In this document: positions 1 through 64,000 of the stretch, piece after piece | How the letters are laid out: each line of letters begins with the position of its first letter | How positions within the stretch are numbered: position 1 is the stretch's first letter | Source: Streptomyces marianii | GTDB lineage: Bacteria > Actinomycetota > Actinomycetes > Streptomycetales > Streptomycetaceae | Length of the DNA stretch: 64,000 nucleotides | Direction of reading: 5' to 3' | Assembly (NCBI RefSeq): GCF_005795905.1 | Contig: NZ_VAWE01000001.1 | Coordinates: forward strand, 7,691,501-7,755,500 | The notes under the pieces: generated by a model | Databases searched by the model: none | What the model saw: only the letters and a program-made list of their open reading frames with translations | What the model was told of the DNA's origin: nothing | Translations under genes and position numbers: made by a program

Positions 1-1096
1 CGAGGAAGTCCCGGTTGGTGCCGTACACCGGGCGGCGCTCGCCGAGGCCGCGCAGCGGCCGGTACGTCAGTTTCACTCCGTCCGCCTCCACTTCGGTCGC
101 CCCGGGGGCCGACGTCAGCGTCCCGGCACGGTCGGCGCACGGGTAGTCGAGCCTGGCCGCCCCGTCGGTCCGCGCGCCCAGCGCCGGCGGGAGCGGCTCA
201 CCGAGATGCGTGCGCAGGACGTGCTCGAAGAGCGGTATGTCCAGCAGCCCGGCGAGCAGCAGATCGCACTGGTCCCCGATGGCACGGTAGTTGACCTCGA
301 TGATCCGCGCGCGGCCTTCGTGCACCGTGAACTCCGTGTGGCAGGCGCCGAACCCGACGCCGAGCGCGTCGAGTTGGGCGAGCACCTGCGTCTCGATGTC
401 CCTCGGGTGCCGGGGGACGTAGGTCAGCCGCTCCTCGACGAAGTACGGGGGAGGGGACAGTTCGGTGCGGAACCCGCCCAGCACATGGAGTACCCGCCCG
501 TCGCCGAGGGTCTCCAGGGTGAACACCTCGCCGGGCAGGTACTCCTCGACCACCAGCGCGGCCCCCGGCCGCCGCGCGCGGATCTCCTCGCAGCGCCGCA
601 CCAGTTCCGGCGCGTCCCCGACCATGACGACGTCCTCGCTCGCCACGCCCTCGCGCGGCTTGACGACGCACGGGTAGGGGAGGTCGGCGGCGACGGCGGC
701 GGCGTCCTGCCCGGCGGTCAGTTCCACGGACCGCACGGTGTCGGCGCCCGAGGCGGCCAGCCGGCGGCGCATCTCGGCCTTGTCCTTCGTGCGCAGCGCC
801 GCCCGCCAGTCCTTCGCGGCCAGCCCGAAGTAGTCGGCGGCGAGCGCGGCCTGGGTCTGCAGGTGGTCGCTGTTGGTGAACACCGCCTCGGGGGTGCCGT
901 GGGCGGACACGCGGGAGACCACGGCCCGGAAGTCGTGCACGTCGCACTCCAGCACCTCGACGTCCGGGTACACGGCGCGGTGTGCGGCGGGCCGGTCGGT
1001 GAGCAGTGTGACGTCCAGGCCCAGCCGGCGGGCGGCCGGGAGGAATCCCTCGGTGACCGAGTCGGTCGGGTTCAGGGCAAGCAGGTACAACCGCAT
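1..1096 (-). CDS. ATP-grasp ligase, iron-regulated, C-terminus cut by window edge
   Basis: The frame runs from ATG at 1096 leftward off the window (about 365 codons visible). It begins MRLYLLALNPTDSVTEGF and reads as an ATP-grasp carboxylate-amine ligase. A central segment CVVKPREGVASEDVV looks like the ATP-binding lysine loop, EEYLPGEVFTLE follows, and the metal-binding end is IIEVNYR. The family joins a carboxylate to an amine with ATP. The substrate cannot be read here. A consensus iron box lies about 60 bp upstream and a FhuF-type siderophore reductase diverges on the other side, so I infer a role in making or handling a siderophore, with partner genes probably to the left of the window. 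The start has a GGAG at a 10-nt distance. Family call firm, pathway inferred. Confidence 0.8.
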   Translation of the reverse strand, partial: MRLYLLALNPTDSVTEGFLPAARRLGLDVTLLTDRPAAHRAVYPDVEVLECDVHDFRAVVSRVSAHGTPEAVFTNSDHLQTQAALAADYFGLAAKDWRAALRTKDKAEMRRRLAASGADTVRSVELTAGQDAAAVAADLPYPCVVKPREGVASEDVVMVGDAPELVRRCEEIRARRPGAALVVEEYLPGEVFTLETLGDGRVLHVLGGFRTELSPPPYFVEERLTYVPRHPRDIETQVLAQLDALGVGFGACHTEFTVHEGRARIIEVNYRAIGDQCDLLLAGLLDIPLFEHVLRTHLGEPLPPALGARTDGAARLDYPCADRAGTLTSAPGATEVEADGVKLTYRPLRGLGERRPVYGTNRDFL

Positions 1097-1156
1097 GAGG
1101 GGGCCACTCCGCGCTCGGATCCGGCGATCCGAAGTTCCGGATCACGGGACGAGAGC

Positions 1157-1175
1157 CTAGGTTAGGCACACCTAA
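1157..1175. promoter_or_regulatory. Iron box (DmdR/IdeR-type operator) for the ATP-grasp gene
   Basis: The 19-bp site CTAGGTTAGGCACACCTAA differs from the actinobacterial iron-box consensus as I know it (TTAGGTTAGGCTCACCTAA) at only two positions. It sits about 61 bp upstream of the minus-strand ATP-grasp start at 1096. DmdR/IdeR repressors bind such sites when Fe(II) is plentiful, so the gene should be induced by iron starvation. Confidence 0.88.
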
Positions 1176-1231
1176 GTCTGTCAATTCGCGTCAACACGGC
1201 CTCGGTTGGCGCGCGAGATCACTTCTGTGGT

Positions 1232-1250
1232 TAAGGTGAGGCTCGCCTTA
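1232..1250. promoter_or_regulatory. Second iron box, upstream of the FhuF-type reductase
   Basis: TAAGGTGAGGCTCGCCTTA is a near-perfect palindrome matching the iron-box consensus at 15 of 19 positions. It lies 37 bp before the GTG at 1287. It would fall inside the coding region if the frame were started at its earliest possible codon (1206), which is one reason for choosing 1287. Confidence 0.8.
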
Positions 1251-1286
1251 CCTCATTTGTGTCAGTCGTCGTGTCGAGGAGCGCCC

Positions 1287-2147
1287 GTGACCCTGGCTCC
1301 GGTGTACCCTCACGCCTCCGCCGTGAGCTGCTCCGCCCTGGCCGGTTCGGTATTCCGCAGGCTGGTGGTGCTCTGCCCGGCACTCGAGGCGGACGTCGCG
1401 GAGACCGGTTCCCGGACCCCGCAGGGCTGGGTCGACGGCGCCGAGCTTGCCGCCCGCCCCGAGTTCCTGGACGCTCTGGTCGCCGCCGAGACCCTGCGGA
1501 CGGAGCGCGACCACGGCCGTACTCCGCGTCCCGACGTCGCCGCCTCCCGTGCGCTGCACGACTACCTCTGGTCCGTCGGTCTGCTGATGAGCGGCCCCTG
1601 GTGCCTTGAGCGCCGCGTCCCGCGGATCCGGCCCGAGAGTGTCCGCGTCAGCCTCACCACCGGGGCGTACTCCGTCGTACCCGGCGGCTTCGCGTGCCTC
1701 CCCGGCGATCCGGCCGCCGGGCTGCCGGGCGTGAGGGTGCTGCCGCACGAGGAGGCCCTGCGCGCGGAGCTGCGCGCCGCTTTCGCCGACCATGTGCGTC
1801 CGCTGCTGACCGTGATCGCCCCGCTGGTGCGCCGCGGGCCCCGTGCCTTGTGGGGCATGGCGGGCGACGACCTGGTGTCCGGCGTCTGGTACCTCGGCCG
1901 GATGCTGGGGGAGGAGGAGCGCGGTGTGCGGGCCGCGACCGAACTGCTGCCGGAGCCCGTCCCCCCGTTCCCCGGCGGTGCCGACTTCCGCCGGCTCGCC
2001 GGCCGCGAGGGCCGGTCGTACCCGACCCGCACCCGCGCGGGCTGCTGCCTCCACTACACCGTCCGCCCGGCCGAGGCGTGCGCCACCTGCCCCCGTACGG
2101 GTGACGCCGAGCGGCTGCGCCGGCTGGAGGGTGACCGCCCCCGCTGA
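1287..2147 (+). CDS. FhuF-type siderophore-iron reductase, [2Fe-2S]
   Basis: A 286-residue protein ending in the motif CCLHYTVRPAEACATCP. A CC pair followed about 12 residues later by CxxC is the diagnostic [2Fe-2S] ligand set of FhuF-type ferric-siderophore reductases. These reduce Fe(III) in imported siderophores in the cytosol so the iron is released. The start is set at GTG 1287 because GAGGAG (1276-1281) stands 5 nt before it and because an earlier start would place the iron box inside the gene. It diverges from the iron-box-controlled ATP-grasp gene. The rest of the protein has no catalytic motif I can name, as usual in this family. Confidence 0.86.
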   Translation: MTLAPVYPHASAVSCSALAGSVFRRLVVLCPALEADVAETGSRTPQGWVDGAELAARPEFLDALVAAETLRTERDHGRTPRPDVAASRALHDYLWSVGLLMSGPWCLERRVPRIRPESVRVSLTTGAYSVVPGGFACLPGDPAAGLPGVRVLPHEEALRAELRAAFADHVRPLLTVIAPLVRRGPRALWGMAGDDLVSGVWYLGRMLGEEERGVRAATELLPEPVPPFPGGADFRRLAGREGRSYPTRTRAGCCLHYTVRPAEACATCPRTGDAERLRRLEGDRPR

Positions 2148-2195
2148 CGGGGTCCGCCCGGGAGGCGTCCACGACACGCTTCTGATGGGTGAGTC

Positions 2196-2223
2196 ATGTG
2201 GCGACTTGTCCTATTCGCCACAT
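2196..2223. promoter_or_regulatory. Perfect 9-bp inverted repeat immediately before the beta-helix gene
   Basis: ATGTGGCGA and TCGCCACAT are separated by 10 nt and end 11 nt before the ATG at 2235. An AT-rich stretch (TAATTT) follows the right arm. It could be an operator, a leader hairpin masking the start region (no good Shine-Dalgarno is visible there), or a weak terminator for the reductase gene. The sequence alone does not decide. Confidence 0.5.
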
Positions 2224-2234
2224 AATTTGAGCTC

Positions 2235-3296
2235 ATGACGAAACGACAGTTCATGTACCTCGGCTGTGTCGCTCTGATGGTGACCTCGGGACTGGGCGCG
2301 GCGGCACCGGCAGGAGCCCGCACCACCTACGACGTGGTCCCCGGCGAGTCGATCCAGCTCGCGGTCGACCGGGCGCGCCCCGGAGACACCATCGACATCG
2401 CCCCCGGCGTCTACCGGGAGAGCGTCATCATCAGGAAGTCCGACCTGACGCTGCGAGGCGCGGGCGAGCGGACCGTCCTCATGCCCTCCACGGCCAAGCC
2501 GACACACGTCTGCGGGCTGGGCGGCAACGGCATCTGCGTCATCGGGACCGACGCCAGGCCCGCCACCAACGTCCGGGTCCACTCGCTGACGGTGTCGCAG
2601 TTCAAGAAGAACGGCGTCTGGGCCTCGCGCACCAACAAGCTGAGCATCCGCGGCGTCACCGCGCTGAGGAACGGCAACTGGGGCATCGCCCAGGAGCGCT
2701 CCCTGCGGTCCGAGATCCGCGGCAACGCGGTCCGTGACAACGCGGAGTCGGGCATCTTCGTGTCGAACACCATCGACACCGAGGCCGGCGCCGTCAACAC
2801 CCGCCGCACCGTGGTCATGGACAACCTGCTGGCCGGGAACCGCATCGGCATCACCGTCCGGCGCCTGCGGAACCTGTACGTGAACAACAACGTCGTCACC
2901 GGCAACTGCGCGGGCATGTTCGTCGTGGGCGACGAGGGCGTCCCCCGGACGGGCGACCTGACCGTGCGCGGCAACCGCGTGCACCACAACAACAAGTCCT
3001 GCGCCAAGACCGCACGGCTCCCGAGGATCCAGGGCGCCGGCATCGTCCTCACCGGTGTCGAGGGCGCCACCGTCGCGTCGAACGCCGTCTGGAGCAACGT
3101 CGGCACTTCCCCGTTCTCCGGCGGGATCGTGCTCTTCAAGAGCATCGTGGGTGCCCCCAACAGCGGTAACGTCATCAAGGACAACATGCTGGTGGCCAAC
3201 CGTCCGGCGGACCTCGCCAACCGGGACACCGGCACCGGCAACACCTTCTCCGGCAACTACTGCCGCCTGTCCGAGAAGGCGGGGAAGTGCGCATGA
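2235..3296 (+). CDS. Secreted right-handed parallel beta-helix protein
   Basis: A 353-residue protein with a Sec signal peptide (basic MTKRQ, hydrophobic stretch, likely cleavage near AGART). Next comes the usual beta-helix opening, SIQLAVDRARPGDTIDIAPG, and then repeated Asn-rich coils such as NAVRDNAESGIFVSN and NNVVTGNCAGMFVVGDEG. This is the NosD/PbH1 pectate-lyase-like fold. The family includes polysaccharide lyases and epimerases as well as non-enzymatic proteins, and I see no lyase catalytic motif that I can assign. Its stop codon overlaps the start of the methyltransferase (ATGA), so the two are translationally coupled, an odd pairing of a secreted and a cytosolic protein. Confidence 0.85.
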   Translation: MTKRQFMYLGCVALMVTSGLGAAAPAGARTTYDVVPGESIQLAVDRARPGDTIDIAPGVYRESVIIRKSDLTLRGAGERTVLMPSTAKPTHVCGLGGNGICVIGTDARPATNVRVHSLTVSQFKKNGVWASRTNKLSIRGVTALRNGNWGIAQERSLRSEIRGNAVRDNAESGIFVSNTIDTEAGAVNTRRTVVMDNLLAGNRIGITVRRLRNLYVNNNVVTGNCAGMFVVGDEGVPRTGDLTVRGNRVHHNNKSCAKTARLPRIQGAGIVLTGVEGATVASNAVWSNVGTSPFSGGIVLFKSIVGAPNSGNVIKDNMLVANRPADLANRDTGTGNTFSGNYCRLSEKAGKCA

Positions 3297-4363
3297 CGAC
3301 CGGCACGACCGGCGCGGCCGCGGACACCGCGGGTGCCACCGTCCGGACCGCCACCCCGCCGTCCATGCGGTTGAGGGAGCTCGTCTTCGGCGCCGCCCTG
3401 GCCGGCTCCGTACGGGCCGCCGCCCGGCTCGGCGTCGCGGACGCGCTGGGCGAGACACCGGCAACCGCCGAGGACCTGGCGGCGGCCGTCGAGGCCGACC
3501 CCCGGGCACTGCGGCGGATGCTGCGCGCGCTGACCTGCTACGGCATCTTCACCGAGCATGCGGACGGCACGTTCGCCCACACCGAGATGTCGCGGCTGCT
3601 GCGGGAGGACGACCCGCACAGCCTGAAGTACATCTCCCTGTGGTGCACCGAACCGTGGACCTGGGACGCCTGGCCCCGCCTCGACGAGGCGGTGCGGACG
3701 GGCCGGAGCGTCTTCGAGGGCCTGTACGGCAAGGGCTTCTTCGACCACCTCCACGAGGACGCGCACGAGTCCGCGCACGTCTTCAACCAGGCCATGACCA
3801 CCTCCAGCATGCAGTCCGCGCTGGACGTGGCGGAACTGCTCGACCTCACGGGAGCGGCCACCGTCGCGGACATCGGCGGTGGCCAGGGCCACGTCCTGGC
3901 GAGTCTGCTGGAGAAGAACCCCGGCCTCAGGGGCACGCTGCTGGACCTGCCCCGCGTCGTGGCCAACGCCGATCCCCGGCTGCGGGACGGCGGATCCCTC
4001 GCCGACCGGGTCACCATCGTCCCCGGCGACTGCCGGGAGGCCATCCCGGTCGAGGCCGACGTCTACATCATCAAGAACATCCTGGAATGGGACGACGACA
4101 GCACCCGCAGAACCCTCCGCAACGTCGTCTCGGCCGCCCGTCCGGGGGCCAGGGTGGTGGTCATCGAGAACCTCGTCGACGACACTCCGTCGATGAAGTT
4201 CACCACGTCGATGGACCTGCTGCTGCTCCTCAACGTGGGTGGTGCGAAGCACACCCGGCAGAGCATGACCGCCAGGATGGCGGACGCCGGTCTCGTCGTC
4301 GGCGACTTCCGCCCGGTCAACGCGTACCTCCACGCGTTCGACAGCGTCACCCCCGGCGGCTGA
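3293..4363 (+). CDS. SAM-dependent O-methyltransferase (Methyltransf_2 / polyketide type)
   Basis: A 356-residue methyltransferase. The N-terminal half is a winged-helix dimerisation domain (LRELVFGAALAGSVRAAARL onward). The SAM-binding motif I is VADIGGGQGHVL around residue 195, followed by an acidic D/DLP loop (LLDLPRVV) and the family's IIKNILEWDD segment. Such enzymes methylate phenolic hydroxyls, often of aromatic polyketides. The start is ATG 3293 in an ATGA overlap with the beta-helix gene. A GTG at 3287 is in frame but less likely. It converges on the spore-pigment cluster and may tailor its product; this is inferred from position. Confidence 0.85.
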   Translation: MTTGTTGAAADTAGATVRTATPPSMRLRELVFGAALAGSVRAAARLGVADALGETPATAEDLAAAVEADPRALRRMLRALTCYGIFTEHADGTFAHTEMSRLLREDDPHSLKYISLWCTEPWTWDAWPRLDEAVRTGRSVFEGLYGKGFFDHLHEDAHESAHVFNQAMTTSSMQSALDVAELLDLTGAATVADIGGGQGHVLASLLEKNPGLRGTLLDLPRVVANADPRLRDGGSLADRVTIVPGDCREAIPVEADVYIIKNILEWDDDSTRRTLRNVVSAARPGARVVVIENLVDDTPSMKFTTSMDLLLLLNVGGAKHTRQSMTARMADAGLVVGDFRPVNAYLHAFDSVTPGG

Positions 4364-4382
4364 CCGCCGGGCTCCCTCCCCC

Positions 4383-4416
4383 TCGCCGGCTCCGCGTCCG
4401 CACGCGGAGCCGGCGA
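4383..4416. terminator. Bidirectional terminator between methyltransferase and pigment cluster
   Basis: A perfect 15-bp inverted repeat (left arm TCGCCGGCTCCGCGT) with a 4-nt loop (CCGC). It sits between the stop of the plus-strand methyltransferase (4363) and the stop of the minus-strand cyclase (4427). There is no T-tract, as is common in Streptomyces. Confidence 0.8.
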
Positions 4417-4426
4417 CTCGTCGTGC

Positions 4427-4759
4427 TCATCCCTTCGCCGTTCGCTCCCAGCGGTAGAACTCGTGGGCCATGGCGTCCTTCGGGCTGCGCCAGGTCTCCG
4501 GGTCGTACGCGCTGACGTAGGCGGAGAGCTTGTCGCTGATGTCACGGAACTCGGGGTGGCCCGCCACCTTGGCCACCGCCGGCCCCGGCGGCCGGTCGGC
4601 TTCGATCAGATGGAGGTAGACATCGCCGAACTGGAAGAGGCTGCGCCGGGTCACCCCGACCAGGTCGGGCAGTTCGCCCCGGTCGGAGGCCTCGAACACC
4701 TTGGCGATGTCATGGGCCGAGTCCGGTGCCATACGGGCGACGATGAGGGCGTGGTGCAT
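4427..4759 (-). CDS. whiE-ORFVII: TcmI-family polyketide cyclase, WhiE ORFVII-like
   Basis: A 110-residue protein, the usual length for TcmI-type cyclases (a dimeric ferredoxin-like fold). It starts MHHALIVARM and has the conserved region GVTRRSLFQFGDVYLHLIE. It would catalyse a late ring closure of the polyketide. It is the last gene of the minus-strand operon, 25 bp after the aromatase, and AAGGGA precedes the ATG at 4759. The order from 9709 down to 4427 matches whiE ORFI to ORFVII of S. coelicolor as I know it. Confidence 0.9.
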   Translation of the reverse strand: MHHALIVARMAPDSAHDIAKVFEASDRGELPDLVGVTRRSLFQFGDVYLHLIEADRPPGPAVAKVAGHPEFRDISDKLSAYVSAYDPETWRSPKDAMAHEFYRWERTAKG

Positions 4760-4784
4760 CGAGGGGGATCCCTTCGCTTGACGG

Positions 4785-5535
<751 letters not shown>

Positions 5536-5558
5536 GAGGTCCTCCTTCTCACGGTTCT

Positions 5559-6806
5559 TCACCGGGTGTTGGCGCCGTGCCGCAGCACGAGCGCCGCGTT
5601 CGAGCCCATGAGTCCTCGGCTCAGCACCAGGGCGGTGCGCAGCTCGGCAGGACGGGGCCTGCCGGTGACCACCTCGAGCTCGTGGCACACGTCGAAGACG
5701 TTGGGCGTGGGCGGGACGACACCGTCCTGCAGAGCGAGCACGGCGGCAGCCGTGTCCAGCACGGGCGCTCCGCAGTACGCCCGGCCCGTACCGGTCTTGG
5801 GGGCGGTCACCGGCACCCGCCGTCCGTGGGTCCCCAGCGCGTCGGCGAGCGCCAGGGCCTCGGCACGGTCCGCGTCCGGGATGCCGAGCGCGTCCGCGAA
5901 GACGACGTCGATCTCCTCGGGCGCGCACCTGGCCTCCGCCAGGGCTCCCCGGATCGCCTGGGCCAGCCCCTCGCGCGACTCCTCCCACCGGGAGGCTCCG
6001 GTGAACGTCGCCGCGTGACCGGCGACCACGGCGCGGACCGCGGCGCCCCGCCGGCGGGCGGCCGACTCCTCCTCGACGACGAGCATGGCCCCGCCCTCCG
6101 CGGGCACGAAACCGCTCGCGGCCGAGGTGAAGGGCCGGTAGGCCCGTTCCGGGTCCTCGCTCGTGCTGAGTTCCCGGTATCCGAGCTGGCAGACCAGCGA
6201 GTACGGCGCGAGCGGCGCCTCCGCCGCCCCGATGACGACCGCGTCCGTGCCCCGGCCGATGGCCCGGGCCGCGTGCGCGAGGGCGTCGAGACCGCCCGCC
6301 TCGTCACTGGCCACCACACCGCAGGGGCCCTTGAACCCGCCGCGGATGGAGATCTGACCGGTGCTCGCCGCGTAGAACCAGGCGATGGACTGGTACGGGC
6401 CCACATAGCGCGAACCCTGTCCCCACAGCCGCTGAAGCTCCCGCTGGCCGAACTCGCCGCCGCCCGAGCCGGCCGCGGTGACCACACCCACGGCGAACGG
6501 GGATTCGCTGTAGTCACCTGACGTTATCCTCGCGTCGGCCAGCGCCATGTCGGCGGCGGCCATCGCGAAGTGCGTGAACCGGTCGGTCTGGACGAGGTAG
6601 CGCTCCTCGACCAGGGATTCCGGGTCGAAGCCGCGGACCTCTCCCGCGACCCGGACCGGCATGTGGTCGCAGCCTTCACGTGTGATGTGGTCGAGGACGC
6701 TGATGCCCTCCCGTGTGGACTTCCAGAAGGCATCGGCGCCGACCCCGTTGGGGGCGACGACACCGATTCCGGTGACGACCGGTCGCCGGTCCTGCCGAGG
6801 ACTCAT
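5559..6806 (-). CDS. whiE-ORFIV: Ketosynthase beta subunit / chain length factor
   Basis: A 415-residue ketosynthase-like protein beginning [20 protein letters not shown]. The position of the catalytic cysteine in the partner KS is Glu169 here ([12 protein letters not shown]), so it cannot form the thioester. That marks it as the chain length factor, which sets polyketide length and primes the chain. Gln is the residue I would expect at this site in most CLFs, so Glu is slightly unusual. The ATG at 6806 overlaps the KS stop (ATGA), so the two subunits are translationally coupled as expected for a heterodimer. Confidence 0.93.
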
Positions 6807-8071
6807 GGTGTCCTCCCTCCTGGCCGGGTCAGGACCACGGCGGACTGGAACCCGCCGAATCCGCTGCCGACCGAGAGCACGTTGCGCAGCTTGAGGGCGC
6901 GCGCCGTGCGCGGCACGTAGTCGAGATCGCACTCGGGGTCGGGGGTCTCGTAGTTCGCCGTCGGCGGCACCACCTGGTTGGCCAGTGCCAGCACGCATGC
7001 GACGACCTCGATCGCCCCGATCGCCCCGAGCGAGTGACCCACCATGGACTTGATGGAACTCATCGGGACCTTGTACGCGTGGGAGCCGAGCGACTGCTTC
7101 ACCGCGGCCGTCTCGTGCCGGTCGTTCTGCTGCGTACCGGAGCCGTGCGCGTTGACGTAGTCGATGTCCGACCCGTCGATCCGGGCGTGGTCCAGGGCGC
7201 TGTCGATGGCACGCGCCATCTCCAGGCCCTCACGGGTGAGACCCGTCATGTGGTACGCGTTGCCGAACGTGGCGTAGCCGCCGATCTCGCAGTACACCGT
7301 GGCACCGCGGGCCCGCGCGTGTTCGAGTTCCTCCAGGACGAGCACGGCTCCGCCCTCGCCCATGACGAACCCGTCACGGCGCGCGTCGAAGGGGCGGGAG
7401 GCGTGGGCCGGATCGTCGTTGTTGGGTGACGTGGCCTTGATCGCGTCGAAGCACGCCACGGTGATGGGGGAGATGGGCGAGTCCGACGCGCCGGCCACGC
7501 ACACGTCGACCCTGCCCTCCTCTATCGCGTGGAAGGCGTACCCGATCGCGTCCAGGCCGGAGGTGCAGCCCGTGGACACGGTCTGGACCGGACCGTGGGC
7601 GCCCGTCTGCTCGGCGACCTCGGAGGCGAGGGCGCTGGGCGAGAACGCCCGGTGCAGATGCGGTTCCGCCTCGCTCGGGTCCACGTCCCAGCGCCGACCG
7701 GAACTGCTGACCTTGACGTAGTCGTGCTCCAGCCGGGTGGTGCCGCCCACGGCGGTGCCGAGCGACACCCCGATCCGCCAGGGGTCCTCCATCTCCGGGT
7801 CGAGACCGGCGTCCCGGAGCGCCTCCCGGGCGGCGACCATCGCGAACTGGACGTACCTGTCCGCGCGCTGCACCTCCTCCGGCCCCAGACCGTGCTCCTT
7901 CGGGTCGAAGTCGCACTCGGCGGCGATCCGCGAGCGGAAGCCGGTCGGGTCGAAGAGGGTGATGCCGCGCGTCGCCGTGCGGCCGTTGGCCAGGAGGTCC
8001 CAGAACGCCGGTATCCCGACACCCCCCGGCGCGACTATGCCGACACCGGTGACCGCCACGCGCCGGGTCAT
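6803..8071 (-). CDS. whiE-ORFIII: Ketosynthase alpha subunit of spore-pigment type II PKS
   Basis: A 422-residue ketosynthase with the complete triad: Cys169 in STGCTSGLD, His309 in VNAHGSGT and His346 in SMVGHSLGA. It catalyses the decarboxylative condensations that build the pigment chain together with the CLF. It overlaps both neighbours by ATGA, with the cupin gene at 8068-8071 and the CLF at 6803-6806, so the three are tightly coupled. Confidence 0.95.
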
Positions 8072-8508
8072 GAAGCCGTCCCGGTGCGTTCCGGCGGCCG
8101 GTGGGCCGCCGCGGCCTCCGCCACCGGCGTCTCCTCGGTGTCGACGTGCCCCAGCTCCGGCCGCGGGGCCAGCGGCCCGAGGTGGAAGACCATCCGGGCC
8201 TGGGCGCTGCCGACGTTGCGGAACCGGTGCCGCACGTAGGGCGGGATGAACAGCCCCTGGTCAGGCCGGATCGACAGCGTCTCGTCGTCGAGGTCGACTT
8301 CCATCTCGCCGCACACGACGTACACGAACTCCTCGGAGTACGGGTGGTAGTGCTCGCCGATGCGGTCGCCGGGCTCGACGGTCGCCAGGCCCATGAAGCC
8401 GCTCGTGGCGCCCACCGCCGTGGGCGTGAGCATGGCGCGCAGATCGCCGCCGCGTTTGGTGTTGTGCTGGGTCTCGCTGAGATCGACGATGCGATGGGGT
8501 GTGGTCAT
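8068..8508 (-). CDS. whiE-ORFII: Cupin protein, WhiE ORFII-like
   Basis: A 146-residue single-domain cupin. The first motif is [15 protein letters not shown] and the second [14 protein letters not shown], giving a His-rich metal site. Proteins of this type sit next to the KS in spore-pigment and curamycin-type clusters (CurC-like). Their exact step, probably an oxidation or a cyclisation aid, is not settled as far as I know. The ATG at 8508 is chosen because GGAGGA lies 7 nt upstream; an earlier in-frame codon has no such site. Confidence 0.88.
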
Positions 8509-8587
8509 GACGGGTTCCTCCACGTGGCCGCGCGATGGGGCGCCGGCGGTCGGGGTGTGCGGGTGCCTGGGCGGCCGGTCGCACGGG

Positions 8588-9709
8588 TCAGGGGGCGTGG
8601 CGGTCGGTGATCGGACGCATGTCCGCGGACGACAGGAGCTTGGACATGTCCTCCTCCGTGGCCGGGGCGTCGATTCCCAGTGCCTCGCTGTCCAGCAGGC
8701 GGGACAGCATGGCCGCCTTGCGCTGTCCGTGCGCCCCGATCACCTGCAGCGGCGCCGCGTCACCTGAGCCGCGCACGTCGACCAGGCGTACGACGATGTC
8801 GTCCCGCTGGAAGATCGTGCTGCTGTCGATCGGGGTCGACCGGTCGCCCGCCGCCGCCTCGTCCTCACCGGCGAGCAGCCGCGCCAGCGCCATGCCGCAA
8901 CCGGGCTTGGCCGGGTAGTAGAGCGCGTGCCGCCTGAGGGCCTCGTCGTCGGTGCCCGCCGAGGCCAGGTGGTGCACCGCGGGGAGCGCGGCCCGGGTGA
9001 AGAACACCCGTGCGGAGTCCGGGTCGTTGAGGTCCCGGTCCTGCTCCAGATAGGGGTTGATGGCCTCCTCGACGGCCCGCACCTCGGGCTGACGGGCCAC
9101 GTGGCGCAGCGCCGCCATCAGGTCGCCCTCCACCTCGACGGCCCGCACGACACGGTTGCCGTGCATGAACAGCGAGGTCCGGCGCAGTCGGGTGTGCTCG
9201 TCGACCTTCGACTGCGGCGACTGGTAACCCGCGAGGATGTCGGCCACCAGCGCCTCGGTGCCCGGCTTCACGGTGAAGGTGAGTGCGTGGCGCACCACGT
9301 TGTCACCCACGCGGGGGAACGGCTGCAGTCCGCCCTGAACGGCGTTGGCGGTTGCGGAGGTGTGCGGCTTGCCCGTCTCGCGCAGCACGCTGAAGCGAAG
9401 GGAGCGGGTGTCCCGGACGCAGTTGTGGAGCGGCCGTACGGTCTCGACGTGCTCCTCGCTGTTCACCCAGGCGAGGAAGGGCGGTGCGCTCTCCCACTCG
9501 CTGGTGATCAGCCACTGCGAGGGATTCTCGATCGACTGGCACAGCTGGTCGCTGATGTGGCCCGGCACCGACGCGACCTGGTTGCGCATGTGCTCGTACG
9601 CCTTCAGGAAGTTCTGCTGAGCGCCGTCATGAAGGTCCAGCAGCAGTACGACACGCAGCCTGGAGCCGTCAAAGGCCGACTGGGATATACGTTCGGAAAG
9701 CGGAGTCAT
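8588..9709 (-). CDS. whiE-ORFI: SchA/CurD-like protein, WhiE ORFI-like
   Basis: A 373-residue protein starting [15 protein letters not shown]. It contains at least two ferredoxin-like (ABM/EthD-like) segments, around [20 protein letters not shown] and again [20 protein letters not shown], with a third copy suggested by [20 protein letters not shown]. This is the SchA/CurD family found first in spore-pigment operons, whose function is unproven; the fold suggests a monooxygenase or cyclase helper. The start is ATG 9709, 11 nt after GGAG; codons further upstream look non-coding. It is the promoter-proximal gene of the operon. Confidence 0.85.
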
Positions 9710-9914
9710 GATGCACGCATCTCCTTCGAGACGGTGGGGCCGCCGCGTGCGGTGCACGAAGCCGGCTCGGGGGGGTTTCAGGCTTCGATCCTGTGCCGGT
9801 ACCACGGGTGGCGCGAGATGTGTGAACCAGGTGGGTGAACCGGGCGATCGAGTCCCTCCCGCCAGGGCATGGAAACTCCATTCCCCCTACCGGCGGCTGG
9901 AGCTGGAGCTACTG
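9710..9914. promoter_or_regulatory. Divergent promoter region of the spore-pigment cluster
   Basis: A 205-bp spacer between the divergent ORFI and hydroxylase genes. In S. coelicolor the two whiE promoters lie in the equivalent spacer and fire late, during sporulation, with the hydroxylase promoter depending on the sporulation sigma factor SigF. I could not pick out convincing -10/-35 boxes by eye. Confidence 0.6.
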
Positions 9915-11552
9915 ATGGAAGAACACATCGACGAGCGCGTACCGGTACTCATCGTGGGCGGCTCCCTGGTGGGGCTGTCCTCATCGCTTTTCCTCGGCAG
10001 GCTCGGTGTCGGGCACATGCTGGTGGAGAGACACGCGGGCACGTCGAGGCATCCGCGCGGCCGGGGCAACAACGTCCGCACCATGGAACTGTTCCGGGTG
10101 GCGGGGGCCGAGCCGCTGATCCACGAGGCCGCGTCCCTCCTCGCCGACAACCACGGCATCCTCCAGACCCCGTCGCTCCACGGCGACGCGGGAGAGTGGC
10201 TGCTCAAGGAGATCGACCCCGGGGGCGGGATCGCCCGCTTCAGCCCGTCCGGGTGGTGCGTGTGCAGCCAGAACGACCTCGAGCCGGTGCTGCTGGACTG
10301 CGCGCGCAAGCTCGGCGGCGACCTGCGCTACTCCACCGAGATGGTCTCCTTCGAGCAGGACGCGGAGGGCGTCACCGCCATCGTGCAGGAGCGCGGGTCG
10401 GGACGGCGCAGGACCGTGCGCGCCGACTTCCTGATCGCGGCCGACGGGCCCCGCAGCCCGATTCGCGGGCACCTCGGCATCGGCCAGGCGGGCCACGGGG
10501 ACCTGTTCCACAACGTCAGCATCACCTTCCGCTCCCGCGCGCTCGCGGACGTCGTCGGCGACCGGCGCTTCATCGTCTGCTACCTCACCGCCGAGGGCGC
10601 GGACGGCGCCCTGCTGCCCGTGGACAACGCCGAGAACTGGGTCTTCCACGCCCCCTGGCAGCCGGACACCGGCGAGAAGCTGGAGGATTTCACCGACGAG
10701 CGCTGCGCCGCGCACATCCGCCGCGCGGTCGGTGCCCCGGATATCGACGTGGAGATCACCGGAAAGGCCCCGTGGCACGCGGCCGAACGCGTCGCGGAAC
10801 GATACGGCCGGGGCCGGGTCTTCCTCGCCGGGGACTCCGCCCACGAGATGTCGCCGACCGGCGCGTTCGGCTCCAACACCGGCATCCAGGACGCCCACAA
10901 CCTCGCCTGGAAGCTCTCCCTCGTCCTCGACGGGTCGGCGGGCCCCGGCCTGCTGAGCAGCTACGAGGCCGAGCGCCGGCCGGTGGCCGAGGCCACCAGC
11001 GAGCGCGCCTCGGCACGGTCCGCGGAGCACAGCCATCCGGGCTACACCCCCGGACCGGAGATGGTCGGCGGCCGCCAGCGCGGCATGCTCACCGTCGCCA
11101 TGGGCTACCGCTATCCGCGCGGCGCCGTCGTCGGAGCCGACCCGGACATGGCCGTCGTACCCGATCGGATGGACTTCTCCGGGGACCCCGGCACCCGCGC
11201 CCCGCACATGTGGCTGCACCCGCAGGGCAGCAAGCGGACGATCTCCACGCTGGACCTGTACGAGCGCAGCTTCGTGCTGCTCACCGGCTCCGGCGGCACA
11301 CGGTGGCACACGGCGGCCGCCAAGGTGGCCGAGAAGCTGTCCATCACACTGGACGCCTACCGGATCGGCGCCGAGCCGCACGCGGAACTCGTACCCGAAG
11401 CGGGTGACTGGGCCGAACTGCACGGCACGACCGACGAGGGCGCCGTGGTGGTGCGCCCCGACGGCTTCGTCGCCTGGCGCGCGCCCGGTGCGGTCCGCGA
11501 CCCGGAGACGGCCCTGCTCGACACCATGAAAGCCCTGCTCCACCGCACCTGA
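9915..11552 (+). CDS. whiE-ORFVIII: FAD-dependent aromatic polyketide hydroxylase, WhiE ORFVIII-like
   Basis: A 545-residue class A flavoprotein monooxygenase. The N-terminal Rossmann motif is VLIVGGSLVGL and the second FAD motif is GRVFLAGDSAHEMSPTGAFG, followed by NTGIQDAHNLAWKL. The C-terminal region is thioredoxin-like, as usual for polyketide hydroxylases. It would hydroxylate the aromatic pigment using NAD(P)H and oxygen. The start is ATG 9915, with GGAG 6 nt before it. It is transcribed away from the rest of the cluster, as in S. coelicolor, and ends 16 bp from the convergent phosphodiesterase. Confidence 0.92.
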   Translation: MEEHIDERVPVLIVGGSLVGLSSSLFLGRLGVGHMLVERHAGTSRHPRGRGNNVRTMELFRVAGAEPLIHEAASLLADNHGILQTPSLHGDAGEWLLKEIDPGGGIARFSPSGWCVCSQNDLEPVLLDCARKLGGDLRYSTEMVSFEQDAEGVTAIVQERGSGRRRTVRADFLIAADGPRSPIRGHLGIGQAGHGDLFHNVSITFRSRALADVVGDRRFIVCYLTAEGADGALLPVDNAENWVFHAPWQPDTGEKLEDFTDERCAAHIRRAVGAPDIDVEITGKAPWHAAERVAERYGRGRVFLAGDSAHEMSPTGAFGSNTGIQDAHNLAWKLSLVLDGSAGPGLLSSYEAERRPVAEATSERASARSAEHSHPGYTPGPEMVGGRQRGMLTVAMGYRYPRGAVVGADPDMAVVPDRMDFSGDPGTRAPHMWLHPQGSKRTISTLDLYERSFVLLTGSGGTRWHTAAAKVAEKLSITLDAYRIGAEPHAELVPEAGDWAELHGTTDEGAVVVRPDGFVAWRAPGAVRDPETALLDTMKALLHRT

Positions 11553-11568
11553 ACCGGCGCGAGCACCC

Positions 11569-12075
11569 TCACGGCCGCCGTGGCGGCAGCCGGTGCAGTC
11601 CGACCTCGGTCAGCTGACCGCGGGCCGCCACGGCGGTCATGTACGTGCAGTACGGCTGCCGCCGCCGGTCCGTGGGCGAGCCGGGGTTCAGCAGCCGCAG
11701 CCCGCCCTCGGCAGTGCTGTCCCAGGGAACGTGGCTGTGGCCGAACACCAGGACGTCCAGGTCGGGGAACCGTTCCGCGCACCGCCGTTCGCGGCCCTGC
11801 GCGGGGCCCGTCTCGTGCACGACGCCGAAGCGCAGACCGCCCAGCTCCGCGCGGGCGACCTCCGGCAGCCGGTCCCGCAGTGCGGGACCGTCGTTGTTGC
11901 CGTACACCGCGACGAGCCGCCGCGCACGGGCTTCGAGGAGATCCAGGGTGGCGGTGTCCACCCAGTCGCCGGCATGGATCGCGACGTCGGCACGTTCGAT
12001 CCGTCGCAGCAGCTCACCCGGCAGTTCCCGGGCCCGCGCGGGGACATGGGTGTCCGACGTCAGCACCAGCCTCAT
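11569..12075 (-). CDS. Metallophosphoesterase (YfcE / MJ0936-type phosphodiesterase)
   Basis: A 168-residue calcineurin-like phosphoesterase with all the family metal motifs in order: SDTH (residues 7-10), HAGDW, YGNND, VVHE and GHSHVPW. These coordinate two metal ions. Close relatives hydrolyse phosphodiesters such as bis-pNPP; the natural substrate is unknown. The ATG at 12075 is the start giving the expected N-terminus MRLVLTSDTH. It is convergent with the pigment hydroxylase and not obviously linked to it. Confidence 0.88.
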   Translation of the reverse strand: MRLVLTSDTHVPARARELPGELLRRIERADVAIHAGDWVDTATLDLLEARARRLVAVYGNNDGPALRDRLPEVARAELGGLRFGVVHETGPAQGRERRCAERFPDLDVLVFGHSHVPWDSTAEGGLRLLNPGSPTDRRRQPYCTYMTAVAARGQLTEVGLHRLPPRRP

Positions 12076-12228
12076 GAGCGCATTGTCCACCGGACCGGCG
12101 TCCGCCGGCCGTCCGGAAGGGCGGACGCGGGGCGCCCCGCAGGGCTTGCGGCAGGGCGAATGAAGCCCACGGGGCGCGGGTATCCGGTGCGGGCACTGGC
12201 GGGCCCACACGGCTGGGGAGAGGCGACC

Positions 12229-12792
12229 ATGAGGCGCAGCGGCGGCAACGACACGGCGGCGAAGGAGACCGGAGCCCGGCCGGCACCGGGAGCGGAACCG
12301 ATGGCACCCGTTCTGCGGGCACTGGCCGTGGTTGCGGCGTTCGTGGCGACCGTCGCCTTCAGCGTGGTCCTCGCCCGGCTCACCCTCGAGCCGTCGGCCG
12401 CGTCGGAACCGCTCACCCACAGCAACGTCCGGCCGGGCGCGTCCATCCGGGACTACCTGTCCCAGCCGGCGTTCCGAGACACCGTCAGGCAGCTCGGCGG
12501 CAACGTCCTGCTGGGCGTCCCGTTCGGCGTGCTGCTGCCGGTCCTGGTGCCGAAGGCCCGCGGCCTCCTGCGGGTGCTGCTGGCGACGGCGCTGGTCATG
12601 GCGCTCGTGGAGCTCATCCAGGGCGCGCTGGTCACCGGCCGTGCGTTCGACGTCGACGACGTCATCCTGAACACCGCGGGTGCCGTGCTGGGGTATCTCC
12701 TCATCGGCCGCCGGCTCGGCCGCGCCGTGCACCCGCGCCGCGACCACTGGTGGCGGCGCCGGCCCCGCGGCGCGGCGGCGCCCGAGGCCTGA
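12229..12792 (+). CDS. VanZ-like membrane protein
   Basis: A 187-residue protein with about four hydrophobic helices and the VanZ-family signatures LGGNVLLGVPFGVLLP, VELIQ and FDVDDVILNTAGAVLGY. The family is named for teicoplanin resistance, but most members in Streptomyces have no known role. The start is ATG 12229, after GGGAG at an 8-nt distance. The C-terminus is Arg-rich and cytosolic. It is convergent with lacI, with a 20-bp gap. Confidence 0.87.
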   Translation: MRRSGGNDTAAKETGARPAPGAEPMAPVLRALAVVAAFVATVAFSVVLARLTLEPSAASEPLTHSNVRPGASIRDYLSQPAFRDTVRQLGGNVLLGVPFGVLLPVLVPKARGLLRVLLATALVMALVELIQGALVTGRAFDVDDVILNTAGAVLGYLLIGRRLGRAVHPRRDHWWRRRPRGAAAPEA

Positions 12793-12812
12793 GGCCCCGG
12801 ACGACGTCCCGG

Positions 12813-13904
12813 TCACCCCCGGCCGGCCGTCGCCGGACCCGGCCCGATGCTGGCCCGCTCGATCAGGCCGGGAACCGGCACCCGGACCGTACGCGCGGCG
12901 CCTCCGTCGAGCAGCGCGGTGAGTTCGCCCGCCGCGATGCGGCCGAAGGAGACGGTGTCCCGGGAGAGGGCGGTGAGCCACGGGTCTACCAGCCGGCACA
13001 GCGCCGAGTCCTCCCAGGCCACGATCGACACGTCCTCGGGCACCCCCCAGCCGAGACCCGTCGCCGCGGCGACGCCGGCCACGGCCAGCACGTCGTTGTC
13101 GTACACGAGAGCGGTCGGCGGTGCGTCGTCGGAGAGCACTCCGCGGGTGACCGCGGCGCCCTCCGCGTCCGAGTAGTCGGTGGTGACGGAACGGACTTCG
13201 GTCAGCCCCAGCCGCGCGGCCTCGGCGCGCAGTGAGCGGATGCGCCGCTCGGTGTGCGCGAGACCCGGCAGCCCGGCGATGTGCACGATCCGCCGGTGCC
13301 CGAGCGCGTGGAGCCGGTCCACGACGGACGCCATCGCGCCGGTGTCGTCCGCCCACACGGTGGACAGCGCCGGACCGCCCTCCTCGGGGGCACCGCCGAT
13401 CACCACGGCCGGCAGGCCGAGTTCGTCGAGCAGCGCCGGCCGCGGGTCGTCGGTCCGCGGGTCGACGACCAGGACTCCGTCCACCCTGTGTTCGGCCCAC
13501 CAGCGGCGGTAGACCGCGCACTCGGCGTCCACGTCCTCCACCACCTGGAAGAGCAGACCGAGATGGCGCTCCGACAGCACCTCCTGGATGCCGGAGACCA
13601 GCTGGAGGAAGAACGAGTCGACGCCGAGCGTCCCCGCGGGCCGCGCGATCACCAGGCCCACCGTCGCCGCGCCCTCACCGGACAGGGCGCGGGCGGCGGT
13701 GCTCGGCCGCCAGCCCAGCTGCTCGGCGACCCGGCGCACCCGGTCGCGGGTGATCTCGGAGACGCCCGGCCGGTCGTTGAGCGCGAACGACACGGCGCTC
13801 TCCGAGACCCCCGCGCGCCGGGCGATGTCCTTCATCGTCGGCCGGCGGGCCGGTGCCCGCCGGCGCTGCGACGCGTCCTTGGCGGACGGGGGATCCGCTC
13901 CCAT
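12813..13904 (-). CDS. LacI-family repressor of the adjacent mannoside operon
   Basis: A 363-residue LacI-type regulator. The helix-turn-helix is MKDIARRAGVSESAVSFALN (residues 24-43), followed by the hinge VRRVAEQLGWRPSTAARALS and a periplasmic-binding-like sugar domain. It lies divergent from the sugar ABC and glycosidase operon, and the spacer between them holds two strong palindromes of LacI type. I infer that it represses that operon until a mannoside or a derived sugar binds. Confidence 0.9.
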   Translation of the reverse strand: MGADPPSAKDASQRRRAPARRPTMKDIARRAGVSESAVSFALNDRPGVSEITRDRVRRVAEQLGWRPSTAARALSGEGAATVGLVIARPAGTLGVDSFFLQLVSGIQEVLSERHLGLLFQVVEDVDAECAVYRRWWAEHRVDGVLVVDPRTDDPRPALLDELGLPAVVIGGAPEEGGPALSTVWADDTGAMASVVDRLHALGHRRIVHIAGLPGLAHTERRIRSLRAEAARLGLTEVRSVTTDYSDAEGAAVTRGVLSDDAPPTALVYDNDVLAVAGVAAATGLGWGVPEDVSIVAWEDSALCRLVDPWLTALSRDTVSFGRIAAGELTALLDGGAARTVRVPVPGLIERASIGPGPATAGRG

Positions 13905-13939
13905 CCGTGCCCCTTTCCCGACTTCGGTGACCTGGGCGC

Positions 13940-13979
13940 ACTAATGCGCTTGAGTGGTTGCACCCTAAAGCGCATTAGT
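13940..13979. promoter_or_regulatory. Paired LacI-type operators upstream of the mannoside operon
   Basis: A perfect 12-bp inverted repeat (ACTAATGCGCTT and its complement) with a 16-nt gap. Each arm is also the core of its own palindrome centred on a GC|GC step: the left reads CACTAATGC/GCTTGAGTG (7 of 9 pairs) and the right CTAAAGC/GCATTAG (6 of 7 pairs). Their centres are 24 bp apart. A central CpG is typical of LacI-family operators. The site lies 36 bp from the lacI start and about 185 bp upstream of the binding-protein gene. Confidence 0.78.
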
Positions 13980-14052
13980 CGATCAGGCAACCCTGTATGC
14001 GAAAGTCGCTGAACTGTAGTGATGCCAGGTCGGTAGGACTTCGTCGAGTCAG

Positions 14053-14082
14053 TGCATTGACTTTTCCCGGAAACGCAATGCA
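14053..14082. promoter_or_regulatory. Second inverted repeat in the lacI/ABC spacer
   Basis: TGCATTG and CAATGCA are separated by 16 nt, the same gap as the upstream operator pair, and share its AATGC core in the opposite orientation. The centre is about 108 bp from the first pair. It may be an auxiliary operator for looping, or simply a leader hairpin. Confidence 0.4.
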
Positions 14083-14164
14083 GGGTCTGCTCCCAAGCGT
14101 CCGCGGCGCCCCGTGCCCCGGATTCCCGGCGTCACGTCGGGCCGAGCGAAGGAGTCGATCCACC

Positions 14165-15466
14165 GTGCCCATCCCCCGCCGTACCGCCCGCAGAGCAGCC
14201 GCCGCTGCCGCAGCCCTCGCCGTCGTCCTACCGCTCAGCGCCTGTGGAGGCGGGTCAGGCGGCGGGGGCGCGGCGGACGCCTCCGGCAAGGTCCAGGGCA
14301 GCATCACGTTCCAGACCTGGAACCTGCGGGCCAACTTCAAGCCCTACTTCACCGGCCTCATCGCCGAGTTCGAGAAGAAGTACCCCGGCACCGAGGTGAA
14401 GTGGATCGATCAGCCCGCCGAGGGCTACGCCGACAAACTCAGCGCCGACGCCGCCGGCGGCACCCTCCCCGACGTCGTGAACGTCTCCCCGGACCTGCTC
14501 GCCCCGCTCGCCAAGGCCGGCCTCGCCCTCGACCTCGACAAGGCGGCCGCGCAGTACGAGAAGGAGTACCTGCCGGGTGCCTGGGCCGGCCACCGGATCC
14601 CGGGGATGGAGGGCACGTACGCCTTCCCCTGGTACCTCAACACCGGTCCGCTGTTCTACAACAAGCGCCTCTTCGAGGAGGCCGGGCTCGACGCGGAAAG
14701 GCCCCCCACGACGTACGACGAACTCTTCGAGCAGTCGCTCCGGATCGCCGACGAGAGCAAGGGGAGGATCGCCACGCTGGCCAACATCCCCACCATCGAG
14801 GACTTCGGCCGCTACGGCGTGCCGCTGATGAACGAGGAGGGTACGGCCTTCACCTTCAACGATGCCAAGGGCGTCGAACTGCTCACCAGGTACAAGGAGT
14901 TGTACGAGGCGAAGGCGCTCGACCCGCAGGCGCTCACCGCGACGTCCGAGTCGGCGGGCAAGAAGTTCCTCACCCAGTCGGTGGCGATGAACCCGGGCTC
15001 CGCCCTGGACCTGGAGAAGTTCAGGAAGGACGCCCCGGCCCTGTACGAGAACATCGGGATCACCGAGCAGATCAGCAGCACCGGAAAGGACAACATGTAC
15101 GTGATGGGTGTCATGGTGAACGCCCGGACCGAGCGGGCGCCGGCCGCCGTGGCCTTCGCGCACTTCGTCACCGACGCCCGTCACCAGATGGAGTTCGCCA
15201 AGCAGGTCGCCATCTTCCCGAGCACCGCCGGCTCCCTCGACGACCCGTACTTCACCAAGGAGGACGGCACCGACGGGACGCGGGTGCGGATCGCGGCCGC
15301 CAAGTCCCTGAAGACCGCGGTCAACTACACCCCGGTGCTGATGAGCGACCAGATGAAGACCGAGCTGCGCAACGCCGTCGCGAGGGCGCTCCAGGGCAAG
15401 GAGAGCCCCGAGGAAGCTCTTGACAACGCTGTCAAGGCGTGCGACAGGCTGTTGAGGCAGAGCTGA
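14165..15466 (+). CDS. ABC sugar-binding lipoprotein (mannoside importer)
   Basis: A 433-residue solute-binding lipoprotein. A twin-arginine-like basic N-terminus and hydrophobic stretch end in the lipobox LSAC, followed by a Gly/Ser linker. The body has the family 1 binding-protein pattern (ITFQTWNLRANFKPYFTGLI; GTYAFPWYLNTGPLFYNKRL). It captures an oligosaccharide outside the membrane and hands it to the permeases encoded next. The GTG at 14165 follows GAAGGAG at 10 nt. It is the first gene of the LacI-controlled operon. No ATPase gene is present, so it probably uses the shared MsiK-type ATPase, as many Streptomyces sugar importers do. Confidence 0.9.
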   Translation: MPIPRRTARRAAAAAAALAVVLPLSACGGGSGGGGAADASGKVQGSITFQTWNLRANFKPYFTGLIAEFEKKYPGTEVKWIDQPAEGYADKLSADAAGGTLPDVVNVSPDLLAPLAKAGLALDLDKAAAQYEKEYLPGAWAGHRIPGMEGTYAFPWYLNTGPLFYNKRLFEEAGLDAERPPTTYDELFEQSLRIADESKGRIATLANIPTIEDFGRYGVPLMNEEGTAFTFNDAKGVELLTRYKELYEAKALDPQALTATSESAGKKFLTQSVAMNPGSALDLEKFRKDAPALYENIGITEQISSTGKDNMYVMGVMVNARTERAPAAVAFAHFVTDARHQMEFAKQVAIFPSTAGSLDDPYFTKEDGTDGTRVRIAAAKSLKTAVNYTPVLMSDQMKTELRNAVARALQGKESPEEALDNAVKACDRLLRQS

Positions 15467-15491
15467 GATCCGGACGAGCAGGGACCGTGCC

Positions 15492-16469
15492 ATGACGACC
15501 CCCACCGCGTCCCCGACGGCGACCGCCGGCAGCACGGCGGAGCGGCGCGCACCGAAGAGCCCCCCGCCCGGTCGCCGGCCACGGGACGGACGAAGCCGGA
15601 TCAGACGGCATCTGCCCACGAGCCCATGGCTGTTCGCCGCCCCCGGGCTGCTGGTCGCCGGCGCCTTCAGCCTCTACCCGTTCCTCTCCACGGTGGCCAA
15701 CTCCTTCACGGACCGCAGGACCTTGCTGCCCGGCCGGTTCGTGGGACTGGACAACTACCGGGAGATGCTCGGGGACGAGATGTTCTGGATCGGCCTGCGC
15801 AACAGCACGCTGTACGTGCTCGGCGTCGTGCCCGCACTGGTGGTCCTGCCGCTGCTGCTGGCACTGCTCGTGGAGAAGCAGATCCCGGGCATCTCGTTCT
15901 TCCGCTCCGCCTTCTACACCCCGGTCGTCGCCTCCATCGTCGTGGTCGGCCTGATCTGGGTGTGGCTGCTGGACGAACGCGGGCTGGTGAACGCGGTGCT
16001 GGAGGCGGTGGGCGTCGGCCGGGTCGGCTTTCTCAGCGACCAGTGGCTGCTCCTGCTGAGCGCCATGGCGGTCACGGTCTGGAAGGGCCTCGGCTACTAC
16101 ATGATCATCTATCTCGCCGCGCTGGCGAACGTCCCGCGCGAGCTCCACGAGGCGGCGTCCGTGGACGGTGCGGGGGCCGTACGCCGGTTCCTCGCCGTCA
16201 CACTTCCCGCGGTCCGCTCCACGGTGGTGCTGGTGGGGGCGCTCTCCTCGGTGGCGGCCTTCAAGGTCTTCTCCGAGGTGTACCTGATGGCCGGCCCCGA
16301 CGGCGGCCCCGCAGGCGAGGACACCACCCTCGTCATGCTCGTCCAGCGCACCGGCACCGGGCTGAGCGGCCGGGTCGGATACGCCTCGGCGATCTCGGTG
16401 GTCGTCTTCGTCGTCACGGTCGCGCTGATGCTGCTGGTGCTGCGCGCCGACCGCAAGGAGGGCGCATGA
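15492..16469 (+). CDS. ABC sugar permease (MalF-type)
   Basis: A 325-residue integral membrane protein with about six helices, beginning after a 40-residue basic cytosolic tail. The EAA loop that docks the ATPase is HEAASVDGAGAVRRFLAVTLP. It pairs with the next permease to form the channel. Its stop overlaps the next start (ATGA). Confidence 0.92.
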   Translation: MTTPTASPTATAGSTAERRAPKSPPPGRRPRDGRSRIRRHLPTSPWLFAAPGLLVAGAFSLYPFLSTVANSFTDRRTLLPGRFVGLDNYREMLGDEMFWIGLRNSTLYVLGVVPALVVLPLLLALLVEKQIPGISFFRSAFYTPVVASIVVVGLIWVWLLDERGLVNAVLEAVGVGRVGFLSDQWLLLLSAMAVTVWKGLGYYMIIYLAALANVPRELHEAASVDGAGAVRRFLAVTLPAVRSTVVLVGALSSVAAFKVFSEVYLMAGPDGGPAGEDTTLVMLVQRTGTGLSGRVGYASAISVVVFVVTVALMLLVLRADRKEGA

Positions 16470-17395
16470 GCCGGCGGAAGGACCGTTCGGACCAGTGGGA
16501 GGACGCCGTGGAACGGCAGGGGGAGGGTGCGGAGCGGGGACGTATCCGCGGCGGCCGGGAGAGCGGGCGCCGGATGCCCGGCTGGGAGGTCGCGTTGCGC
16601 TACGTGCTGCTGCTCGCCGTCCTCGCCCTCACCGTCGGGCCGTTCCTGTGGCAGCTGGCCACCTCGCTCAAGGGCCCGCACGAGGACATCTTCAGCTTCC
16701 CGCCGAGCTTCCTTCCCGAGCAGCCCACGCTCGCCAACTACAGTCGTGTCGCCGAGACCATCCCCGTATGGGACTACGCGCTGAACTCGCTCACCGTCGC
16801 GGTCGCCAACGTGGTGACCAACTGCGCGGGAGCGGCCCTCGCCGGCTACGCCCTCGCCCGGCTGCGCTACCGGGGCCGCAGGGCCGCCACGGTCGCGTTC
16901 GTCCTGGCGATGCTCGTGCCCGTCGAGGGCGTCATCGTCGCCCAGTTCACGACCATGCGCGAGCTCGGACTGAACAACACCCTCGTCGGTGTCGTGCTCC
17001 CGCTGTCGGTCTCCGCGCTGAACGTGCTGCTGATGCGCAACGCCTTCCTCAGCCTGCCCTACGAGGTGGAGGAGGCCGCGTTCGTCGACGGGGCCAACGT
17101 CTGGCAGCGGTTCGCGCGGATCGCGCTGCCCGCGGTCAGGGGCACCCTGGCCGTCGTCGCCATCCTCGCCTTCATGGGCGCCTGGGACGACTTCCTGTGG
17201 CCGCTGATCGTGCTCAGTGATCCGCAGAACTTCACCCTGACCATCGGGCTCAACTACCTGCACGGCACCTTCGCGAACGACGAACGCCTCGTCGCGGCGG
17301 GCACGATCATCGCCGTGCTGCCGCTGATCGTCCTGTTCGCCTGCCTCCAGCGCTACTTCTTCCGAGGCGTGGGCGAGGGCGCGGTCAAGGGCTGA
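16466..17395 (+). CDS. ABC sugar permease (MalG-type)
   Basis: A 309-residue permease with six predicted helices, an unusually long charged N-terminal tail (about 45 residues) and the EAA loop EEAAFVDGANVWQRFARIAL. It forms the transmembrane pair with the preceding gene, to which it is coupled by an ATGA overlap. Confidence 0.92.
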   Translation: MSRRKDRSDQWEDAVERQGEGAERGRIRGGRESGRRMPGWEVALRYVLLLAVLALTVGPFLWQLATSLKGPHEDIFSFPPSFLPEQPTLANYSRVAETIPVWDYALNSLTVAVANVVTNCAGAALAGYALARLRYRGRRAATVAFVLAMLVPVEGVIVAQFTTMRELGLNNTLVGVVLPLSVSALNVLLMRNAFLSLPYEVEEAAFVDGANVWQRFARIALPAVRGTLAVVAILAFMGAWDDFLWPLIVLSDPQNFTLTIGLNYLHGTFANDERLVAAGTIIAVLPLIVLFACLQRYFFRGVGEGAVKG

Positions 17396-17464
17396 CGCAC
17401 CGTCCACGCGACCGGTCCACCGAACCGTCCCGTCCACCGACCTTCCGAGGAGCCCCTGACACAT

Positions 17465-18715
17465 ATGTCCTCACGCGTGCGCTTCGGCGCCAACTACACC
17501 CCGAGCCGGGGGTGGTTCCACCACTGGCTCGACTTCGACCTCGACGCCGTACGGGGCGACCTGGACTCCGTCGCGGCACTGGGCCTCGACCACGTCCGGG
17601 TCTTCCCGCTCTGGCCGGTCTTCCAGCCCAACCGCACCCTGATCCGCCCGCGGGCCGTGGAGCAGCTCGTCCTGCTCGCCGACGCGGCCGCGGAGCGCGG
17701 GCTGGACGTCAGCGTCGACGGACTCCAGGGGCACCTGTCGAGCTTCGACTTCCTGCCATCCTGGACGCGGACCTGGCACCGCCGCAGCATCTTCACGGAC
17801 CCGGACGTGGTGACCGGCCAGGCCGAGTATCTGCGCACGCTCGCCCAAGCCCTCGCCGACCGACCCAACTTCATCGGCATGACCATCGGCAACGAGGTCA
17901 ACCAGTTCTCCGCCGGACCGCACCCGGACCCCGACCGGATCACACCGGAACAGGCGGAGCGCTGGCTGGGTCTGCTGCTGGCCGCCTGCGAGGAGGGCGC
18001 GCCGGGCGGACTGCACCTGCACGCCGAGTACGACGCCGCCTGGTACCAGGACGACCAGCCGTTCACACCCGCGCACTCGGCCCGACTGGGCGCCGTCACC
18101 GCCGTGCACTCCTGGGTCTTCAACGGCACGGCCCAGCGTCACGGCCGCACGGGCACGGCGACCGAGCACCACGCCGCCTACCTCGTCGAACTCTCCAAGG
18201 CGTGGGCGGACGATCCGCACCGCCCGGTGTGGCTCCAGGAGGTCGGCGCCCCCGCACCGCTGGTGCCCGCCGAGCACGCCGACACCTTCACCGAGGCGAC
18301 CGTGGTCAACGCCCTCGACTGCCAGGACCTGTGGGGCGTCACCTGGTGGTGCTCGCACGACGTGTCGCGCTCCCTGGCCGACTTCCCCGAACTCGAGTAC
18401 AGCCTGGGCCTGATGACCAGCGACCGGGAGGTCAAGCCGGCCGGACGGACGATCGCCCGCATCGTCCGCGAGCAGCGGGAGCGTCCGCACCGGCCCGCCC
18501 CGCGCACCACGGCTCTCGTCGTCGACGCGGGCGACGACGACACCGCCCCGCGGCGCTCGGTCTGCGCGCCGGGCGGAGCCGTCTTCGAGGCCTTCGCCCG
18601 GCTCACCGCGGACGGGGTCCGGCCCGCCGCCGTCCTCGCGAGCAGGGCGGGCGAGACCGGGCATCTGGCCGCCCGGGGCATCACCGAGGTCGTCACCCCG
18701 GACGAGGTCCGATGA
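17465..18715 (+). CDS. GH5-family glycosidase, probable beta-mannosidase (GH5_18-like)
   Basis: A 416-residue clan A (TIM-barrel) hydrolase without a signal peptide, so cytosolic. The acid/base is Glu144 in IGNEVNQF and the nucleophile is Glu259 in WLQEVGAP. The opening RFGANYTPSRGWFHHWLDFD resembles the GH5_18 subfamily as I remember it, members of which cleave beta-mannosyl linkages including Man-beta-1,4-GlcNAc of the N-glycan core. It is followed by a GH38 alpha-mannosidase and preceded by the importer, so the imported substrate likely contains both alpha- and beta-mannose. The family call is fairly secure; the specificity is inferred. Confidence 0.78.
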   Translation: MSSRVRFGANYTPSRGWFHHWLDFDLDAVRGDLDSVAALGLDHVRVFPLWPVFQPNRTLIRPRAVEQLVLLADAAAERGLDVSVDGLQGHLSSFDFLPSWTRTWHRRSIFTDPDVVTGQAEYLRTLAQALADRPNFIGMTIGNEVNQFSAGPHPDPDRITPEQAERWLGLLLAACEEGAPGGLHLHAEYDAAWYQDDQPFTPAHSARLGAVTAVHSWVFNGTAQRHGRTGTATEHHAAYLVELSKAWADDPHRPVWLQEVGAPAPLVPAEHADTFTEATVVNALDCQDLWGVTWWCSHDVSRSLADFPELEYSLGLMTSDREVKPAGRTIARIVREQRERPHRPAPRTTALVVDAGDDDTAPRRSVCAPGGAVFEAFARLTADGVRPAAVLASRAGETGHLAARGITEVVTPDEVR

Positions 18716-18738
18716 CGGCCCTCACCGCCCTCACGATG

Positions 18739-18762
18739 GGCAGGGCCCTTACGGCCCCTGCC
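18739..18762. terminator. Hairpin between GH5 and GH38 genes
   Basis: GGCAGGGCC and GGCCCCTGCC face each other across a 5-nt loop, with one bulged base. It lies in a 292-bp spacer after the GH5 stop. It may be a partial terminator or RNA-stabilising stem that lowers expression of the downstream alpha-mannosidase. Nothing else stands out in the spacer. Confidence 0.4.
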
Positions 18763-19007
18763 GCCGTGGACCGCTCGCCGTCCCCGTGGCGCCCGTCCCG
18801 GGGCGGCGGCAGGTCCGGGTGCCGTCGTGCCCGGCCGGTCGCGACCACCGGTCACCACGTGCGGGAGGGGTCCGCGACCGGGATCTCCCCGTACCGGTCC
18901 CGGATCCCCGACCTGTCACGGAGAGCCCGTCCCTCCGGCTGTACCGTCCTCGTCCACCCCTGGTGACACCCGTCCCCGCATTCCGAACCCCTTACGGAGC
19001 AGCCCTC

Positions 19008-22000
19008 ATGCATGACGACCGCAGCCTGGTCGAGGCCCGACTGAAGCGTGTCCTCGACGAGCGCATCCGACCCGCCGTGTACTCCGCGTCCGTCCCGCTG
19101 GACGTGGCCGTCTGGAACGCCCCCGGTGAGCCCGTGCCGGTCGCCGAAGGGCTGGCCGCCGAGCCCTCGCCGATCAGCGTCGGCACGAGGTGGGGCGCGC
19201 CGTGGGGGACCAGCTGGTTCCGGGTGACCGGGACGGTCCCGGCCGAGTGGGCGGGGAGGACGGTCGAGGCGGTCCTCGACCTCGGCTTCGACGAGAACAT
19301 GCCCGGATTCCAGTGCGAAGGGCTCGTCTACCGGCCCGACAGCACCCCGGTCAAGGGACTGAACCCGCGCAACCAGTGGGTCCGGATCGCGGCGCCCGCA
19401 GAGGGCGGCGAGCAGGTGCGGCTGCACATCGAGGCGGCGTCCAACCCCGTCATCCTCGACTACCACCCGTTCCTCCCCACCGCGCTGGGGGACAGGGAGA
19501 CCGCCGGCACCGAGCCGCAGTACCGGCTGAACCGGATGGACCTCGCCGTCTTCGAGGAGGACGTCTGGCAGCTGGTGATGGACCTGGAGGTGCTGGGCGA
19601 GCTGATGGAGGAGCTCCCGGCGGACTCCGCCCGGCGCTGGGAGATCCTGCGCGCGATCGACCGGACCCTGGACGCCGTCGACCTGCAGGACGTCCCGGGC
19701 ACGGCCGCCGCCGCCCGGGCCCGCCTGGAGCAGGTACTGGCCACCCCCGCCCAGCCCTCGGCGCACCGCATCAGCGCCGTCGGCCACGCCCACATCGACT
19801 CCGCCTGGCTCTGGCCGCTGCGGGAGACCGTGCGCAAGGTCGCCCGCACCGCCTCCAACATGACGGCGCTGCTGGAGGACGAGCCCGACTTCGTCTTCGC
19901 CATGTCGCAGGCGCAGCAGTGGGCCTGGATCAAGGAGCACCGGCCGGAGGTGTGGGCCAAGGTGAAGAAGGCCGTCGCCGACGGCCGGTTCGTGCCGGCG
20001 GGAGGCATGTGGGTGGAGTCCGACACCAACATGCCCGGATCTGAGGCCATGGCGCGTCAGTTCGTCCACGGCAAGCGGTTCTTCCTGGACGAGTTCGGCA
20101 TCGAGAACGACGAGGCCTGGCTCCCGGACACGTTCGGGTTCGCCGCGGGGCTGCCCCAGATCATCAAGGCGGCCGGCTCCAGGCGGCTGCTCACCCAGAA
20201 GATCTCCTGGTCGCAGACGAACAGGTTCCCGCACCACACCTTCCAGTGGGAGGGCATCGACGGGACGCGGATCTTCACCCACTTCCCTCCGGTGGACACC
20301 TACAACTGCTCCATGAAGGGCAGCGAGATCGCCCACGCCGCGAGGAACTTCAAGGACAAGGGCGTCGCCCGGCACTCACTCGCGCCCACCGGCTGGGGCG
20401 ACGGGGGCGGCGGCACCACCCGGGAGATGGTCGCCAAGGCCGCCCGGATGCGCGACCTCGAAGGCGCGGCGACCGTGCTCTGGGAGACTCCTCGGGAGTT
20501 CTTCACCAAGGCCGAGGCCGAGTACGCGAATCCGCCGGTGTGGGTCGGCGAGCTGTACCTCGAACTGCACCGGGCCACGCTGACCAGCCAGGCGAGGACC
20601 AAGCGGGGCAACCGCCGCTCCGAGCACCTGCTGCGCGAAGCCGAGCTGTGGGCCGCGACGGCCGCGGTGCGGACCGGGTTCCCGTACCCGTACGAACGGC
20701 TCGACCGGATCTGGAAGACGGTGCTGCTGCACCAGTTCCACGACATCCTCCCCGGCTCGTCCATCGCCTGGGTGCACCGCGAGGCCGAGCGGACGTACGC
20801 GGCGGTCGCCGAGGAGCTGAACGCCATCGTCGACGCCGCCCAGCGTGCCCTCGCCGGCGACGGTTCCGCTGAGCTGGTCTTCAACTCCGCCCCGCACGCA
20901 CGGCACGGGATCGCGGCGGGCGGTGCCGCGCGGCCGACCGGCGGCGGCGCGTCCCATCTGCAGCCGCGCGCGGGCGGCGGACACGTCCTCGACAACGGGT
21001 TGCTCCGGGTGGAGATCGACGGGCGGGGCCTGGTCGTCTCCGTGTACGACATCGGCGCCGAGCGGGAGACCGTTCCGCAGGGGGAAGCCGCCAACCTGCT
21101 GCAACTGCACGCGGACTTCCCGAACATGTGGGACGCGTGGGACGTGGACGAGTTCTACCGGAACACCGTGACGGACCTGGTGGAGGCGGATCTCGTGGAG
21201 CCGGCCGGCCCGGAAGGTGCCGCCGGTCGGGAAGGCGCCGCGGAACCCGGCGCGGCCGCCGTGCGGATCGTGCGCTCCTTCGGGGCGTCCCAGGTGCGCC
21301 AGGTGCTGTCGCTCGCCGCCGGCGCCAAGCGGCTCGACATCGACACCGAAGTCGACTGGCACGAGACCGAGAAATTCCTCAAGCTGGCCTTCCCACTCGA
21401 CGTGCACGCCGAGCGGTACGCGTCCGAGACCCAGTTCGGCCACTTCCACCGGGCGACGCACACCAACACCAGCTGGGAGGCGGCCAAGTTCGAGGCATGC
21501 AACCACCGCTTCGTCCACATCGGCGAACCGGACTGGGGCGTGGCGCTGGTCAACGACTCCACGTACGGTCACGACGTGACCCGTACCGTCCGTACCGCCG
21601 ACTCCGGTACGACGACCACACTCAGGGCGTCCCTGCTGCGCGCCCCGCGCTTCCCCGATCCGGAGACCGATCAGGGGGTCCACCGCTTCCGGCACGCTCT
21701 CGTACCGGGCGCGACGATCGGCGACGCGGTGCGCGAGGGGTACCGGGTGAACCTTCCGGAGCGGCGGGTGACGGGTGCGGACGCGGCCGTCGCGCCGCTG
21801 GTGGCGGTGGACGACGACGCGGTGGTGGTGACCGCGGTCAAGCTCGCCGACGACGGCAGCGGCGATGTCGTGGTCCGCTTCCACGAGTCGCGGGGCGGGC
21901 GTGCCCGCGCGAGGCTGACGGCAGGCTTCCCCCTGGCGGGAGCGGTGGCGACGGACCTGCTGGAGCGTCCGGGGGCCGAGGACCGGACGGTGGAGCGCAC

Positions 22001-22067
22001 CGGCGACACGGTGTCCCTCGACCTGCGCCCGTTCGAGCTCGTGACGCTGCGGCTGACCAGGGGCTGA
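19008..22067 (+). CDS. Alpha-mannosidase, GH38
   Basis: A 1019-residue cytosolic enzyme. The zinc-binding HxD is His262/Asp264 in GHAHIDSAWLWPLRE, the nucleophile is Asp374 in LPDTFGF, and HQFHDILPGSS is the later zinc-site segment. The N-terminal about 230 residues form the beta-sandwich found in bacterial GH38 enzymes and the C-terminal half the beta-domains. It removes alpha-linked mannose with retention. The ATG at 19008 follows GGAG at 8 nt; upstream codons in frame look non-coding. It is the last gene of the LacI-controlled operon, or a cotranscribed second unit. Confidence 0.93.
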   Translation: MHDDRSLVEARLKRVLDERIRPAVYSASVPLDVAVWNAPGEPVPVAEGLAAEPSPISVGTRWGAPWGTSWFRVTGTVPAEWAGRTVEAVLDLGFDENMPGFQCEGLVYRPDSTPVKGLNPRNQWVRIAAPAEGGEQVRLHIEAASNPVILDYHPFLPTALGDRETAGTEPQYRLNRMDLAVFEEDVWQLVMDLEVLGELMEELPADSARRWEILRAIDRTLDAVDLQDVPGTAAAARARLEQVLATPAQPSAHRISAVGHAHIDSAWLWPLRETVRKVARTASNMTALLEDEPDFVFAMSQAQQWAWIKEHRPEVWAKVKKAVADGRFVPAGGMWVESDTNMPGSEAMARQFVHGKRFFLDEFGIENDEAWLPDTFGFAAGLPQIIKAAGSRRLLTQKISWSQTNRFPHHTFQWEGIDGTRIFTHFPPVDTYNCSMKGSEIAHAARNFKDKGVARHSLAPTGWGDGGGGTTREMVAKAARMRDLEGAATVLWETPREFFTKAEAEYANPPVWVGELYLELHRATLTSQARTKRGNRRSEHLLREAELWAATAAVRTGFPYPYERLDRIWKTVLLHQFHDILPGSSIAWVHREAERTYAAVAEELNAIVDAAQRALAGDGSAELVFNSAPHARHGIAAGGAARPTGGGASHLQPRAGGGHVLDNGLLRVEIDGRGLVVSVYDIGAERETVPQGEAANLLQLHADFPNMWDAWDVDEFYRNTVTDLVEADLVEPAGPEGAAGREGAAEPGAAAVRIVRSFGASQVRQVLSLAAGAKRLDIDTEVDWHETEKFLKLAFPLDVHAERYASETQFGHFHRATHTNTSWEAAKFEACNHRFVHIGEPDWGVALVNDSTYGHDVTRTVRTADSGTTTTLRASLLRAPRFPDPETDQGVHRFRHALVPGATIGDAVREGYRVNLPERRVTGADAAVAPLVAVDDDAVVVTAVKLADDGSGDVVVRFHESRGGRARARLTAGFPLAGAVATDLLERPGAEDRTVERTGDTVSLDLRPFELVTLRLTRG

Positions 22068-22217
22068 GGGGCCGATGGGCCGGGACGGGTTGCGGGGCCA
22101 GGAAGAGCGGGGGGCCGGAGGGCGTCGAGGGCGTGGGACGGGGGGATCCGGGTCCTGAGAGGGGACCGGCGCGAACTGACGCGCGCCGGTGCCGGCACGG
22201 CCGGCAAGAGGGTGACG

Positions 22218-22248
22218 GGGGTGGCCGCCGCCACGCGGCGGCCACCCC
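22218..22248. terminator. Terminator of the mannoside operon
   Basis: A 13-bp perfect stem (GGGGTGGCCGCC plus one G-C pair) with a 5-nt loop, 150 bp after the alpha-mannosidase stop. The 400-bp gap 22068-22467 otherwise shows only a GC-rich spacer. Just before the next gene a TAGATA-like -10 lies only 5 nt from its ATG. Confidence 0.72.
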
Positions 22249-22467
22249 GCGTCGCGTCCGCCCGCGACGGGCACCGAGGCGTCCGGCACGGACGGGATCC
22301 GCCGGGGTGCTACGAGCCCCGGAACGCCTCCGTCACCATCCGCGCACCACGGCCGCACCGGAGCCCCCTCGCGGCGGCACCTCCTCTCGCGCCGGGGCGC
22401 CCCGAGACGGCCGCTACGGCGGGCCGACGCGGTCGCCCGCTGTAGCGGCCCGGTGTTAGATAGGAGC

Positions 22468-25140
22468 ATGGCCGGACTTCTCGGCCGTCTCCGCTCCGTG
22501 ATGAGCGCGCGCACCGTCGCCAGTCAGGTGTTCGTCCTGCAGGTGACGGTGGCGTTGCTGCTCGTCGTCGCCGCCGTCGCGGCACTGCTCCTGCAAGCCC
22601 GGTCGGACGGCGGGCGCGAGGCGCGCAAGCGGTCGGTCGCCGTGGCCCAGACGTATGCCACCGCACCGGGCGTCAAGGAAGCGCTGCGCGGCCCCGACCC
22701 GAGCGCGGACTTGCAGCGCAAGGCCGAGGCCGCGAGGAGGACATCCGGCGTCGACTTCGTCGTGGTGATGGCCCCGGACGGCACCCGGTACACCCACCCG
22801 AATCCGGAGGAGATCGGCGAGAAGTACATCGGCACCATCGCCCCGGCGGCGGCCGGCGGCACGGTGACCGAGACCGTCACCGGCACCCTCGGTCCCTCGA
22901 TCCGCAGCGTCGCGCCGGTGACGGACGCGAACGGCGAGGTGATCGGCCTCGTGGCGGCCGGCATCGCGGTGGAGCGGGCCGGCGGAGCCCAGGACCAGCT
23001 TCCCCTCCTGCTCGGCGCCGCGGCGTTCGCCCTGGTCGTCGCCACCTCAGGGGCCGCGCTGATCAGCAGGCGGCTGCGACACCAGACCCACGGCCTGGGG
23101 CCCACCGAGATGACCCGGATGTACGAGCACCACGACGCGGTCCTGCACGCCGTCCGGGAGGGCGTGCTGATCGTCGACGAGGACCGCAGGCTGGTGCTCG
23201 TCAACGACGAGGCACGACGGCTGCTCGCGCTGCCCCCGGACGTCCAGGGGCGCCCCGTGTGCGACATCGCCATGGACCCCGAGATCGCCCGGCTGCTGGA
23301 GTCCGGCCGCCCGGCGAGCGACGAGGTGCATGTCATCGAGGACCAACTGGTCGCGGTGAACCAGCGCGCCATGGGCCCGCCGCCGGACGGCTCGGGGCCC
23401 TGCGGCACCGTGGCCACCCTGCGGGACACCACCGAGCTGCGGGCCCTCAGCGGCCGTGCCGACACCGCGCAGGGCCGTCTGCGACTCGTCTACGACGCCG
23501 GCATCCGGATCGGCACCACCCTCGACGTGGTCCGGACCTCGCAGGAGCTGGCCGACTTCGCCGTCCCCCGGTTCGCCGACTACGTCACCGTCGATCTCCC
23601 CGATCCCGTGCTCAGCGGGGACGAGCCGGCGGAGACCGGTACGGACATGCGCCGCATCGCCTTCACGGGCGTCCGCCACGACACCCCGCTCTACCCGTCC
23701 GGCCGACTGATCCACTTCGTCCCCACCGCCCCCCAGGCCGTCGCCTACGCCCGGGGCAAGACCGTCCTGGAGGCCGACCTGGCCGCGTTCTCGGGGTGGC
23801 AGGAACAGGAACCGGCCCGGGCCCACAGACTCGTCGGCTACGGCATCCACTCCATGATCGCCGTGCCACTGCGGGCCCGCGGCGTGACGATGGGCGTCGC
23901 CACGTTCTGGCGCTCCCAGAAGCCGGAGCCCTTCGACGACGACGACGTGTCGCTCGCGGAGGAGCTGGTCGCCCGCGCCGCGGTGAACATCGACAACGCC
24001 CGCCGGTACACCCGCGAGCACTCGATGGCGGTCGCCCTCCAGCGGAGCCTGCTGCCGCGGGCCCTGCCCGAGCAGACCGCCCTGGACGTGGCCTACCACT
24101 ACCTTCCCGCCCAGGCCGGACTCGGCGGGGTCGGCGGGGTCGGCGGGGACTGGTTCGACGTGATCCCGCTTCCGGGTGCCAGGGTCGCCCTCGTGGTCGG
24201 GGACGTCGTCGGCCACGGCCTCCACGCCGCGGCGACCATGGGGCGGCTGCGCACCGCCGTCCACAACTTCGCCGCCCTCGACCTGCCACCGGACGAGCTG
24301 CTGTGGCACATGGACGAACTGGTCTCGCGCATCGACCAGGACGAGGACACCGACGGCTCGGTCACCGCGCTCACCGGCGCCACCTGTCTGTACGCGATCT
24401 ACGACCCCACGTCACGGCTGTGCACCGTGGCCCGCGCGGGACATCTGGAGCCGGTCATCGTGCACCCCGACGGCGAGGTCGAGTTCCCCGGGGTGCCGGC
24501 CGGGCCGCCCCTCGGCCTCGGCGGACTCCCGTTCGAGTCCAGCGAACTGCATCTCTCCGAGGGCAGCAGCCTGGTGCTCTACACCGACGGACTGGTGGAG
24601 GACCGGCACCGCGACATCGACGAAGGACTGGACCTGCTGCGCCGCACGCTCGCCCACGCCGGCGGAACGCCGGAGGAGACCTGCCGTGCGGTGCTGGACG
24701 CACTGCTGCCGGAGCGCCCCCGTGACGATGTCGCCCTGGTCGTCGCCCGCACCCGGGTGCTGGGCGGCAACCGCGCCGTCACCTGGGGCGTGCCGGCGGA
24801 CCCGTCCGAAGTGGCCCGGGTACGTGCCGAGGCCTCCCGGACCCTGGAGGAGTGGGGGCTCGCGGAGGAGGCGTTCACCACCGAACTGATCCTCAGCGAA
24901 CTGGTCACCAACGCCATCCGCCACGCCGGCGGACCGATCACGGTGCGGTTGATCCGCGACCGCTCCCTGATCTGCGAGGTCTCCGACGGCAGCAGTACCG
25001 CCCCACATCTGCGCCGGGCCACCGCCACCGACGAGGGCGGCCGGGGGCTGTTCCTCGTCTCCCAGTTCGCCGCGCGCTGGGGCACCCGCTACACGGGCAG
25101 CGGCAAGGTCATCTGGACCGAGCAGCCGCTGCCCTGGTAG
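22468..25140 (+). CDS. Membrane sensor PP2C phosphatase (CACHE-PAS-GAF-SpoIIE-HATPase)
   Basis: An 890-residue protein. TM1 is about residues 18-43. An extracellular CitA/DcuS-like CACHE domain (VMAPDGTRYTHPNPEEIGEK) follows, then TM2 near 180-203, PAS, GAF, the SpoIIE-type PP2C phosphatase (GGDWFDVIPLPG; VVGDVVGHGLHAAATMGRLR; LVLYTDGLVE) and a C-terminal GHKL ATPase of anti-sigma type (LSELVTNAIRHAG). It should sense a small extracellular ligand and act on an anti-sigma antagonist. ATG 22468 is chosen, but AGGAG is only 1 nt away; GTG 22453 and ATG 22501 remain possible, or a leaderless transcript. Confidence 0.87.
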   Translation: MAGLLGRLRSVMSARTVASQVFVLQVTVALLLVVAAVAALLLQARSDGGREARKRSVAVAQTYATAPGVKEALRGPDPSADLQRKAEAARRTSGVDFVVVMAPDGTRYTHPNPEEIGEKYIGTIAPAAAGGTVTETVTGTLGPSIRSVAPVTDANGEVIGLVAAGIAVERAGGAQDQLPLLLGAAAFALVVATSGAALISRRLRHQTHGLGPTEMTRMYEHHDAVLHAVREGVLIVDEDRRLVLVNDEARRLLALPPDVQGRPVCDIAMDPEIARLLESGRPASDEVHVIEDQLVAVNQRAMGPPPDGSGPCGTVATLRDTTELRALSGRADTAQGRLRLVYDAGIRIGTTLDVVRTSQELADFAVPRFADYVTVDLPDPVLSGDEPAETGTDMRRIAFTGVRHDTPLYPSGRLIHFVPTAPQAVAYARGKTVLEADLAAFSGWQEQEPARAHRLVGYGIHSMIAVPLRARGVTMGVATFWRSQKPEPFDDDDVSLAEELVARAAVNIDNARRYTREHSMAVALQRSLLPRALPEQTALDVAYHYLPAQAGLGGVGGVGGDWFDVIPLPGARVALVVGDVVGHGLHAAATMGRLRTAVHNFAALDLPPDELLWHMDELVSRIDQDEDTDGSVTALTGATCLYAIYDPTSRLCTVARAGHLEPVIVHPDGEVEFPGVPAGPPLGLGGLPFESSELHLSEGSSLVLYTDGLVEDRHRDIDEGLDLLRRTLAHAGGTPEETCRAVLDALLPERPRDDVALVVARTRVLGGNRAVTWGVPADPSEVARVRAEASRTLEEWGLAEEAFTTELILSELVTNAIRHAGGPITVRLIRDRSLICEVSDGSSTAPHLRRATATDEGGRGLFLVSQFAARWGTRYTGSGKVIWTEQPLPW

Positions 25141-25340
25141 CCCGTGCGGACGCGGCACCACGGCACCGGGGACCAGGCCGGAAGGGGAGATTCCGGGTCG
25201 ATGGCGCGGACCACCGGGGCGGTGGGATCGAGCGCGCCGCACCGTGCCGGACGGCCGGGCCGATCGCCCACCGCCGGGCCCGCCCCCTGCTCCTTCTGCT
25301 CCTTCGCGCGTTCCTCCGCACCGCCGCCGGCACTTCCGGC

Positions 25341-27788
25341 TCAGCGTGCCTTGGCCACCCGCTCGCGCGGCGCCAGCGGAATCTCCGCCCACACCTGCTT
25401 GCCGCCGCTGAGCGGCACCGCGCCCCACGACGCGGTCGTGGCCTCGACGATGAGCAGCCCGCGGCCGCCGGTCGCCTCCCAGTCCTGGTCGGCGGGCTTG
25501 ACGGGGCTGCGGGGTGAGGCGTCGTTCACCGCGATCCGCAACCGGTCGGCGGACAGTGTGAGATCGAGCCGCACCTCGCCCTGCGTGTGGGCGATGGCGT
25601 TGGTGACCAGTTCGGACACCACCAGCAGAGCCCCCTCCAGCTCCTCTTCCGCGCCCCAGGAACGCAGGGTCCGCGCCGTGAAACGCCGGGCGTGCATCAC
25701 GGCGTTGGGCAGCCGCCACACCGTCCAGTGGGTCCGCATCGGCCGCACCCGGGTGCCGTCGTAACGGAGCAGCAGCAGGGCCACGTCGTCGTCGCGCCGG
25801 TTCACCGCCACGACCAGCTCGTCGGCCACCCGCCCGGCGTCGGCGGGGTCCGCCGCGGAGAGCGTGTCGCACACCCGCCGCATGCCCTCCTCCAGGGTGA
25901 GGGCCGCCGACTCGACCAGCCCGTCCGTCAGCAGCATCAGCAGGGTGCCGGGCACCAGGCCCGCCTCCGTCATCGGGTACTCCTCGTCGGCGAGGACGCC
26001 CAGCGGGGGGCCGCCCTCGACCATCAGCTCCTCGGTGCTGCCGTCGGGGTGCCGGATCACCGGGTGCAGATGCCCGGCCCGTACGAGCCGGGCGATGCCC
26101 TCCTCCATGTCGAGGTCCACGTAGAGGCAGGTCGCGAACAGATCGGTCTCCATGCCGACCAGCAGCCGGTTGGCGCGGGCGACGACCACGTCCGGAGGGT
26201 GCCCCTCCACCGCGTACGCCCTGACCGCCGTGCGCATCTGCCCCATGATGGTCGCCGCCCCGGCGCTGTGACCCTGCACGTCCCCGATGACCAGGGCCAC
26301 ATGGCCGTCGCCGAGCGGGATGACGTCGTACCAGTCGCCGCCGACCTCGAGCCCCGCCGTGGCCGGGAGGTAGCGGGCGACGGCCTCACCGCCGGGCAGC
26401 TCGGGGAGCTTCCTCGGCAGCAGACTGCGCTGGAGCATCGTGGCCAGTTCGTGCCCGGCGTCCATGGCGTGGGCCCGCATCAGGGCCTGCCCGACCAGGG
26501 CCGCGGCGGCCGTCATCAGCGACCGCTCCTCCGGGTCGAACCGGTGCCCGTCGTCCCACCCCACCAGGCACACCCCGACCATCCGGCCGTCCGCCCGGAG
26601 CGGGAGCACCGCGAGGCCCCCGCGCCCGATCTCCGCCAGAGCGGGTTCGAGGTCCGCGCCCGCCGGCCACAGGCTCACATGCCCCTCGCGCAGCGCACCC
26701 TCGATCGTCGGCATCTCGTGGATGGAGAGGTCCGGCCACTCGGAGCGCCATTCGGCGCGCCAGACCGCGGGCCAGGCGTCGGGCTCCGGCGGGTCCAGGA
26801 CCGTGACCACCAGCCTGTCCCCCTCCCGCTCGGCGACCGCGACCCGGCCCGCCTCCAGCGGACCGCGGAGCGAGGCCACCACCAGCCTGCTGACCTCCCG
26901 GATGGTGCTCGCCCCCGCCAGCCTGGCCGACAGCCGCTGCACCACCGAGACCTCGTCGGCACTGGGCCGCAGATAGGCGGCGTCGGCCACCACACCGAGC
27001 ACCCGCTCGGGAGTGCCGTCGGCGTCCACCTCGACCCGGCAGCGCAGCCCCAGCCAGCGCAGCTCGCCGCCGGGCCGGCGGATACGGAAAGCCAGCTGCT
27101 CGGTGGCCGCGGACATCCGCCCCGGTTCGACGATCTCCATCAGAGCCGGGATGTCGTCGGGGACGGCGCAGGCCAGCAGGGTCTCCACCCGCCCGTCGAA
27201 CTCCTCGGCGGGGACGCCGAGAAGCTCCAGGACGTACTCGTGGGCCTCCATGCGACCGGTGCTCAGCTCCAGGATGAACGCGCCGCCCTGCAGCGGCACC
27301 AGGGCGGCCTGCCCCAGGTGCGGCTGCGGCGGCGTACGGCCCGGCACTCGGGCAGCGGCCGATTCCAGCCCGGCGGCGACCTGGTCGGCGTAGAGCTCCA
27401 GCAGCGCGCGGCGGTCGGGGCTGAAGCCTTCGGTGACCTCGCCCGCCACTATCAGACAGCCCAGCTCGTTGGCGCCCCGCCCGAGCGGCAGCGCCCCGAG
27501 TGAGAGCCGGGCGGTCGTCGCCGCCCCCTCCCCGCGGCGGCCGGGGAAGTGGTGGGGGTCGAGCTCGACGTACGCCGCCAGCTCCTTCGGGTTCAGCCAG
27601 AGCGGGCGGCCGGCGCGGAAGGCCTCGGCGGCGGGGGAGTGGCCCTCCACGGCGATGATCGTCGGCAGCCCGTACAGCATCCTGCGGTCACCGGTCAGCT
27701 CGGCCAGATGGAGTTCGCGGCCCCCGCCGGCGAGGACGTAGACAGCTGCCAGCTCGGCCCCGCAGAACGCAAAGCGTTGCCTGGTCAC
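25341..27788 (-). CDS. PP2C (SpoIIE-type) phosphatase with GAF/PAS and HATPase domains
   Basis: An 815-residue soluble protein: a GAF-like N-terminus, PAS (around PLQGGAFILELSTGRMEAHE), a second GAF, the PP2C domain (GGDWYDVIPLGDGHVALVIG; IGDVQGHSAGAATIMGQMR; LLMLLTDGLVES) and a C-terminal GHKL ATPase (VSELVTNAIAHTQ). It would dephosphorylate and perhaps rephosphorylate an anti-sigma antagonist. The GTG at 27788 follows GAGGAGG at 11 nt. It is convergent with the membrane-bound paralogue at 22468 and downstream of another paralogue on the same strand. In the 200 bp between the convergent stops (25141-25340) I see no clear terminator. Confidence 0.85.
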   Translation of the reverse strand: MTRQRFAFCGAELAAVYVLAGGGRELHLAELTGDRRMLYGLPTIIAVEGHSPAAEAFRAGRPLWLNPKELAAYVELDPHHFPGRRGEGAATTARLSLGALPLGRGANELGCLIVAGEVTEGFSPDRRALLELYADQVAAGLESAAARVPGRTPPQPHLGQAALVPLQGGAFILELSTGRMEAHEYVLELLGVPAEEFDGRVETLLACAVPDDIPALMEIVEPGRMSAATEQLAFRIRRPGGELRWLGLRCRVEVDADGTPERVLGVVADAAYLRPSADEVSVVQRLSARLAGASTIREVSRLVVASLRGPLEAGRVAVAEREGDRLVVTVLDPPEPDAWPAVWRAEWRSEWPDLSIHEMPTIEGALREGHVSLWPAGADLEPALAEIGRGGLAVLPLRADGRMVGVCLVGWDDGHRFDPEERSLMTAAAALVGQALMRAHAMDAGHELATMLQRSLLPRKLPELPGGEAVARYLPATAGLEVGGDWYDVIPLGDGHVALVIGDVQGHSAGAATIMGQMRTAVRAYAVEGHPPDVVVARANRLLVGMETDLFATCLYVDLDMEEGIARLVRAGHLHPVIRHPDGSTEELMVEGGPPLGVLADEEYPMTEAGLVPGTLLMLLTDGLVESAALTLEEGMRRVCDTLSAADPADAGRVADELVVAVNRRDDDVALLLLRYDGTRVRPMRTHWTVWRLPNAVMHARRFTARTLRSWGAEEELEGALLVVSELVTNAIAHTQGEVRLDLTLSADRLRIAVNDASPRSPVKPADQDWEATGGRGLLIVEATTASWGAVPLSGGKQVWAEIPLAPRERVAKAR

Positions 27789-27918
27789 CGTCTGTTCCGC
27801 CTCCTCGCGCGGGCAGCCGCCGAGAGCCGTCCTCCCTCCATGCTGTCGCGCCCGGGACCCTCCGGGCGAGTCAGGACGGAGCGTGGTCCGTGCCGCGGCG
27901 CTCTGGTGTGCGTGGACC

Positions 27919-29994
27919 CTACCGGGCCGCGCCGTGCTGGATCGCCTGTTCCGACCAGATGGTCTTGCCGTCTCCGGTGGTCCTGGTGCCCCATCGGTCA
28001 CTGAGCTGCATGACGATGAACAGTCCACGGCCTCCTTCGTCCGTTGCGGTGGCATGGCGCATGTGCGGCGAGGTACTGCTGGCGTCCGAGACCTCGCAGA
28101 TCAGGGTGCGGTCGAGGATCACCCGCAGCTCGATCGGCCCCTGCCCGTAGCGGATCGCGTTGGTCACCAGCTCGCTGACGATCAGTTCGGTGGTGAAGAC
28201 GGCGTCCGGCATGTCCCACGCCTGGAGCTGGTGCTCGATCAGCCGGCGGGCCGTGGCCACGACCGAGCCGTCCCGGGGCAGGGTCCAGCTGGTGACGCGG
28301 TCCGCGCGCAGGGCGCGGGTACGGGCGAGCAGCAGCACCGCGTCGTCCTGGGGGCGGCGGGGCAGGAGCTCGTAGACCGCGGAGTCGCAGAGCCGCCCGA
28401 GGGACGCCTCGGGTTGGGCGAGGATCTGGTGGAGCCGGGCACGGGCCTTCCCGGCGTCCTGGCCGGGGGTGCTGACCAGGCCGTTCGTGTAGAGCGCCAG
28501 CAGGGTGGACTCCGGGAGGGTGACGGTGGCGGACGCGTAACCGGTGCCTCCCGCGCCCAGCGGGGGACCGTCCGGTACGTCGAACTCCAGCGCCGAGCCG
28601 TCGGGCCCCAGCACCAGCGGGAGCGGATGGCCGGCCCGGGCGGTGGCGCAGACCCGGGACACCGGGTCGTAGACCACGCACACGCAGGTGGCGAGGTGGT
28701 CCGGGGGCGCGTCGTCGCCGTGCCCGACCGGTGAGCGTGTCCGGCTGAGGAAGGCGGCCGTCTCGTCGAGCCGGTCGAGCAGTTCACCGGGCTCCAGGTC
28801 CTGCAGGGCGAGCGTGCGCAGGGCCGTTCGCAGCTGGCCCATGGTGGCGGCGGCCTCGATGCCGTGCCCGGCGACGTCACCCACGACCAGGGCGGCCCTG
28901 GCACCGGACAGCGGGATGACGTCGTACCAGTCACCTCCCGCGCTCTCGGGGAGATAGGTGTACGCGGTGTCGACCGCGGTGAGTTCGGGGGGCCGGCCCG
29001 GCATCAGCCCCTGCTGCAGCGTTGTCGCCACGGTGCGCTCACGGGCGAAACTGCAGGCGTTGTCGAGGTGCAGTGCGGTCTTGGCCACCAGTTCCGTCGA
29101 GAGGGCGAGATCCGCGTCGTCGAACAGCTCGGGGCGTTCGAAACGGTAGAGGGCGGCCACCCCCAGCACCGTCTCCCGCAGCGTCAGCGGCACCACCATC
29201 AGGGAGTGGACGCCCGCGGACACGATGGGTTCGCCGCGTTCGGGGTCCGCGTCCAGCCAGGCGTCGTTCGCGTCGACGTCGGTGACGAGCCGCGGTGTGA
29301 GGTCGTTGAGGACCTGGGAGTAAGGGGTGTGGGCGCCGAAGGTGTTGAGTTCGCCCTTGCGCGGCCCCCGCTCACGGCCGAGGACGGACCTGAACGCGAC
29401 CCGCCGCAACGGCGTGTCCGCCGGTACGGGGCCGGGGCGCAGCGGGCGCCCCCGCAAGGCGTCGTCGAGCAGGTCCACCGCCGCCGCGTCGGCGAGCCGG
29501 GGCAGGAGGACCTCCACGAGCTCCTCCGCCGTCCGGTACGCGTCGAGGCTCGTGCCGATGGACTGCCGGGCCTGGTGGAGCAGGTCCAGCCGGCCGAGCG
29601 CCGCCTCGCGTTCCGTGACGTCGTCGGCGATGACGGCCAGGCCGAGCACCTCCCCGTCGGGCCCCTCCAGCCGGAAGAGCGACAGCGAGACGGTCATGTC
29701 CCGTTCGGGATCGGACAGCGGCCTGCCCGTGATCAGGCGGTCGTGGACCACCGTGCCGGTGCGGAGCACGCCCTCCGCCAGGGCGACGACGGGGTCACCG
29801 CTGAAGCCCTCGGTGAGTTCGGCGACGGTCTTGCCCAGCACCTCCCCGGGAGGGATGCCGCGCACCCCGGGCGCCGCGCGGTTGAACCGGATGACCCGCA
29901 GCTCGTCGTCACACAGGAAGAGGCCGTGCGGTGCCTGAGTGAACAGGGCGTCGAGGATGGCCGAGTCCCGCCGCCGTGCGTCGTCTCCGTCCAC
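27919..29994 (-). CDS. PP2C (SpoIIE-type) phosphatase, PAS-GAF-PP2C-HATPase
   Basis: A 691-residue protein: an N-terminal PAS (ILDALFTQAPHGLFLCDDEL), GAF, the PP2C domain (GGDWYDVIPLSGARAALVVG; GHGIEAAATMGQLR) and a C-terminal anti-sigma-like ATPase (VSELVTNAIRYGQGP). The ATPase resembles that of the paralogue at 22468 more than that of 25341 (both keep CEVSDxSST and TATDEGGRGLF). The GTG at 29994 is preferred because the PAS domain starts soon after; an in-frame start at 30087 gives an Arg-rich extension that looks non-coding. The gap to the next paralogue is 130 bp. Confidence 0.84.
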   Translation of the reverse strand: MDGDDARRRDSAILDALFTQAPHGLFLCDDELRVIRFNRAAPGVRGIPPGEVLGKTVAELTEGFSGDPVVALAEGVLRTGTVVHDRLITGRPLSDPERDMTVSLSLFRLEGPDGEVLGLAVIADDVTEREAALGRLDLLHQARQSIGTSLDAYRTAEELVEVLLPRLADAAAVDLLDDALRGRPLRPGPVPADTPLRRVAFRSVLGRERGPRKGELNTFGAHTPYSQVLNDLTPRLVTDVDANDAWLDADPERGEPIVSAGVHSLMVVPLTLRETVLGVAALYRFERPELFDDADLALSTELVAKTALHLDNACSFARERTVATTLQQGLMPGRPPELTAVDTAYTYLPESAGGDWYDVIPLSGARAALVVGDVAGHGIEAAATMGQLRTALRTLALQDLEPGELLDRLDETAAFLSRTRSPVGHGDDAPPDHLATCVCVVYDPVSRVCATARAGHPLPLVLGPDGSALEFDVPDGPPLGAGGTGYASATVTLPESTLLALYTNGLVSTPGQDAGKARARLHQILAQPEASLGRLCDSAVYELLPRRPQDDAVLLLARTRALRADRVTSWTLPRDGSVVATARRLIEHQLQAWDMPDAVFTTELIVSELVTNAIRYGQGPIELRVILDRTLICEVSDASSTSPHMRHATATDEGGRGLFIVMQLSDRWGTRTTGDGKTIWSEQAIQHGAAR

Positions 29995-30303
29995 AGTTCC
30001 ACGATGGCCTTCGGCGTGCCGGGGGCAACTCGGCGCAGCCCGGCGGCACGGGGTCCGGGCTCCGCGGTGACGCCGCCTGCTGAACACGCTCCGGAGCCCT
30101 CGTACGTCCGGCCTCCCCCACGGGCAGCCCCGGCCGTCCTGGTGTCACGGCCGTACCTCTGTGGCGGGCGGCCCCTGCCCGCTCGGCCGGTGCCTCCTCG
30201 GACGGATCCGCCGGGCCCTCACCTGAGCGGCCCTTCACGGCTCGCGCACCCGCGGGCCCCGGGTTCTGCTGTTGTCAGCCTGACCACCAGCGGAGGAGTA
30301 CGC
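29995..30303. other. Divergent spacer, no gene seen
   Basis: About 309 bp between the divergent phosphatase and membrane-protein genes. It must hold both promoters. Apart from a strong GGAGGAG ribosome-binding site at its right end, I see no repeat, operator or small gene that I can support. Confidence 0.5.
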
Positions 30304-31644
30304 ATGCCGGACGGAAACACCGGCTCCGAGGGACGTGACCTGGAGCAGCTGCGTGCCCGGATCGCGGCACTGGAGGCCCGGGAGCAGCCCCCGGCCCGGC
30401 CGCCCCGGCACCGTATGCGCTCCGCCCTGGCCGCGGTGCTGATCGTGATCGGCTGCCTGCTCGCCCCGCTCAGCGCGGTCGCGACCTGGGCCGAGAGCGA
30501 GGTGGGCGACACCGACCGCTATGTCGCCACCGTCGCTCCGCTCGCCTCCGACCCCGCTGTCCAGGCAGCCGTCGCGACCCGGGTCACGAACGTCGTGATG
30601 GAGCACATCGACCTCCCCGCGCTGCTGGAGGACGTGGCACCGGCCGACCGTCCGCGGCTCGACGCCCTGATCGGCCGGCTCGGAGGCGCCCTGGAGAACG
30701 CCGTCCGCAGCTTCGTGCAGGCCCGCACCCAGGACATCGTCGCCTCCGAGACCTTCCAGCGGATCTGGACCGACGCGAACCGCCGGATCCACGCCGCGGT
30801 CGACAAAGCCCTCACCGGCAGCGGGGGCGGAGCCATCGAGCTCACCGACAACGCCGTCAAGATCGACCTCGCGCCCGTCATCGAGCAGGTCAAGCAGCGG
30901 CTGGTGGACGAGGGGCTCACCGTCGCCGAGAAGATCCCCGAGATCCACACCGACTTCACCGTCCTCCAGTCCGAGGACGTCGGCCGCGTCAAGACCGGTT
31001 TCCGGCTGCTCCAGCTCGCGGGCACCTGGTTGCCGATCGTGGCCGTGGTGCTGATCGCCGCCGGAGTGCTGCTCTCCGCCCACCGCAGAAAGGCCCTGGT
31101 GGCGGCCGCGCTCGGGGTCGCGGTCGCCACAGCGCTGCTCGGCGCGGGCCTCGCGGTGTTCCGGCTGATCTATCTGGACTCCCTGCCCAAGGGGGTGTCC
31201 CAGCCCGCGGCGGAGGCCGTGTTCGACGCCCTCGTCCGCTTCCTGCGCACCACGATCCGCAACATCGTGATGCTCGGCGTCGTCGTCGCCCTCGCCGCCT
31301 GGCTCACCGGTCCCGGCCGCTACGCCGGTCTCGCCCGGCAGCTGTGGACGTCCGGCATCGCCGCCACCCGCGCCACGGCGAACCGCGCGGGCCTGCGCAC
31401 CGGGCCGGTCGGCCCGTGGGTGCGCCGCTACCGGACGTGGATCACCTGGGTGCTGGTCGCCGCCGCCGTGCTGGCGTACGTCCTCTGGTCGTACCCCACC
31501 GCCTGGGTCGTCGTCGGACTGGCCCTCGCCCTGCTCTTCGCCCTCGCGATCGTCGAGTTCCTGGCGCAGGACGACGACCGGGCGGCCCCCGGGCCGCCGG
31601 CCCGCGGACCCGCGGCCACCGGCGGCCCACCGGGCACCCCGTGA
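30304..31644 (+). CDS. Integral membrane protein, function unknown
   Basis: A 446-residue protein. An N-terminal coiled-coil-like stretch (EQLRARIAALEARE) is followed by TM1 (about 40-62) and a roughly 180-residue extracytoplasmic domain rich in helices (DTDRYVATVAPLASDPAVQ...). Further helices follow near 240-260, 265-290, 320-340, 375-395 and 400-420, and the cytosolic tail is Pro/Gly-rich. This layout, with the YVATVAPLA motif after TM1, is a family I have seen in many Streptomyces as hypothetical membrane proteins; I know of no assigned role. The start is ATG 30304 behind GGAGGAG. Confidence 0.8.
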   Translation: MPDGNTGSEGRDLEQLRARIAALEAREQPPARPPRHRMRSALAAVLIVIGCLLAPLSAVATWAESEVGDTDRYVATVAPLASDPAVQAAVATRVTNVVMEHIDLPALLEDVAPADRPRLDALIGRLGGALENAVRSFVQARTQDIVASETFQRIWTDANRRIHAAVDKALTGSGGGAIELTDNAVKIDLAPVIEQVKQRLVDEGLTVAEKIPEIHTDFTVLQSEDVGRVKTGFRLLQLAGTWLPIVAVVLIAAGVLLSAHRRKALVAAALGVAVATALLGAGLAVFRLIYLDSLPKGVSQPAAEAVFDALVRFLRTTIRNIVMLGVVVALAAWLTGPGRYAGLARQLWTSGIAATRATANRAGLRTGPVGPWVRRYRTWITWVLVAAAVLAYVLWSYPTAWVVVGLALALLFALAIVEFLAQDDDRAAPGPPARGPAATGGPPGTP

Positions 31645-31648
31645 GCCC

Positions 31649-31691
31649 CCGGCCTTCCGGGCCCCCCGGAGGCCGGCGCCCGCACGGCGCC
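31649..31691. terminator. Tandem hairpins after the membrane-protein gene
   Basis: CCGGCCTTCCGGG pairs with CCCGGAGGCCGG (one bulged T). A second hairpin, GGCGCC-CGCAC-GGCGCC, follows at once. They lie between the membrane-protein stop (31644) and the polX start (31720), so polX probably has its own promoter or depends on read-through. Confidence 0.5.
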
Positions 31692-31719
31692 CGCCGGCCC
31701 GCCGTGTGACGCTGGATCC

Positions 31720-33441
31720 ATGGCCAGGGCGAACGACGAGATCGAGGCGATCCTCCAGGAGTACGCCGACCTCATCGCCATCACCGGCGGCGACGCCTTC
31801 CGGGCCCGTTCGTACGAGAAGGCCGCCCGCGCGATCGGCGGCTACCCGGCCGACGTGACCACCCTCGACCCCAAGGGGCTGCGCGAGATTCCCCACGTCG
31901 GCAAGTCCATCGCCGACAAGATCGTGGAGTATCTGACGTCCGGGCGGATCAGCGCGGTGGAGGAACGGCGGCAGTCCATTCCCGCCGGGGTGCGGGAGCT
32001 CATCGCCATCCCCATGCTCGGGCCGAAGAAGGCGCTGCTCCTGTACGAGGAGCTGGGCATCTCCTCCGTGGACCAACTGCTCGACGCGGTCCACGGGGAG
32101 CGGCTGCGCGATCTGAGGGGCTTCGGCGAGAAGACGGAGGCGAACATCCTCCACGGCATCGCGCTCATGCAGAAGGCCGGCACCCGGATCCTGCTCAACG
32201 CCGCCATGGACGCGGCCGAGCGGATCGTCGCCGAACTGTCGGGTGTGGAGGGCTGCGAGAGGTGCGCCTACGCCGGATCGCTGCGCCGGATGCGCGAGAC
32301 CATCGGCGACATCGACGTCCTCGTCGCCGCGGACGCCTCGGCTCCCTTCATGGACGCACTCGCCGCACTCCCGAACACGGCCGAGGTGATCGCCCACGGT
32401 GCCAAGAAGACGTCCATCCGCACGACCAAGGGGCTCCAGGTCGATCTGAGGGTGCTGCCGCCCGACTCCTGGGGCGCGGGACTGCAGTACTTCACCGGGG
32501 CCAAGGCGCACAACATCCGCACCCGCGAGATCGCGGTGCGCCAGGGGCTCAAGCTGTCCGAGTACGGGCTCTTCGACGCCGAGAGCGGCGAGAGGATCGT
32601 CTCCTCGACCGAGGAGGAGATCTACGAACGCCTGGGCCTGCCCTGGATCCCCCCGACCCTGCGCGAGGACCGGGGCGAGATCGAGGCCGCACTCCGCGGT
32701 GAACTGCCCGTGCTGGTCACGGAGGAGGACATCCGCGGTGATCTGCACACCCACACCGATCTCACCGACGGTCTGGCCCCGCTGGAGGAGATGGTCGCCG
32801 CGGCCGCGGCGCGCGGATACTCCTACTACGCGGTGACCGACCACGCCCCGGACCTCGCCATGCAGCGCATGACGAAGGAGAAGACGCTCGCCCAGCGGGA
32901 ACGGGTCCGTGAACTCGACCGCAAGCACAAGGGCATGCGACTGCTGCACGGCACCGAGCTCAACATCGGTCCCGAAGGGGACGTGGACTGGCCCGACGAC
33001 TTCCTCGCGGGCTTCGACATCTGCCTGGCCTCGATCCACTCCCATTTCAACCAGAGCCGGGACGCCCTCACCCGCCGCCTCGTCCGGGCCTGCGAGAACC
33101 CGTACATCTCCGTCATCGGCCACCCCACGACCCGCAGGATCGGCAAACGGCCCCCCGTCGACGCCGACTTCGACGCCGTCTTCGCGGCCTGCGCCCGCAC
33201 GGGCACGGCACTGGAGATCAACGCCCACCCCGAGCGGCTCGACCTCGGCGACGAGGACATCCTGCGCGCCAAGCGCCACGGCGTGCGCTTCGCGATCGAC
33301 TCGGACGCGCACTCCACCACCCATCTGCCCTACATGCGGTACGGGGTGGCGACGGCCCAGCGCGGCTGGCTCTCCAAGGACGACGTCGTCAACACCTGGC
33401 CGCTGACGAAGCTCAGGCGCTTCCTGCGGCCCTCGGTCTGA
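31720..33441 (+). CDS. polX: Family X DNA polymerase with PHP exonuclease domain
   Basis: A 573-residue protein with the standard bacterial PolX order. The 8-kDa helix-hairpin-helix domain comes first (YEKAARAIGGYPADVTTLD; IPHVGKSIADKIVEYL). The nucleotidyltransferase palm follows, with the metal pair in IGDIDVLV near residue 200 and a third Asp in LQVDLRV. The C-terminal PHP phosphoesterase (DLHTHTDLTDGLAPLEEM; YAVTDHAPDL; INAHPERLDLG; DSDAHSTTHL) gives 3'-5' exonuclease activity. It fills short gaps in base-excision repair. All catalytic motifs look intact. Confidence 0.93.
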   Translation: MARANDEIEAILQEYADLIAITGGDAFRARSYEKAARAIGGYPADVTTLDPKGLREIPHVGKSIADKIVEYLTSGRISAVEERRQSIPAGVRELIAIPMLGPKKALLLYEELGISSVDQLLDAVHGERLRDLRGFGEKTEANILHGIALMQKAGTRILLNAAMDAAERIVAELSGVEGCERCAYAGSLRRMRETIGDIDVLVAADASAPFMDALAALPNTAEVIAHGAKKTSIRTTKGLQVDLRVLPPDSWGAGLQYFTGAKAHNIRTREIAVRQGLKLSEYGLFDAESGERIVSSTEEEIYERLGLPWIPPTLREDRGEIEAALRGELPVLVTEEDIRGDLHTHTDLTDGLAPLEEMVAAAAARGYSYYAVTDHAPDLAMQRMTKEKTLAQRERVRELDRKHKGMRLLHGTELNIGPEGDVDWPDDFLAGFDICLASIHSHFNQSRDALTRRLVRACENPYISVIGHPTTRRIGKRPPVDADFDAVFAACARTGTALEINAHPERLDLGDEDILRAKRHGVRFAIDSDAHSTTHLPYMRYGVATAQRGWLSKDDVVNTWPLTKLRRFLRPSV

Positions 33442-33492
33442 CCACCCGGCCCGGCACGCCCGCCGGCCCGGCACGGCCGCGGCCCGGTCGGC

Positions 33493-34287
33493 TCAGCACG
33501 GGCGGCGCCATGCGTCCAGCTCCAGCCGCTTGCGCATGGAGGACAGTCCCAGCCGGCGGGACTCCGCGCAGAAGTCCCGGTTGGGCAGCGCGTACTCGAC
33601 ATGGAAGACGGCCTTCCCCGCCGCGACGAACGGGGTGAGCTTCGCGCACTCGCCGTACTGCGCGCACTCCTCGTTGACCGCGAAGTCGAAGTCCTCGACC
33701 AGCTCGGCCACTTGGGGCAGGTCGTTCTTCAACCCGACGGACAGCCCGCGTTCATGGGCGATACGGGCGATCATGCGGTTGTAGGCGAGCTGGTGGGCGG
33801 CGGTCAGGGGGAAGCCGGTGTCGTTCAGATGGGCGTCCAGCAGATCGGGTTCGACCGCGTCGAAGCCCTTCTCCCGGCACATGTCGAAGCGCTTCTCCAT
33901 GAGGGGGCCGAGCACGTCCAGCCGGCGGATGTCGAGCCACCGCTCGCCGTCCCAGCCGTTCGGCCGGCCGCGTACGGACACCGGGAAGTCCGCCTGGTCG
34001 GGACGGAAACGCTCCCAGGCACCGGCGTTGATGTAGCAGATGACCCGGCGTCCGTCCCGGTGCAGCCGTGCGACGTCGGCGGCGCTGTTCTCGAAGCCGT
34101 CGATGTCGTACACGGGCACGTCCGCCGCCGACGGGTCCGCGCGGCCGTCGAGCTGCCACTGCCACGCCGTGCCGGGCCGCGGCTGCCAGCGGACCCCGTC
34201 CGTATCCGGTGGGGCGCCGCCGGAGCACCCCGCCACCAGCAGCACGGCGAAGAGCAGGCACAGGCCGGGGAGTCGACGGCGGTTCAC
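33493..34287 (-). CDS. GH114-family lipoprotein, endo-alpha-1,4-polygalactosaminidase-like
   Basis: A 264-residue lipoprotein (lipobox VAGC, Cys21) with the full GH114 pattern: VICYINAGAWERFRPDQADFP, ERWLDIRRLDVLGPLMEKR, GFDAVEPDLLDAH (probable catalytic Asp158), VGLKNDLPQV and VNEECAQYGEC. The family, typified by Ega3 of Aspergillus and Pseudomonas polygalactosaminidase, cuts alpha-1,4-galactosamine chains. The GTG at 34287 overlaps the stop of the spherulin-4 gene and follows GGGAGG. It is the last gene of a minus-strand exopolysaccharide-like operon, where it would trim or release the polymer at the cell surface. Confidence 0.88.
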   Translation of the reverse strand: MNRRRLPGLCLLFAVLLVAGCSGGAPPDTDGVRWQPRPGTAWQWQLDGRADPSAADVPVYDIDGFENSAADVARLHRDGRRVICYINAGAWERFRPDQADFPVSVRGRPNGWDGERWLDIRRLDVLGPLMEKRFDMCREKGFDAVEPDLLDAHLNDTGFPLTAAHQLAYNRMIARIAHERGLSVGLKNDLPQVAELVEDFDFAVNEECAQYGECAKLTPFVAAGKAVFHVEYALPNRDFCAESRRLGLSSMRKRLELDAWRRPC

Positions 34288-34946
34288 GGAGCCTCCCGGT
34301 ACAGGGCGGGGGGCGGTGCGCCCCAGGGGTTGGGCAGGGAGCCGGTGACCGCGCAGTACACCGCGGCCCCGCGCTCGCCCGCCGCCCGGGCCGCGACGTC
34401 CGCCAGTGCCGTGGGCACCTCGTACACCAGGTGGCAGAACCGCTCGGGCGGATGCCGGGCAGTCCAGCGGGGTCGGGAGAAGGTGGAGAGATAGACCGGC
34501 CAGGGGCCCTCGAACGTCACCAGCAGATCGGCGATCCGGGTGTAGCCCGGCGCCGGGTGCACCCCGTGGTTGAGGACGACCGTGCGGCAGCCCCGCTGGC
34601 GTGCGGCGCGGACGAGACGGCGGCAGGCGGGCAGGGCGGACCGGTCGGCGGGCACCTGGTCGAAGAAGCAGCCGTCGACGTCGTACCACTCGCGATGGCG
34701 GTCCAGATCACCGGTCACCGCCGTTTCCGGGCGCACCCCGTAGTCGAGGTCGACATAGCCGAGGACGCGCGTGCCCGCTTCCCGCAGGGCGCGGGCGGCG
34801 GAGACGAACGCGGGATCGGGCGCCGACCCGGCGCCGTCGGCCGGGTTCAGCACCACCCCGTGGACCCGGTCCCCGGCGGCCGCGACCAGCCGCCAGGCTT
34901 CCGGGTCCTCCGCGGGATGCACATAGAGCGGGACCAGCAGCGTCAT
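34284..34946 (-). CDS. Spherulin-4 (Sph3 / GH135-like) hydrolase
   Basis: A 220-residue TIM-barrel protein of the spherulin-4 family: LVPLYVHPAEDPEAW, VVLNPADGAGSAPDP, VLGYVDLDYGVR, WYDVDGCFFDQVP, TFEGPW and FCHLVYEVP. The fungal member Sph3 is an endo-alpha-1,4-N-acetylgalactosaminidase needed for galactosaminogalactan. Asp96 and Glu146 align by eye with its catalytic acids; Gln97 stands where I recall a Glu in fungal enzymes. No signal peptide is visible, so it may act in the cytosol or the start may be missed. ATGA and GTGA overlaps couple it to both neighbours. Confidence 0.88.
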   Translation of the reverse strand: MTLLVPLYVHPAEDPEAWRLVAAAGDRVHGVVLNPADGAGSAPDPAFVSAARALREAGTRVLGYVDLDYGVRPETAVTGDLDRHREWYDVDGCFFDQVPADRSALPACRRLVRAARQRGCRTVVLNHGVHPAPGYTRIADLLVTFEGPWPVYLSTFSRPRWTARHPPERFCHLVYEVPTALADVAARAAGERGAAVYCAVTGSLPNPWGAPPPALYREAP

Positions 34947-35857
34947 GCCACCGGGTCCGCTTCCCCGTCGGCGCCGAGCGACGCCCACAGCGCGCTGAGG
35001 GAGTCGGTCAGGGTGAACCGCGGCTCCCAGCCGAGGGCGTCCCGCGCCGCCGTGATGTCCGAGCACTGCCAGGTCACGCCGGCGGAGCGCGCCGACCCGA
35101 TGCCGGCCTCGTCGACACGGCCCCCGAACCCGGCGACGGCCACCAGCCCCTGCACCAGGTCCCGGATCGGAACGGCGCGGCCGCCGCCGATGTTGAGGAT
35201 GCGCGGCAGCGGCCCGGAGGCGGTCGCCGCCAGCACCACCGCTCTGGCCAGGTCCCGCGTGTCGACGAAGTCGCGATGCGCGGACAGGTCACCGAACCGC
35301 ACGACCGCGTCGTGGTCCCCGCCCGCCCGGCGCAGCCGGAGGGCGGTGCCGCCCGGCAGGCTCATCGGAGCGGCGCCCGGTCCGACCGGGTTGCCCACGC
35401 GCAGCACGACCGCGTCGAGGCCCGACGATGCGACGGCCACCGTCCCGGCCAGTTTGGTGGCGCCGTACGAGCCCACGGGCCGCGTCGGTGCCTCCTCCGT
35501 GACCGGTACGCCGGGCTCGCCCGCCCCGTACTCGGCCGCCGAACCGAGGTGCACCAGCCGGGCGGTCGGCGCGGCCTTGCGCAGTGCCGCGCACAGCACG
35601 GCCGGGCCGCGCGCGTTGACCTCGGCATCGGTCACCGGGTCGGCGCCGAGCGACCCGGCGCAGTTGACCACCGCGTCGGGGGAGAGGTCCGCGAGGCTCT
35701 CGGCCAGCCGCCCCGTGTCGGCCGTGGCGAGGTCCACGCGGAGGTCGGCGTCCGGAGACCGGCCCCCGCCGAACAGCCGCGCGCCCCCCAGCGCGCTGAG
35801 CTGTTCGGCGACGTGGCGGCCCAGGTACCCGGTGTGGCCCAGGACGAGGATGCGCAT
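34943..35857 (-). CDS. NAD-dependent sugar epimerase/dehydratase (extended SDR)
   Basis: A 304-residue extended SDR. The dinucleotide motif is LGHTGYLGRHVAEQL, the active-site Tyr/Lys are in SYGATK, and HLGSAAEYG carries the upstream Ser. It would interconvert a nucleotide sugar; UDP-GlcNAc/UDP-GalNAc 4-epimerisation would fit the cluster, parallel to Uge3 of the fungal cluster, but substrate residues cannot be read. It is coupled by ATGA to the spherulin-4 gene and lies 7 bp from the nucleotidyltransferase. Confidence 0.85.
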   Translation of the reverse strand: MRILVLGHTGYLGRHVAEQLSALGGARLFGGGRSPDADLRVDLATADTGRLAESLADLSPDAVVNCAGSLGADPVTDAEVNARGPAVLCAALRKAAPTARLVHLGSAAEYGAGEPGVPVTEEAPTRPVGSYGATKLAGTVAVASSGLDAVVLRVGNPVGPGAAPMSLPGGTALRLRRAGGDHDAVVRFGDLSAHRDFVDTRDLARAVVLAATASGPLPRILNIGGGRAVPIRDLVQGLVAVAGFGGRVDEAGIGSARSAGVTWQCSDITAARDALGWEPRFTLTDSLSALWASLGADGEADPVA

Positions 35858-35864
35858 GGGGTGT

Positions 35865-36578
35865 TCAGGCTCCCTTGAGCAGCAGTGACTGGTGGGTGGT
35901 GAACTCGGCGTTGGCCCGGTCGTAGTCGTCCGGCCGGCCGATGTCGAGCCAGTAGCCGTCGAACTCGTAGGCCCCCGGCGGGTTCCCGGCCTTCAGCAGG
36001 TCCAGGACGAGTTCGTCGAAGCCGAGCGGCAGCCCGGCGGTGTATCCGTCGAGCGTGTCACGGGACAGCCCGTACACGCCCATGGAGACGCGGTAGTCCA
36101 TGGACGGTTTCTCGGCGAAGCCGACCACCCTCCCGGCGTCCGTGGTGAGCACCCCGAAGTCGATGTGCACCTTGCGGGCGTACGTGGCGATGGTCAGCGC
36201 CGACCCGCTCGTGCGGTGCCGGCCCAGGACCTCGGCGAAGTCGAGGTCGGTGAGGATGTCCCCGTTCATGACGAGGAACGACTCCGGCAGCCGGTCGCGC
36301 ATCGTCAGCAGCGGGCCCATGGTGCCCAGCGGGTTCTCCTCGGTCGCGTAGTCGATGCTCAGCCCCCATCGGGTACCGCTGCCGACGTAGGCGCGGATGA
36401 TGTGGCCGAGATGGCCGACGGCGATGGTGCAGCTCGTGAAGCCGCTCGCCGCCAGCTGACGCAGTACGATCTCCAGGATCGCGTGCCGGTCGCCGATCGG
36501 GACGAGCGGTTTGGGCAGTGCGGTGGTGTACGGGCGCAGCCGGATGCCCTTGCCTCCGGCGAGAATCACTGCGTGCAC
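35865..36578 (-). CDS. Sugar-phosphate nucleotidyltransferase
   Basis: A 237-residue RmlA/GlmU-type enzyme: VILAGGKGIRLRPYTTALPK (nucleotide loop), KPLVPIG, FLVMNGDILTDLDF (catalytic metal Asp) and GFAEKP. It makes an NDP-sugar from a sugar-1-phosphate and an NTP, supplying the two SDR enzymes that flank it. The GTG at 36578 follows AGGGGG; further upstream codons look non-coding. It lies 41 bp from the dehydratase gene. Confidence 0.88.
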   Translation of the reverse strand: MHAVILAGGKGIRLRPYTTALPKPLVPIGDRHAILEIVLRQLAASGFTSCTIAVGHLGHIIRAYVGSGTRWGLSIDYATEENPLGTMGPLLTMRDRLPESFLVMNGDILTDLDFAEVLGRHRTSGSALTIATYARKVHIDFGVLTTDAGRVVGFAEKPSMDYRVSMGVYGLSRDTLDGYTAGLPLGFDELVLDLLKAGNPPGAYEFDGYWLDIGRPDDYDRANAEFTTHQSLLLKGA

Positions 36579-36619
36579 GGGTAGCCCCCTGTGAGTACGG
36601 TGGTCGGTGGTCCGCCGGG

Positions 36620-37621
36620 TCAGATGTTGTAGATGCCGGTCTTGTAGCGGGAGAGGTTGGCGGGGTCGCGGAAGAACTCCACCGTCCGTGCCAGTCCCTG
36701 CTCCAGGTCGAGGGCGGGAGCCCACCCGGTCGCCTCCCGCAGCCGGGTCGCGTCCGCGACCAGCCGCATCACCTCGGAGTTCGCGGGCCGGATGCGCTGC
36801 TCGTCCTCCCGGACGTCGAGTTCGGTGTCCATCACCTTGCCGACGAGGCGCACCAGGTCGCCGACCGAGATCTCGCCGCCGGTACCGGCGTTGAAGGTCC
36901 GGCCCACGACGGCGTCGGCCGGTGCGGTGCCCACGGCGAGGAACGCCGCGGCCGTGTCCGTGGCGTAGGTGAAGTCGCGTGTGGGCCGGAGGTCGCCGAG
37001 AGTGATCGTACGCTCCCCGGCGGCGACCTGCCCGATGACGGTCGGGATGACGGCCCGCATCGACTGGCGGGGGCCGAAGGTGTTGAAGGGCCGCAGGGTG
37101 ACCACCGGTGTGCCGAAACTGGCGTGGTAGCTGTCGGCCAGCCGGTCCCCGCCGGCCTTCGAAGCCGCGTACGGGGACTGGGTGTTGATCGGGTGGTCCT
37201 CGGTGATCGGCACGGTCTGCGCGGTCCCGTACGTCTCGCTGGTGGAGGTGTGCACCAGCCGCGGGGTCTGAAGGGCCCGCACGGCCTCCAGCACGTTGAG
37301 CGTGCCCGTGACGTTGGTGTCCACATAGCTGTGGGGGGCGCGGTAGGAGTAGGGAATCGCGATCAGCGCCGCCAAGTGGTAGACGGCATCGGCCCCTTCG
37401 GCGAGCCCGCGGACCGAGCCGGGGTCACGGACGTCACCGAGCACGATCTCGACCTGGTCGAGCACGTCCTGCGGCAGTGTCTCCAGCCAGCCGAAGGAGG
37501 AGAAGGAGTTGTACTGCGCCATCGCACGGACACGGTGTCCCGAGGCGACGAGGGCCTCGGTCAGATGGGAGCCGATGAAGCCCTCGGCTCCGGTGACGGC
37601 GGCGAGCGGTGCGGATGTCAA
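36620..37621 (-). CDS. NDP-sugar 4,6-dehydratase (LegB-like SDR)
   Basis: A 333-residue extended SDR. VTGAEGFIGSHLTEAL is the NAD site, TSTSETYGTAQ and SPYAASKAGGDRL carry the Ser/Thr and YxxxK, and RPFNTFGPRQS is typical of GDP-mannose/UDP-GlcNAc dehydratases. The YNSFSSFGWLE segment resembles LegB-type UDP-GlcNAc 4,6-dehydratases. It should form a 4-keto-6-deoxy sugar nucleotide, so the polymer may contain a deoxy amino sugar. The start is TTG 37621, 7 nt after AAGGA; a weak start may limit its level. Confidence 0.83.
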   Translation of the reverse strand: MTSAPLAAVTGAEGFIGSHLTEALVASGHRVRAMAQYNSFSSFGWLETLPQDVLDQVEIVLGDVRDPGSVRGLAEGADAVYHLAALIAIPYSYRAPHSYVDTNVTGTLNVLEAVRALQTPRLVHTSTSETYGTAQTVPITEDHPINTQSPYAASKAGGDRLADSYHASFGTPVVTLRPFNTFGPRQSMRAVIPTVIGQVAAGERTITLGDLRPTRDFTYATDTAAAFLAVGTAPADAVVGRTFNAGTGGEISVGDLVRLVGKVMDTELDVREDEQRIRPANSEVMRLVADATRLREATGWAPALDLEQGLARTVEFFRDPANLSRYKTGIYNI

Positions 37622-37749
37622 CTGTCGTTCCTTTCAAGGAGGTTCGCTGCAAGGCGCGATGGTGTGCGGGTGGTGGTGTGCGAGCGGTGGACGGAAGCGG
37701 GCCGGAGCCGGGGACCCGGAACCCGGGGGCCTGGCCGGGCGGTTGCCGC

Positions 37750-37785
37750 GAGCGGCACGAGGGGTACGAGCGGCACGAGCGGTGG
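37750..37785. repeat. Four tandem 9-bp repeats in the exopolysaccharide operon spacer
   Basis: Four copies of GAGCGGCAC-like units (the second GAGGGGTAC, the last GAGCGGTGG) just before the end of the membrane-protein gene, in the 173-bp gap to the dehydratase gene. Such repeats vary by slippage. No function is evident. Confidence 0.6.
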
Positions 37786-37794
37786 ACGGCGGGT

Positions 37795-39180
37795 TCAGGA
37801 GTGCGCAGTGGGCCTGCCCAGACACCACAGGACGGCGGTGACGAGGACCCCGGCGGCGGTGCCACAGCCGATCAGCAGCGGAGCGGCGCTCAGTGGGCCG
37901 CCGAGCAGGGTCACCGCGGCCACCCCGGCGGCCGCGGTGAGCGATACCACGGCCGGGAGCCAGGCCAGTCCGAACGCCTGAAGCAGCAGCGCGGCCCACA
38001 GCAGTGCGGCGAGGGTCAGCAGGGGCGCCGGTTCGGCGCCGGTGAACAGCGCCGCCGGGACGAGCGGCAGCAGATAGCCGCCCATACACAGCGCGAGCGT
38101 CCGGGCGGACCGCAGCCGGAACCCGGCCTCGTCCGCCGAGGCCCGCAGCGCTGCCACCGACAGCCCCCGGTAGCGGTACAGCAGCCACTCCGCGGGCCCC
38201 ATGCTGACGGTGAGCACGACCACGGCCCAGGGCTGACGCTGCCCCAGGGACATCACCAGCGCGCCCGCGGCCAGACCGAACAGCCCGTACGGCAACGAGC
38301 CGAGCAGCCGCGGCGTGGTGGCGCCACCGGACGCCTTCTCCGCACCGAGCATCCCCCGGATCTCGCGGCCGGCGACGGCGACGGCCAGCACCACCGTCAG
38401 CACCGGCAGCGCGATCCGAGGCAGCGGGCCCGGGTCCCACCACGGCAGCACCGCCGCGCCGGCGGCCAGGGGGGCGAGCGTGCCGAGCAGCAGCCGTTCC
38501 CGTCCACGGACCAGGAGCACTGCGGCCGCCGCGAGGTACAGCGACTGCCCTGCGCCGAACAGCGCGGCGGGCCCCGGCCCCGCCACCGCGAGGGCGGCCG
38601 CCGTGGCGAGCAGAGCACCCGAGGGCGCGCCCACGAGCAGCGTCCGGCCCGCCTGCCGCGGCCCCGCCGTCAGCCGCAGATACGCCCGGTGGCTGAGCGC
38701 CTGGCCCCAGGCCCACGACAGCAGGCCCGCGACCACGAGCGCGTACACCCCCCGGGGCGAGTGCCACAGGCCGGCGGTCAGCAGGTAGGCCAGGCCAGGC
38801 AGGGCGAACAGCGCCCCGCGCAGGGCACACCGGACGTGGTCGGGCGCCCAGGGATCCGGCCCGCGCGGGGGCTCGGGGAAACTGCGCGGCACCCGCCCGT
38901 ACAGATCGGCGGCGAGCGAGAACAGATCGGGACGCCCGTAGCGCTCCTGGATCTGCTCGCCCGTCAGGCCCTCGGACTCCAGCAGGGCCGCGACCTCGTA
39001 CGCGTGCACCGCGGGTCCGATGCGATCGGCGAGCTCGGCGGCGAGGACGTCCACCGGGTCGTCCGGAGTCCGTCTGCGCCGGGGCAGGCGCAGTGACAGC
39101 GTGGCGTCCGGCGCGGCGAGACGCAGGGCCAGCGTGTCGCCCTGCCCGCCGTCGGGTTCGAGAGCCATGGGCCCGCTCAT
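37795..39180 (-). CDS. Polytopic membrane protein, possible exopolysaccharide exporter
   Basis: A 461-residue protein. About 110 soluble N-terminal residues (LAAELADRIGPAVHAYEVAALLESEG; QIQERYGRPDLFSLAADLYG) are followed by roughly ten to twelve hydrophobic helices to the end. It is coupled to the PelF-like glycosyltransferase by an ATGA overlap. In Pel loci the gene beside pelF is pelG, a polytopic flippase-like protein of similar length, and in the fungal cluster the transferase and membrane part are fused. I infer an analogous partner but recognise no family motif, so the function is unproven. Confidence 0.75.
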   Translation of the reverse strand: MSGPMALEPDGGQGDTLALRLAAPDATLSLRLPRRRRTPDDPVDVLAAELADRIGPAVHAYEVAALLESEGLTGEQIQERYGRPDLFSLAADLYGRVPRSFPEPPRGPDPWAPDHVRCALRGALFALPGLAYLLTAGLWHSPRGVYALVVAGLLSWAWGQALSHRAYLRLTAGPRQAGRTLLVGAPSGALLATAAALAVAGPGPAALFGAGQSLYLAAAAVLLVRGRERLLLGTLAPLAAGAAVLPWWDPGPLPRIALPVLTVVLAVAVAGREIRGMLGAEKASGGATTPRLLGSLPYGLFGLAAGALVMSLGQRQPWAVVVLTVSMGPAEWLLYRYRGLSVAALRASADEAGFRLRSARTLALCMGGYLLPLVPAALFTGAEPAPLLTLAALLWAALLLQAFGLAWLPAVVSLTAAAGVAAVTLLGGPLSAAPLLIGCGTAAGVLVTAVLWCLGRPTAHS

Positions 39181-40688
39181 CCGGCCACGCTCCCCAGGGG
39201 TGCCTCGTCGCTGAGGGGGGTGCCCCAGGGGTCGGCCAGTCGCACCCCGCGGACGGACAGCTCCAGGTAGATGGCGCGGAAGGTGTCGATGGTCTGCCGG
39301 AGCGTGAACTGCTCGATCACCCGCAGCCTCGCGGCCTCGCCCATCGCCGCCCGGCGCGGGGGATCGGCCAGCAGCTCCAGCGCGGCCGCGGCCATGGCCC
39401 CGGGGTCGCGGGGCGGGACGACCAGCCCGGCGTCGCCGACCGCCTCCCGGACGCCGCCGACGTCGGTGGACACGGTTGCCCTGCCGCACGACATGGCCTC
39501 GATCAGGGTGAAGGGGAATCCCTCGCTGATGCTGGACAGCATCACCACGTTGCCAGCGGCGTACGCGTCCTTGATGTCGTCGACCCGGCCCTCGAAGGTG
39601 ACGGCGTCGCCGTGGCCGAGTGAGGCCGCGAGTGCCTCGCACCGCTCCCGGTACGCCTCGCCACCCCGCGGTGTGCCGCCGAACAGCCGCAGGGTGGCGG
39701 CGGGAAGCGCCCCGCGGACCTCGGCGAACGCCTGGATCAGGGTCTCCAGGTCCTTGATGGGGTCGACGCGCCCCGCCCAGCTGAGCGTCGGGCCCTGCGG
39801 TTCGGGGCCCGCGGGCGGGAAGGCGGAAGGGTCCACGCCGTTGTAGACGGTGCGGATGAGCCGGGGATCGGCGCCGCCCTGCTCCTCCCACAGCCGGTTG
39901 TAGCGGTTGCCGGGCGTGACGAGGGCGGCGCGACGGTAACTCTCCTCGGCCAGCAGCCGGAAGAAGCCGAGCAGCACCGCCTTGACGGGCCAGCGGTACG
40001 GGGCTGTCCGGTAGCCGAGATAGCGTTCGCGCAGATAGACCCCGTGTTCGGTGAGCAGCAGGGGGACGCCGTGGAGTTCGAGTGCGGCCAGCCCCGGGAG
40101 CACCGCCACGCCGCCGCTGACCGCGTGCGCCACTCCGCGCTCCGGCGGCCGCGCCGCGAGCGGCCGCAGGGCGTGCTCCAGCAGCGCGGTCGCGGTGACC
40201 GCGTCGTGGAGGCTGGGCCGCGCCTCCCGGACGACCAGGCCCCGGCGGTTCCACACCGCGGTCAGGACACGCAGCGCCCGGTCCCCGCGCAGCGCGGGAC
40301 CGAGCGCCCCGTCCCGGGCGGCGTGGGCCAGTTCGTACAGGGCGGGGGAGAACCCCTCCTCGGCGGAGGGGTCCACCAACGCCGTGAGGAAGCGTTCGTA
40401 CGCCGCCATCAGCCGGCGTTCACGCCGGCCGCGCGGCGGTGAACCGGGGGGTGCGGGACCCCACATGGGCACCGTGACCGGCTCGGCCACGTGCGGGGGC
40501 AGTTCCCAGGCGACGGACTCCCGTCCGGTGCCGGTCACCGCGATGATGTCGAAGTCGATGTCGGGCATGCCGCCGACGAGCTGGTCGCACCAGACGCTCA
40601 CCCCGCCGTGACTGTGCGGGTAGGTGCCTTCGGTGAGGAGGGTGACGCGTGCCGCGTCTCGGCGCGGCGCACGAGGCGATACGTGCAT
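39177..40688 (-). CDS. PelF-like GT4 glycosyltransferase
   Basis: A 503-residue GT-B transferase. The opening TLLTEGTYPHSHGGVSVWCDQL is the PelF signature. LLTEHGVYLRERYL follows, then VYNGVDPSAFPP, SWAGRVDPIKDLETLIQAF and the donor-binding SSISEGFPFTLIEAMSCGRA with the GT4 E-x7-E region. PelF polymerises UDP-GalNAc/GlcNAc in the cytosol. The start is ATG 40688 with GGAG 7 nt upstream. A strongly folded spacer separates it from the deacetylase upstream, and it overlaps the membrane-protein gene downstream. Confidence 0.9.
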   Translation of the reverse strand: MHVSPRAPRRDAARVTLLTEGTYPHSHGGVSVWCDQLVGGMPDIDFDIIAVTGTGRESVAWELPPHVAEPVTVPMWGPAPPGSPPRGRRERRLMAAYERFLTALVDPSAEEGFSPALYELAHAARDGALGPALRGDRALRVLTAVWNRRGLVVREARPSLHDAVTATALLEHALRPLAARPPERGVAHAVSGGVAVLPGLAALELHGVPLLLTEHGVYLRERYLGYRTAPYRWPVKAVLLGFFRLLAEESYRRAALVTPGNRYNRLWEEQGGADPRLIRTVYNGVDPSAFPPAGPEPQGPTLSWAGRVDPIKDLETLIQAFAEVRGALPAATLRLFGGTPRGGEAYRERCEALAASLGHGDAVTFEGRVDDIKDAYAAGNVVMLSSISEGFPFTLIEAMSCGRATVSTDVGGVREAVGDAGLVVPPRDPGAMAAAALELLADPPRRAAMGEAARLRVIEQFTLRQTIDTFRAIYLELSVRGVRLADPWGTPLSDEAPLGSVAG

Positions 40689-40720
40689 GGATGGGCTCCA
40701 CGGCAGGAGGGCGGGGCGGG

Positions 40721-40787
40721 GCGGGTTCCGGGCGTTCCCGGCGGGAACGGCGCACGCCCTGCACGGCGTGCGGCGTCCGGAACCCGC
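40721..40787 (-). promoter_or_regulatory. Three-way-junction-like structured element before the PelF gene
   Basis: An 11-bp outer stem (GCGGGTTCCGG with its complement at 40777-40787) encloses two hairpins: CGTTCCC/GGGAACG with a 3-nt loop (40733-40749) and CGCACGCC/GGCGTGCG with a 6-nt loop (40751-40772). It is intercistronic, starting 38 nt after the deacetylase stop and ending 33 nt before the PelF start. It could be an attenuator, an mRNA stabiliser or a partial terminator tuning downstream expression. Confidence 0.6.
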
Positions 40788-40824
40788 GTCCTCGCGGTGA
40801 GCTGGTGCGGCCGGTGCGTTCGGG

Positions 40825-42983
40825 TCAGCGCTCGGCGCCCGGGACCACGGGGCGAGCGGCGCCCGCGGGCACCGGACCGTCGGGAGCGGGCGCCGTGGCC
40901 CGGCCGGGGCCGGCGGCCGGGCTCCCGGACTCGGGGGCCGACGGCAGCGAGAGGGTCACGCCCTCCTGGCCGGGAGCGAGCGGCACGCTGCCGGAGACGG
41001 TGCCCGCGTACGGCTCCCCGAAGGCCGCCGGTCCGGCCGGGAGTACCCGGGTGGTCCCCGCCGGCATGGTGGCGCGGACGGCCGTACCCGCCGGAGCCGT
41101 GACGGTGACCGTGTCACCGATCCGGTACGCGGTGACCTGACCGGCCTTCACCGCGCCGTCCCACGAGGCCCGTTCGCGCAGTTCCGCCCCGACGTCCTTC
41201 ATCCTGGGGTTCACCAGCGGGGTGTCGTCCGCGTACAGCGCCGCGTACTGGTCGAGGATCCGGTCCAGGACCGGGTAGGCGATGCGGTCCTCGGCCAGGT
41301 TCGACTGGTGGATGAAGTGAGGCCGGGGATCGTTGGCCAGGACGTGGCCCATGGCGATCCGTGCCTCGAGCGGCACGATGTGCTCCGAGTAGCCCGTAGC
41401 GGGGTCGAGCGGCGCGTCGAGACAGGTGGTCGTGGCCGAGTCCTCGCAGATGCCGCTGCCGCCCTGGGCCCTGCTGGTGTAGATCCAGTTGTACTCGTCG
41501 ACCTGCTCCGCGGCCCGGCCCACGTTGTAGAACACGTTCATCGGGTGGCGCGAGACGGTGAGCGCGGGGCCGACCTGCCGCTGCACCGGATCACGGGAGT
41601 TGTCCGAGGCGAGCCAGGCGATGCCGTTGTCCGCGAGCGCCGGGGCGAGGTGGGGGTTGTCCTCGGGCTGCTGCGGCAGCAGCTTCAGGCCGGAGTGCTC
41701 CCCGGTGACCAACTCACCGCTCTCCAGAGGCAGTCCGGCCTGCTCGGCCCACTGGCGGTTGTCGGCGATCTGCCGCGATATCTCGTCCCGCCCGACGTAG
41801 CGGACGCTGCCGTCCGGATTCGTGGCGCACTTCCACGGAACGACACTCACGTCCTGCTCGCAGCCCAGGTACGGGTGGTCGTAGGTGTGGTTGATCCAGC
41901 GGAACGCCTCACGGTCCCCGGTGAGCCGGTCCGCCAGCGGATCCGCCCCGTCGTGCTCCTCCCGGTACTCGACGCTGCCGCCGCCGTTGTACGCGAGGTC
42001 GAGGGTGAAGTTCCGGGACCGCGACCACTCGACCGCGCGCCCGACGTCGTCGGGCGTCATCCGGATCGGGTTCGGCGTGCCCTGACCGGGCAGGCAGTCG
42101 ACGTCACCCGGTGTGCAGTTGAGCTCGGTGTCCCAGCGGTCGTCGGCGGCGAAGACGTCGTCGACGTGGACCGAGAACCAGTTGCGGGAGGTGCCCAGGC
42201 GCGTGCCCTGGGTCATCCAGTCGACGATCCCCCGGGCGAGCAGGCGGAACTGCTGCTGGTACTGGTTGGCCACGAAGGTGACCACCAGTTCGCGGCGGCC
42301 GTCGTGGCGGTACTCGCCGACGAGCGAGCCCCGGGCGGTTCCCCCGGGAGGGGCGCGTCGACGTAGGTGGTGAAGTCGGCGCCCACCCGCGGCCGGGAGA
42401 GGAAGCCCCAGCTCTCGTCCACCGCGGGGTCGTTGTCCTCGAAGGTGAAGGCGCCGTCGAGATAGCCGAAGGGCCCGGCCTTCCCGGCCGCGGTCACCTG
42501 TGCGGTGATGCCGTCCACGGGCCCCGCGTACCCGCCGTTCACGGGGTACTCCAGCCCCGCCTGCGGCCGGGCGTAGGTGTACGCGTCGACCTGCGGGATC
42601 GCGTAGGTCCGCTCGTAGGCCGCCAGGGCGGCCATCTCCTGCGAACCGGCCGGGAACGGTTGGTCGTTGGGCAGCACCACGGCCTGGTACCTGGCGCGGG
42701 GGCGGCCGTCGACCTCGTCCGCGAGGAAGGCGGCGTCGATGACGGGCCGGCTCTCGTCCGCGAGGTCGACCACGGTGTACGGGGTGCCCGTGCTGTCGAG
42801 TTCCGCGGCGATCGCGGCCGTTGCCGGCCCCCCGTCGGAGACCACCAGCACCCGGAGGTCGATCCTCGGCGCCGGTTCTGCCGCCTGCGCCGGCGCAGGC
42901 GGCAGTCCGCCGAGCGAGATGATGAGCGCTCCTGCGGCGAGCGCGGTCGTCCATATGGTCCGCCGGACGCGGATCCGCTTCAT
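40825..42983 (-). pseudogene. Secreted polysaccharide deacetylase, Agd3/PelA (CE18)-like, frameshifted
   Basis: About 719 codons in two frames. The N-terminal part from ATG 42983 has a Sec signal (MKRIRVRRTIWTTAL to AQAAEP) and a Rossmann-like domain (LRVLVVSDGGPATAAIAAEL; PQVDAYTYARPQAG). Near 42330 the frame breaks. The remainder continues to 40825 with SLVGEYRHDGRRELVV, the metal-site HVDDVFAADDRWD, NHTYDHPYLGC and HFIHQSNLAEDR, typical of NodB-like deacetylases of the CE18 group. One extra G in the GGGG run (42329-42332) would restore PPGGSLVGEY. It is either a sequencing slip or a recent inactivation. Active, it would partly deacetylate the exported galactosamine polymer. Confidence 0.82.
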
Positions 42984-43275
42984 GCGGTGGTGTCCCTCCC
43001 CCTGACCCCCCGGCACGACGAAGCGGCGGCTCCCCCCGGAAACGCCGTGCCGTTGTGCCCTGTCCCGAGACATAGTGGAGGCTCTGTGTGGGTTCTGTGC
43101 GCCTACGGTGAAAATTGACGGAAAAGCACAGGTGTCCCACAGAAGTCGGCGATGGGCGGGAGCGGCTCGTCCGCCAGGGGGCCGGGCGGGCGCGGCGGGT
43201 AAACGCTTGCAGTCGCCGGTCGGGCGGACAAGGCGCCGGCCGTGGCGGATGAGTATTTTCGGCCAGGGGTGTGCC

Positions 43276-43328
43276 GGCGCCGATCGGGTTGGGTGCCCGC
43301 GCGTACGCGCGGGAGTGTGATCGGCGCC
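43276..43328. repeat. Nested palindromes in the 551-bp deacetylase/secreted-protein spacer
   Basis: Outer arms GGCGCCGATC (43276-43285) and GATCGGCGCC (43319-43328) enclose an exact 18-bp palindrome, CCCGCGCGTACGCGCGGG (43296-43313). It lies downstream of the minus-strand secreted-protein gene (stop 43535) and about 290 bp upstream of the deacetylase start. It could terminate the former or bind a regulator of the exopolysaccharide operon. Confidence 0.65.
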
Positions 43329-43450
43329 CGCCGGGCCCCGACGCGCGCGGGGGCGCGTCCTGCCGGTGGGCCGCCGCCGCTCGAAACCATGCCCGTACGG
43401 CCGCCGACGGCCGCCGTCGCGAGTGCGTCCGGCGGCCGCCGCGGTGTCCC

Positions 43451-43506
43451 GGGGAGGTCGGGGAGGTCGGGGAGGTGGGGCAGGTTGGGGAGGGAGGTAG
43501 GGGGGC
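43451..43506 (+). repeat. G-rich tandem repeat, possible G-quadruplex
   Basis: GGGGAGGTC is repeated at 43451, 43460 and (partly) 43469, running into further GGGG blocks, all on the plus strand. Four or more G-runs in 50 nt could fold as a quadruplex. It sits 30-85 bp after the end of the minus-strand secreted-protein gene. Confidence 0.6.
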
Positions 43507-43534
43507 CCGGCGGGGGTGCCGGGTGCCCGGGCCG

Positions 43535-44062
43535 TCAGGAGGCGGCGGGCTCCGCGGGGGCGCAGGCCACCCGGGTCTCCGGAGTGTTGTGGATGCCGTC
43601 CTTGGTGCGCTGCCCGTTGTCGTACTCGTAGTACAGGTAGGAGTAGAAGCCGATGGTTCCGTTGCAGCCGGAGTCGGCCGCGACCTGGTACGTCAGGGTG
43701 ACGGTCCGGGAGGTGCCGGGGGCCAGCGGGATCTCGTAGTTCACGCCGAGGGCGGTCGAGCCGGTACCCGAACAGACGGCGCCCTGGGCGGTGCACGAGA
43801 CGAAGTTGTACTTGAGGTCCTTGCGCTGGGTCGTCGCCCAGGTCGGCTGCACCGACTGGTACACGAACCAGATGTCCGTCGACTGGTTGTTGGTCAGGGT
43901 CATCGTCAGCGACACGGTGGAGCCCGGCGTGGTCTCCGGCTGGTCGACGGTGAAGGCCAGGTCCGGGGTGTCGGCCGCGGCGGGCTGCGCCGCGCCGAGG
44001 CAGACGAGGGCCGTGGCGAGAGCGGCCGACTGGCCGAGGCGTCTCAAGTGTGTGATGCGCAT
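43535..44062 (-). CDS. Small secreted protein, unknown function
   Basis: A 175-residue protein with a clear signal peptide ([19 protein letters not shown] to AAADTPDL). It then forms a beta-rich domain: [20 protein letters not shown] and [20 protein letters not shown] recall DUF11/CARDB-like Ig folds. Four Cys residues ([16 protein letters not shown]) may form two disulfides. I do not recognise a characterised family. It is transcribed towards the exopolysaccharide operon and divergent from gluABCD. Confidence 0.78.
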
Positions 44063-44324
44063 GGGCCGGGAGGTTAGGAGAGCGCCGGCGGCCCCGTCTG
44101 CCCCGCTCCGCGCCGGGCGGGCGCCCCCCGGCGTGAAACCGTCGTGGACCTGCGCGGGCCCGGCGGTCCGAATCCTGCGTCCGCCTGGGTGCATATGCGC
44201 CGGACATTGCCGGTGCTCGCATCCTCCGCATCCGGTCGCTCACCGTGTCCGCGACGTCACTCAACGGGAGTACGACAATGGCCTGTTCCGCGGTGGGGCG
44301 TCCTCACCACCGGGCTCCGGAGGC

Positions 44325-44378
44325 GGGCCGCACTCCGGGGGCCGCCGCGCCGGCACGGCGGCCCCCGGAGTGCGGCCC
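44325..44378. promoter_or_regulatory. Perfect 23-bp hairpin in the leader region of gluABCD
   Basis: The 23-bp arms 44325-44347 and 44356-44378 match perfectly across an 8-nt loop, ending 42 nt before the gluA start. The adjacent gene on the left is transcribed away, so no transcript needs terminating here apart from the gluA leader or antisense transcription. The arms are very GC-rich, as GGGCCGCACTCC shows. The rest of the 358-bp spacer 44063-44420 shows no other clear element. Confidence 0.72.
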
Positions 44379-44420
44379 GGCCGGAGTGGACGGACGATGA
44401 AGCCGATGAGCGGAGCGGCC

Positions 44421-45191
44421 GTGAGCAAGGAACCCTTCAACCCGGGCATGAGCAGCCGTGCGCTGGTCGAGCTGCACCACGTCGACAAGCACTTCGGCCC
44501 GCTGCACGTCCTGCGGGACATCAACCTGACCGTCGACCGCGGCGAGGTGGTGGTCGTCATCGGCCCCTCCGGGGGAGGCAAGTCCACGCTCTGCCGCGCC
44601 ATCAACCGCCTGGAGACCGTCGACTCCGGCGAGATCGCCATCGACGGCCGGCCCCTGCCTGCCGAGGGCCGGGAACTCGCCAGGCTGCGCGCCGATGTCG
44701 GCATGGTCTTCCAGTCGTTCAACCTCTTTGCGCACAAGACCGTCCTGCAGAACGTGACCCTCGGCCAGATCAAGGTCCGCGGGAAGGACCGGAGGAGTGC
44801 CGAGGAGCGGGCCCGCGCGCTTCTGGACCGCGTGGGCGTGGGGACGCAGGCCGACAAGTACCCTGCCCAGCTCTCCGGCGGACAGCAGCAGCGGGTGGCG
44901 ATCGCCCGAGCGCTCGCCATGGATCCGAAGATCATGCTGTTCGACGAGCCGACCTCCGCCCTGGACCCGGAGATGATCAACGAGGTGCTGGAGGTCATGC
45001 GGCAGCTCGCCAGGGACGGGATGACCATGGTGGTCGTCACTCATGAGATGGGATTCGCCCGTTCGGCCGCCAACCGCGTGGTGTTCATGGCCGACGGCAG
45101 GATCGTGGAGGAGACCACACCCGAAGAGTTCTTCACCAACCCCCGTACCGACCGAGCCAAGGACTTCCTCTCGAAGATCCTCCACCACTGA
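44421..45191 (+). CDS. gluA: Amino-acid ABC importer ATPase, GluA-like
   Basis: A 256-residue ABC ATPase: Walker [11 protein letters not shown]-loop [12 protein letters not shown], signature LSGGQQQR, Walker [13 protein letters not shown] and switch His in VVTHEMGF. The [20 protein letters not shown] C-terminus is typical of polar amino-acid importers. The GTG at 44421 is chosen because GGAG lies 5 nt upstream; ATG 44397 or 44406 are alternatives. It heads a glutamate-type operon in the conserved actinobacterial order A-B-C-D. Confidence 0.9.
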
Positions 45192-45267
45192 GGCCCCGGC
45201 GCCCGCGGCGCCCGCGCGCGACGTGCCGGGAACACGTACCACCCAGCGATCCCCAGGGATGATCACC

Positions 45268-46101
45268 ATGATGCCTCGCAAGGTCTCCGCCGCGGCCGCC
45301 GCGGTGCTAGCGCTCTCACTCGCCGTCACGGCCTGCGGTTCGGACGGCGGTGGCGGTTCGGACGACGGGAAGGAGATCACCGTCGGAATCAAGTTCGACC
45401 AGCCCGGGGTCGGACTGAAGACGCCGGACGGCGGCTACGAGGGATTCGACGTCGACGTGGCCCGGTACGTGGCCCGGCAGCTCGGTTACGCCCCGTCCGA
45501 CATCGTCTTCAAGGAGGCCAAGAGCGCCGACCGCGAGACGCTGCTCCAGCGCGGCGACGTCGACTTCATCGCGGCCTCGTACTCGATCAACGACGAGCGC
45601 CGCAAGAAGGTCGACTTCGCCGGGCCGTACTTCCTGGCGCACCAGGACGTGCTCGTCCGGGCCGGCGACGAGTCCATCGCCAAGCCGTCCGACCTGAACG
45701 ACAAGAAGCTCTGCTCGGTCACCGGCTCCACCTCGGCGCAGAACGTCAAGACGAAGATCGCACCGCAGGCCCAGCTGCAGGAGTACGGCGGCTACTCCGA
45801 ATGCCTGACGGGCCTGGAGAACAAGACGATCGACGCGCTGACGACCGACGACGCGATCCTCGCCGGTTACGCCGCGCAGGACCAGTTCAAGGGCAAGTTC
45901 CGGCTGGGCGGCTTCAAGCTGAGCGACGAGTTCTACGGGATCGGAGTGAAGAAGGGCGACACCGACCTCAGGAACAAGATCAACGCCGCCTTGCAGAAGA
46001 TGGTCGAGGACGGCTCCTGGCAGAAGGCGGTGGAGGCCAACTTCGGACCGGCCGGCTACCGCAGCGAACCCCCGCCGCGGATCGGCGTCTTCGTCGGCTG
46101 A
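45268..46101 (+). CDS. gluB: Glutamate/amino-acid binding lipoprotein, GluB-like
   Basis: A 277-residue type 3 solute-binding lipoprotein (lipobox VTAC, then a Gly/Ser linker). It contains EITVGIKFDQPGVGLK, GGYEGFDVDVARYVARQLGY and DFIAASYSINDERRKKVDFA. It binds glutamate-like amino acids outside the membrane. ATG 45268 lies 9 nt after AGGG; ATG 45259 and 45271 are also in frame. After the stop, a repeat-filled spacer leads to gluC. Confidence 0.9.
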   Translation: MMPRKVSAAAAAVLALSLAVTACGSDGGGGSDDGKEITVGIKFDQPGVGLKTPDGGYEGFDVDVARYVARQLGYAPSDIVFKEAKSADRETLLQRGDVDFIAASYSINDERRKKVDFAGPYFLAHQDVLVRAGDESIAKPSDLNDKKLCSVTGSTSAQNVKTKIAPQAQLQEYGGYSECLTGLENKTIDALTTDDAILAGYAAQDQFKGKFRLGGFKLSDEFYGIGVKKGDTDLRNKINAALQKMVEDGSWQKAVEANFGPAGYRSEPPPRIGVFVG

Positions 46102-46123
46102 GGCCATCGAGGCGAACAAGACC

Positions 46124-46168
46124 ACCGATACCACCGAGACGACCGAGACGACCGAGACCACCGAGACG
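46124..46168 (+). repeat. Five tandem 9-bp repeats between gluB and gluC
   Basis: Units ACCGATACC, ACCGAGACG (twice), ACCGAGACC and ACCGAGACG stand head to tail, ending 20 bp before the gluC GTG. In one frame they would encode Thr-Glu-Thr repeats, but that frame has no start and runs on into gluC, so I treat them as non-coding. A copy-number change would alter gluB-gluC spacing. Confidence 0.8.
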
Positions 46169-46187
46169 ACGTCACCGAGGCGTAACC

Positions 46188-46853
46188 GTGTTCGACTTCC
46201 TGCAGGGGTACGACGTGCTCGGGGCGTTCTGGACGACCATCCAGCTCACCCTCTGGTCCGCGATCGGATCCCTGGTCTGGGGCACCGCGCTGGCCGCGAT
46301 GCGGGTCAGCCCGGTGCCCGTGATGCGCGGCTTCGGTACCGGGTACGTCAACGTGGTCCGGAACATCCCGCTCACCGTGATCATCGTCTTCACGTCCCTC
46401 GGGCTGTTCCAGACCCTGGGTGTCAGCCTCGGCGCCGACACCTTCACCGTGATCAACTTCCGGCTCGCCGTGCTCGGGCTGATCGCCTACACGTCGGCCT
46501 TCGTCTGCGAGGCACTGCGGTCGGGCATCAACACCGTGCCCGTGGGCCAGGTGGAGGCGGCGCGTGCCCTCGGACTGGGCTTCGTCCAGGTGCTCACGCT
46601 CGTCGTCCTTCCCCAGGCATTCCGCTCGGTGGTGGGCCCGCTCGCGAACGTGCTGATCGCCCTGACCAAGAACACCACCGTGGCCGCGGCCATCGGCGTC
46701 CCCGAGGCCGCGCTGCTGATGAGGGAGATGATCGAGAACGAGGCGCAGCTCATCCTCATCTCGGCCGTCTTCGCGGCGGGCTTCATCATCCTCACCCTCC
46801 CCACCGGACTGTTCCTCGGCTGGGTCGGCAAGAAAGTGGCGGTGAAGCGGTGA
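46188..46853 (+). CDS. gluC: Amino-acid ABC permease, GluC-like
   Basis: A 221-residue HisM-type permease (four to five helices) beginning VFDFLQGYDVLGAFWTTIQL, with the EAA-like loop GQVEAARALGLGFVQVLTLVVLP shortened in the C-terminal half. The GTG at 46188 follows GAGG at 7 nt. It ends in a GTGA overlap with gluD. It pairs with GluD to form the transport channel. Confidence 0.9.
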   Translation: MFDFLQGYDVLGAFWTTIQLTLWSAIGSLVWGTALAAMRVSPVPVMRGFGTGYVNVVRNIPLTVIIVFTSLGLFQTLGVSLGADTFTVINFRLAVLGLIAYTSAFVCEALRSGINTVPVGQVEAARALGLGFVQVLTLVVLPQAFRSVVGPLANVLIALTKNTTVAAAIGVPEAALLMREMIENEAQLILISAVFAAGFIILTLPTGLFLGWVGKKVAVKR

Positions 46854-47764
46854 GCTCCGTCCTGTACGACGTCCCGGGGCCCCGGGCCCGGCGGCGCAAC
46901 ATCCTGTACACGCTGGGCTTCCTGGTCGTCCTCGCCGCCCTGGCGTGGTGGGTCCTCACGGGCCTCGCCGGCAAGGGCCAGCTGGAATGGTCCAAATGGG
47001 CGCCGTTCTTCACCGACTCGCGGGTGTGGACGACCTATCTCCTGCCGGGGCTCGAGAACACACTCGTCGCAGCGGCGCTCGCACTGGCGATCGCGCTGCC
47101 GCTCGGCGCGGTCCTCGGCATCGCCCGGCTGTCGGACCACTGGTGGGTGCGCGGCTCGGCGGGCGCGGTGGTGGAGTTCTTCCGCGCCATTCCCGTGCTG
47201 ATCCTGATGCTGTTCGCCAACGCGGCCTACGCCGCGTTCTCCGACATCAGCCCCGACACCCGGCCGCTGTACGCCGTGGTGACCGGCCTGGTGCTCTACA
47301 ACTCCTCCGTGCTCGCCGAGGTCGTCCGGGCCGGGATCCTGGCACTGCCCCTGGGTCAGTCGGACGCGGCCAGGGCGATCGGCATGCGCAAGGGCCAGAC
47401 GATGCGCTACGTGCTGCTGCCGCAGTCGGTGACGGCCATGCTCCCGGCGATCGTCAGCCAGATGGTGGTGATCGTGAAGGACACCGCCCTGGGCGGCGCG
47501 ATGCTCGGCTTCTCCGAGCTCCTGGCGTCGGTGCGGCCGATGAGTGCCAACTACGGCGCCAACACCATCGCCAGCTTCACCGTCGTCGCCGTGATCTTCA
47601 TCGTGCTGAACTTCGCGCTCACCTCGTTCGCGGCCCGGCTGGAGAGCCGGCTCCGGCGCGGCAGGAAGTCCACCGGCGCGGTGGTGGCCGCGGACGCGGT
47701 AGAGGTGCTGGCGACGCCGGGCGAGCACATGGGACACAAGCCGAAGCCGCCGGAACAGTCCTGA
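46850..47764 (+). CDS. gluD: Amino-acid ABC permease, GluD-like
   Basis: A 304-residue permease. After an extra N-terminal helix it has the HisM core with ENTLVAAALALAIALPLGAV and the coupling loop SDAARAIGMRKGQTMRYVLL. A polar tail follows, longer than in GluC. The GTG start at 46850 overlaps the gluC stop. It is the last gene of the operon. The 277-bp gap that follows shows nothing I can name. Confidence 0.9.
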   Translation: MSSVLYDVPGPRARRRNILYTLGFLVVLAALAWWVLTGLAGKGQLEWSKWAPFFTDSRVWTTYLLPGLENTLVAAALALAIALPLGAVLGIARLSDHWWVRGSAGAVVEFFRAIPVLILMLFANAAYAAFSDISPDTRPLYAVVTGLVLYNSSVLAEVVRAGILALPLGQSDAARAIGMRKGQTMRYVLLPQSVTAMLPAIVSQMVVIVKDTALGGAMLGFSELLASVRPMSANYGANTIASFTVVAVIFIVLNFALTSFAARLESRLRRGRKSTGAVVAADAVEVLATPGEHMGHKPKPPEQS

Positions 47765-48041
47765 CGCGCGGTCCGCCGATCCGTGCCGCGCCCGGGAAGG
47801 GGCCGGGGTGAACCGCCGAGCCCGGCTTCCCGGCCCGCCGCGCATACTTCCGCAGGTGCCGTGCACCGGTCGTCGAATCCCCTGCGCCCGGCTTCCCGAA
47901 ACCGCCGCAACCATCAGGAGCCGCCCCCGGCAAGGCGACACGCGACCGTCGCGCCGTCCCGGATCCCATCGGGGCTTCTTGCTGCTCCGGATGACCGCGG
48001 GGCGGTTGGGCGGACCGGCGCCCGTGCAACTAGTCACGGAC

Positions 48042-49574
48042 ATGGCCGTCGGTGCATCTCATATGACCGTTCCGCGGGAACCGGGTGACCCCTCAGGGCA
48101 GCACGGCCGGGGGAGGGGCGGCCGGTGGCGGCTTCCCTCCCCCGCCACCGCCACCGCCGGTGCCTCGCTCCTCGCCGCGCTGCCGCTCGCGCTGCTGGCG
48201 ACGGCCGCCTGGCTCGGACGCCATGTGCGCCCCAGCGCCGACGAGTGGTGCTTCCTGCCCGTGGTGCGCGACCAGGGCATCGGCGGAATGATCGGGAAGT
48301 TCTACGTCACCGACAACGGCCGAGTCGGCAACGGCCTCCTCGTCGGGTTGTACGCCCGGTTCCCCGTGGCGGGCCACCAGTGGTACGCGGCCCTGAGCGC
48401 GCTGTTCGTCCTGGCCGTGCTGTGGGCCCTCGTCGTCCTGGTGCTGCGCCGCGCCCGCCAGTCGGTGCCGCACGGGTTCGCGACGCTCGTCGCCGCGATG
48501 GCCACCGCGGTCTTCCTCCTCGCGACCCCCAACACCTACAAGACCCTCTACTGGCCGGCGGGCTCCGTCTCGCACACCGTGGCCCCCGCGCTGGCCTGCG
48601 CCGCCGTCCTCCCGGCGCTGGCCGCCGGGACGCGGCGCGGCCGTGTCGCCGCCCTGGCCGTCGCGGCTGCCGCCGGGGCCTTCACCGGCACCCTCTCCGA
48701 GGAGACCTCGGTCGTGGCGCTGGTGGTCCTCGGGGGACTGCTGCTGTTCGGCCGCCGGCTCGTCACCGACCGGGTGTGGCCCTTCCTGCGGACATGGGCG
48801 CTGACCGGCGCGGCCGGGATCGCGGTCGGCACCGCCGTGCTGATGACCTCGCCGGGCTCCCTCCGCAGGCGCGAACGCTTCGGCGCCGAGACCACTTCGA
48901 TCCTGGCGCCGGACTCCCTGCTCGCCTCGGCCCGCGGTTTCGCCCGGATCACGGAGACCGTCCTGACGACCTGGGAGTACGGGGGAGTCCTCGCTGCCGG
49001 AGTCCTGCTCGGCCTGCTCGTCCGTCCCGCCCGCACCGGCACCGGCCCGGCCGTGCTCCGCCCGTGCCGTCCGCTGCCGCTCGCCTGTGCGGGTGTGCTC
49101 GCCGTCCTGGTCTCCGGCTATCTCTGCACCGTCGTCACCTACCCGGTCTTCGGCCCGCGCGTCGTGACCGCCGCCCGTACCTGGAACGACTACCTGCTCC
49201 TGTACGTCCTGGTACTCACCGGCCTCGGCGCCCTCCTGGGCCGGGCGCTGCGCGGGCGCGGCGCCCGGCCGTGGGCGGTGGTGACGGCCGCAGCCGCTGC
49301 GGCGGGGCTCTACAGCGCGTCCGTCGTGGGGCTGGGACTGCCGCTGCACCACCTGGGTCAGGACATGGCGGTGCGGGCCGGGCAGTGGGACCGTCAGGAC
49401 AGGGCGCTGCGCGCTGCGGCGGCGCGCGGGGCGGAGGTGGCGCCGTACACCCCGACTCCGGTCGCCGGGATGCTCGAACCGTTTCGCAGCGGGGGCCGCA
49501 TCCCCTGGCCCGCCCGGTGCGTCGCCGAGTACTACGGGCTGGAGCGGATCACTCGCTCGACGCGGGTTCCGTGA
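48042..49574 (+). CDS. Polytopic membrane protein, DUF6056/GT-C glycosyltransferase-like
   Basis: A 510-residue protein with about ten to twelve helices. The first loop after TM1 has VRPSADEWCFLPVV, an acidic pair placed like the catalytic DD/DE motif of GT-C (PMT/ArnT-type) transferases, and LYWPAGSVSHTVAP follows. These features fit the DUF6056 family of Streptomyces. It would transfer a sugar from a polyprenyl donor to a surface target. The start is uncertain: ATG 48042 or 48063, neither with a clear ribosome-binding site. Its 3' end overlaps the convergent gtrA gene by 26 bp. Confidence 0.7.
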   Translation: MAVGASHMTVPREPGDPSGQHGRGRGGRWRLPSPATATAGASLLAALPLALLATAAWLGRHVRPSADEWCFLPVVRDQGIGGMIGKFYVTDNGRVGNGLLVGLYARFPVAGHQWYAALSALFVLAVLWALVVLVLRRARQSVPHGFATLVAAMATAVFLLATPNTYKTLYWPAGSVSHTVAPALACAAVLPALAAGTRRGRVAALAVAAAAGAFTGTLSEETSVVALVVLGGLLLFGRRLVTDRVWPFLRTWALTGAAGIAVGTAVLMTSPGSLRRRERFGAETTSILAPDSLLASARGFARITETVLTTWEYGGVLAAGVLLGLLVRPARTGTGPAVLRPCRPLPLACAGVLAVLVSGYLCTVVTYPVFGPRVVTAARTWNDYLLLYVLVLTGLGALLGRALRGRGARPWAVVTAAAAAAGLYSASVVGLGLPLHHLGQDMAVRAGQWDRQDRALRAAAARGAEVAPYTPTPVAGMLEPFRSGGRIPWPARCVAEYYGLERITRSTRVP

Positions 49575-49959
49575 CCGTCCGCCGGGCACCGGACGTGATC
49601 GCCCAGCGTGCGACCAGGAACGACAGCGGGGTGACGAGAACCCCGGCGGCGACCGCCGCGAGATGCTCGTCCATGCCCAGCCGGCTCACGGCCAGATGGA
49701 GCAGTACGCCGCTGCCCACGAGACCGGCCGCCCCCGACAGCGGATAGCGCGCGAAGCCGCGCCACGTCGGCCGGGTGCGGAGGGTGACGTAAGAGTTGAG
49801 CAGGAACGAGCCCGTGACGCCCACCCCGTACGCCAGGGCGTGCGCGGCCAGGTACGGCAGCCACAGCAGGAGCAGGGCGTACACCGCGTAGTACACCCCG
49901 GTGTTGACCACCCCGATCACGGCGAAGGCGGCGAACTGCCGCAGAACGGCGGGGTTCAC
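49549..49959 (-). CDS. GtrA-family membrane protein
   Basis: A 136-residue protein with four helices and the GtrA pattern [33 protein letters not shown] and [11 protein letters not shown]. GtrA proteins are thought to flip polyprenyl-phosphate sugars made by GtrB-like enzymes. The GTG at 49959 overlaps the glycosyltransferase stop (GTGA), so the two are coupled. Confidence 0.9.
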
Positions 49960-50945
49960 CGGCCGGGCCGGGACTGCGCCGCGGACGCCGGGGGAACACC
50001 GTCCGCGGGACGTGGCGAGGCGGCGTCGCTCTCGGCCACGACGTAGTGCGGCCGCCGTTTCGCCTCGTGGTAGATCCGGCCGACGTACTCGCCGATGACG
50101 CCGAGGGTCGCGAGCTGGACGCCGCTCAGGCCGACGATGGCGGTGATGAGCGTCGCGTACCCGGGTGTCTCGACGCCGTCGAGCACCGCGTTCGCGACGA
50201 TCCACACCGCGTAGCCCAGGGCGGACAGGAAGAGCCAGAGACCGGTGTGGATCGCCAGGCGCAGCGGACGGGTGTTGAAGGACAGCAGTCCGTCGATGCC
50301 GTAGTCGAGCAGGCGTCTGCCGCCCCATTTGGAACTGCCCGCGACCCGTTCCACGTTGCGGTAGGTGAAGCCGGCCGTCGGGAACCCGATCCAGGAGAAG
50401 AGCCCCTTGGAGAAGCGGTTGCTCTCCGGGAGCGACAGCACGGCCTCGACGGCGCGGCGTGACAGCAACCGGAAGTCGCCCTCACCGTCCGCGATCTCCA
50501 CGTCCATGAAATGCCGCACCATCCGGTAGTACGCCCGGCTCAGCGCCGACCGAACGGCGCCCTCGCCCGTGCGGTCACGACGGGCGACGACCTGGTCGTA
50601 GCCGTGCCGGTACAGCTCCAGCATCCGGGGCACCAGCTCGGGGGGATGCTGCAGATCGGCGTCCATGAGCACCACCGCGTCGCCCCGGGCCATCCGCATC
50701 CCGGCGAGCAGTGCGGCCTCCTTGCCGAAGTTGCGGCTGAAGGACGAGTAGCGCACGTGCGGCGAAGCCGCCGCGAGCGCCCTCAGCCGGTCGGCGGTCC
50801 CGTCGCCGCTCCCGTCGTCGACGTAGCAGATCTCGAAGCGCTCCCCGGTCGGCTCCAGCGCGGCGACCAGCGCCGCGTGGAAGGCGTCGATCACCTCGCT
50901 CTCGTCGAAGCAGGGGACGACGACCGTCAGCTGGGGATGTGGCAT
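49956..50945 (-). CDS. GT2 polyprenyl-phosphate glycosyltransferase (GtrB/DPM1-like)
   Basis: A 329-residue GT2 enzyme. [40 protein letters not shown] (catalytic DxD-like) and [19 protein letters not shown] are followed by two C-terminal helices ([40 protein letters not shown]) and [17 protein letters not shown]. It charges a polyprenyl phosphate with a sugar at the inner membrane face. ATG 50945 is immediately after GGAGG (1-nt gap), unusually close, so the real start may differ. Confidence 0.9.
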
Positions 50946-51195
50946 GCCTCCAGTGGAACGCGGAATGGGGCGTCCGACCGCGGTACCTACTCCGCACGAG
51001 TGTGTCGGGGCGCGATCGCCGGAGTGGTGTCGTGCGGGAGTCGTGGATGCCCCGCCGTCCCGCCGCCACGTAGTTCCGGCGTGCCCGCGTTCGGCGTACG
51101 GAGTCGGGATCAGGTGCGGCGGCGGAGGACACCCGGAGACCGGACCGGTCGGGCCGGCTCGCCGTCGCCCCGGCCCCGCCACGGACGGCACGTAC

Positions 51196-51244
51196 GGGCG
51201 CGGCCGGCCTCCGCACGTCATGCGTACGAGGACCGGCCGCGCCC
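51196..51244. terminator. Terminator of the alpha-glucoside operon
   Basis: A 12-bp perfect outer stem (GGGCGCGGCCGG with its complement at 51233-51244) continues into an imperfect inner stem. It lies 12 bp beyond the minus-strand permease stop at 51256. The remainder of the 310-bp gap to the GT2 start (50946-51255) shows no gene. Confidence 0.75.
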
Positions 51245-51255
51245 GGAGGTCCGGC

Positions 51256-52170
51256 TCACTTGACCGAACCGGCCATCACTCCCTGGACGAAGTGCCGCTG
51301 GAAGGCGAAGAAGACCACCACGGGCACGACCAGCGACAGGAACGCGCCGGGCGCCAGCACGTCGATGTTGCTGCCGAACTGCCGTACCTGCGACTGGAGT
51401 TCCACCGTGAGAGGCTGCGAAGAACTGTCCGCGAAGAGCAGCGCCACGAGCATGTCGTTCCAGACCCACAGGAACTGGAAGATCGCCAGACTCGCGATGG
51501 CCGGACGCCCCACCGGCAGCACCAGCCGGGTGAAGATCCGCCACTCGCTGCCGCCGTCCATCCGCGCCGCCTCCAGCATCTCCCGCGGGATGTCCGCGAA
51601 GTAGTTCCGCAGCAGGAAGACGGCGAAGGGCAGCCCGTAGGCCACGTGGAACAGCACCACACCGGGAATCGTGCCGAACAGCCCCAGCTGACCGAAGAGT
51701 TTGGCGACCGGCAGCAGACCCACCTGGACCGGAACCACCAGCAGTGCCACCACGAGCAGGAAGATCCAGTCCCGGCCAGGGAACTCCAGCCAGGCGAAGG
51801 CGTATCCGGCGAGCGCAGCGAGCACGATGACCAGGGCGGTCGCCGGCACCGAGATCAGCACGGTGTTCCAGAACGCCTGGGTGATGCCCGCGTTCCCCAG
51901 CAGCGCCGTGTAGTTGTCGAAGGAGAGCTGCCCCGGGCTGGTCAGCGTGGTCCACCAGCCGCTGCTCGCGTTGTCCTGGGGCGTGCGCAGCGAGGACAGC
52001 AGCAGACCTGCGAGCGGGGTGATCCAGACCAGGCCGATCACCACCAGGAGGGCCTGGACCACGCCGTTGCCGAGCCAGCGGCCGAGCCGGCCGCCGGACT
52101 TCGCCCGTGCCGTCCCGCCGGTGGCGGCCGGCTCCTGCACGGCGGCGGGGCCGGTGGGGGTGGCGCTCAT
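51256..52170 (-). CDS. ABC sugar permease (MalG-type), alpha-glucoside importer
   Basis: A 304-residue permease with six helices. The periplasmic [14 protein letters not shown] precedes TM2, and the EAA loop is [21 protein letters not shown]. The C-terminus, [16 protein letters not shown], is typical of MalG proteins. It overlaps the preceding permease gene (ATGA) and is the last gene of the operon, followed by a strong terminator. Confidence 0.92.
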
Positions 52171-53537
52171 GACTGACTCCTGCGGAAGCGGCGGACGTTG
52201 AAGACCATGGCGGGGATCACCAGCAGCAGGAGCAGGACGCCGAGCGCGCTGCCGAGCCCCTGGTCGTTGCCGCCGCCGAAGGACACCAGCCACATCTGCG
52301 TCGCCAGTACCGTGGCGTCCTCCTGCACCGGCCCGGGCGCGATGATGTAGACGAGGTCGAAGACCTTCATCACATTGATCACCAGCGTCACGAAGACCAC
52401 GGTCAGGATCGGTGCGAGCAGTGGGACGGTGATCCGGCGGAACACCTGCCACTCGTTGGCCCCGTCCATCCGGGCCGCCTCGAGCGCGTCGCGCGGCAGC
52501 GAGGACAGCCCGGCGCCGATGAGAACCATGGCGAACCCCGTCCAGATCCACAGGTAGGCGCCGATGATGGCCGGGGTGACCAGCGCGGGCCCGAGCCAGG
52601 AGACCCCCTCGTAGGGCGGCGCGAAGTTCGCCGCGGGCAGCCGCACCGTGTAGGAGCCGGGCTCCAGGTCCCGGAAGGCGAAGGAGCCGTCGGCCGCGGT
52701 GGTGGCGGAGGCGACGGTCCTGCCGTCCCGGACCGCCTCGACGGTCATCCTCGGCAGCCCGCTCTCGGTGCGGTCGACCGTGCCCTGCTCACCGCCTCCG
52801 CCGGGGGTGAAGTCCAGATAGACGACGCCGGACAGCTCATCGGCGCCCGCCTTCTTCTGCGCCGCCCCGTGCGCGGGGCGCGCCTCCTGGGGGATCTCCG
52901 CGGGCTTCACCCCGACGAGCCCGAGCGTGAGCACGTCTCCCGGTGAGGCCGCCCCGGTCGTGGCGTAGGACCCGTCGGGCCCCTCGGCGAGGCCCTGTCC
53001 GTCCCTGGCGCGCGCGGTCGGGTACGGCGACGAGCCCTCGAAGGCGTCGTGCACGCCGACCACGGCCGCGTTGAGCACGCCCTTGTCCGGGTCCTCCTCG
53101 TAGGCGAGCCGGAAGATGATGCCGGCGGCGAGGAAGGAGACCGCCATCGGCATGAACAGCAGCAGCTTGAACGCCGTGGCCCAGCGGACCTTCTCCACCA
53201 GGACGGCCAGGATCAGCCCGAGTCCGGTGAGCAGGGTCGGCGCGACGACGACCCAGATGGCGCTGTTGCGGACGGCCTTGAGCGTGGCGGGATCGCGGAA
53301 CATCTCGGTGTAGTTGCCCGCGCCGACGAACCGGGTGCCGGAGGCGTCGAAGAAGCTGCGCCCCATCGAGAACAGCACCGGGTAGACGACGAGCGCGCCG
53401 AGCAGCAGCAGCGCCGGGAGCACGAAGGCCAGGGCGACGATCCGCCGGCGCCGCCGGGCGCTGTGCCGGGGATCCGCGGCCTTCGTCGGCCGGGGCCGCC
53501 CCGCGGACGGGGCGGCCTGTGTGGTGACTGCGGTCAT
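52167..53537 (-). CDS. ABC sugar permease (MalF-type) with large Ig-like insert
   Basis: A 456-residue permease, about 150 residues longer than usual. TM1-TM3 lie within residues 33-153. Then residues about 155-322 form an extracytoplasmic insert whose second half (SGVVYLDFTP; GLPRMTVEAVRDGRTVASAT; ADGSFAFRDLEPGSYTVRLP) is a Cna_B/SdrD_B-like Ig domain. TM4-TM6 and the EAA loop [20 protein letters not shown] follow. E. coli MalF also has a long, Ig-like P2 loop between TM3 and TM4 that contacts the binding protein, so a similar docking role is plausible. It lies 6 bp after the binding-protein gene. Confidence 0.9.
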   Translation of the reverse strand: MTAVTTQAAPSAGRPRPTKAADPRHSARRRRRIVALAFVLPALLLLGALVVYPVLFSMGRSFFDASGTRFVGAGNYTEMFRDPATLKAVRNSAIWVVVAPTLLTGLGLILAVLVEKVRWATAFKLLLFMPMAVSFLAAGIIFRLAYEEDPDKGVLNAAVVGVHDAFEGSSPYPTARARDGQGLAEGPDGSYATTGAASPGDVLTLGLVGVKPAEIPQEARPAHGAAQKKAGADELSGVVYLDFTPGGGGEQGTVDRTESGLPRMTVEAVRDGRTVASATTAADGSFAFRDLEPGSYTVRLPAANFAPPYEGVSWLGPALVTPAIIGAYLWIWTGFAMVLIGAGLSSLPRDALEAARMDGANEWQVFRRITVPLLAPILTVVFVTLVINVMKVFDLVYIIAPGPVQEDATVLATQMWLVSFGGGNDQGLGSALGVLLLLLVIPAMVFNVRRFRRSQS

Positions 53538-53543
53538 GGGATG

Positions 53544-54869
53544 TCAGCCCTTGTACGCCTTGGCCGCGGCGTCCTCGAGACGGGCCGCGGTGGCCTTCGG
53601 GTCGGACGGGTCGCGCAGGAAGTCCTGGAGCAGCTTCCACTCGCCCGCGCCCTTGGTGCCGCCGAAGGCCGCGGGCGCCTGGTCGGACATGTCGAAGCGG
53701 ACGGAGTCGCCGGCGTCGATCAGCGACTTGGCCGTCTCGCGGGCGGTGTCGTCGCCGTACGAGGCGAGGTCGAGCTTCTTGTTGGGGGAGAGGAAGCCGC
53801 CCGCCTCGGCCCAGACCGCCGCCGCCTCCGGGGTCGCCAGGTACTCCAGGAACGCCATCGCGGCCTTCTGGTTCTTGCCGTCCTTCAGCACGACCGCGGC
53901 ATCACCGCCGCTGACGACCGGTGCCTTGCCGCCGTCGACCGCGGGGAAGGGGAAGAAGGAGGCGTCCTCGCCGATCTTCTTGCCGAACTGGTCCTTGGCG
54001 ACACCGGCGACGAAGTCGCCCTCGTAGACCATGCCCGCCTCGGGCTCGGGGCCGAAGACCTTCTCGACCGAGCCGGGGAAGTCGGTGGCGAGCGCGCCCT
54101 TCTCGCCGCCCGCGATGAGCTCCTTGTCGGAGAACAGCTTGCCGAGCGTGGTCAGCGCGTTCACCACACTGGGGTCGGTCCACCGGAGCTTGTGCGCGGC
54201 GAGCTGGTCGTACTTCTCGGGACCGGCCTGGGAGAGGTAGATGTTCTCGAACCAGTCGGTGAGCGTCCAGCCGTCCTCACCGGCGACCGCGAAGGCGGGC
54301 AGACCCGAGTCGGCGACGGCCCGGCCGGCCTTCAGCATGTCCGCGTACGTGGACGGCGGCTTGACGCCCGCCTGGTCCAGTGCGTCCGGGCTGTACCAGA
54401 CGGTCGACTTGTGGGCGGCCTTGAAGTAGAGACCGTAGAGCGAGCCGTCCACGCTGCCGTAGTTCTTCCACACGGGCGCGAAGTTGCCGTCGACGGACTT
54501 CTCGGTGGTCTTCGACAGCGGGGCGAGCCAGCCGCTCTTCGCGAACTGCTGGAGCACACCCACCTGCGGGACCATCACCACGTCGGGGGCGTTGCCGCCC
54601 TCGATCTTGCTGCCGACGACGGTGGAGACGTTGTCGCCGGTGGAGACGAACTGCGTCTTGGCACCGGTCTTCTCGGTGAAGGCGTCCAGCACCTTCTGGA
54701 AGTTCTTCTGCTCGGCGCCGGACCAGACGCCGGCGACCGTGATCGTCTGGCCGTCGAGGGACCTGTCGCCACCGCCGGCCGGCGTGGCGGGGTCGCCGCC
54801 GCAGGCGGTCGCGCCGAGGGCGAGGGCCAGGGCGGTGCATCCGGCGAGCATCGTGCGTCGTGGGTTCAT
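53544..54869 (-). CDS. ABC alpha-glucoside binding lipoprotein
   Basis: A 441-residue lipoprotein (lipobox GATAC, linker GGDPATPAGGGD) of the family 1 sugar-binding type: ITVAGVWSGAEQKNFQKVLD, LYGLYFKAAHKSTVWYSPDA and GWTLTDWFENIYLSQ. This resembles AglE/ThuE-like alpha-glucoside binders. It feeds the two downstream permeases. No ATPase gene is in the operon, so a shared ATPase (MsiK-type) is likely. Upstream lies the GH13 alpha-glucosidase gene, separated by a repeat-containing spacer. Confidence 0.9.
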   Translation of the reverse strand: MNPRRTMLAGCTALALALGATACGGDPATPAGGGDRSLDGQTITVAGVWSGAEQKNFQKVLDAFTEKTGAKTQFVSTGDNVSTVVGSKIEGGNAPDVVMVPQVGVLQQFAKSGWLAPLSKTTEKSVDGNFAPVWKNYGSVDGSLYGLYFKAAHKSTVWYSPDALDQAGVKPPSTYADMLKAGRAVADSGLPAFAVAGEDGWTLTDWFENIYLSQAGPEKYDQLAAHKLRWTDPSVVNALTTLGKLFSDKELIAGGEKGALATDFPGSVEKVFGPEPEAGMVYEGDFVAGVAKDQFGKKIGEDASFFPFPAVDGGKAPVVSGGDAAVVLKDGKNQKAAMAFLEYLATPEAAAVWAEAGGFLSPNKKLDLASYGDDTARETAKSLIDAGDSVRFDMSDQAPAAFGGTKGAGEWKLLQDFLRDPSDPKATAARLEDAAAKAYKG

Positions 54870-54916
54870 GGCAGAACTTCCTTACCGGTCGGGAAACGGG
54901 CGGAGCGTCGCAGAGC

Positions 54917-55003
54917 GTGGTTCACGGGGTGGTGCGGTTGGGGGACGGGCGTGGTTCACGGGGTGGTGCGGTTGGGGGACGGGCGTGGTTCACGGGGTGG
55001 TGC
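54917..55003. repeat. 34-bp tandem repeat duplicating the end of the alpha-glucosidase gene
   Basis: Two exact 34-bp copies (54917-54950 and 54951-54984, each starting GTGGTTCACGGGGTGGTGC) are followed by 19 bp of a third. The third copy holds the true stop of the minus-strand alpha-glucosidase (54990-54992). On the minus strand each copy repeats the codons Thr-Thr-Pro-stop, so the gene end has been duplicated downstream of itself, probably by slippage. Confidence 0.9.
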
Positions 55004-56660
55004 CGTCGTTGATCCACCAGGCGGCGGTGGAGCCCGGCAGCGCACCGGTCGGGCAGGGGCCGCTGGACAGCAGCGGCGCACCGGAGACGGGGGCGGGCAC
55101 GGGAGCGGTGCCGAAGTTGACGGCGCACACCAGCCCGTCGCCGCGGACGAAGGCGAGCACGTCGGGCGGCGAGTCGAGCCAGCGCAGGCTGCCCTCGCCG
55201 AGCTGCGGCAGCCCGCGGCGCAGCTGGAGACCATCGCGGTACAGGTGCCAGAACGAGCGGGTGTCGGTGAGCGCGCGGTCGGTGGCGTGCTCGGCGAACC
55301 AGCCGGGCTGCGGCAGCCAGGGCTTGGCCCCTTCGGCGCCGGAGGTGAAGCCGAACGGCGAGGCATGGCCCGACCACGGCAGCGGCACCCGGCATCCGTC
55401 GCGGATCCGCGCCCGGCTGCCGGTGCGCCGGAAGATGGGGTCGGTGAGCACCTCGTCGGGCAGGTCCACGACCTCCGGCAGACCCAGCTCCTCGCCCTGG
55501 TAGATGTAGGCGGCGCCGGGCAGCGCCAGCATCAGCAGCGCGGCCGCCCGGGCACGGGCCGAGCCGAGCCCGCTGCCCTCGGTGCCGGACTCCCCGTACC
55601 GGGTCACGGTGCGGACCTGGTCGTGGTTGTTCAGCACCCAGGTGACGGTGGAGCCGGTGCCGGCGATGTCCTGCATCGCCTCGGAGACGACCTTCCGGAA
55701 CGCCGCGGCGTCCCACGGCGCGCTCAGCAGGTCGAAGAAGAATGCCTGGTGGAGTTCGTCCGGCCGTACGTAGCGGGCGTGCTCGCGCGCGGTCGGTACG
55801 GAGACCTCGCCCACCAGCAGGCGCTCCCGGCCGTCGCGGACGGTGTACTCCTCGCACACCGCACGCCAGTGGCGCCACACGTCGTGCACCTCGGGCTGGT
55901 TCCAGGCGAGGGGGTTCACGGAGTCGCGGGTGCGTGCGTCGGCCTCGGGGTCGGGGGAGTCGGGCAGCTCCGGGTGCTTGAAGAGCCCGGCGGCGACGTC
56001 GATCCGGAAGCCGTCGACGCCCCGGTCCAGCCAGAAGCGCAGGACCTGCTCGAAGTGGGCACCGGTCTCGGGGTTGCGCCAGTTCAGATCGGGCTGCTCG
56101 GGCGTGAACATGTGCAGGTACCACTGGCCGGGGTGGCCGTCCGCCTCGGTCACCCGGCTCCAGGCGGGGCCGCCGAACATCGCGTGCCAGTTGTTCGGCG
56201 GCACGTCACCGCCGGGTCCGCGGCCCTCGGCGAAGTGGAACCGGGCGCGGGCCGCACTGTCGGGGCCGGCGGCGAGGGCCTCGCGGAACCACGCGTGCTC
56301 GCTGGAGCAGTGGTTGGGGACGATGTCGAGCAGCACCTTCATGTCGAGCCGCTGCGCGGCGGCGATCAGCAGCTCGAACTCGGCCAGGTCGCCGTAGACG
56401 GGGTCGACGTCGCAGTAGTCGGCGACGTCGTAGCCGTGGTCCTGTTGCGGCGAGGGGTAGAAGGGGCTCAGCCATATGCCGTCGACGCCGAGCTTCTTCA
56501 GGTACGGGAGTCCCGTGCGGACCCCGGCGAGGTCGCCGATCCCGTCGCCCGTGCTGTCCAGGAAGCTGCGGACGTACACCTGGTAGATCACCGCGTCGCG
56601 CCACCAGCGGTGCGGGGGGCGGTGCGAGAGGCCGTGGCCGGCCGTGGCTGTGAGCGTCAC
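54990..56660 (-). CDS. Alpha-glucosidase, GH13 (oligo-1,6-glucosidase-like)
   Basis: A 556-residue GH13 enzyme without a signal peptide. The conserved regions are DIVPNH (I), GFRIDVAAGL (II, nucleophile Asp), LVGEVS (III, acid/base Glu) and LNNHDQ (IV). The start YQVYVRSFLDSTGDGIGDL is typical of alpha-glucosidases. It cleaves imported malto- or isomalto-oligosaccharides in the cytosol. The GTG at 56660 has only a weak AGG upstream. It is the first gene of the importer operon, behind a promoter with a good TTGACA box. Confidence 0.92.
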   Translation of the reverse strand: MTLTATAGHGLSHRPPHRWWRDAVIYQVYVRSFLDSTGDGIGDLAGVRTGLPYLKKLGVDGIWLSPFYPSPQQDHGYDVADYCDVDPVYGDLAEFELLIAAAQRLDMKVLLDIVPNHCSSEHAWFREALAAGPDSAARARFHFAEGRGPGGDVPPNNWHAMFGGPAWSRVTEADGHPGQWYLHMFTPEQPDLNWRNPETGAHFEQVLRFWLDRGVDGFRIDVAAGLFKHPELPDSPDPEADARTRDSVNPLAWNQPEVHDVWRHWRAVCEEYTVRDGRERLLVGEVSVPTAREHARYVRPDELHQAFFFDLLSAPWDAAAFRKVVSEAMQDIAGTGSTVTWVLNNHDQVRTVTRYGESGTEGSGLGSARARAAALLMLALPGAAYIYQGEELGLPEVVDLPDEVLTDPIFRRTGSRARIRDGCRVPLPWSGHASPFGFTSGAEGAKPWLPQPGWFAEHATDRALTDTRSFWHLYRDGLQLRRGLPQLGEGSLRWLDSPPDVLAFVRGDGLVCAVNFGTAPVPAPVSGAPLLSSGPCPTGALPGSTAAWWINDGTTP

Positions 56661-56713
56661 CCGTTGACCTGTTTCTTCGTTAAGGGGTGCCCGCGACCAG
56701 AAGGTCAGCGGTT

Positions 56714-56752
56714 ATGCATGCATGTTAAGTAGGGGTGTCGAGAAGGTGTCAA
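56714..56752 (-). promoter_or_regulatory. Promoter and overlapping palindrome for the alpha-glucoside operon
   Basis: On the minus strand TTGACA (56752-56747) is a perfect -35 box. TAACAT (56727-56722) is a fair -10 at 19 bp, slightly long. The exact palindrome ATGCATGCAT (56714-56723) overlaps the -10 and the likely transcription start, a good place for a repressor. Its regulator is not evident in the window. Confidence 0.6.
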
Positions 56753-56834
56753 CGGTTGTGCAGGAATACCAAGGGAGTTGAGGCTTATGTCCGTAAATGT
56801 TCCTGCGGCTCGAGTCCGGGGTGATGTGATCCCG

Positions 56835-56853
56835 TTACCTAACAGGTAGGTAA
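56835..56853. promoter_or_regulatory. Inverted repeat TTACCTA-N5-TAGGTAA
   Basis: Perfect 7-bp arms with a 5-nt gap, 83 bp upstream of the -35 box of the alpha-glucoside operon and 32 bp beyond the stop of the orphan binding-protein gene. It could be an activator or repressor site, or a weak hairpin terminator. Confidence 0.45.
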
Positions 56854-56884
56854 GCCGGAGGGGTGCGGATGAAGAGCCGGGCGC

Positions 56885-58168
56885 TCAGCCCCGGCGGGCG
56901 ACCGCGGAGAGCTCGCGCGAGAGCCGGCGCACGGCCTCGTCGGGTTTCTGGTGCTGGGCCATCGCGTCGTGCACGACGGCCTGCACGGCCAGGCTCACCT
57001 GCCCGTACCGCGCGCTCTTGGGCCGCGGCGCGGCGGACAGGACACTGGCCCGCAGGGCCGGCAGATACGGGAACCGCCGGATCAGTCCGGGGTCCCGGTA
57101 GAGCTCCGCGCGCACGGGCGGCAGCGCGCCCTCCGTCAGCACCTTCCGCTGTACGGGGGTGCTGGTCAGGTAGGCGATGAGGTCGTTCGCCGACTCCGGA
57201 TGCCGGGCCCGGGCGCTGACTGCGAGGTTCGACCCGCCCAGCACGCTGGTGCCCGGGCCGTCGGGTCCGGGCAGCGGTACGGCGCCGAACCTCCCCGCCA
57301 CCCGCGAGTCCTTGCCGGAGGCCCCGGCGTACGCGTAGGGCCAGTTGCGCAGGAACAGCAGCCGGCCGTCCTGGAAGGCCTGCCGGGACTCCTCCTCCTT
57401 GTAGGCCAGCGCCTCCCCGGGAATCCAGCCGTCGCGCACCCCGCGGGTGAGGAAGCCGAGGCCGGTGCGGGCCGCGGGGGAGTCCACGGTGACCCGGCCG
57501 TCGTCGCCGAGGATCGTGCCCCCGGCCGAGTACACCGCCTCCGTCGCGTTGACCGTGAGGCCCTCGTACGGCAGGAACTGCCCCGCGTAGCCGCCGAGGC
57601 CGTACCGGGGGGCCACCGTCCGGGCCTGGTGCTCCAGCTCCGCCCAGGTGCGCGGTGGAGTCAGGCCCTCACGGTCGAGGACGTCCTTGCGGTAGTAGAG
57701 CATCCCGGCATTCGTGACATACGGGACGGCGTACAGCTCTCCCTCGTACGTCGCCGTGTCGAGCACCGGCGGCAGGAAGCTGTCGAGCGGGAAGCGGTCC
57801 GCCTCCAGTGGGGCTATCCAGCCCGCGGCCGCGAACTCAGAGGTCCACGTCACGTCCATGTTGAGGATGTCGTACCGGCCGTCGCCGGAGCGCAGTCCCG
57901 TGGCCACCTGCGCCCGGGTCTCGTCCGCGGAGTCCGGCAGCTCGACCAGTGCGACCTTCTCATCCGGGTGGCTGCGGTTCCAGCCCTCCAGCAGCGGCCC
58001 CAGATATCCGGTGAGGTCGCCGGCGGTGGCCAGCGTCATGGGGCCGCGCCCCTCGCCCTGTGCCGCGCCGGCGGGGTCCGCGCCCGTCCCGGTGCCCGCC
58101 GAGACGTATCCCGTGAGCACCACCGCCGCGATGAGGAGCCCCCTACCGGCGGCACGTATCCACCGCAT
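56885..58168 (-). CDS. Orphan sugar-binding protein (family 1, ThuE/trehalose-like)
   Basis: A 427-residue binding protein. The signal peptide MRWIRAAGRGLLIAAVVLTG ends near AGAAQG without a lipobox Cys, so it would be released or held by another route. The core has ILNMDVTWTSEFAAAGWIAP, ELYAVPYVTNAGMLYYRKDV and LLFLRNWPYAYA, as in trehalose/maltose binders. No permease gene adjoins it: to its left is the complete alpha-glucoside operon, to its right the divergent PadR gene. It may serve the neighbouring permeases or a remote importer. Confidence 0.83.
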   Translation of the reverse strand: MRWIRAAGRGLLIAAVVLTGYVSAGTGTGADPAGAAQGEGRGPMTLATAGDLTGYLGPLLEGWNRSHPDEKVALVELPDSADETRAQVATGLRSGDGRYDILNMDVTWTSEFAAAGWIAPLEADRFPLDSFLPPVLDTATYEGELYAVPYVTNAGMLYYRKDVLDREGLTPPRTWAELEHQARTVAPRYGLGGYAGQFLPYEGLTVNATEAVYSAGGTILGDDGRVTVDSPAARTGLGFLTRGVRDGWIPGEALAYKEEESRQAFQDGRLLFLRNWPYAYAGASGKDSRVAGRFGAVPLPGPDGPGTSVLGGSNLAVSARARHPESANDLIAYLTSTPVQRKVLTEGALPPVRAELYRDPGLIRRFPYLPALRASVLSAAPRPKSARYGQVSLAVQAVVHDAMAQHQKPDEAVRRLSRELSAVARRG

Positions 58169-58238
58169 AGGTTCCTCCTGTGCACCGGCGTGGGCTTCTT
58201 CGACCGCGTCCAGGGCATGTATACCCGTTAGGCATGGG

Positions 58239-58258
58239 CGATACTAGGGCCCGTATCG
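58239..58258. promoter_or_regulatory. PadR-type operator
   Basis: CGATAC and GTATCG are separated by exactly 8 nt. PadR-family repressors bind dyads of ATNN-type arms with an 8-nt gap, and this one sits about 90 bp upstream of the divergent PadR gene start. It likely mediates autoregulation of the PadR-ABC-FtsX operon and may affect the binding-protein gene on the other side. Confidence 0.62.
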
Positions 58259-58345
58259 GATGACGAGAGCGATCCGGGCCACACCGGACACGGTAGCGGA
58301 CCGCCCTCGGCCGGCTGGCGGACAACAGGGAGGAGGGGAGCGCGC

Positions 58346-58861
58346 GTGCGTCTGCCCCTCCTGGCGCTGCTGTCCCGGGGGCCCGCCCACGGCTACGAGC
58401 TCAAGCAGGACCTTGAGCAACTGCTGGGCTCCGCGTACCCTCAGCCGAACGTCGGCCAGATCTACGTGACGCTCGGGCGCCTGGAGAAGTCGGGGCTGAT
58501 CCAGGGCGAGGAAGTCGCCCAGTCGAGCCGGCCCAACAAGAAGATCTACCGCCTCACCGACGCCGGGACGGAGGCGCTGCGCGCCTGGTTCGAGGAGACG
58601 GCGGACGAGCCGCGGGTACGGGACGAGTTCTTCATGAAGCTCGCCCTCGCCCCGAAGACCGGACTCGCCGACCAGATCGCCCTCATCAACAAGCAGCGAC
58701 GCGAGTACCTCAACACCATGCGCAACCTGTCGAAGCTGTCCGCGACCGAGGACCGGGACAACCGCATCGCCCATCTCCTGATCGAGGGAGCCATGCTGCA
58801 CCTGCAGGCCGATCTCGACTGGCTGGAGCGCTGCCAGGAGGAGCTGGAGGGGCTGGAATGA
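58346..58861 (+). CDS. PadR-family transcriptional regulator
   Basis: A 171-residue PadR protein: winged helix RLPLLALLSRGPAHGYELKQ, QIYVTLGRLEKSGLIQ and KKIYRLTDAGTEALRAWFEE, then a C-terminal helical dimerisation domain (LINKQRREYLNTMRNL). The start is GTG 58346 behind an extended GGAGGAGGGGAG. It overlaps the ABC ATPase gene by ATGA. The PadR/ABC/FtsX layout is common for drug- or peptide-responsive export modules. Confidence 0.92.
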   Translation: MRLPLLALLSRGPAHGYELKQDLEQLLGSAYPQPNVGQIYVTLGRLEKSGLIQGEEVAQSSRPNKKIYRLTDAGTEALRAWFEETADEPRVRDEFFMKLALAPKTGLADQIALINKQRREYLNTMRNLSKLSATEDRDNRIAHLLIEGAMLHLQADLDWLERCQEELEGLE

Positions 58862-59628
58862 GCCACACCCCCGACCCGGACGACACCGACCGGACCCCGC
58901 TCCTGCGCGCCGAGGGGCTCGTCAAGACCCACCATGGGGAGGGCGCCCCGGCCCACGCCGTGCGAGGGGTGGACCTGTCCGTGCGCCACGGGGAGTTCGT
59001 CGCCGTCAGCGGCCCCTCCGGGGCCGGCAAGTCGACCCTCCTGCACCTGCTCGGCGGACTGCAGCGGCCCGACAGCGGAAGCATCTGGCTCGACGGCGAG
59101 TGCACCGACTCCTACAGCGAGGCCCGGTGGGCGACCGAGCGGCGGCGCCGGATCGGCATCGTCTTCCAGTTCTTCAACCTCGTCTCCAACCTCACGGTCG
59201 CCGACAACGTCGAACTGCCCGCCCTGCTGGCCGGCACCGGCCCCCGGCAGGCGCGCGCCGAGCGCGAGAAGCTGCTCGCCGAGCTCGGTCTGGAGGGCAA
59301 GGCCCGCAGCATGCCGGGCGAGCTGTCCGGCGGTGAGCAGCAGCGTGTCGCACTGGCCCGCGCGCTGGTCAACCATCCCCGGCTGCTGCTGGCCGACGAG
59401 CCCGCCGGCAGCCTCGACAGCAAGGGCACCCGCGAGGTCATGCGCCTGCTGTCCCGCTTCCACCAGCGCGGCCAGACCATCCTGCTCGTCACCCATGACG
59501 CACGGCTCGCCAGCGCCGCCGACCGGGTCATCAGCTTCTTCGACGGCCGCATAGCCGACGACGCCGAGCTGGGCGGTACCCCCGCCCGGGGCACCGGGCT
59601 GTCCGGCGTCCTCGAACTGAAGGACTGA
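58858..59628 (+). CDS. ABC transporter ATPase (MacB/LolD type)
   Basis: A 256-residue ATPase: Walker A GPSGAGKST, VFQFFNLVSNLTVADNVELP (MacB-type Q-loop region), signature LSGGEQQR, Walker B LLLADEPAGSLDS and switch VTHD. It drives the FtsX-type permease that follows 2 bp later. Likely function: export or mechanotransmission of a lipid, peptide or antibiotic, under PadR control. Confidence 0.92.
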   Translation: MSHTPDPDDTDRTPLLRAEGLVKTHHGEGAPAHAVRGVDLSVRHGEFVAVSGPSGAGKSTLLHLLGGLQRPDSGSIWLDGECTDSYSEARWATERRRRIGIVFQFFNLVSNLTVADNVELPALLAGTGPRQARAEREKLLAELGLEGKARSMPGELSGGEQQRVALARALVNHPRLLLADEPAGSLDSKGTREVMRLLSRFHQRGQTILLVTHDARLASAADRVISFFDGRIADDAELGGTPARGTGLSGVLELKD

Positions 59629-59630
59629 CC

Positions 59631-61925
59631 GTGCGGGCCACACTGCGCTGGGCGCACGCCGACCTGCGCACCCACCGGGGCGAGGCACTGTTCATCGTCT
59701 CCGCCACCGCGGGCATCGTCGCGGCCCTGCTGCTCGCGGCCGCGCTCTTCGGCTACGCCACCAACCCCTGGCAGCGCGTCTTCGCCCAGTCCCACGGCGC
59801 CCACGTCTGGATCCACACCGGGCCCTCCGCCGACCCGGGCCGGCTCGCCGCCCTCGACGGGGTCGAGGCCGTGTCCGGCCCGTTCCGCACCGCGGCGGCG
59901 ACCGTGGCCTCACGCGGTGCCCGGGCCTCCGTCGAGCTCCGCGGCGCCGGAGCCGAGCCGCCCGCCACCGGGCGTCCGCTCCTCACCTCCGGCCGCTGGC
60001 TCACCCCGGCCACACCCGAAGGCGTCGTCCTGGAGAGCAGCCTCGCCCGAGCCCTCGTCGCGGCCCCGGGCGACACCCTCACCCTCTCCGGCACCGGCCG
60101 CAGCCTGACCGTCCTCGGCGTCGCGGACAGCGCCGAACCGCGCTACCGGCCCGGCGAGCGACCCGGCACCGTCTGGGCCCTGCCCGCCCAGGTACGGGAC
60201 ACGGGCGAGAGCCCCGGCCGCGTCGTCGGTCTGCTGCTCACCGATCCCGCCGACACCGACTACGCCGTCCAGCGCGCCGTCACGGTGCTCGGCGCCGGGG
60301 CGGTCACCGACGTCTCCCACTGGCAGCAGGCCAGATCGGAGGCCCAGGGGGACACCCGGCTGCTCGGCCAGGTCCTCGGGCTCTTCGGACTCGGCGCGCT
60401 GCTGGCCGCCGCGCTCGCCGTGTTCGGCGCGATCAGCACCCGGGTGCGCGGCCACCTCAGGGACATCTCCGTCCTCAAGGCCATCGGCTTCACCCCGGGG
60501 CAGGTGGTGCGGGTGTTCCTGGTGCAGCACCTGGCCTTCGCCGTGCTCGGCGCCCTGGTCGCCACGCTGCTCATCGAGACCCTGGGCAGCGCCCTGCCCG
60601 GACGGCTCGGCGAGGCGGTCGGCGTCTGGCAGGGGCTGCCCGGGCACACGGCCGCCCTGCTCGCCGTGCCCGTCGCCGCGGTGCTGTTCATCGGCGCCAC
60701 CACCTGCCTCGCCGCCTGGCGGGCCGGCCGGGTGCCTCCGGTGCCGGTGCTCCCGGCCGGGAAGGCCCCGGGCGGCCGGCTGTCCGGACCGTCCAGAAGG
60801 GCGCTCGGGCTCGGGCTGCCCCCGGCCCTCGTCCTCGGCTGGCACCGGGCCTTCGCCCGCGGCCCGCAGAGCCCCGCCACCATCGTCCGGCTGGCCCTGC
60901 CGCTGCTACTGATCACCGTGGCGCTCAGCGCCTGGACCACGATCGCGCGCTTCGACAGCAGACCGGCGGAACTGGGACTGCCCTCGGCCCTGACCGCCCG
61001 CGCGGACAGCGGTCTCGCCGAAGGGGAGGCCGCGGCGCTCCTCGACGGCCACCCGCAGGTCGTGGCGGCCCACCCCGGTGTCGAGGTCGCGGCGCTCGTC
61101 CCCGGCCAGACCGGCACCATCGCACTGCGCGGCCTCGGCACCCGCGAGCGGCCGTACCCGTACACCGTGGCGGAGGGCCGGGCCGCCGACGGACCCGACG
61201 AGGCGGTGGCCGGGCAGGGCCTGCTCGACCTGCTGGGCGTGGAGGTCGGCGACTGGGTGCGTATGACCGTCGGGGGCCATCCGCAGATCCTCCACATCGT
61301 CGGCCGGAGTATCGAGCCGGAGAACGGCGGACGGACCGTCTCCACCTCGCTCGACACCCTCCGCGAGAACGACCCGGCCCTGCGTGCGACGCTGTTCCAG
61401 ATCCAGTTGCGGCCGGGAGCCGACCCCGCCGGTGTCCGCGCCGAGCTGACCGACGCGTCGGCGGGGAGTCTCGACATCCACGAGGTCACCAGCCCGGCCG
61501 ACCGGCTCTCCACCATGCGGGGTGTCGTCGCCGGGCTCATCGGCGTGCTCGCCCTGATCGGGCTCACGGAACTGTCGACGGCGATCGGCGGGAGCGTACG
61601 GGACGGGGAGCGCGATCTCCTCGCCCTGAAGGCGATCGGGCTGTCACCCCGGCAGATCACGGCGGCCACCGTCACCGCGGTCGGCTGCACCGCGCTGGCC
61701 GCAGCCGTGGTGGGAGCGGGTCTCGGGGTGCCGCTGGCCCAGTGGCTGATCGACGCCGAGGGCCGCTCCAGCGGCATCGGCGCCGGTATCGCGCAGGCCC
61801 CGTCGCCGCTCCATCTGGCGCTGCTCGCGGCCGCCGCCGTCCTCGGCGCGATCGCACTCGCGGCGCTGCCGGCGGCCCGGGCCGCGCGCCGCCGACTGGT
61901 GGACACCCTCAGCGCGGTGGCCTGA
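59631..61925 (+). CDS. FtsX-like ABC permease (two-module)
   Basis: A 764-residue protein with two FtsX modules. TM1 is near residues 20-43, followed by a large extracytoplasmic domain. A triple-helix FtsX block lies around 245-365 (ISTRVRGHLRDISVLKAIGF; VFLVQHLAFAVLGALVATLL). A second extracytoplasmic domain and a second block follow (GSVRDGERDLLALKAIGLSP) to the end. It is the partner of the preceding ATPase. GTG start at 59631. It is convergent with clpX; the 125-bp gap shows no convincing terminator. Confidence 0.9.
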   Translation: MRATLRWAHADLRTHRGEALFIVSATAGIVAALLLAAALFGYATNPWQRVFAQSHGAHVWIHTGPSADPGRLAALDGVEAVSGPFRTAAATVASRGARASVELRGAGAEPPATGRPLLTSGRWLTPATPEGVVLESSLARALVAAPGDTLTLSGTGRSLTVLGVADSAEPRYRPGERPGTVWALPAQVRDTGESPGRVVGLLLTDPADTDYAVQRAVTVLGAGAVTDVSHWQQARSEAQGDTRLLGQVLGLFGLGALLAAALAVFGAISTRVRGHLRDISVLKAIGFTPGQVVRVFLVQHLAFAVLGALVATLLIETLGSALPGRLGEAVGVWQGLPGHTAALLAVPVAAVLFIGATTCLAAWRAGRVPPVPVLPAGKAPGGRLSGPSRRALGLGLPPALVLGWHRAFARGPQSPATIVRLALPLLLITVALSAWTTIARFDSRPAELGLPSALTARADSGLAEGEAAALLDGHPQVVAAHPGVEVAALVPGQTGTIALRGLGTRERPYPYTVAEGRAADGPDEAVAGQGLLDLLGVEVGDWVRMTVGGHPQILHIVGRSIEPENGGRTVSTSLDTLRENDPALRATLFQIQLRPGADPAGVRAELTDASAGSLDIHEVTSPADRLSTMRGVVAGLIGVLALIGLTELSTAIGGSVRDGERDLLALKAIGLSPRQITAATVTAVGCTALAAAVVGAGLGVPLAQWLIDAEGRSSGIGAGIAQAPSPLHLALLAAAAVLGAIALAALPAARAARRRLVDTLSAVA

Positions 61926-62050
61926 TCAGGACCGCCTGCCCGGGCTCGCCGCCTTCGGGGTGCGAGGTGGCGGGGCGGCCGGTCCGCCGCTCGGTCCACC
62001 CGGTGCGGTGCCGTCCGGCGCCGACGCGGAGCGGACTCGGGGACGGGTGC

Positions 62051-63334
<1,284 letters not shown>

Positions 63335-63429
63335 GAACGTGCCCAGCCCCCTCCGGATTGTCCCGTCATCCAGATGTTACAGACATTCGAGCTGGGAGAG
63401 GCGACGGCGCACGCGCGACGAGGAGAACG

Positions 63430-64000
63430 ATGGCTCGTCACCAGGACTCAGACGCAGCAGCGCACCCGTGCCGGCGTGCTGGCGGCGGCCCGGGACGAGC
63501 TTGCCGAGCACGGTTTCCGCGCCGCCGGGACCGGCGCCATCGCCGAGCGGGCCGGCCTCACCAGGGGCGCCGTCTACTTCAACCTCTCCGGCAAGCGCGC
63601 CCTCTGCTTCGCCGTCCTCGCCGAACTGGCCGAGCGCGCGCCCTCGACGACCGGACCGGCGCCCGGGCGAGCTCGCCGCGGCCGAGGCCCTCGGCGCGCT
63701 CGCCCGGGACTGGGTCACGCGACCGGCGTCCGCCGGGGCGGAGCGGGGCGACCGAGATTGCGTGGGGGCCGGGCACGCCGGCGAAGCAGGGCCGGGGCGG
63801 CCGGGTTGGGAGCCGACCTCATACCGGAGGTCACCGCCGACGAGGGACCGCGCCGGCCCAACCGCCGACTCCTCGAAGTGGACGCACTGCTCGTCGCGCC
63901 GGCGCTGGAGGCGCTGCAACCGCTCACGCCGGTCCCGGGCGCTCCGCCGCGCCGCTCGGTGCGGCTCGCCAAGACCGTCCTCACCACCCTGCACGGCGCG
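63430..64000 (+). pseudogene. TetR-family regulator, frameshifted and cut by the window edge
   Basis: A TetR N-terminus is clear (TQTQQRTRAGVLAAARDEL; IAERAGLTRGAVYFNLSGKR) but it is out of frame with the ATG at 63430, which has AGGAG upstream. After about 63650 the family sequence (GELAAAEALGALARDWVTR) continues in another frame. Near 63800 it returns to the first (LGADLIPEVTADE to RLAKTVLTTLHGA). At least three small indels are needed. Either a decayed gene or poor sequence near the end of the assembly. It is divergent from clpX and runs past position 64000. Confidence 0.7.

What the first reader, a model, noticed from the sequence alone, without database searches (positions are those of the whole stretch)
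33493..42983. Galactosaminogalactan/Pel-like exopolysaccharide cluster in an actinomycete
One strand carries a CE18/Agd3-like secreted deacetylase, a PelF-like GT4, a polytopic membrane protein, a LegB-like dehydratase, a nucleotidyltransferase, an SDR epimerase, a spherulin-4 (Sph3-like) protein and a GH114 (Ega3-like) lipoprotein. Fungal galactosaminogalactan clusters consist of Uge3, Sph3, Gtb3 (GT4 plus membrane part), Ega3 and Agd3, and bacterial Pel loci use PelF, PelG and the PelA hydrolase/deacetylase. Seven of eight proteins have a counterpart or an obvious precursor role. The extra 4,6-dehydratase suggests a different sugar composition. Known Streptomyces adhesive glycans (CslA/GlxA, MatAB) do not use these families.
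Basis: partly seen in the sequence, partly recalled or inferred. Interest (0 to 1): 0.88.

Follow-up and report, generated by a model that had tools for sequence, protein, structure and literature searches.

The report
Streptomyces sticky amino-sugar polymer gene cluster
A soil Streptomyces carries a gene cluster, related to ones that fungi and other bacteria use to make a sticky positively charged sugar polymer, but with extra sugar-making genes that suggest the polymer is built from a different (6-deoxy) amino sugar.

Summary
The GT4 is a PelF (above curated cut-off). The deacetylase belongs with CE18/Agd3: an intact ortholog's predicted fold matches Agd3 and the catalytic motifs are kept. 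GH114 is close to Ega3. The membrane protein, unmatched by sequence, has a predicted MOP-like (MATE/Wzx/MurJ) fold. In this genome the CE18 gene carries a frameshift; near relatives are intact. The general idea is not new: Bamford et al. 2020 (PMC7229062) reported actinobacterial operons with CE18, a GT, a membrane protein, GH114 and spherulin-4. Added here: of 34 complete-enough loci in 61 Streptomyces genomes, 14 (type A, this one) carry a LegB-type 4,6-dehydratase, a nucleotidyltransferase and an SDR, and 20 (type B, the published kind) carry none of the three; no locus carries part. All 64 long named loci (best 80 of 480 kept) carry the trio. PelF splits the same way on one well-supported branch. 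GH114 has Leu in place of Asn beside its catalytic Asp in 62 of 62 readable distinct type A copies. Best reading: a GAG/Pel-type machine retuned to a 6-deoxy-hexosamine polymer, probably D-fucosamine. The sugar is inferred, not shown. New variant of a known kind.

The parts
42333..42983 (-). CE18/Agd3-like deacetylase, N-terminal piece (signal sequence + region corresponding to CBM87), ends at a frameshift
   Evidence: no Pfam match of its own; full-length relatives P0001-P0005
40825..42318 (-). CE18/Agd3-like deacetylase, catalytic and C-terminal piece, in a different frame from the N-terminal piece
   Evidence: Agd3_CE 0.0042, below Pfam's cut-off, for the window piece, 9.3e-6 at best among 12 relatives; fold of intact orthologue P0001 matches Agd3 6nwz, E 7.2e-22; motifs HVDD, HTYDH, R, HQSN kept
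39177..40688 (-). GT4 glycosyltransferase PelF (polymer synthase)
   Evidence: tree
37798..39180 (-). Membrane protein: N-terminal helical part + about 12 transmembrane helices, MOP-superfamily-like fold (PelG-like role)
   Evidence: no Pfam match
36620..37621 (-). LegB-type NDP-sugar 4,6-dehydratase (active site T-S-E...Yx3K)
35865..36578 (-). Sugar-1-phosphate nucleotidyltransferase
34943..35857 (-). SDR, likely NDP-4-keto-6-deoxysugar 4-reductase (or C4-epimerase)
34284..34946 (-). Spherulin-4 / GH135-like protein, no signal peptide; nucleophile Asp and acid/base Glu kept
33493..34287 (-). GH114 lipoprotein (Ega3-like endo-galactosaminidase), GTG start at 34287, with the type A-specific Leu after the catalytic Asp
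43535..44062 (-). Small secreted protein (weak DUF11 match), conserved neighbour upstream of CE18 in many type A clusters; membership of the cluster uncertain
   Evidence: weak match; 47 of 64 named loci of 20 kb or more; no match in the 20 type B loci

Best explanation
A GAG/Pel-type, synthase-dependent exopolysaccharide cluster with its own precursor cassette. Proposed steps: the nucleotidyltransferase makes an NDP-HexNAc (possibly GDP-GlcNAc, as in legionaminic acid pathways). LegB converts it to the NDP-4-keto-6-deoxy-HexNAc. The SDR reduces C4, giving NDP-6-deoxy-HexNAc, most likely D-FucNAc (6-deoxy-GalNAc). PelF polymerises it and the MOP-type membrane protein passes the chain across the membrane. 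The secreted CE18 enzyme partly de-N-acetylates it, making it cationic and adhesive. The GH114 lipoprotein cuts deacetylated stretches at the surface. The spherulin-4 protein acts inside the cell, perhaps trimming or assisting the synthase. Shown here: gene content, family membership, linkage, the two-type split, the GH114 substitution and the folds (predicted). Inferred: the sugar, the nucleotide, the linkage, the direction of transport and the function of every enzyme. In this strain the system may be crippled by the CE18 frameshift.
For: Family. CE18 fold. MOP-like fold. Of 34 genus-sample loci with PelF and membrane protein, 14 carry all three precursor genes, 20 none and none a part; 64 of 64 named loci of 20 kb or more carry all three. 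PelF rows of the two types are divided by one branch, SH-aLRT 99. The LegB active site is of the GDP-mannose-dehydratase kind in 86 of 86 loci (table in PMC8987622). In 2 of 3 LegB loci outside type A an NTase-like match lies just before LegB, and in L164 a LegC-family gene follows it; type A has an SDR instead. GH114 has Leu after the catalytic Asp in 62 of 62 readable distinct LegB-linked loci, Asn in 15 of 15 type B loci and in Ega3. CE18 has mostly Phe in type A and Tyr in type B (98/90% and 93/100%) at two positions that by spacing lie beside motifs CM3 and CM4.
Against: No chemistry. The SDR could be a C4-epimerase: a 41% identical SDR sits next to PelF in the type C locus with no LegB or NTase match in the stretch. 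LegB scores under its family cut-off. The types are defined by the trio, and the GH114 Leu and the PelF split each reflect a single evolutionary event, so these are correlations without replication. Asn at GH114 position 88 is not unique to type A. Other type-splitting positions (25 in PelF, more in CE18 and spherulin-4) have no clear link to the sugar. The CE18 gene is frameshifted in this genome.
Confidence: 0.55

Rival explanations
1. The backbone is an ordinary GalNAc/GalN polymer as in GAG and Pel, made from housekeeping UDP-GlcNAc/UDP-GalNAc. The LegB cassette supplies a minor sugar in it or a decoration.
For: The same machine without the cassette (type B) exists in 20 of 61 genomes. GH114 and CE18 are galactosamine-polymer families (PMC7229062, PMC12054363).
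Against: The cassette is never partial in the 34 genus-sample loci or the 64 long named loci, follows the synthase tree, and comes with changes beside catalytic residues of GH114 and CE18. No second glycosyltransferase was found among the eight ORFs.
Confidence: 0.25
2. The SDR is a UDP-GlcNAc C4-epimerase feeding PelF, as Uge3 does in fungi, and LegB plus the nucleotidyltransferase make a sugar used elsewhere.
For: An SDR relative sits with PelF but without LegB in the type C locus. A GalE model is its best NCBIfam match, far below cut-off.
Against: LegB, NTase and SDR are tightly packed: 41-nt and 7-nt gaps, then a 4-nt overlap into spherulin-4. The best solved relative of the SDR is a 4-reductase.
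Confidence: 0.12
3. The cluster is decayed and inactive in this strain because the deacetylase gene is broken.
For: Frameshift inside CE18.
Against: The other seven genes are open. The shift lies in a G+C-rich stretch and a 7-contig draft may hold an error. Relatives at 91-93% are full length.
Confidence: 0.2
4. The cluster degrades a foreign GAG-like polymer instead of making one.
For: It holds a deacetylase and hydrolases; an endogalactosaminidase was reported from S. griseus (cited in PMC7229062).
Against: PelF, a MOP-type membrane protein and NDP-sugar enzymes are anabolic. The eight ORFs hold no importer or sugar-catabolic gene.
Confidence: 0.03

Closest known systems
Actinobacterial agd3/CE18 operons (Bamford et al. 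2020, PMC7229062)
   Same: CE18, cytoplasmic GT, multi-span membrane protein, GH114 and sometimes spherulin-4
   Different: The section read names no dehydratase/nucleotidyltransferase/SDR cassette; its Fig. 8c could not be seen. Type B here is the published kind.
Fungal galactosaminogalactan cluster (Uge3, Gtb3, Sph3, Ega3, Agd3)
   Same: Agd3-like, Ega3-like and Sph3-family proteins
   Different: Synthase and membrane part are separate genes; the spherulin-4 protein is predicted cytosolic; a LegB-type cassette is present instead of a clear Uge3
Gram-positive pelDEA(DA)FG operon (Whitfield et al. 2020, PMC7112168, passages seen)
   Same: PelF; a 12-helix MOP-like membrane protein in the place of PelG; a deacetylase and a hydrolase
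   Different: No PelD or PelE among the eight ORFs; CE18 and GH114 in place of PelA domains
Legionaminic acid pathway start (PtmE-type nucleotidyltransferase, LegB, LegC; PtmE recalled)
   Same: Nucleotidyltransferase next to LegB
   Different: An SDR stands in the place of the LegC aminotransferase

Membership tests
CE18 (Agd3-like deacetylase) | Catalytic motifs CM1 (Asp-Asp), CM2 (HxxxH), CM3 (Arg), CM4 (His) | tested here: met
   HVDD, HTYDH, R of TVSRHP, HQSN in the window piece and its relatives against the description in PMC7229062; matched by motif order and spacing, not by a residue-level alignment to Agd3
CE18 (Agd3-like deacetylase) | Three-domain CBM87-CE-beta architecture | tested here: met
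   Model of intact orthologue P0001 (pLDDT 71.6) matches 6nwz, E 7.2e-22, TM 0.60/0.65, 763 alignment columns; CBM87 profile matched by 3 of 12 relatives
CE18 (Agd3-like deacetylase) | Pfam Agd3_CE above its cut-off (window piece) | tested here: not met
   16.6 bits against 27.6
CE18 (Agd3-like deacetylase) | Intact reading frame in this genome | tested here: not met
   Frameshift between 42333 and 42318
PelF | DUF3492 + GT4 domain, NCBIfam PelF above cut-off | tested here: met
   161.3 bits against cut-off 100
Pel operon | PelD and PelE present in the cluster | tested here: not met
   None named among the eight ORFs; the rest of the genome was not searched for them
PelG / MOP superfamily | About 12 helices with MOP fold | tested here: inconclusive
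GH114 | Family profile; catalytic Asp/Glu | tested here: met
   3.3e-83; VEPD and NEEC present
GH114 | Asn after the catalytic Asp, as in Ega3 | tested here: not met
   Leu in the window and in all readable type A copies. Not a formal family criterion.
GH135 / Sph3 | Spherulin-4 profile; nucleophile Asp and acid/base Glu | tested here: met
   1.5e-30; FFD and VTFE; catalytic pair per PMC12054363
GH135 / Sph3 | Exposed outside the cell (recalled for Sph3) | tested here: not met
   No signal peptide
LegB | TIGR04180 at or above cut-off | tested here: not met
   450.2 bits against 475; a LegB followed by a LegC-family gene in L164 scores 433
NDP-sugar 4,6-dehydratase | Acid/base residues of the [ST]SE kind with Yx3K | tested here: met
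   TSE...Yx3K in 86 of 86
Fungal GAG cluster | C4-epimerase Uge3 | tested here: inconclusive
   The SDR lacks dehydratase acid/base residues; reductase or epimerase

The most novel reading that the evidence does not exclude
Streptomyces evolved a second version of the Pel/GAG machine that polymerises a 6-deoxyhexosamine (poly-N-acetylfucosamine, partly deacetylated) from a GDP-linked donor, with synthase, deacetylase and hydrolase retuned to a sugar lacking the C6 hydroxyl. Some species carry both versions and so could make two chemically distinct cationic matrices.
Probability: 0.4. Interest if true: 0.72.

Novelty: new variant of a known kind. Interest (0 to 1): 0.52.

Why it matters
If true, a family of adhesive polymers known as galactosamine-based would have a member with different chemistry, made by a common soil genus. 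Two sister systems in one genus, differing by a three-gene cassette and a few active-site residues, give a clean way to learn how PelF, CE18 and GH114 choose their sugar. In the study read, the bacterial GH114 enzymes tried could not be made soluble and folded (PMC12054363), so knowing the right substrate could help.

Tried and rejected
Profile search of the PDB with CE18 alignment A1 found nothing, even at E 10; the fold search then found Agd3. Single-sequence PDB search with the CE18 piece found nothing at E 1. Asn at GH114 position 88 was dropped as a type A mark: many other GH114 proteins have Asn there. The spherulin-4 residue after the nucleophile is Gln or Arg here where Sph3 has Glu; I do not read this as loss of catalysis, because the pair named in PMC12054363 is an Asp plus a later Glu and both are kept in types A and B, as far as aligned. 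PelF differs between types at 25 positions; I could not tie these to nucleotide choice. The first GH114 count read the wrong column by one; one search replaced it. and the query used for GH114 began one codon before the GTG start; one search gave the start as 34287. One search failed on a script error; one search replaced it. Literature: searches listed, by title and abstract, no paper on this cassette or on a 6-deoxy Pel/GAG-type polymer. That library lacks most subscription journals; figures and supplements were not seen. What I saw of papers: PMC7229062 passages and one section; PMC12054363 passages, outline and two sections; PMC8987622, PMC7112168 and PMC7112194 passages only; all others search listings.
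Full report
What is there. The window is part of a 9.0 Mb genome in 7 contigs, by its nearest relatives a Streptomyces close to S. wuyuanensis: locus L084 of that species has PelF 97% and LegB 96% identical. On the minus strand, in order of transcription: CE18-like deacetylase (42983-40825, frameshifted), PelF (40688-39177), membrane protein (39180-37798), LegB-type dehydratase (37621-36620), nucleotidyltransferase (36578-35865), SDR (35857-34943), spherulin-4 (34946-34284), GH114 lipoprotein (34287-33493). Spacing: 136 nt after CE18, a 4-nt overlap from PelF to the membrane protein, 176 nt to LegB, then 41- and 7-nt gaps and a 4-nt overlap into spherulin-4, and a 4-nt overlap into GH114. This fits one or two co-transcribed units. 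Downstream is a convergent gene with DNA polymerase beta thumb and PHP domains (31720-33441). Upstream, beyond a small secreted protein, is a divergent ABC-transporter gene.

Frameshift. The first 651 bases of the CE18 gene and the rest are in different frames. P0001-P0005, 91-93% identical to the second piece, are full-length proteins of 719-723 aa. Whether it is a mutation or a draft error cannot be told here.

Already known. Bamford et al. 2020 (section read, passages) found agd3 homologues in 45 bacterial species. 30 of the 35 in their tree were in or near operons with carbohydrate-active enzymes; all operons had a cytoplasmic GT and a multi-span membrane protein, GH114 was highly consistent, and spherulin-4 genes occurred in some Actinobacteria operons. 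They also discussed galactosamine polymers and an endogalactosaminidase of Streptomyces.

Two types. In a sample of 61 Streptomyces genomes (own included), 34 match the CE18 piece. I fetched stretches of up to 20 kb round 37 of the matches plus the second own locus; three weak or partial matches were not fetched. Types are defined by the precursor trio. Type A (14 genomes, this cluster among them) carries LegB, NTase and SDR, spherulin-4 in 14 of 14 and GH114 in 12 of 14. Type B (20 genomes) carries CE18, PelF and the membrane protein, spherulin-4 in 18 of 20 and GH114 in 15 of 20, and none of the trio. No locus of the 34 carries part of it. Five genomes, this one included, have both types; the own type B cluster is in L006. 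Five loci were set aside: three on truncated contigs (L039, L060, L070) and two without PelF nearby (L066, L074); one genome had only a weak hit. A scan of named genomes gave 480 relatives, of which the best 80 were kept, so it is biased to type A. Of 64 loci of 20 kb or more, 64 carry all three precursor genes, 62 spherulin-4 and 54 GH114. Of the 16 shorter ones, 7 carry all three, one LegB only and 8 none. Five named loci repeat genomes of the first sample. A PelF tree of 37 rows separates 14 A from 20 B rows by one branch, SH-aLRT 99.

What the cassette should make. LegB has Thr-Ser-Glu before Yx3K in 86 of 86 loci, the GDP-mannose-dehydratase pattern in the table of PMC8987622, where retaining UDP-GlcNAc dehydratases have [ST]DE and GalE has neither acid nor base (passages). 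The same review names retaining UDP/GDP-GlcNAc dehydratases in QuiNAc, L-FucNAc and legionaminic acid pathways. Of three LegB loci outside type A (L164-L166), two have an NTase-like match just before LegB, and in L164 a LegC-family aminotransferase follows (379 bits, cut-off 420); L166 has neither seen (L165 was not profiled further). Type A has an SDR in the LegC place, so I infer reduction of the keto group instead of transamination. The best PDB relative of the SDR is a GDP-6-deoxy-lyxo-hexulose 4-reductase (79 bits), but an NAD-dependent epimerase/dehydratase-family protein is close (75 bits). The dedicated nucleotidyltransferase suggests a donor other than housekeeping UDP-GlcNAc. D-FucNAc is my choice because GH114, CE18 and PelF are galactosamine-polymer families; this is inference.

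Active-site signal. Across GH114 only two positions split A (67 loci) from B (15) at 90% or more in each. Positions count from a query string that begins one codon before the GTG. One is 88 (Asn/Ser), but Asn also occurs in many other GH114 proteins. The other is 150 (Leu/Asn), right after the catalytic Asp. Leu is in 62 of 63 distinct LegB-linked loci and the 63rd match does not reach it; Asn is in 15 of 15 type B loci. A class-wide search listed 69 GH114 matches, 33 of which, besides the two own, I read. Three LegB-linked copies have Leu. Of the 30 others, 26 have Asn, 2 lack the motif, 2 have Gln or Glu and none has Leu. Neighbourhoods were fetched for 17 of those 30, some on short contigs; none had a LegB match above 35% identity. 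One further type A locus, L215, has no GH114 match. Ega3 has Asn. CE18 has mostly Phe in A and Tyr in B at two positions (98/90% and 93/100%) which by spacing lie beside the CM3 and CM4 residues of Agd3; they are two of four such positions in the catalytic piece. A polar-to-hydrophobic change near the sugar fits a substrate without the C6 hydroxyl. In the trees type A is one group, so this is one event, not repeated evidence.

Spherulin-4. The pair named for Sph3-like enzymes is kept in types A and B in nearly every aligned copy printed (one search lists the commonest variants). The protein begins at the first strand of the barrel and its start overlaps the stop of the SDR gene, so no signal peptide fits. 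Upstream sequence was printed for 25 of 81 type A and all 18 type B copies and shows none. In type C the Glu is lost in 21 of 21 and the Asp in 5 of 21.

A third PelF locus. The own genome has another PelF at L007 with a membrane protein, an SDR and spherulin-4 and no CE18 or GH114 match in the stretch. By my reading, 54 of 61 genomes have a match of 60% identity or more to this PelF. In 20 loci fetched from 20 genomes, plus L007, the four genes keep their order and no LegB or NTase match was found in the stretch. The order PelF, membrane protein, SDR, spherulin-4 is shared by types A and C, so LegB and the nucleotidyltransferase look like insertions into an older order. This also keeps alive the rival that the SDR is an epimerase.

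Verdict. Certain: the observation. Very likely: a GAG/Pel-type polymer system of a published kind. New here: the A/B split, the all-or-none precursor cassette and the hydrolase change. Likely but unproven: a 6-deoxyhexosamine polymer.

Noticed in passing
L007 6710-11572 (own genome C1 about 2879700-2884570): A third PelF locus (PelF, membrane protein, SDR, spherulin-4), with a PelF match of 60% identity or more in 54 of 61 Streptomyces sampled; its spherulin-4 lacks the acid/base Glu in 21 of 21 copies read: possibly a core, uncharacterised polymer system with a non-catalytic spherulin-4.
   Followed up: partly
L006 9132-15300 (own genome C1 about 6355130-6361300): A second, type B CE18-PelF-membrane protein-GH114 cluster in the same genome, with CE18 in an open frame and no spherulin-4 match.
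   Followed up: partly
window 42318-42333: Frameshift inside the CE18 gene; the nearest relatives listed are full length.
   Followed up: partly
window 43535-44062: Small secreted protein (weak DUF11 match) upstream of CE18 in 47 of 64 named loci of 20 kb or more; no match in the 20 type B loci.
   Followed up: partly
window 22453-30087: Three SpoIIE-type phosphatase genes with GAF, PAS or Cache sensor domains lie close together.
   Followed up: no
window 18786-22067: GH38 alpha-mannosidase near a solute-binding protein gene (13997-15466), perhaps a sugar uptake locus.
   Followed up: no
window 52167-56660: Alpha-amylase-family gene (54990-56660) near a permease ORF that also matches a carboxypeptidase-regulatory-like domain (52167-53537).
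   Followed up: no
L181 (G254; also L213) and L192 (G153): GH114-family proteins that lack the catalytic PD motif, perhaps non-catalytic.
   Followed up: no
L206, L209: CE18-PelF-spherulin-4-GH114 loci in two other actinomycete families without a LegB-type cassette (L209 has an SDR about 30% identical next to PelF).
   Followed up: partly
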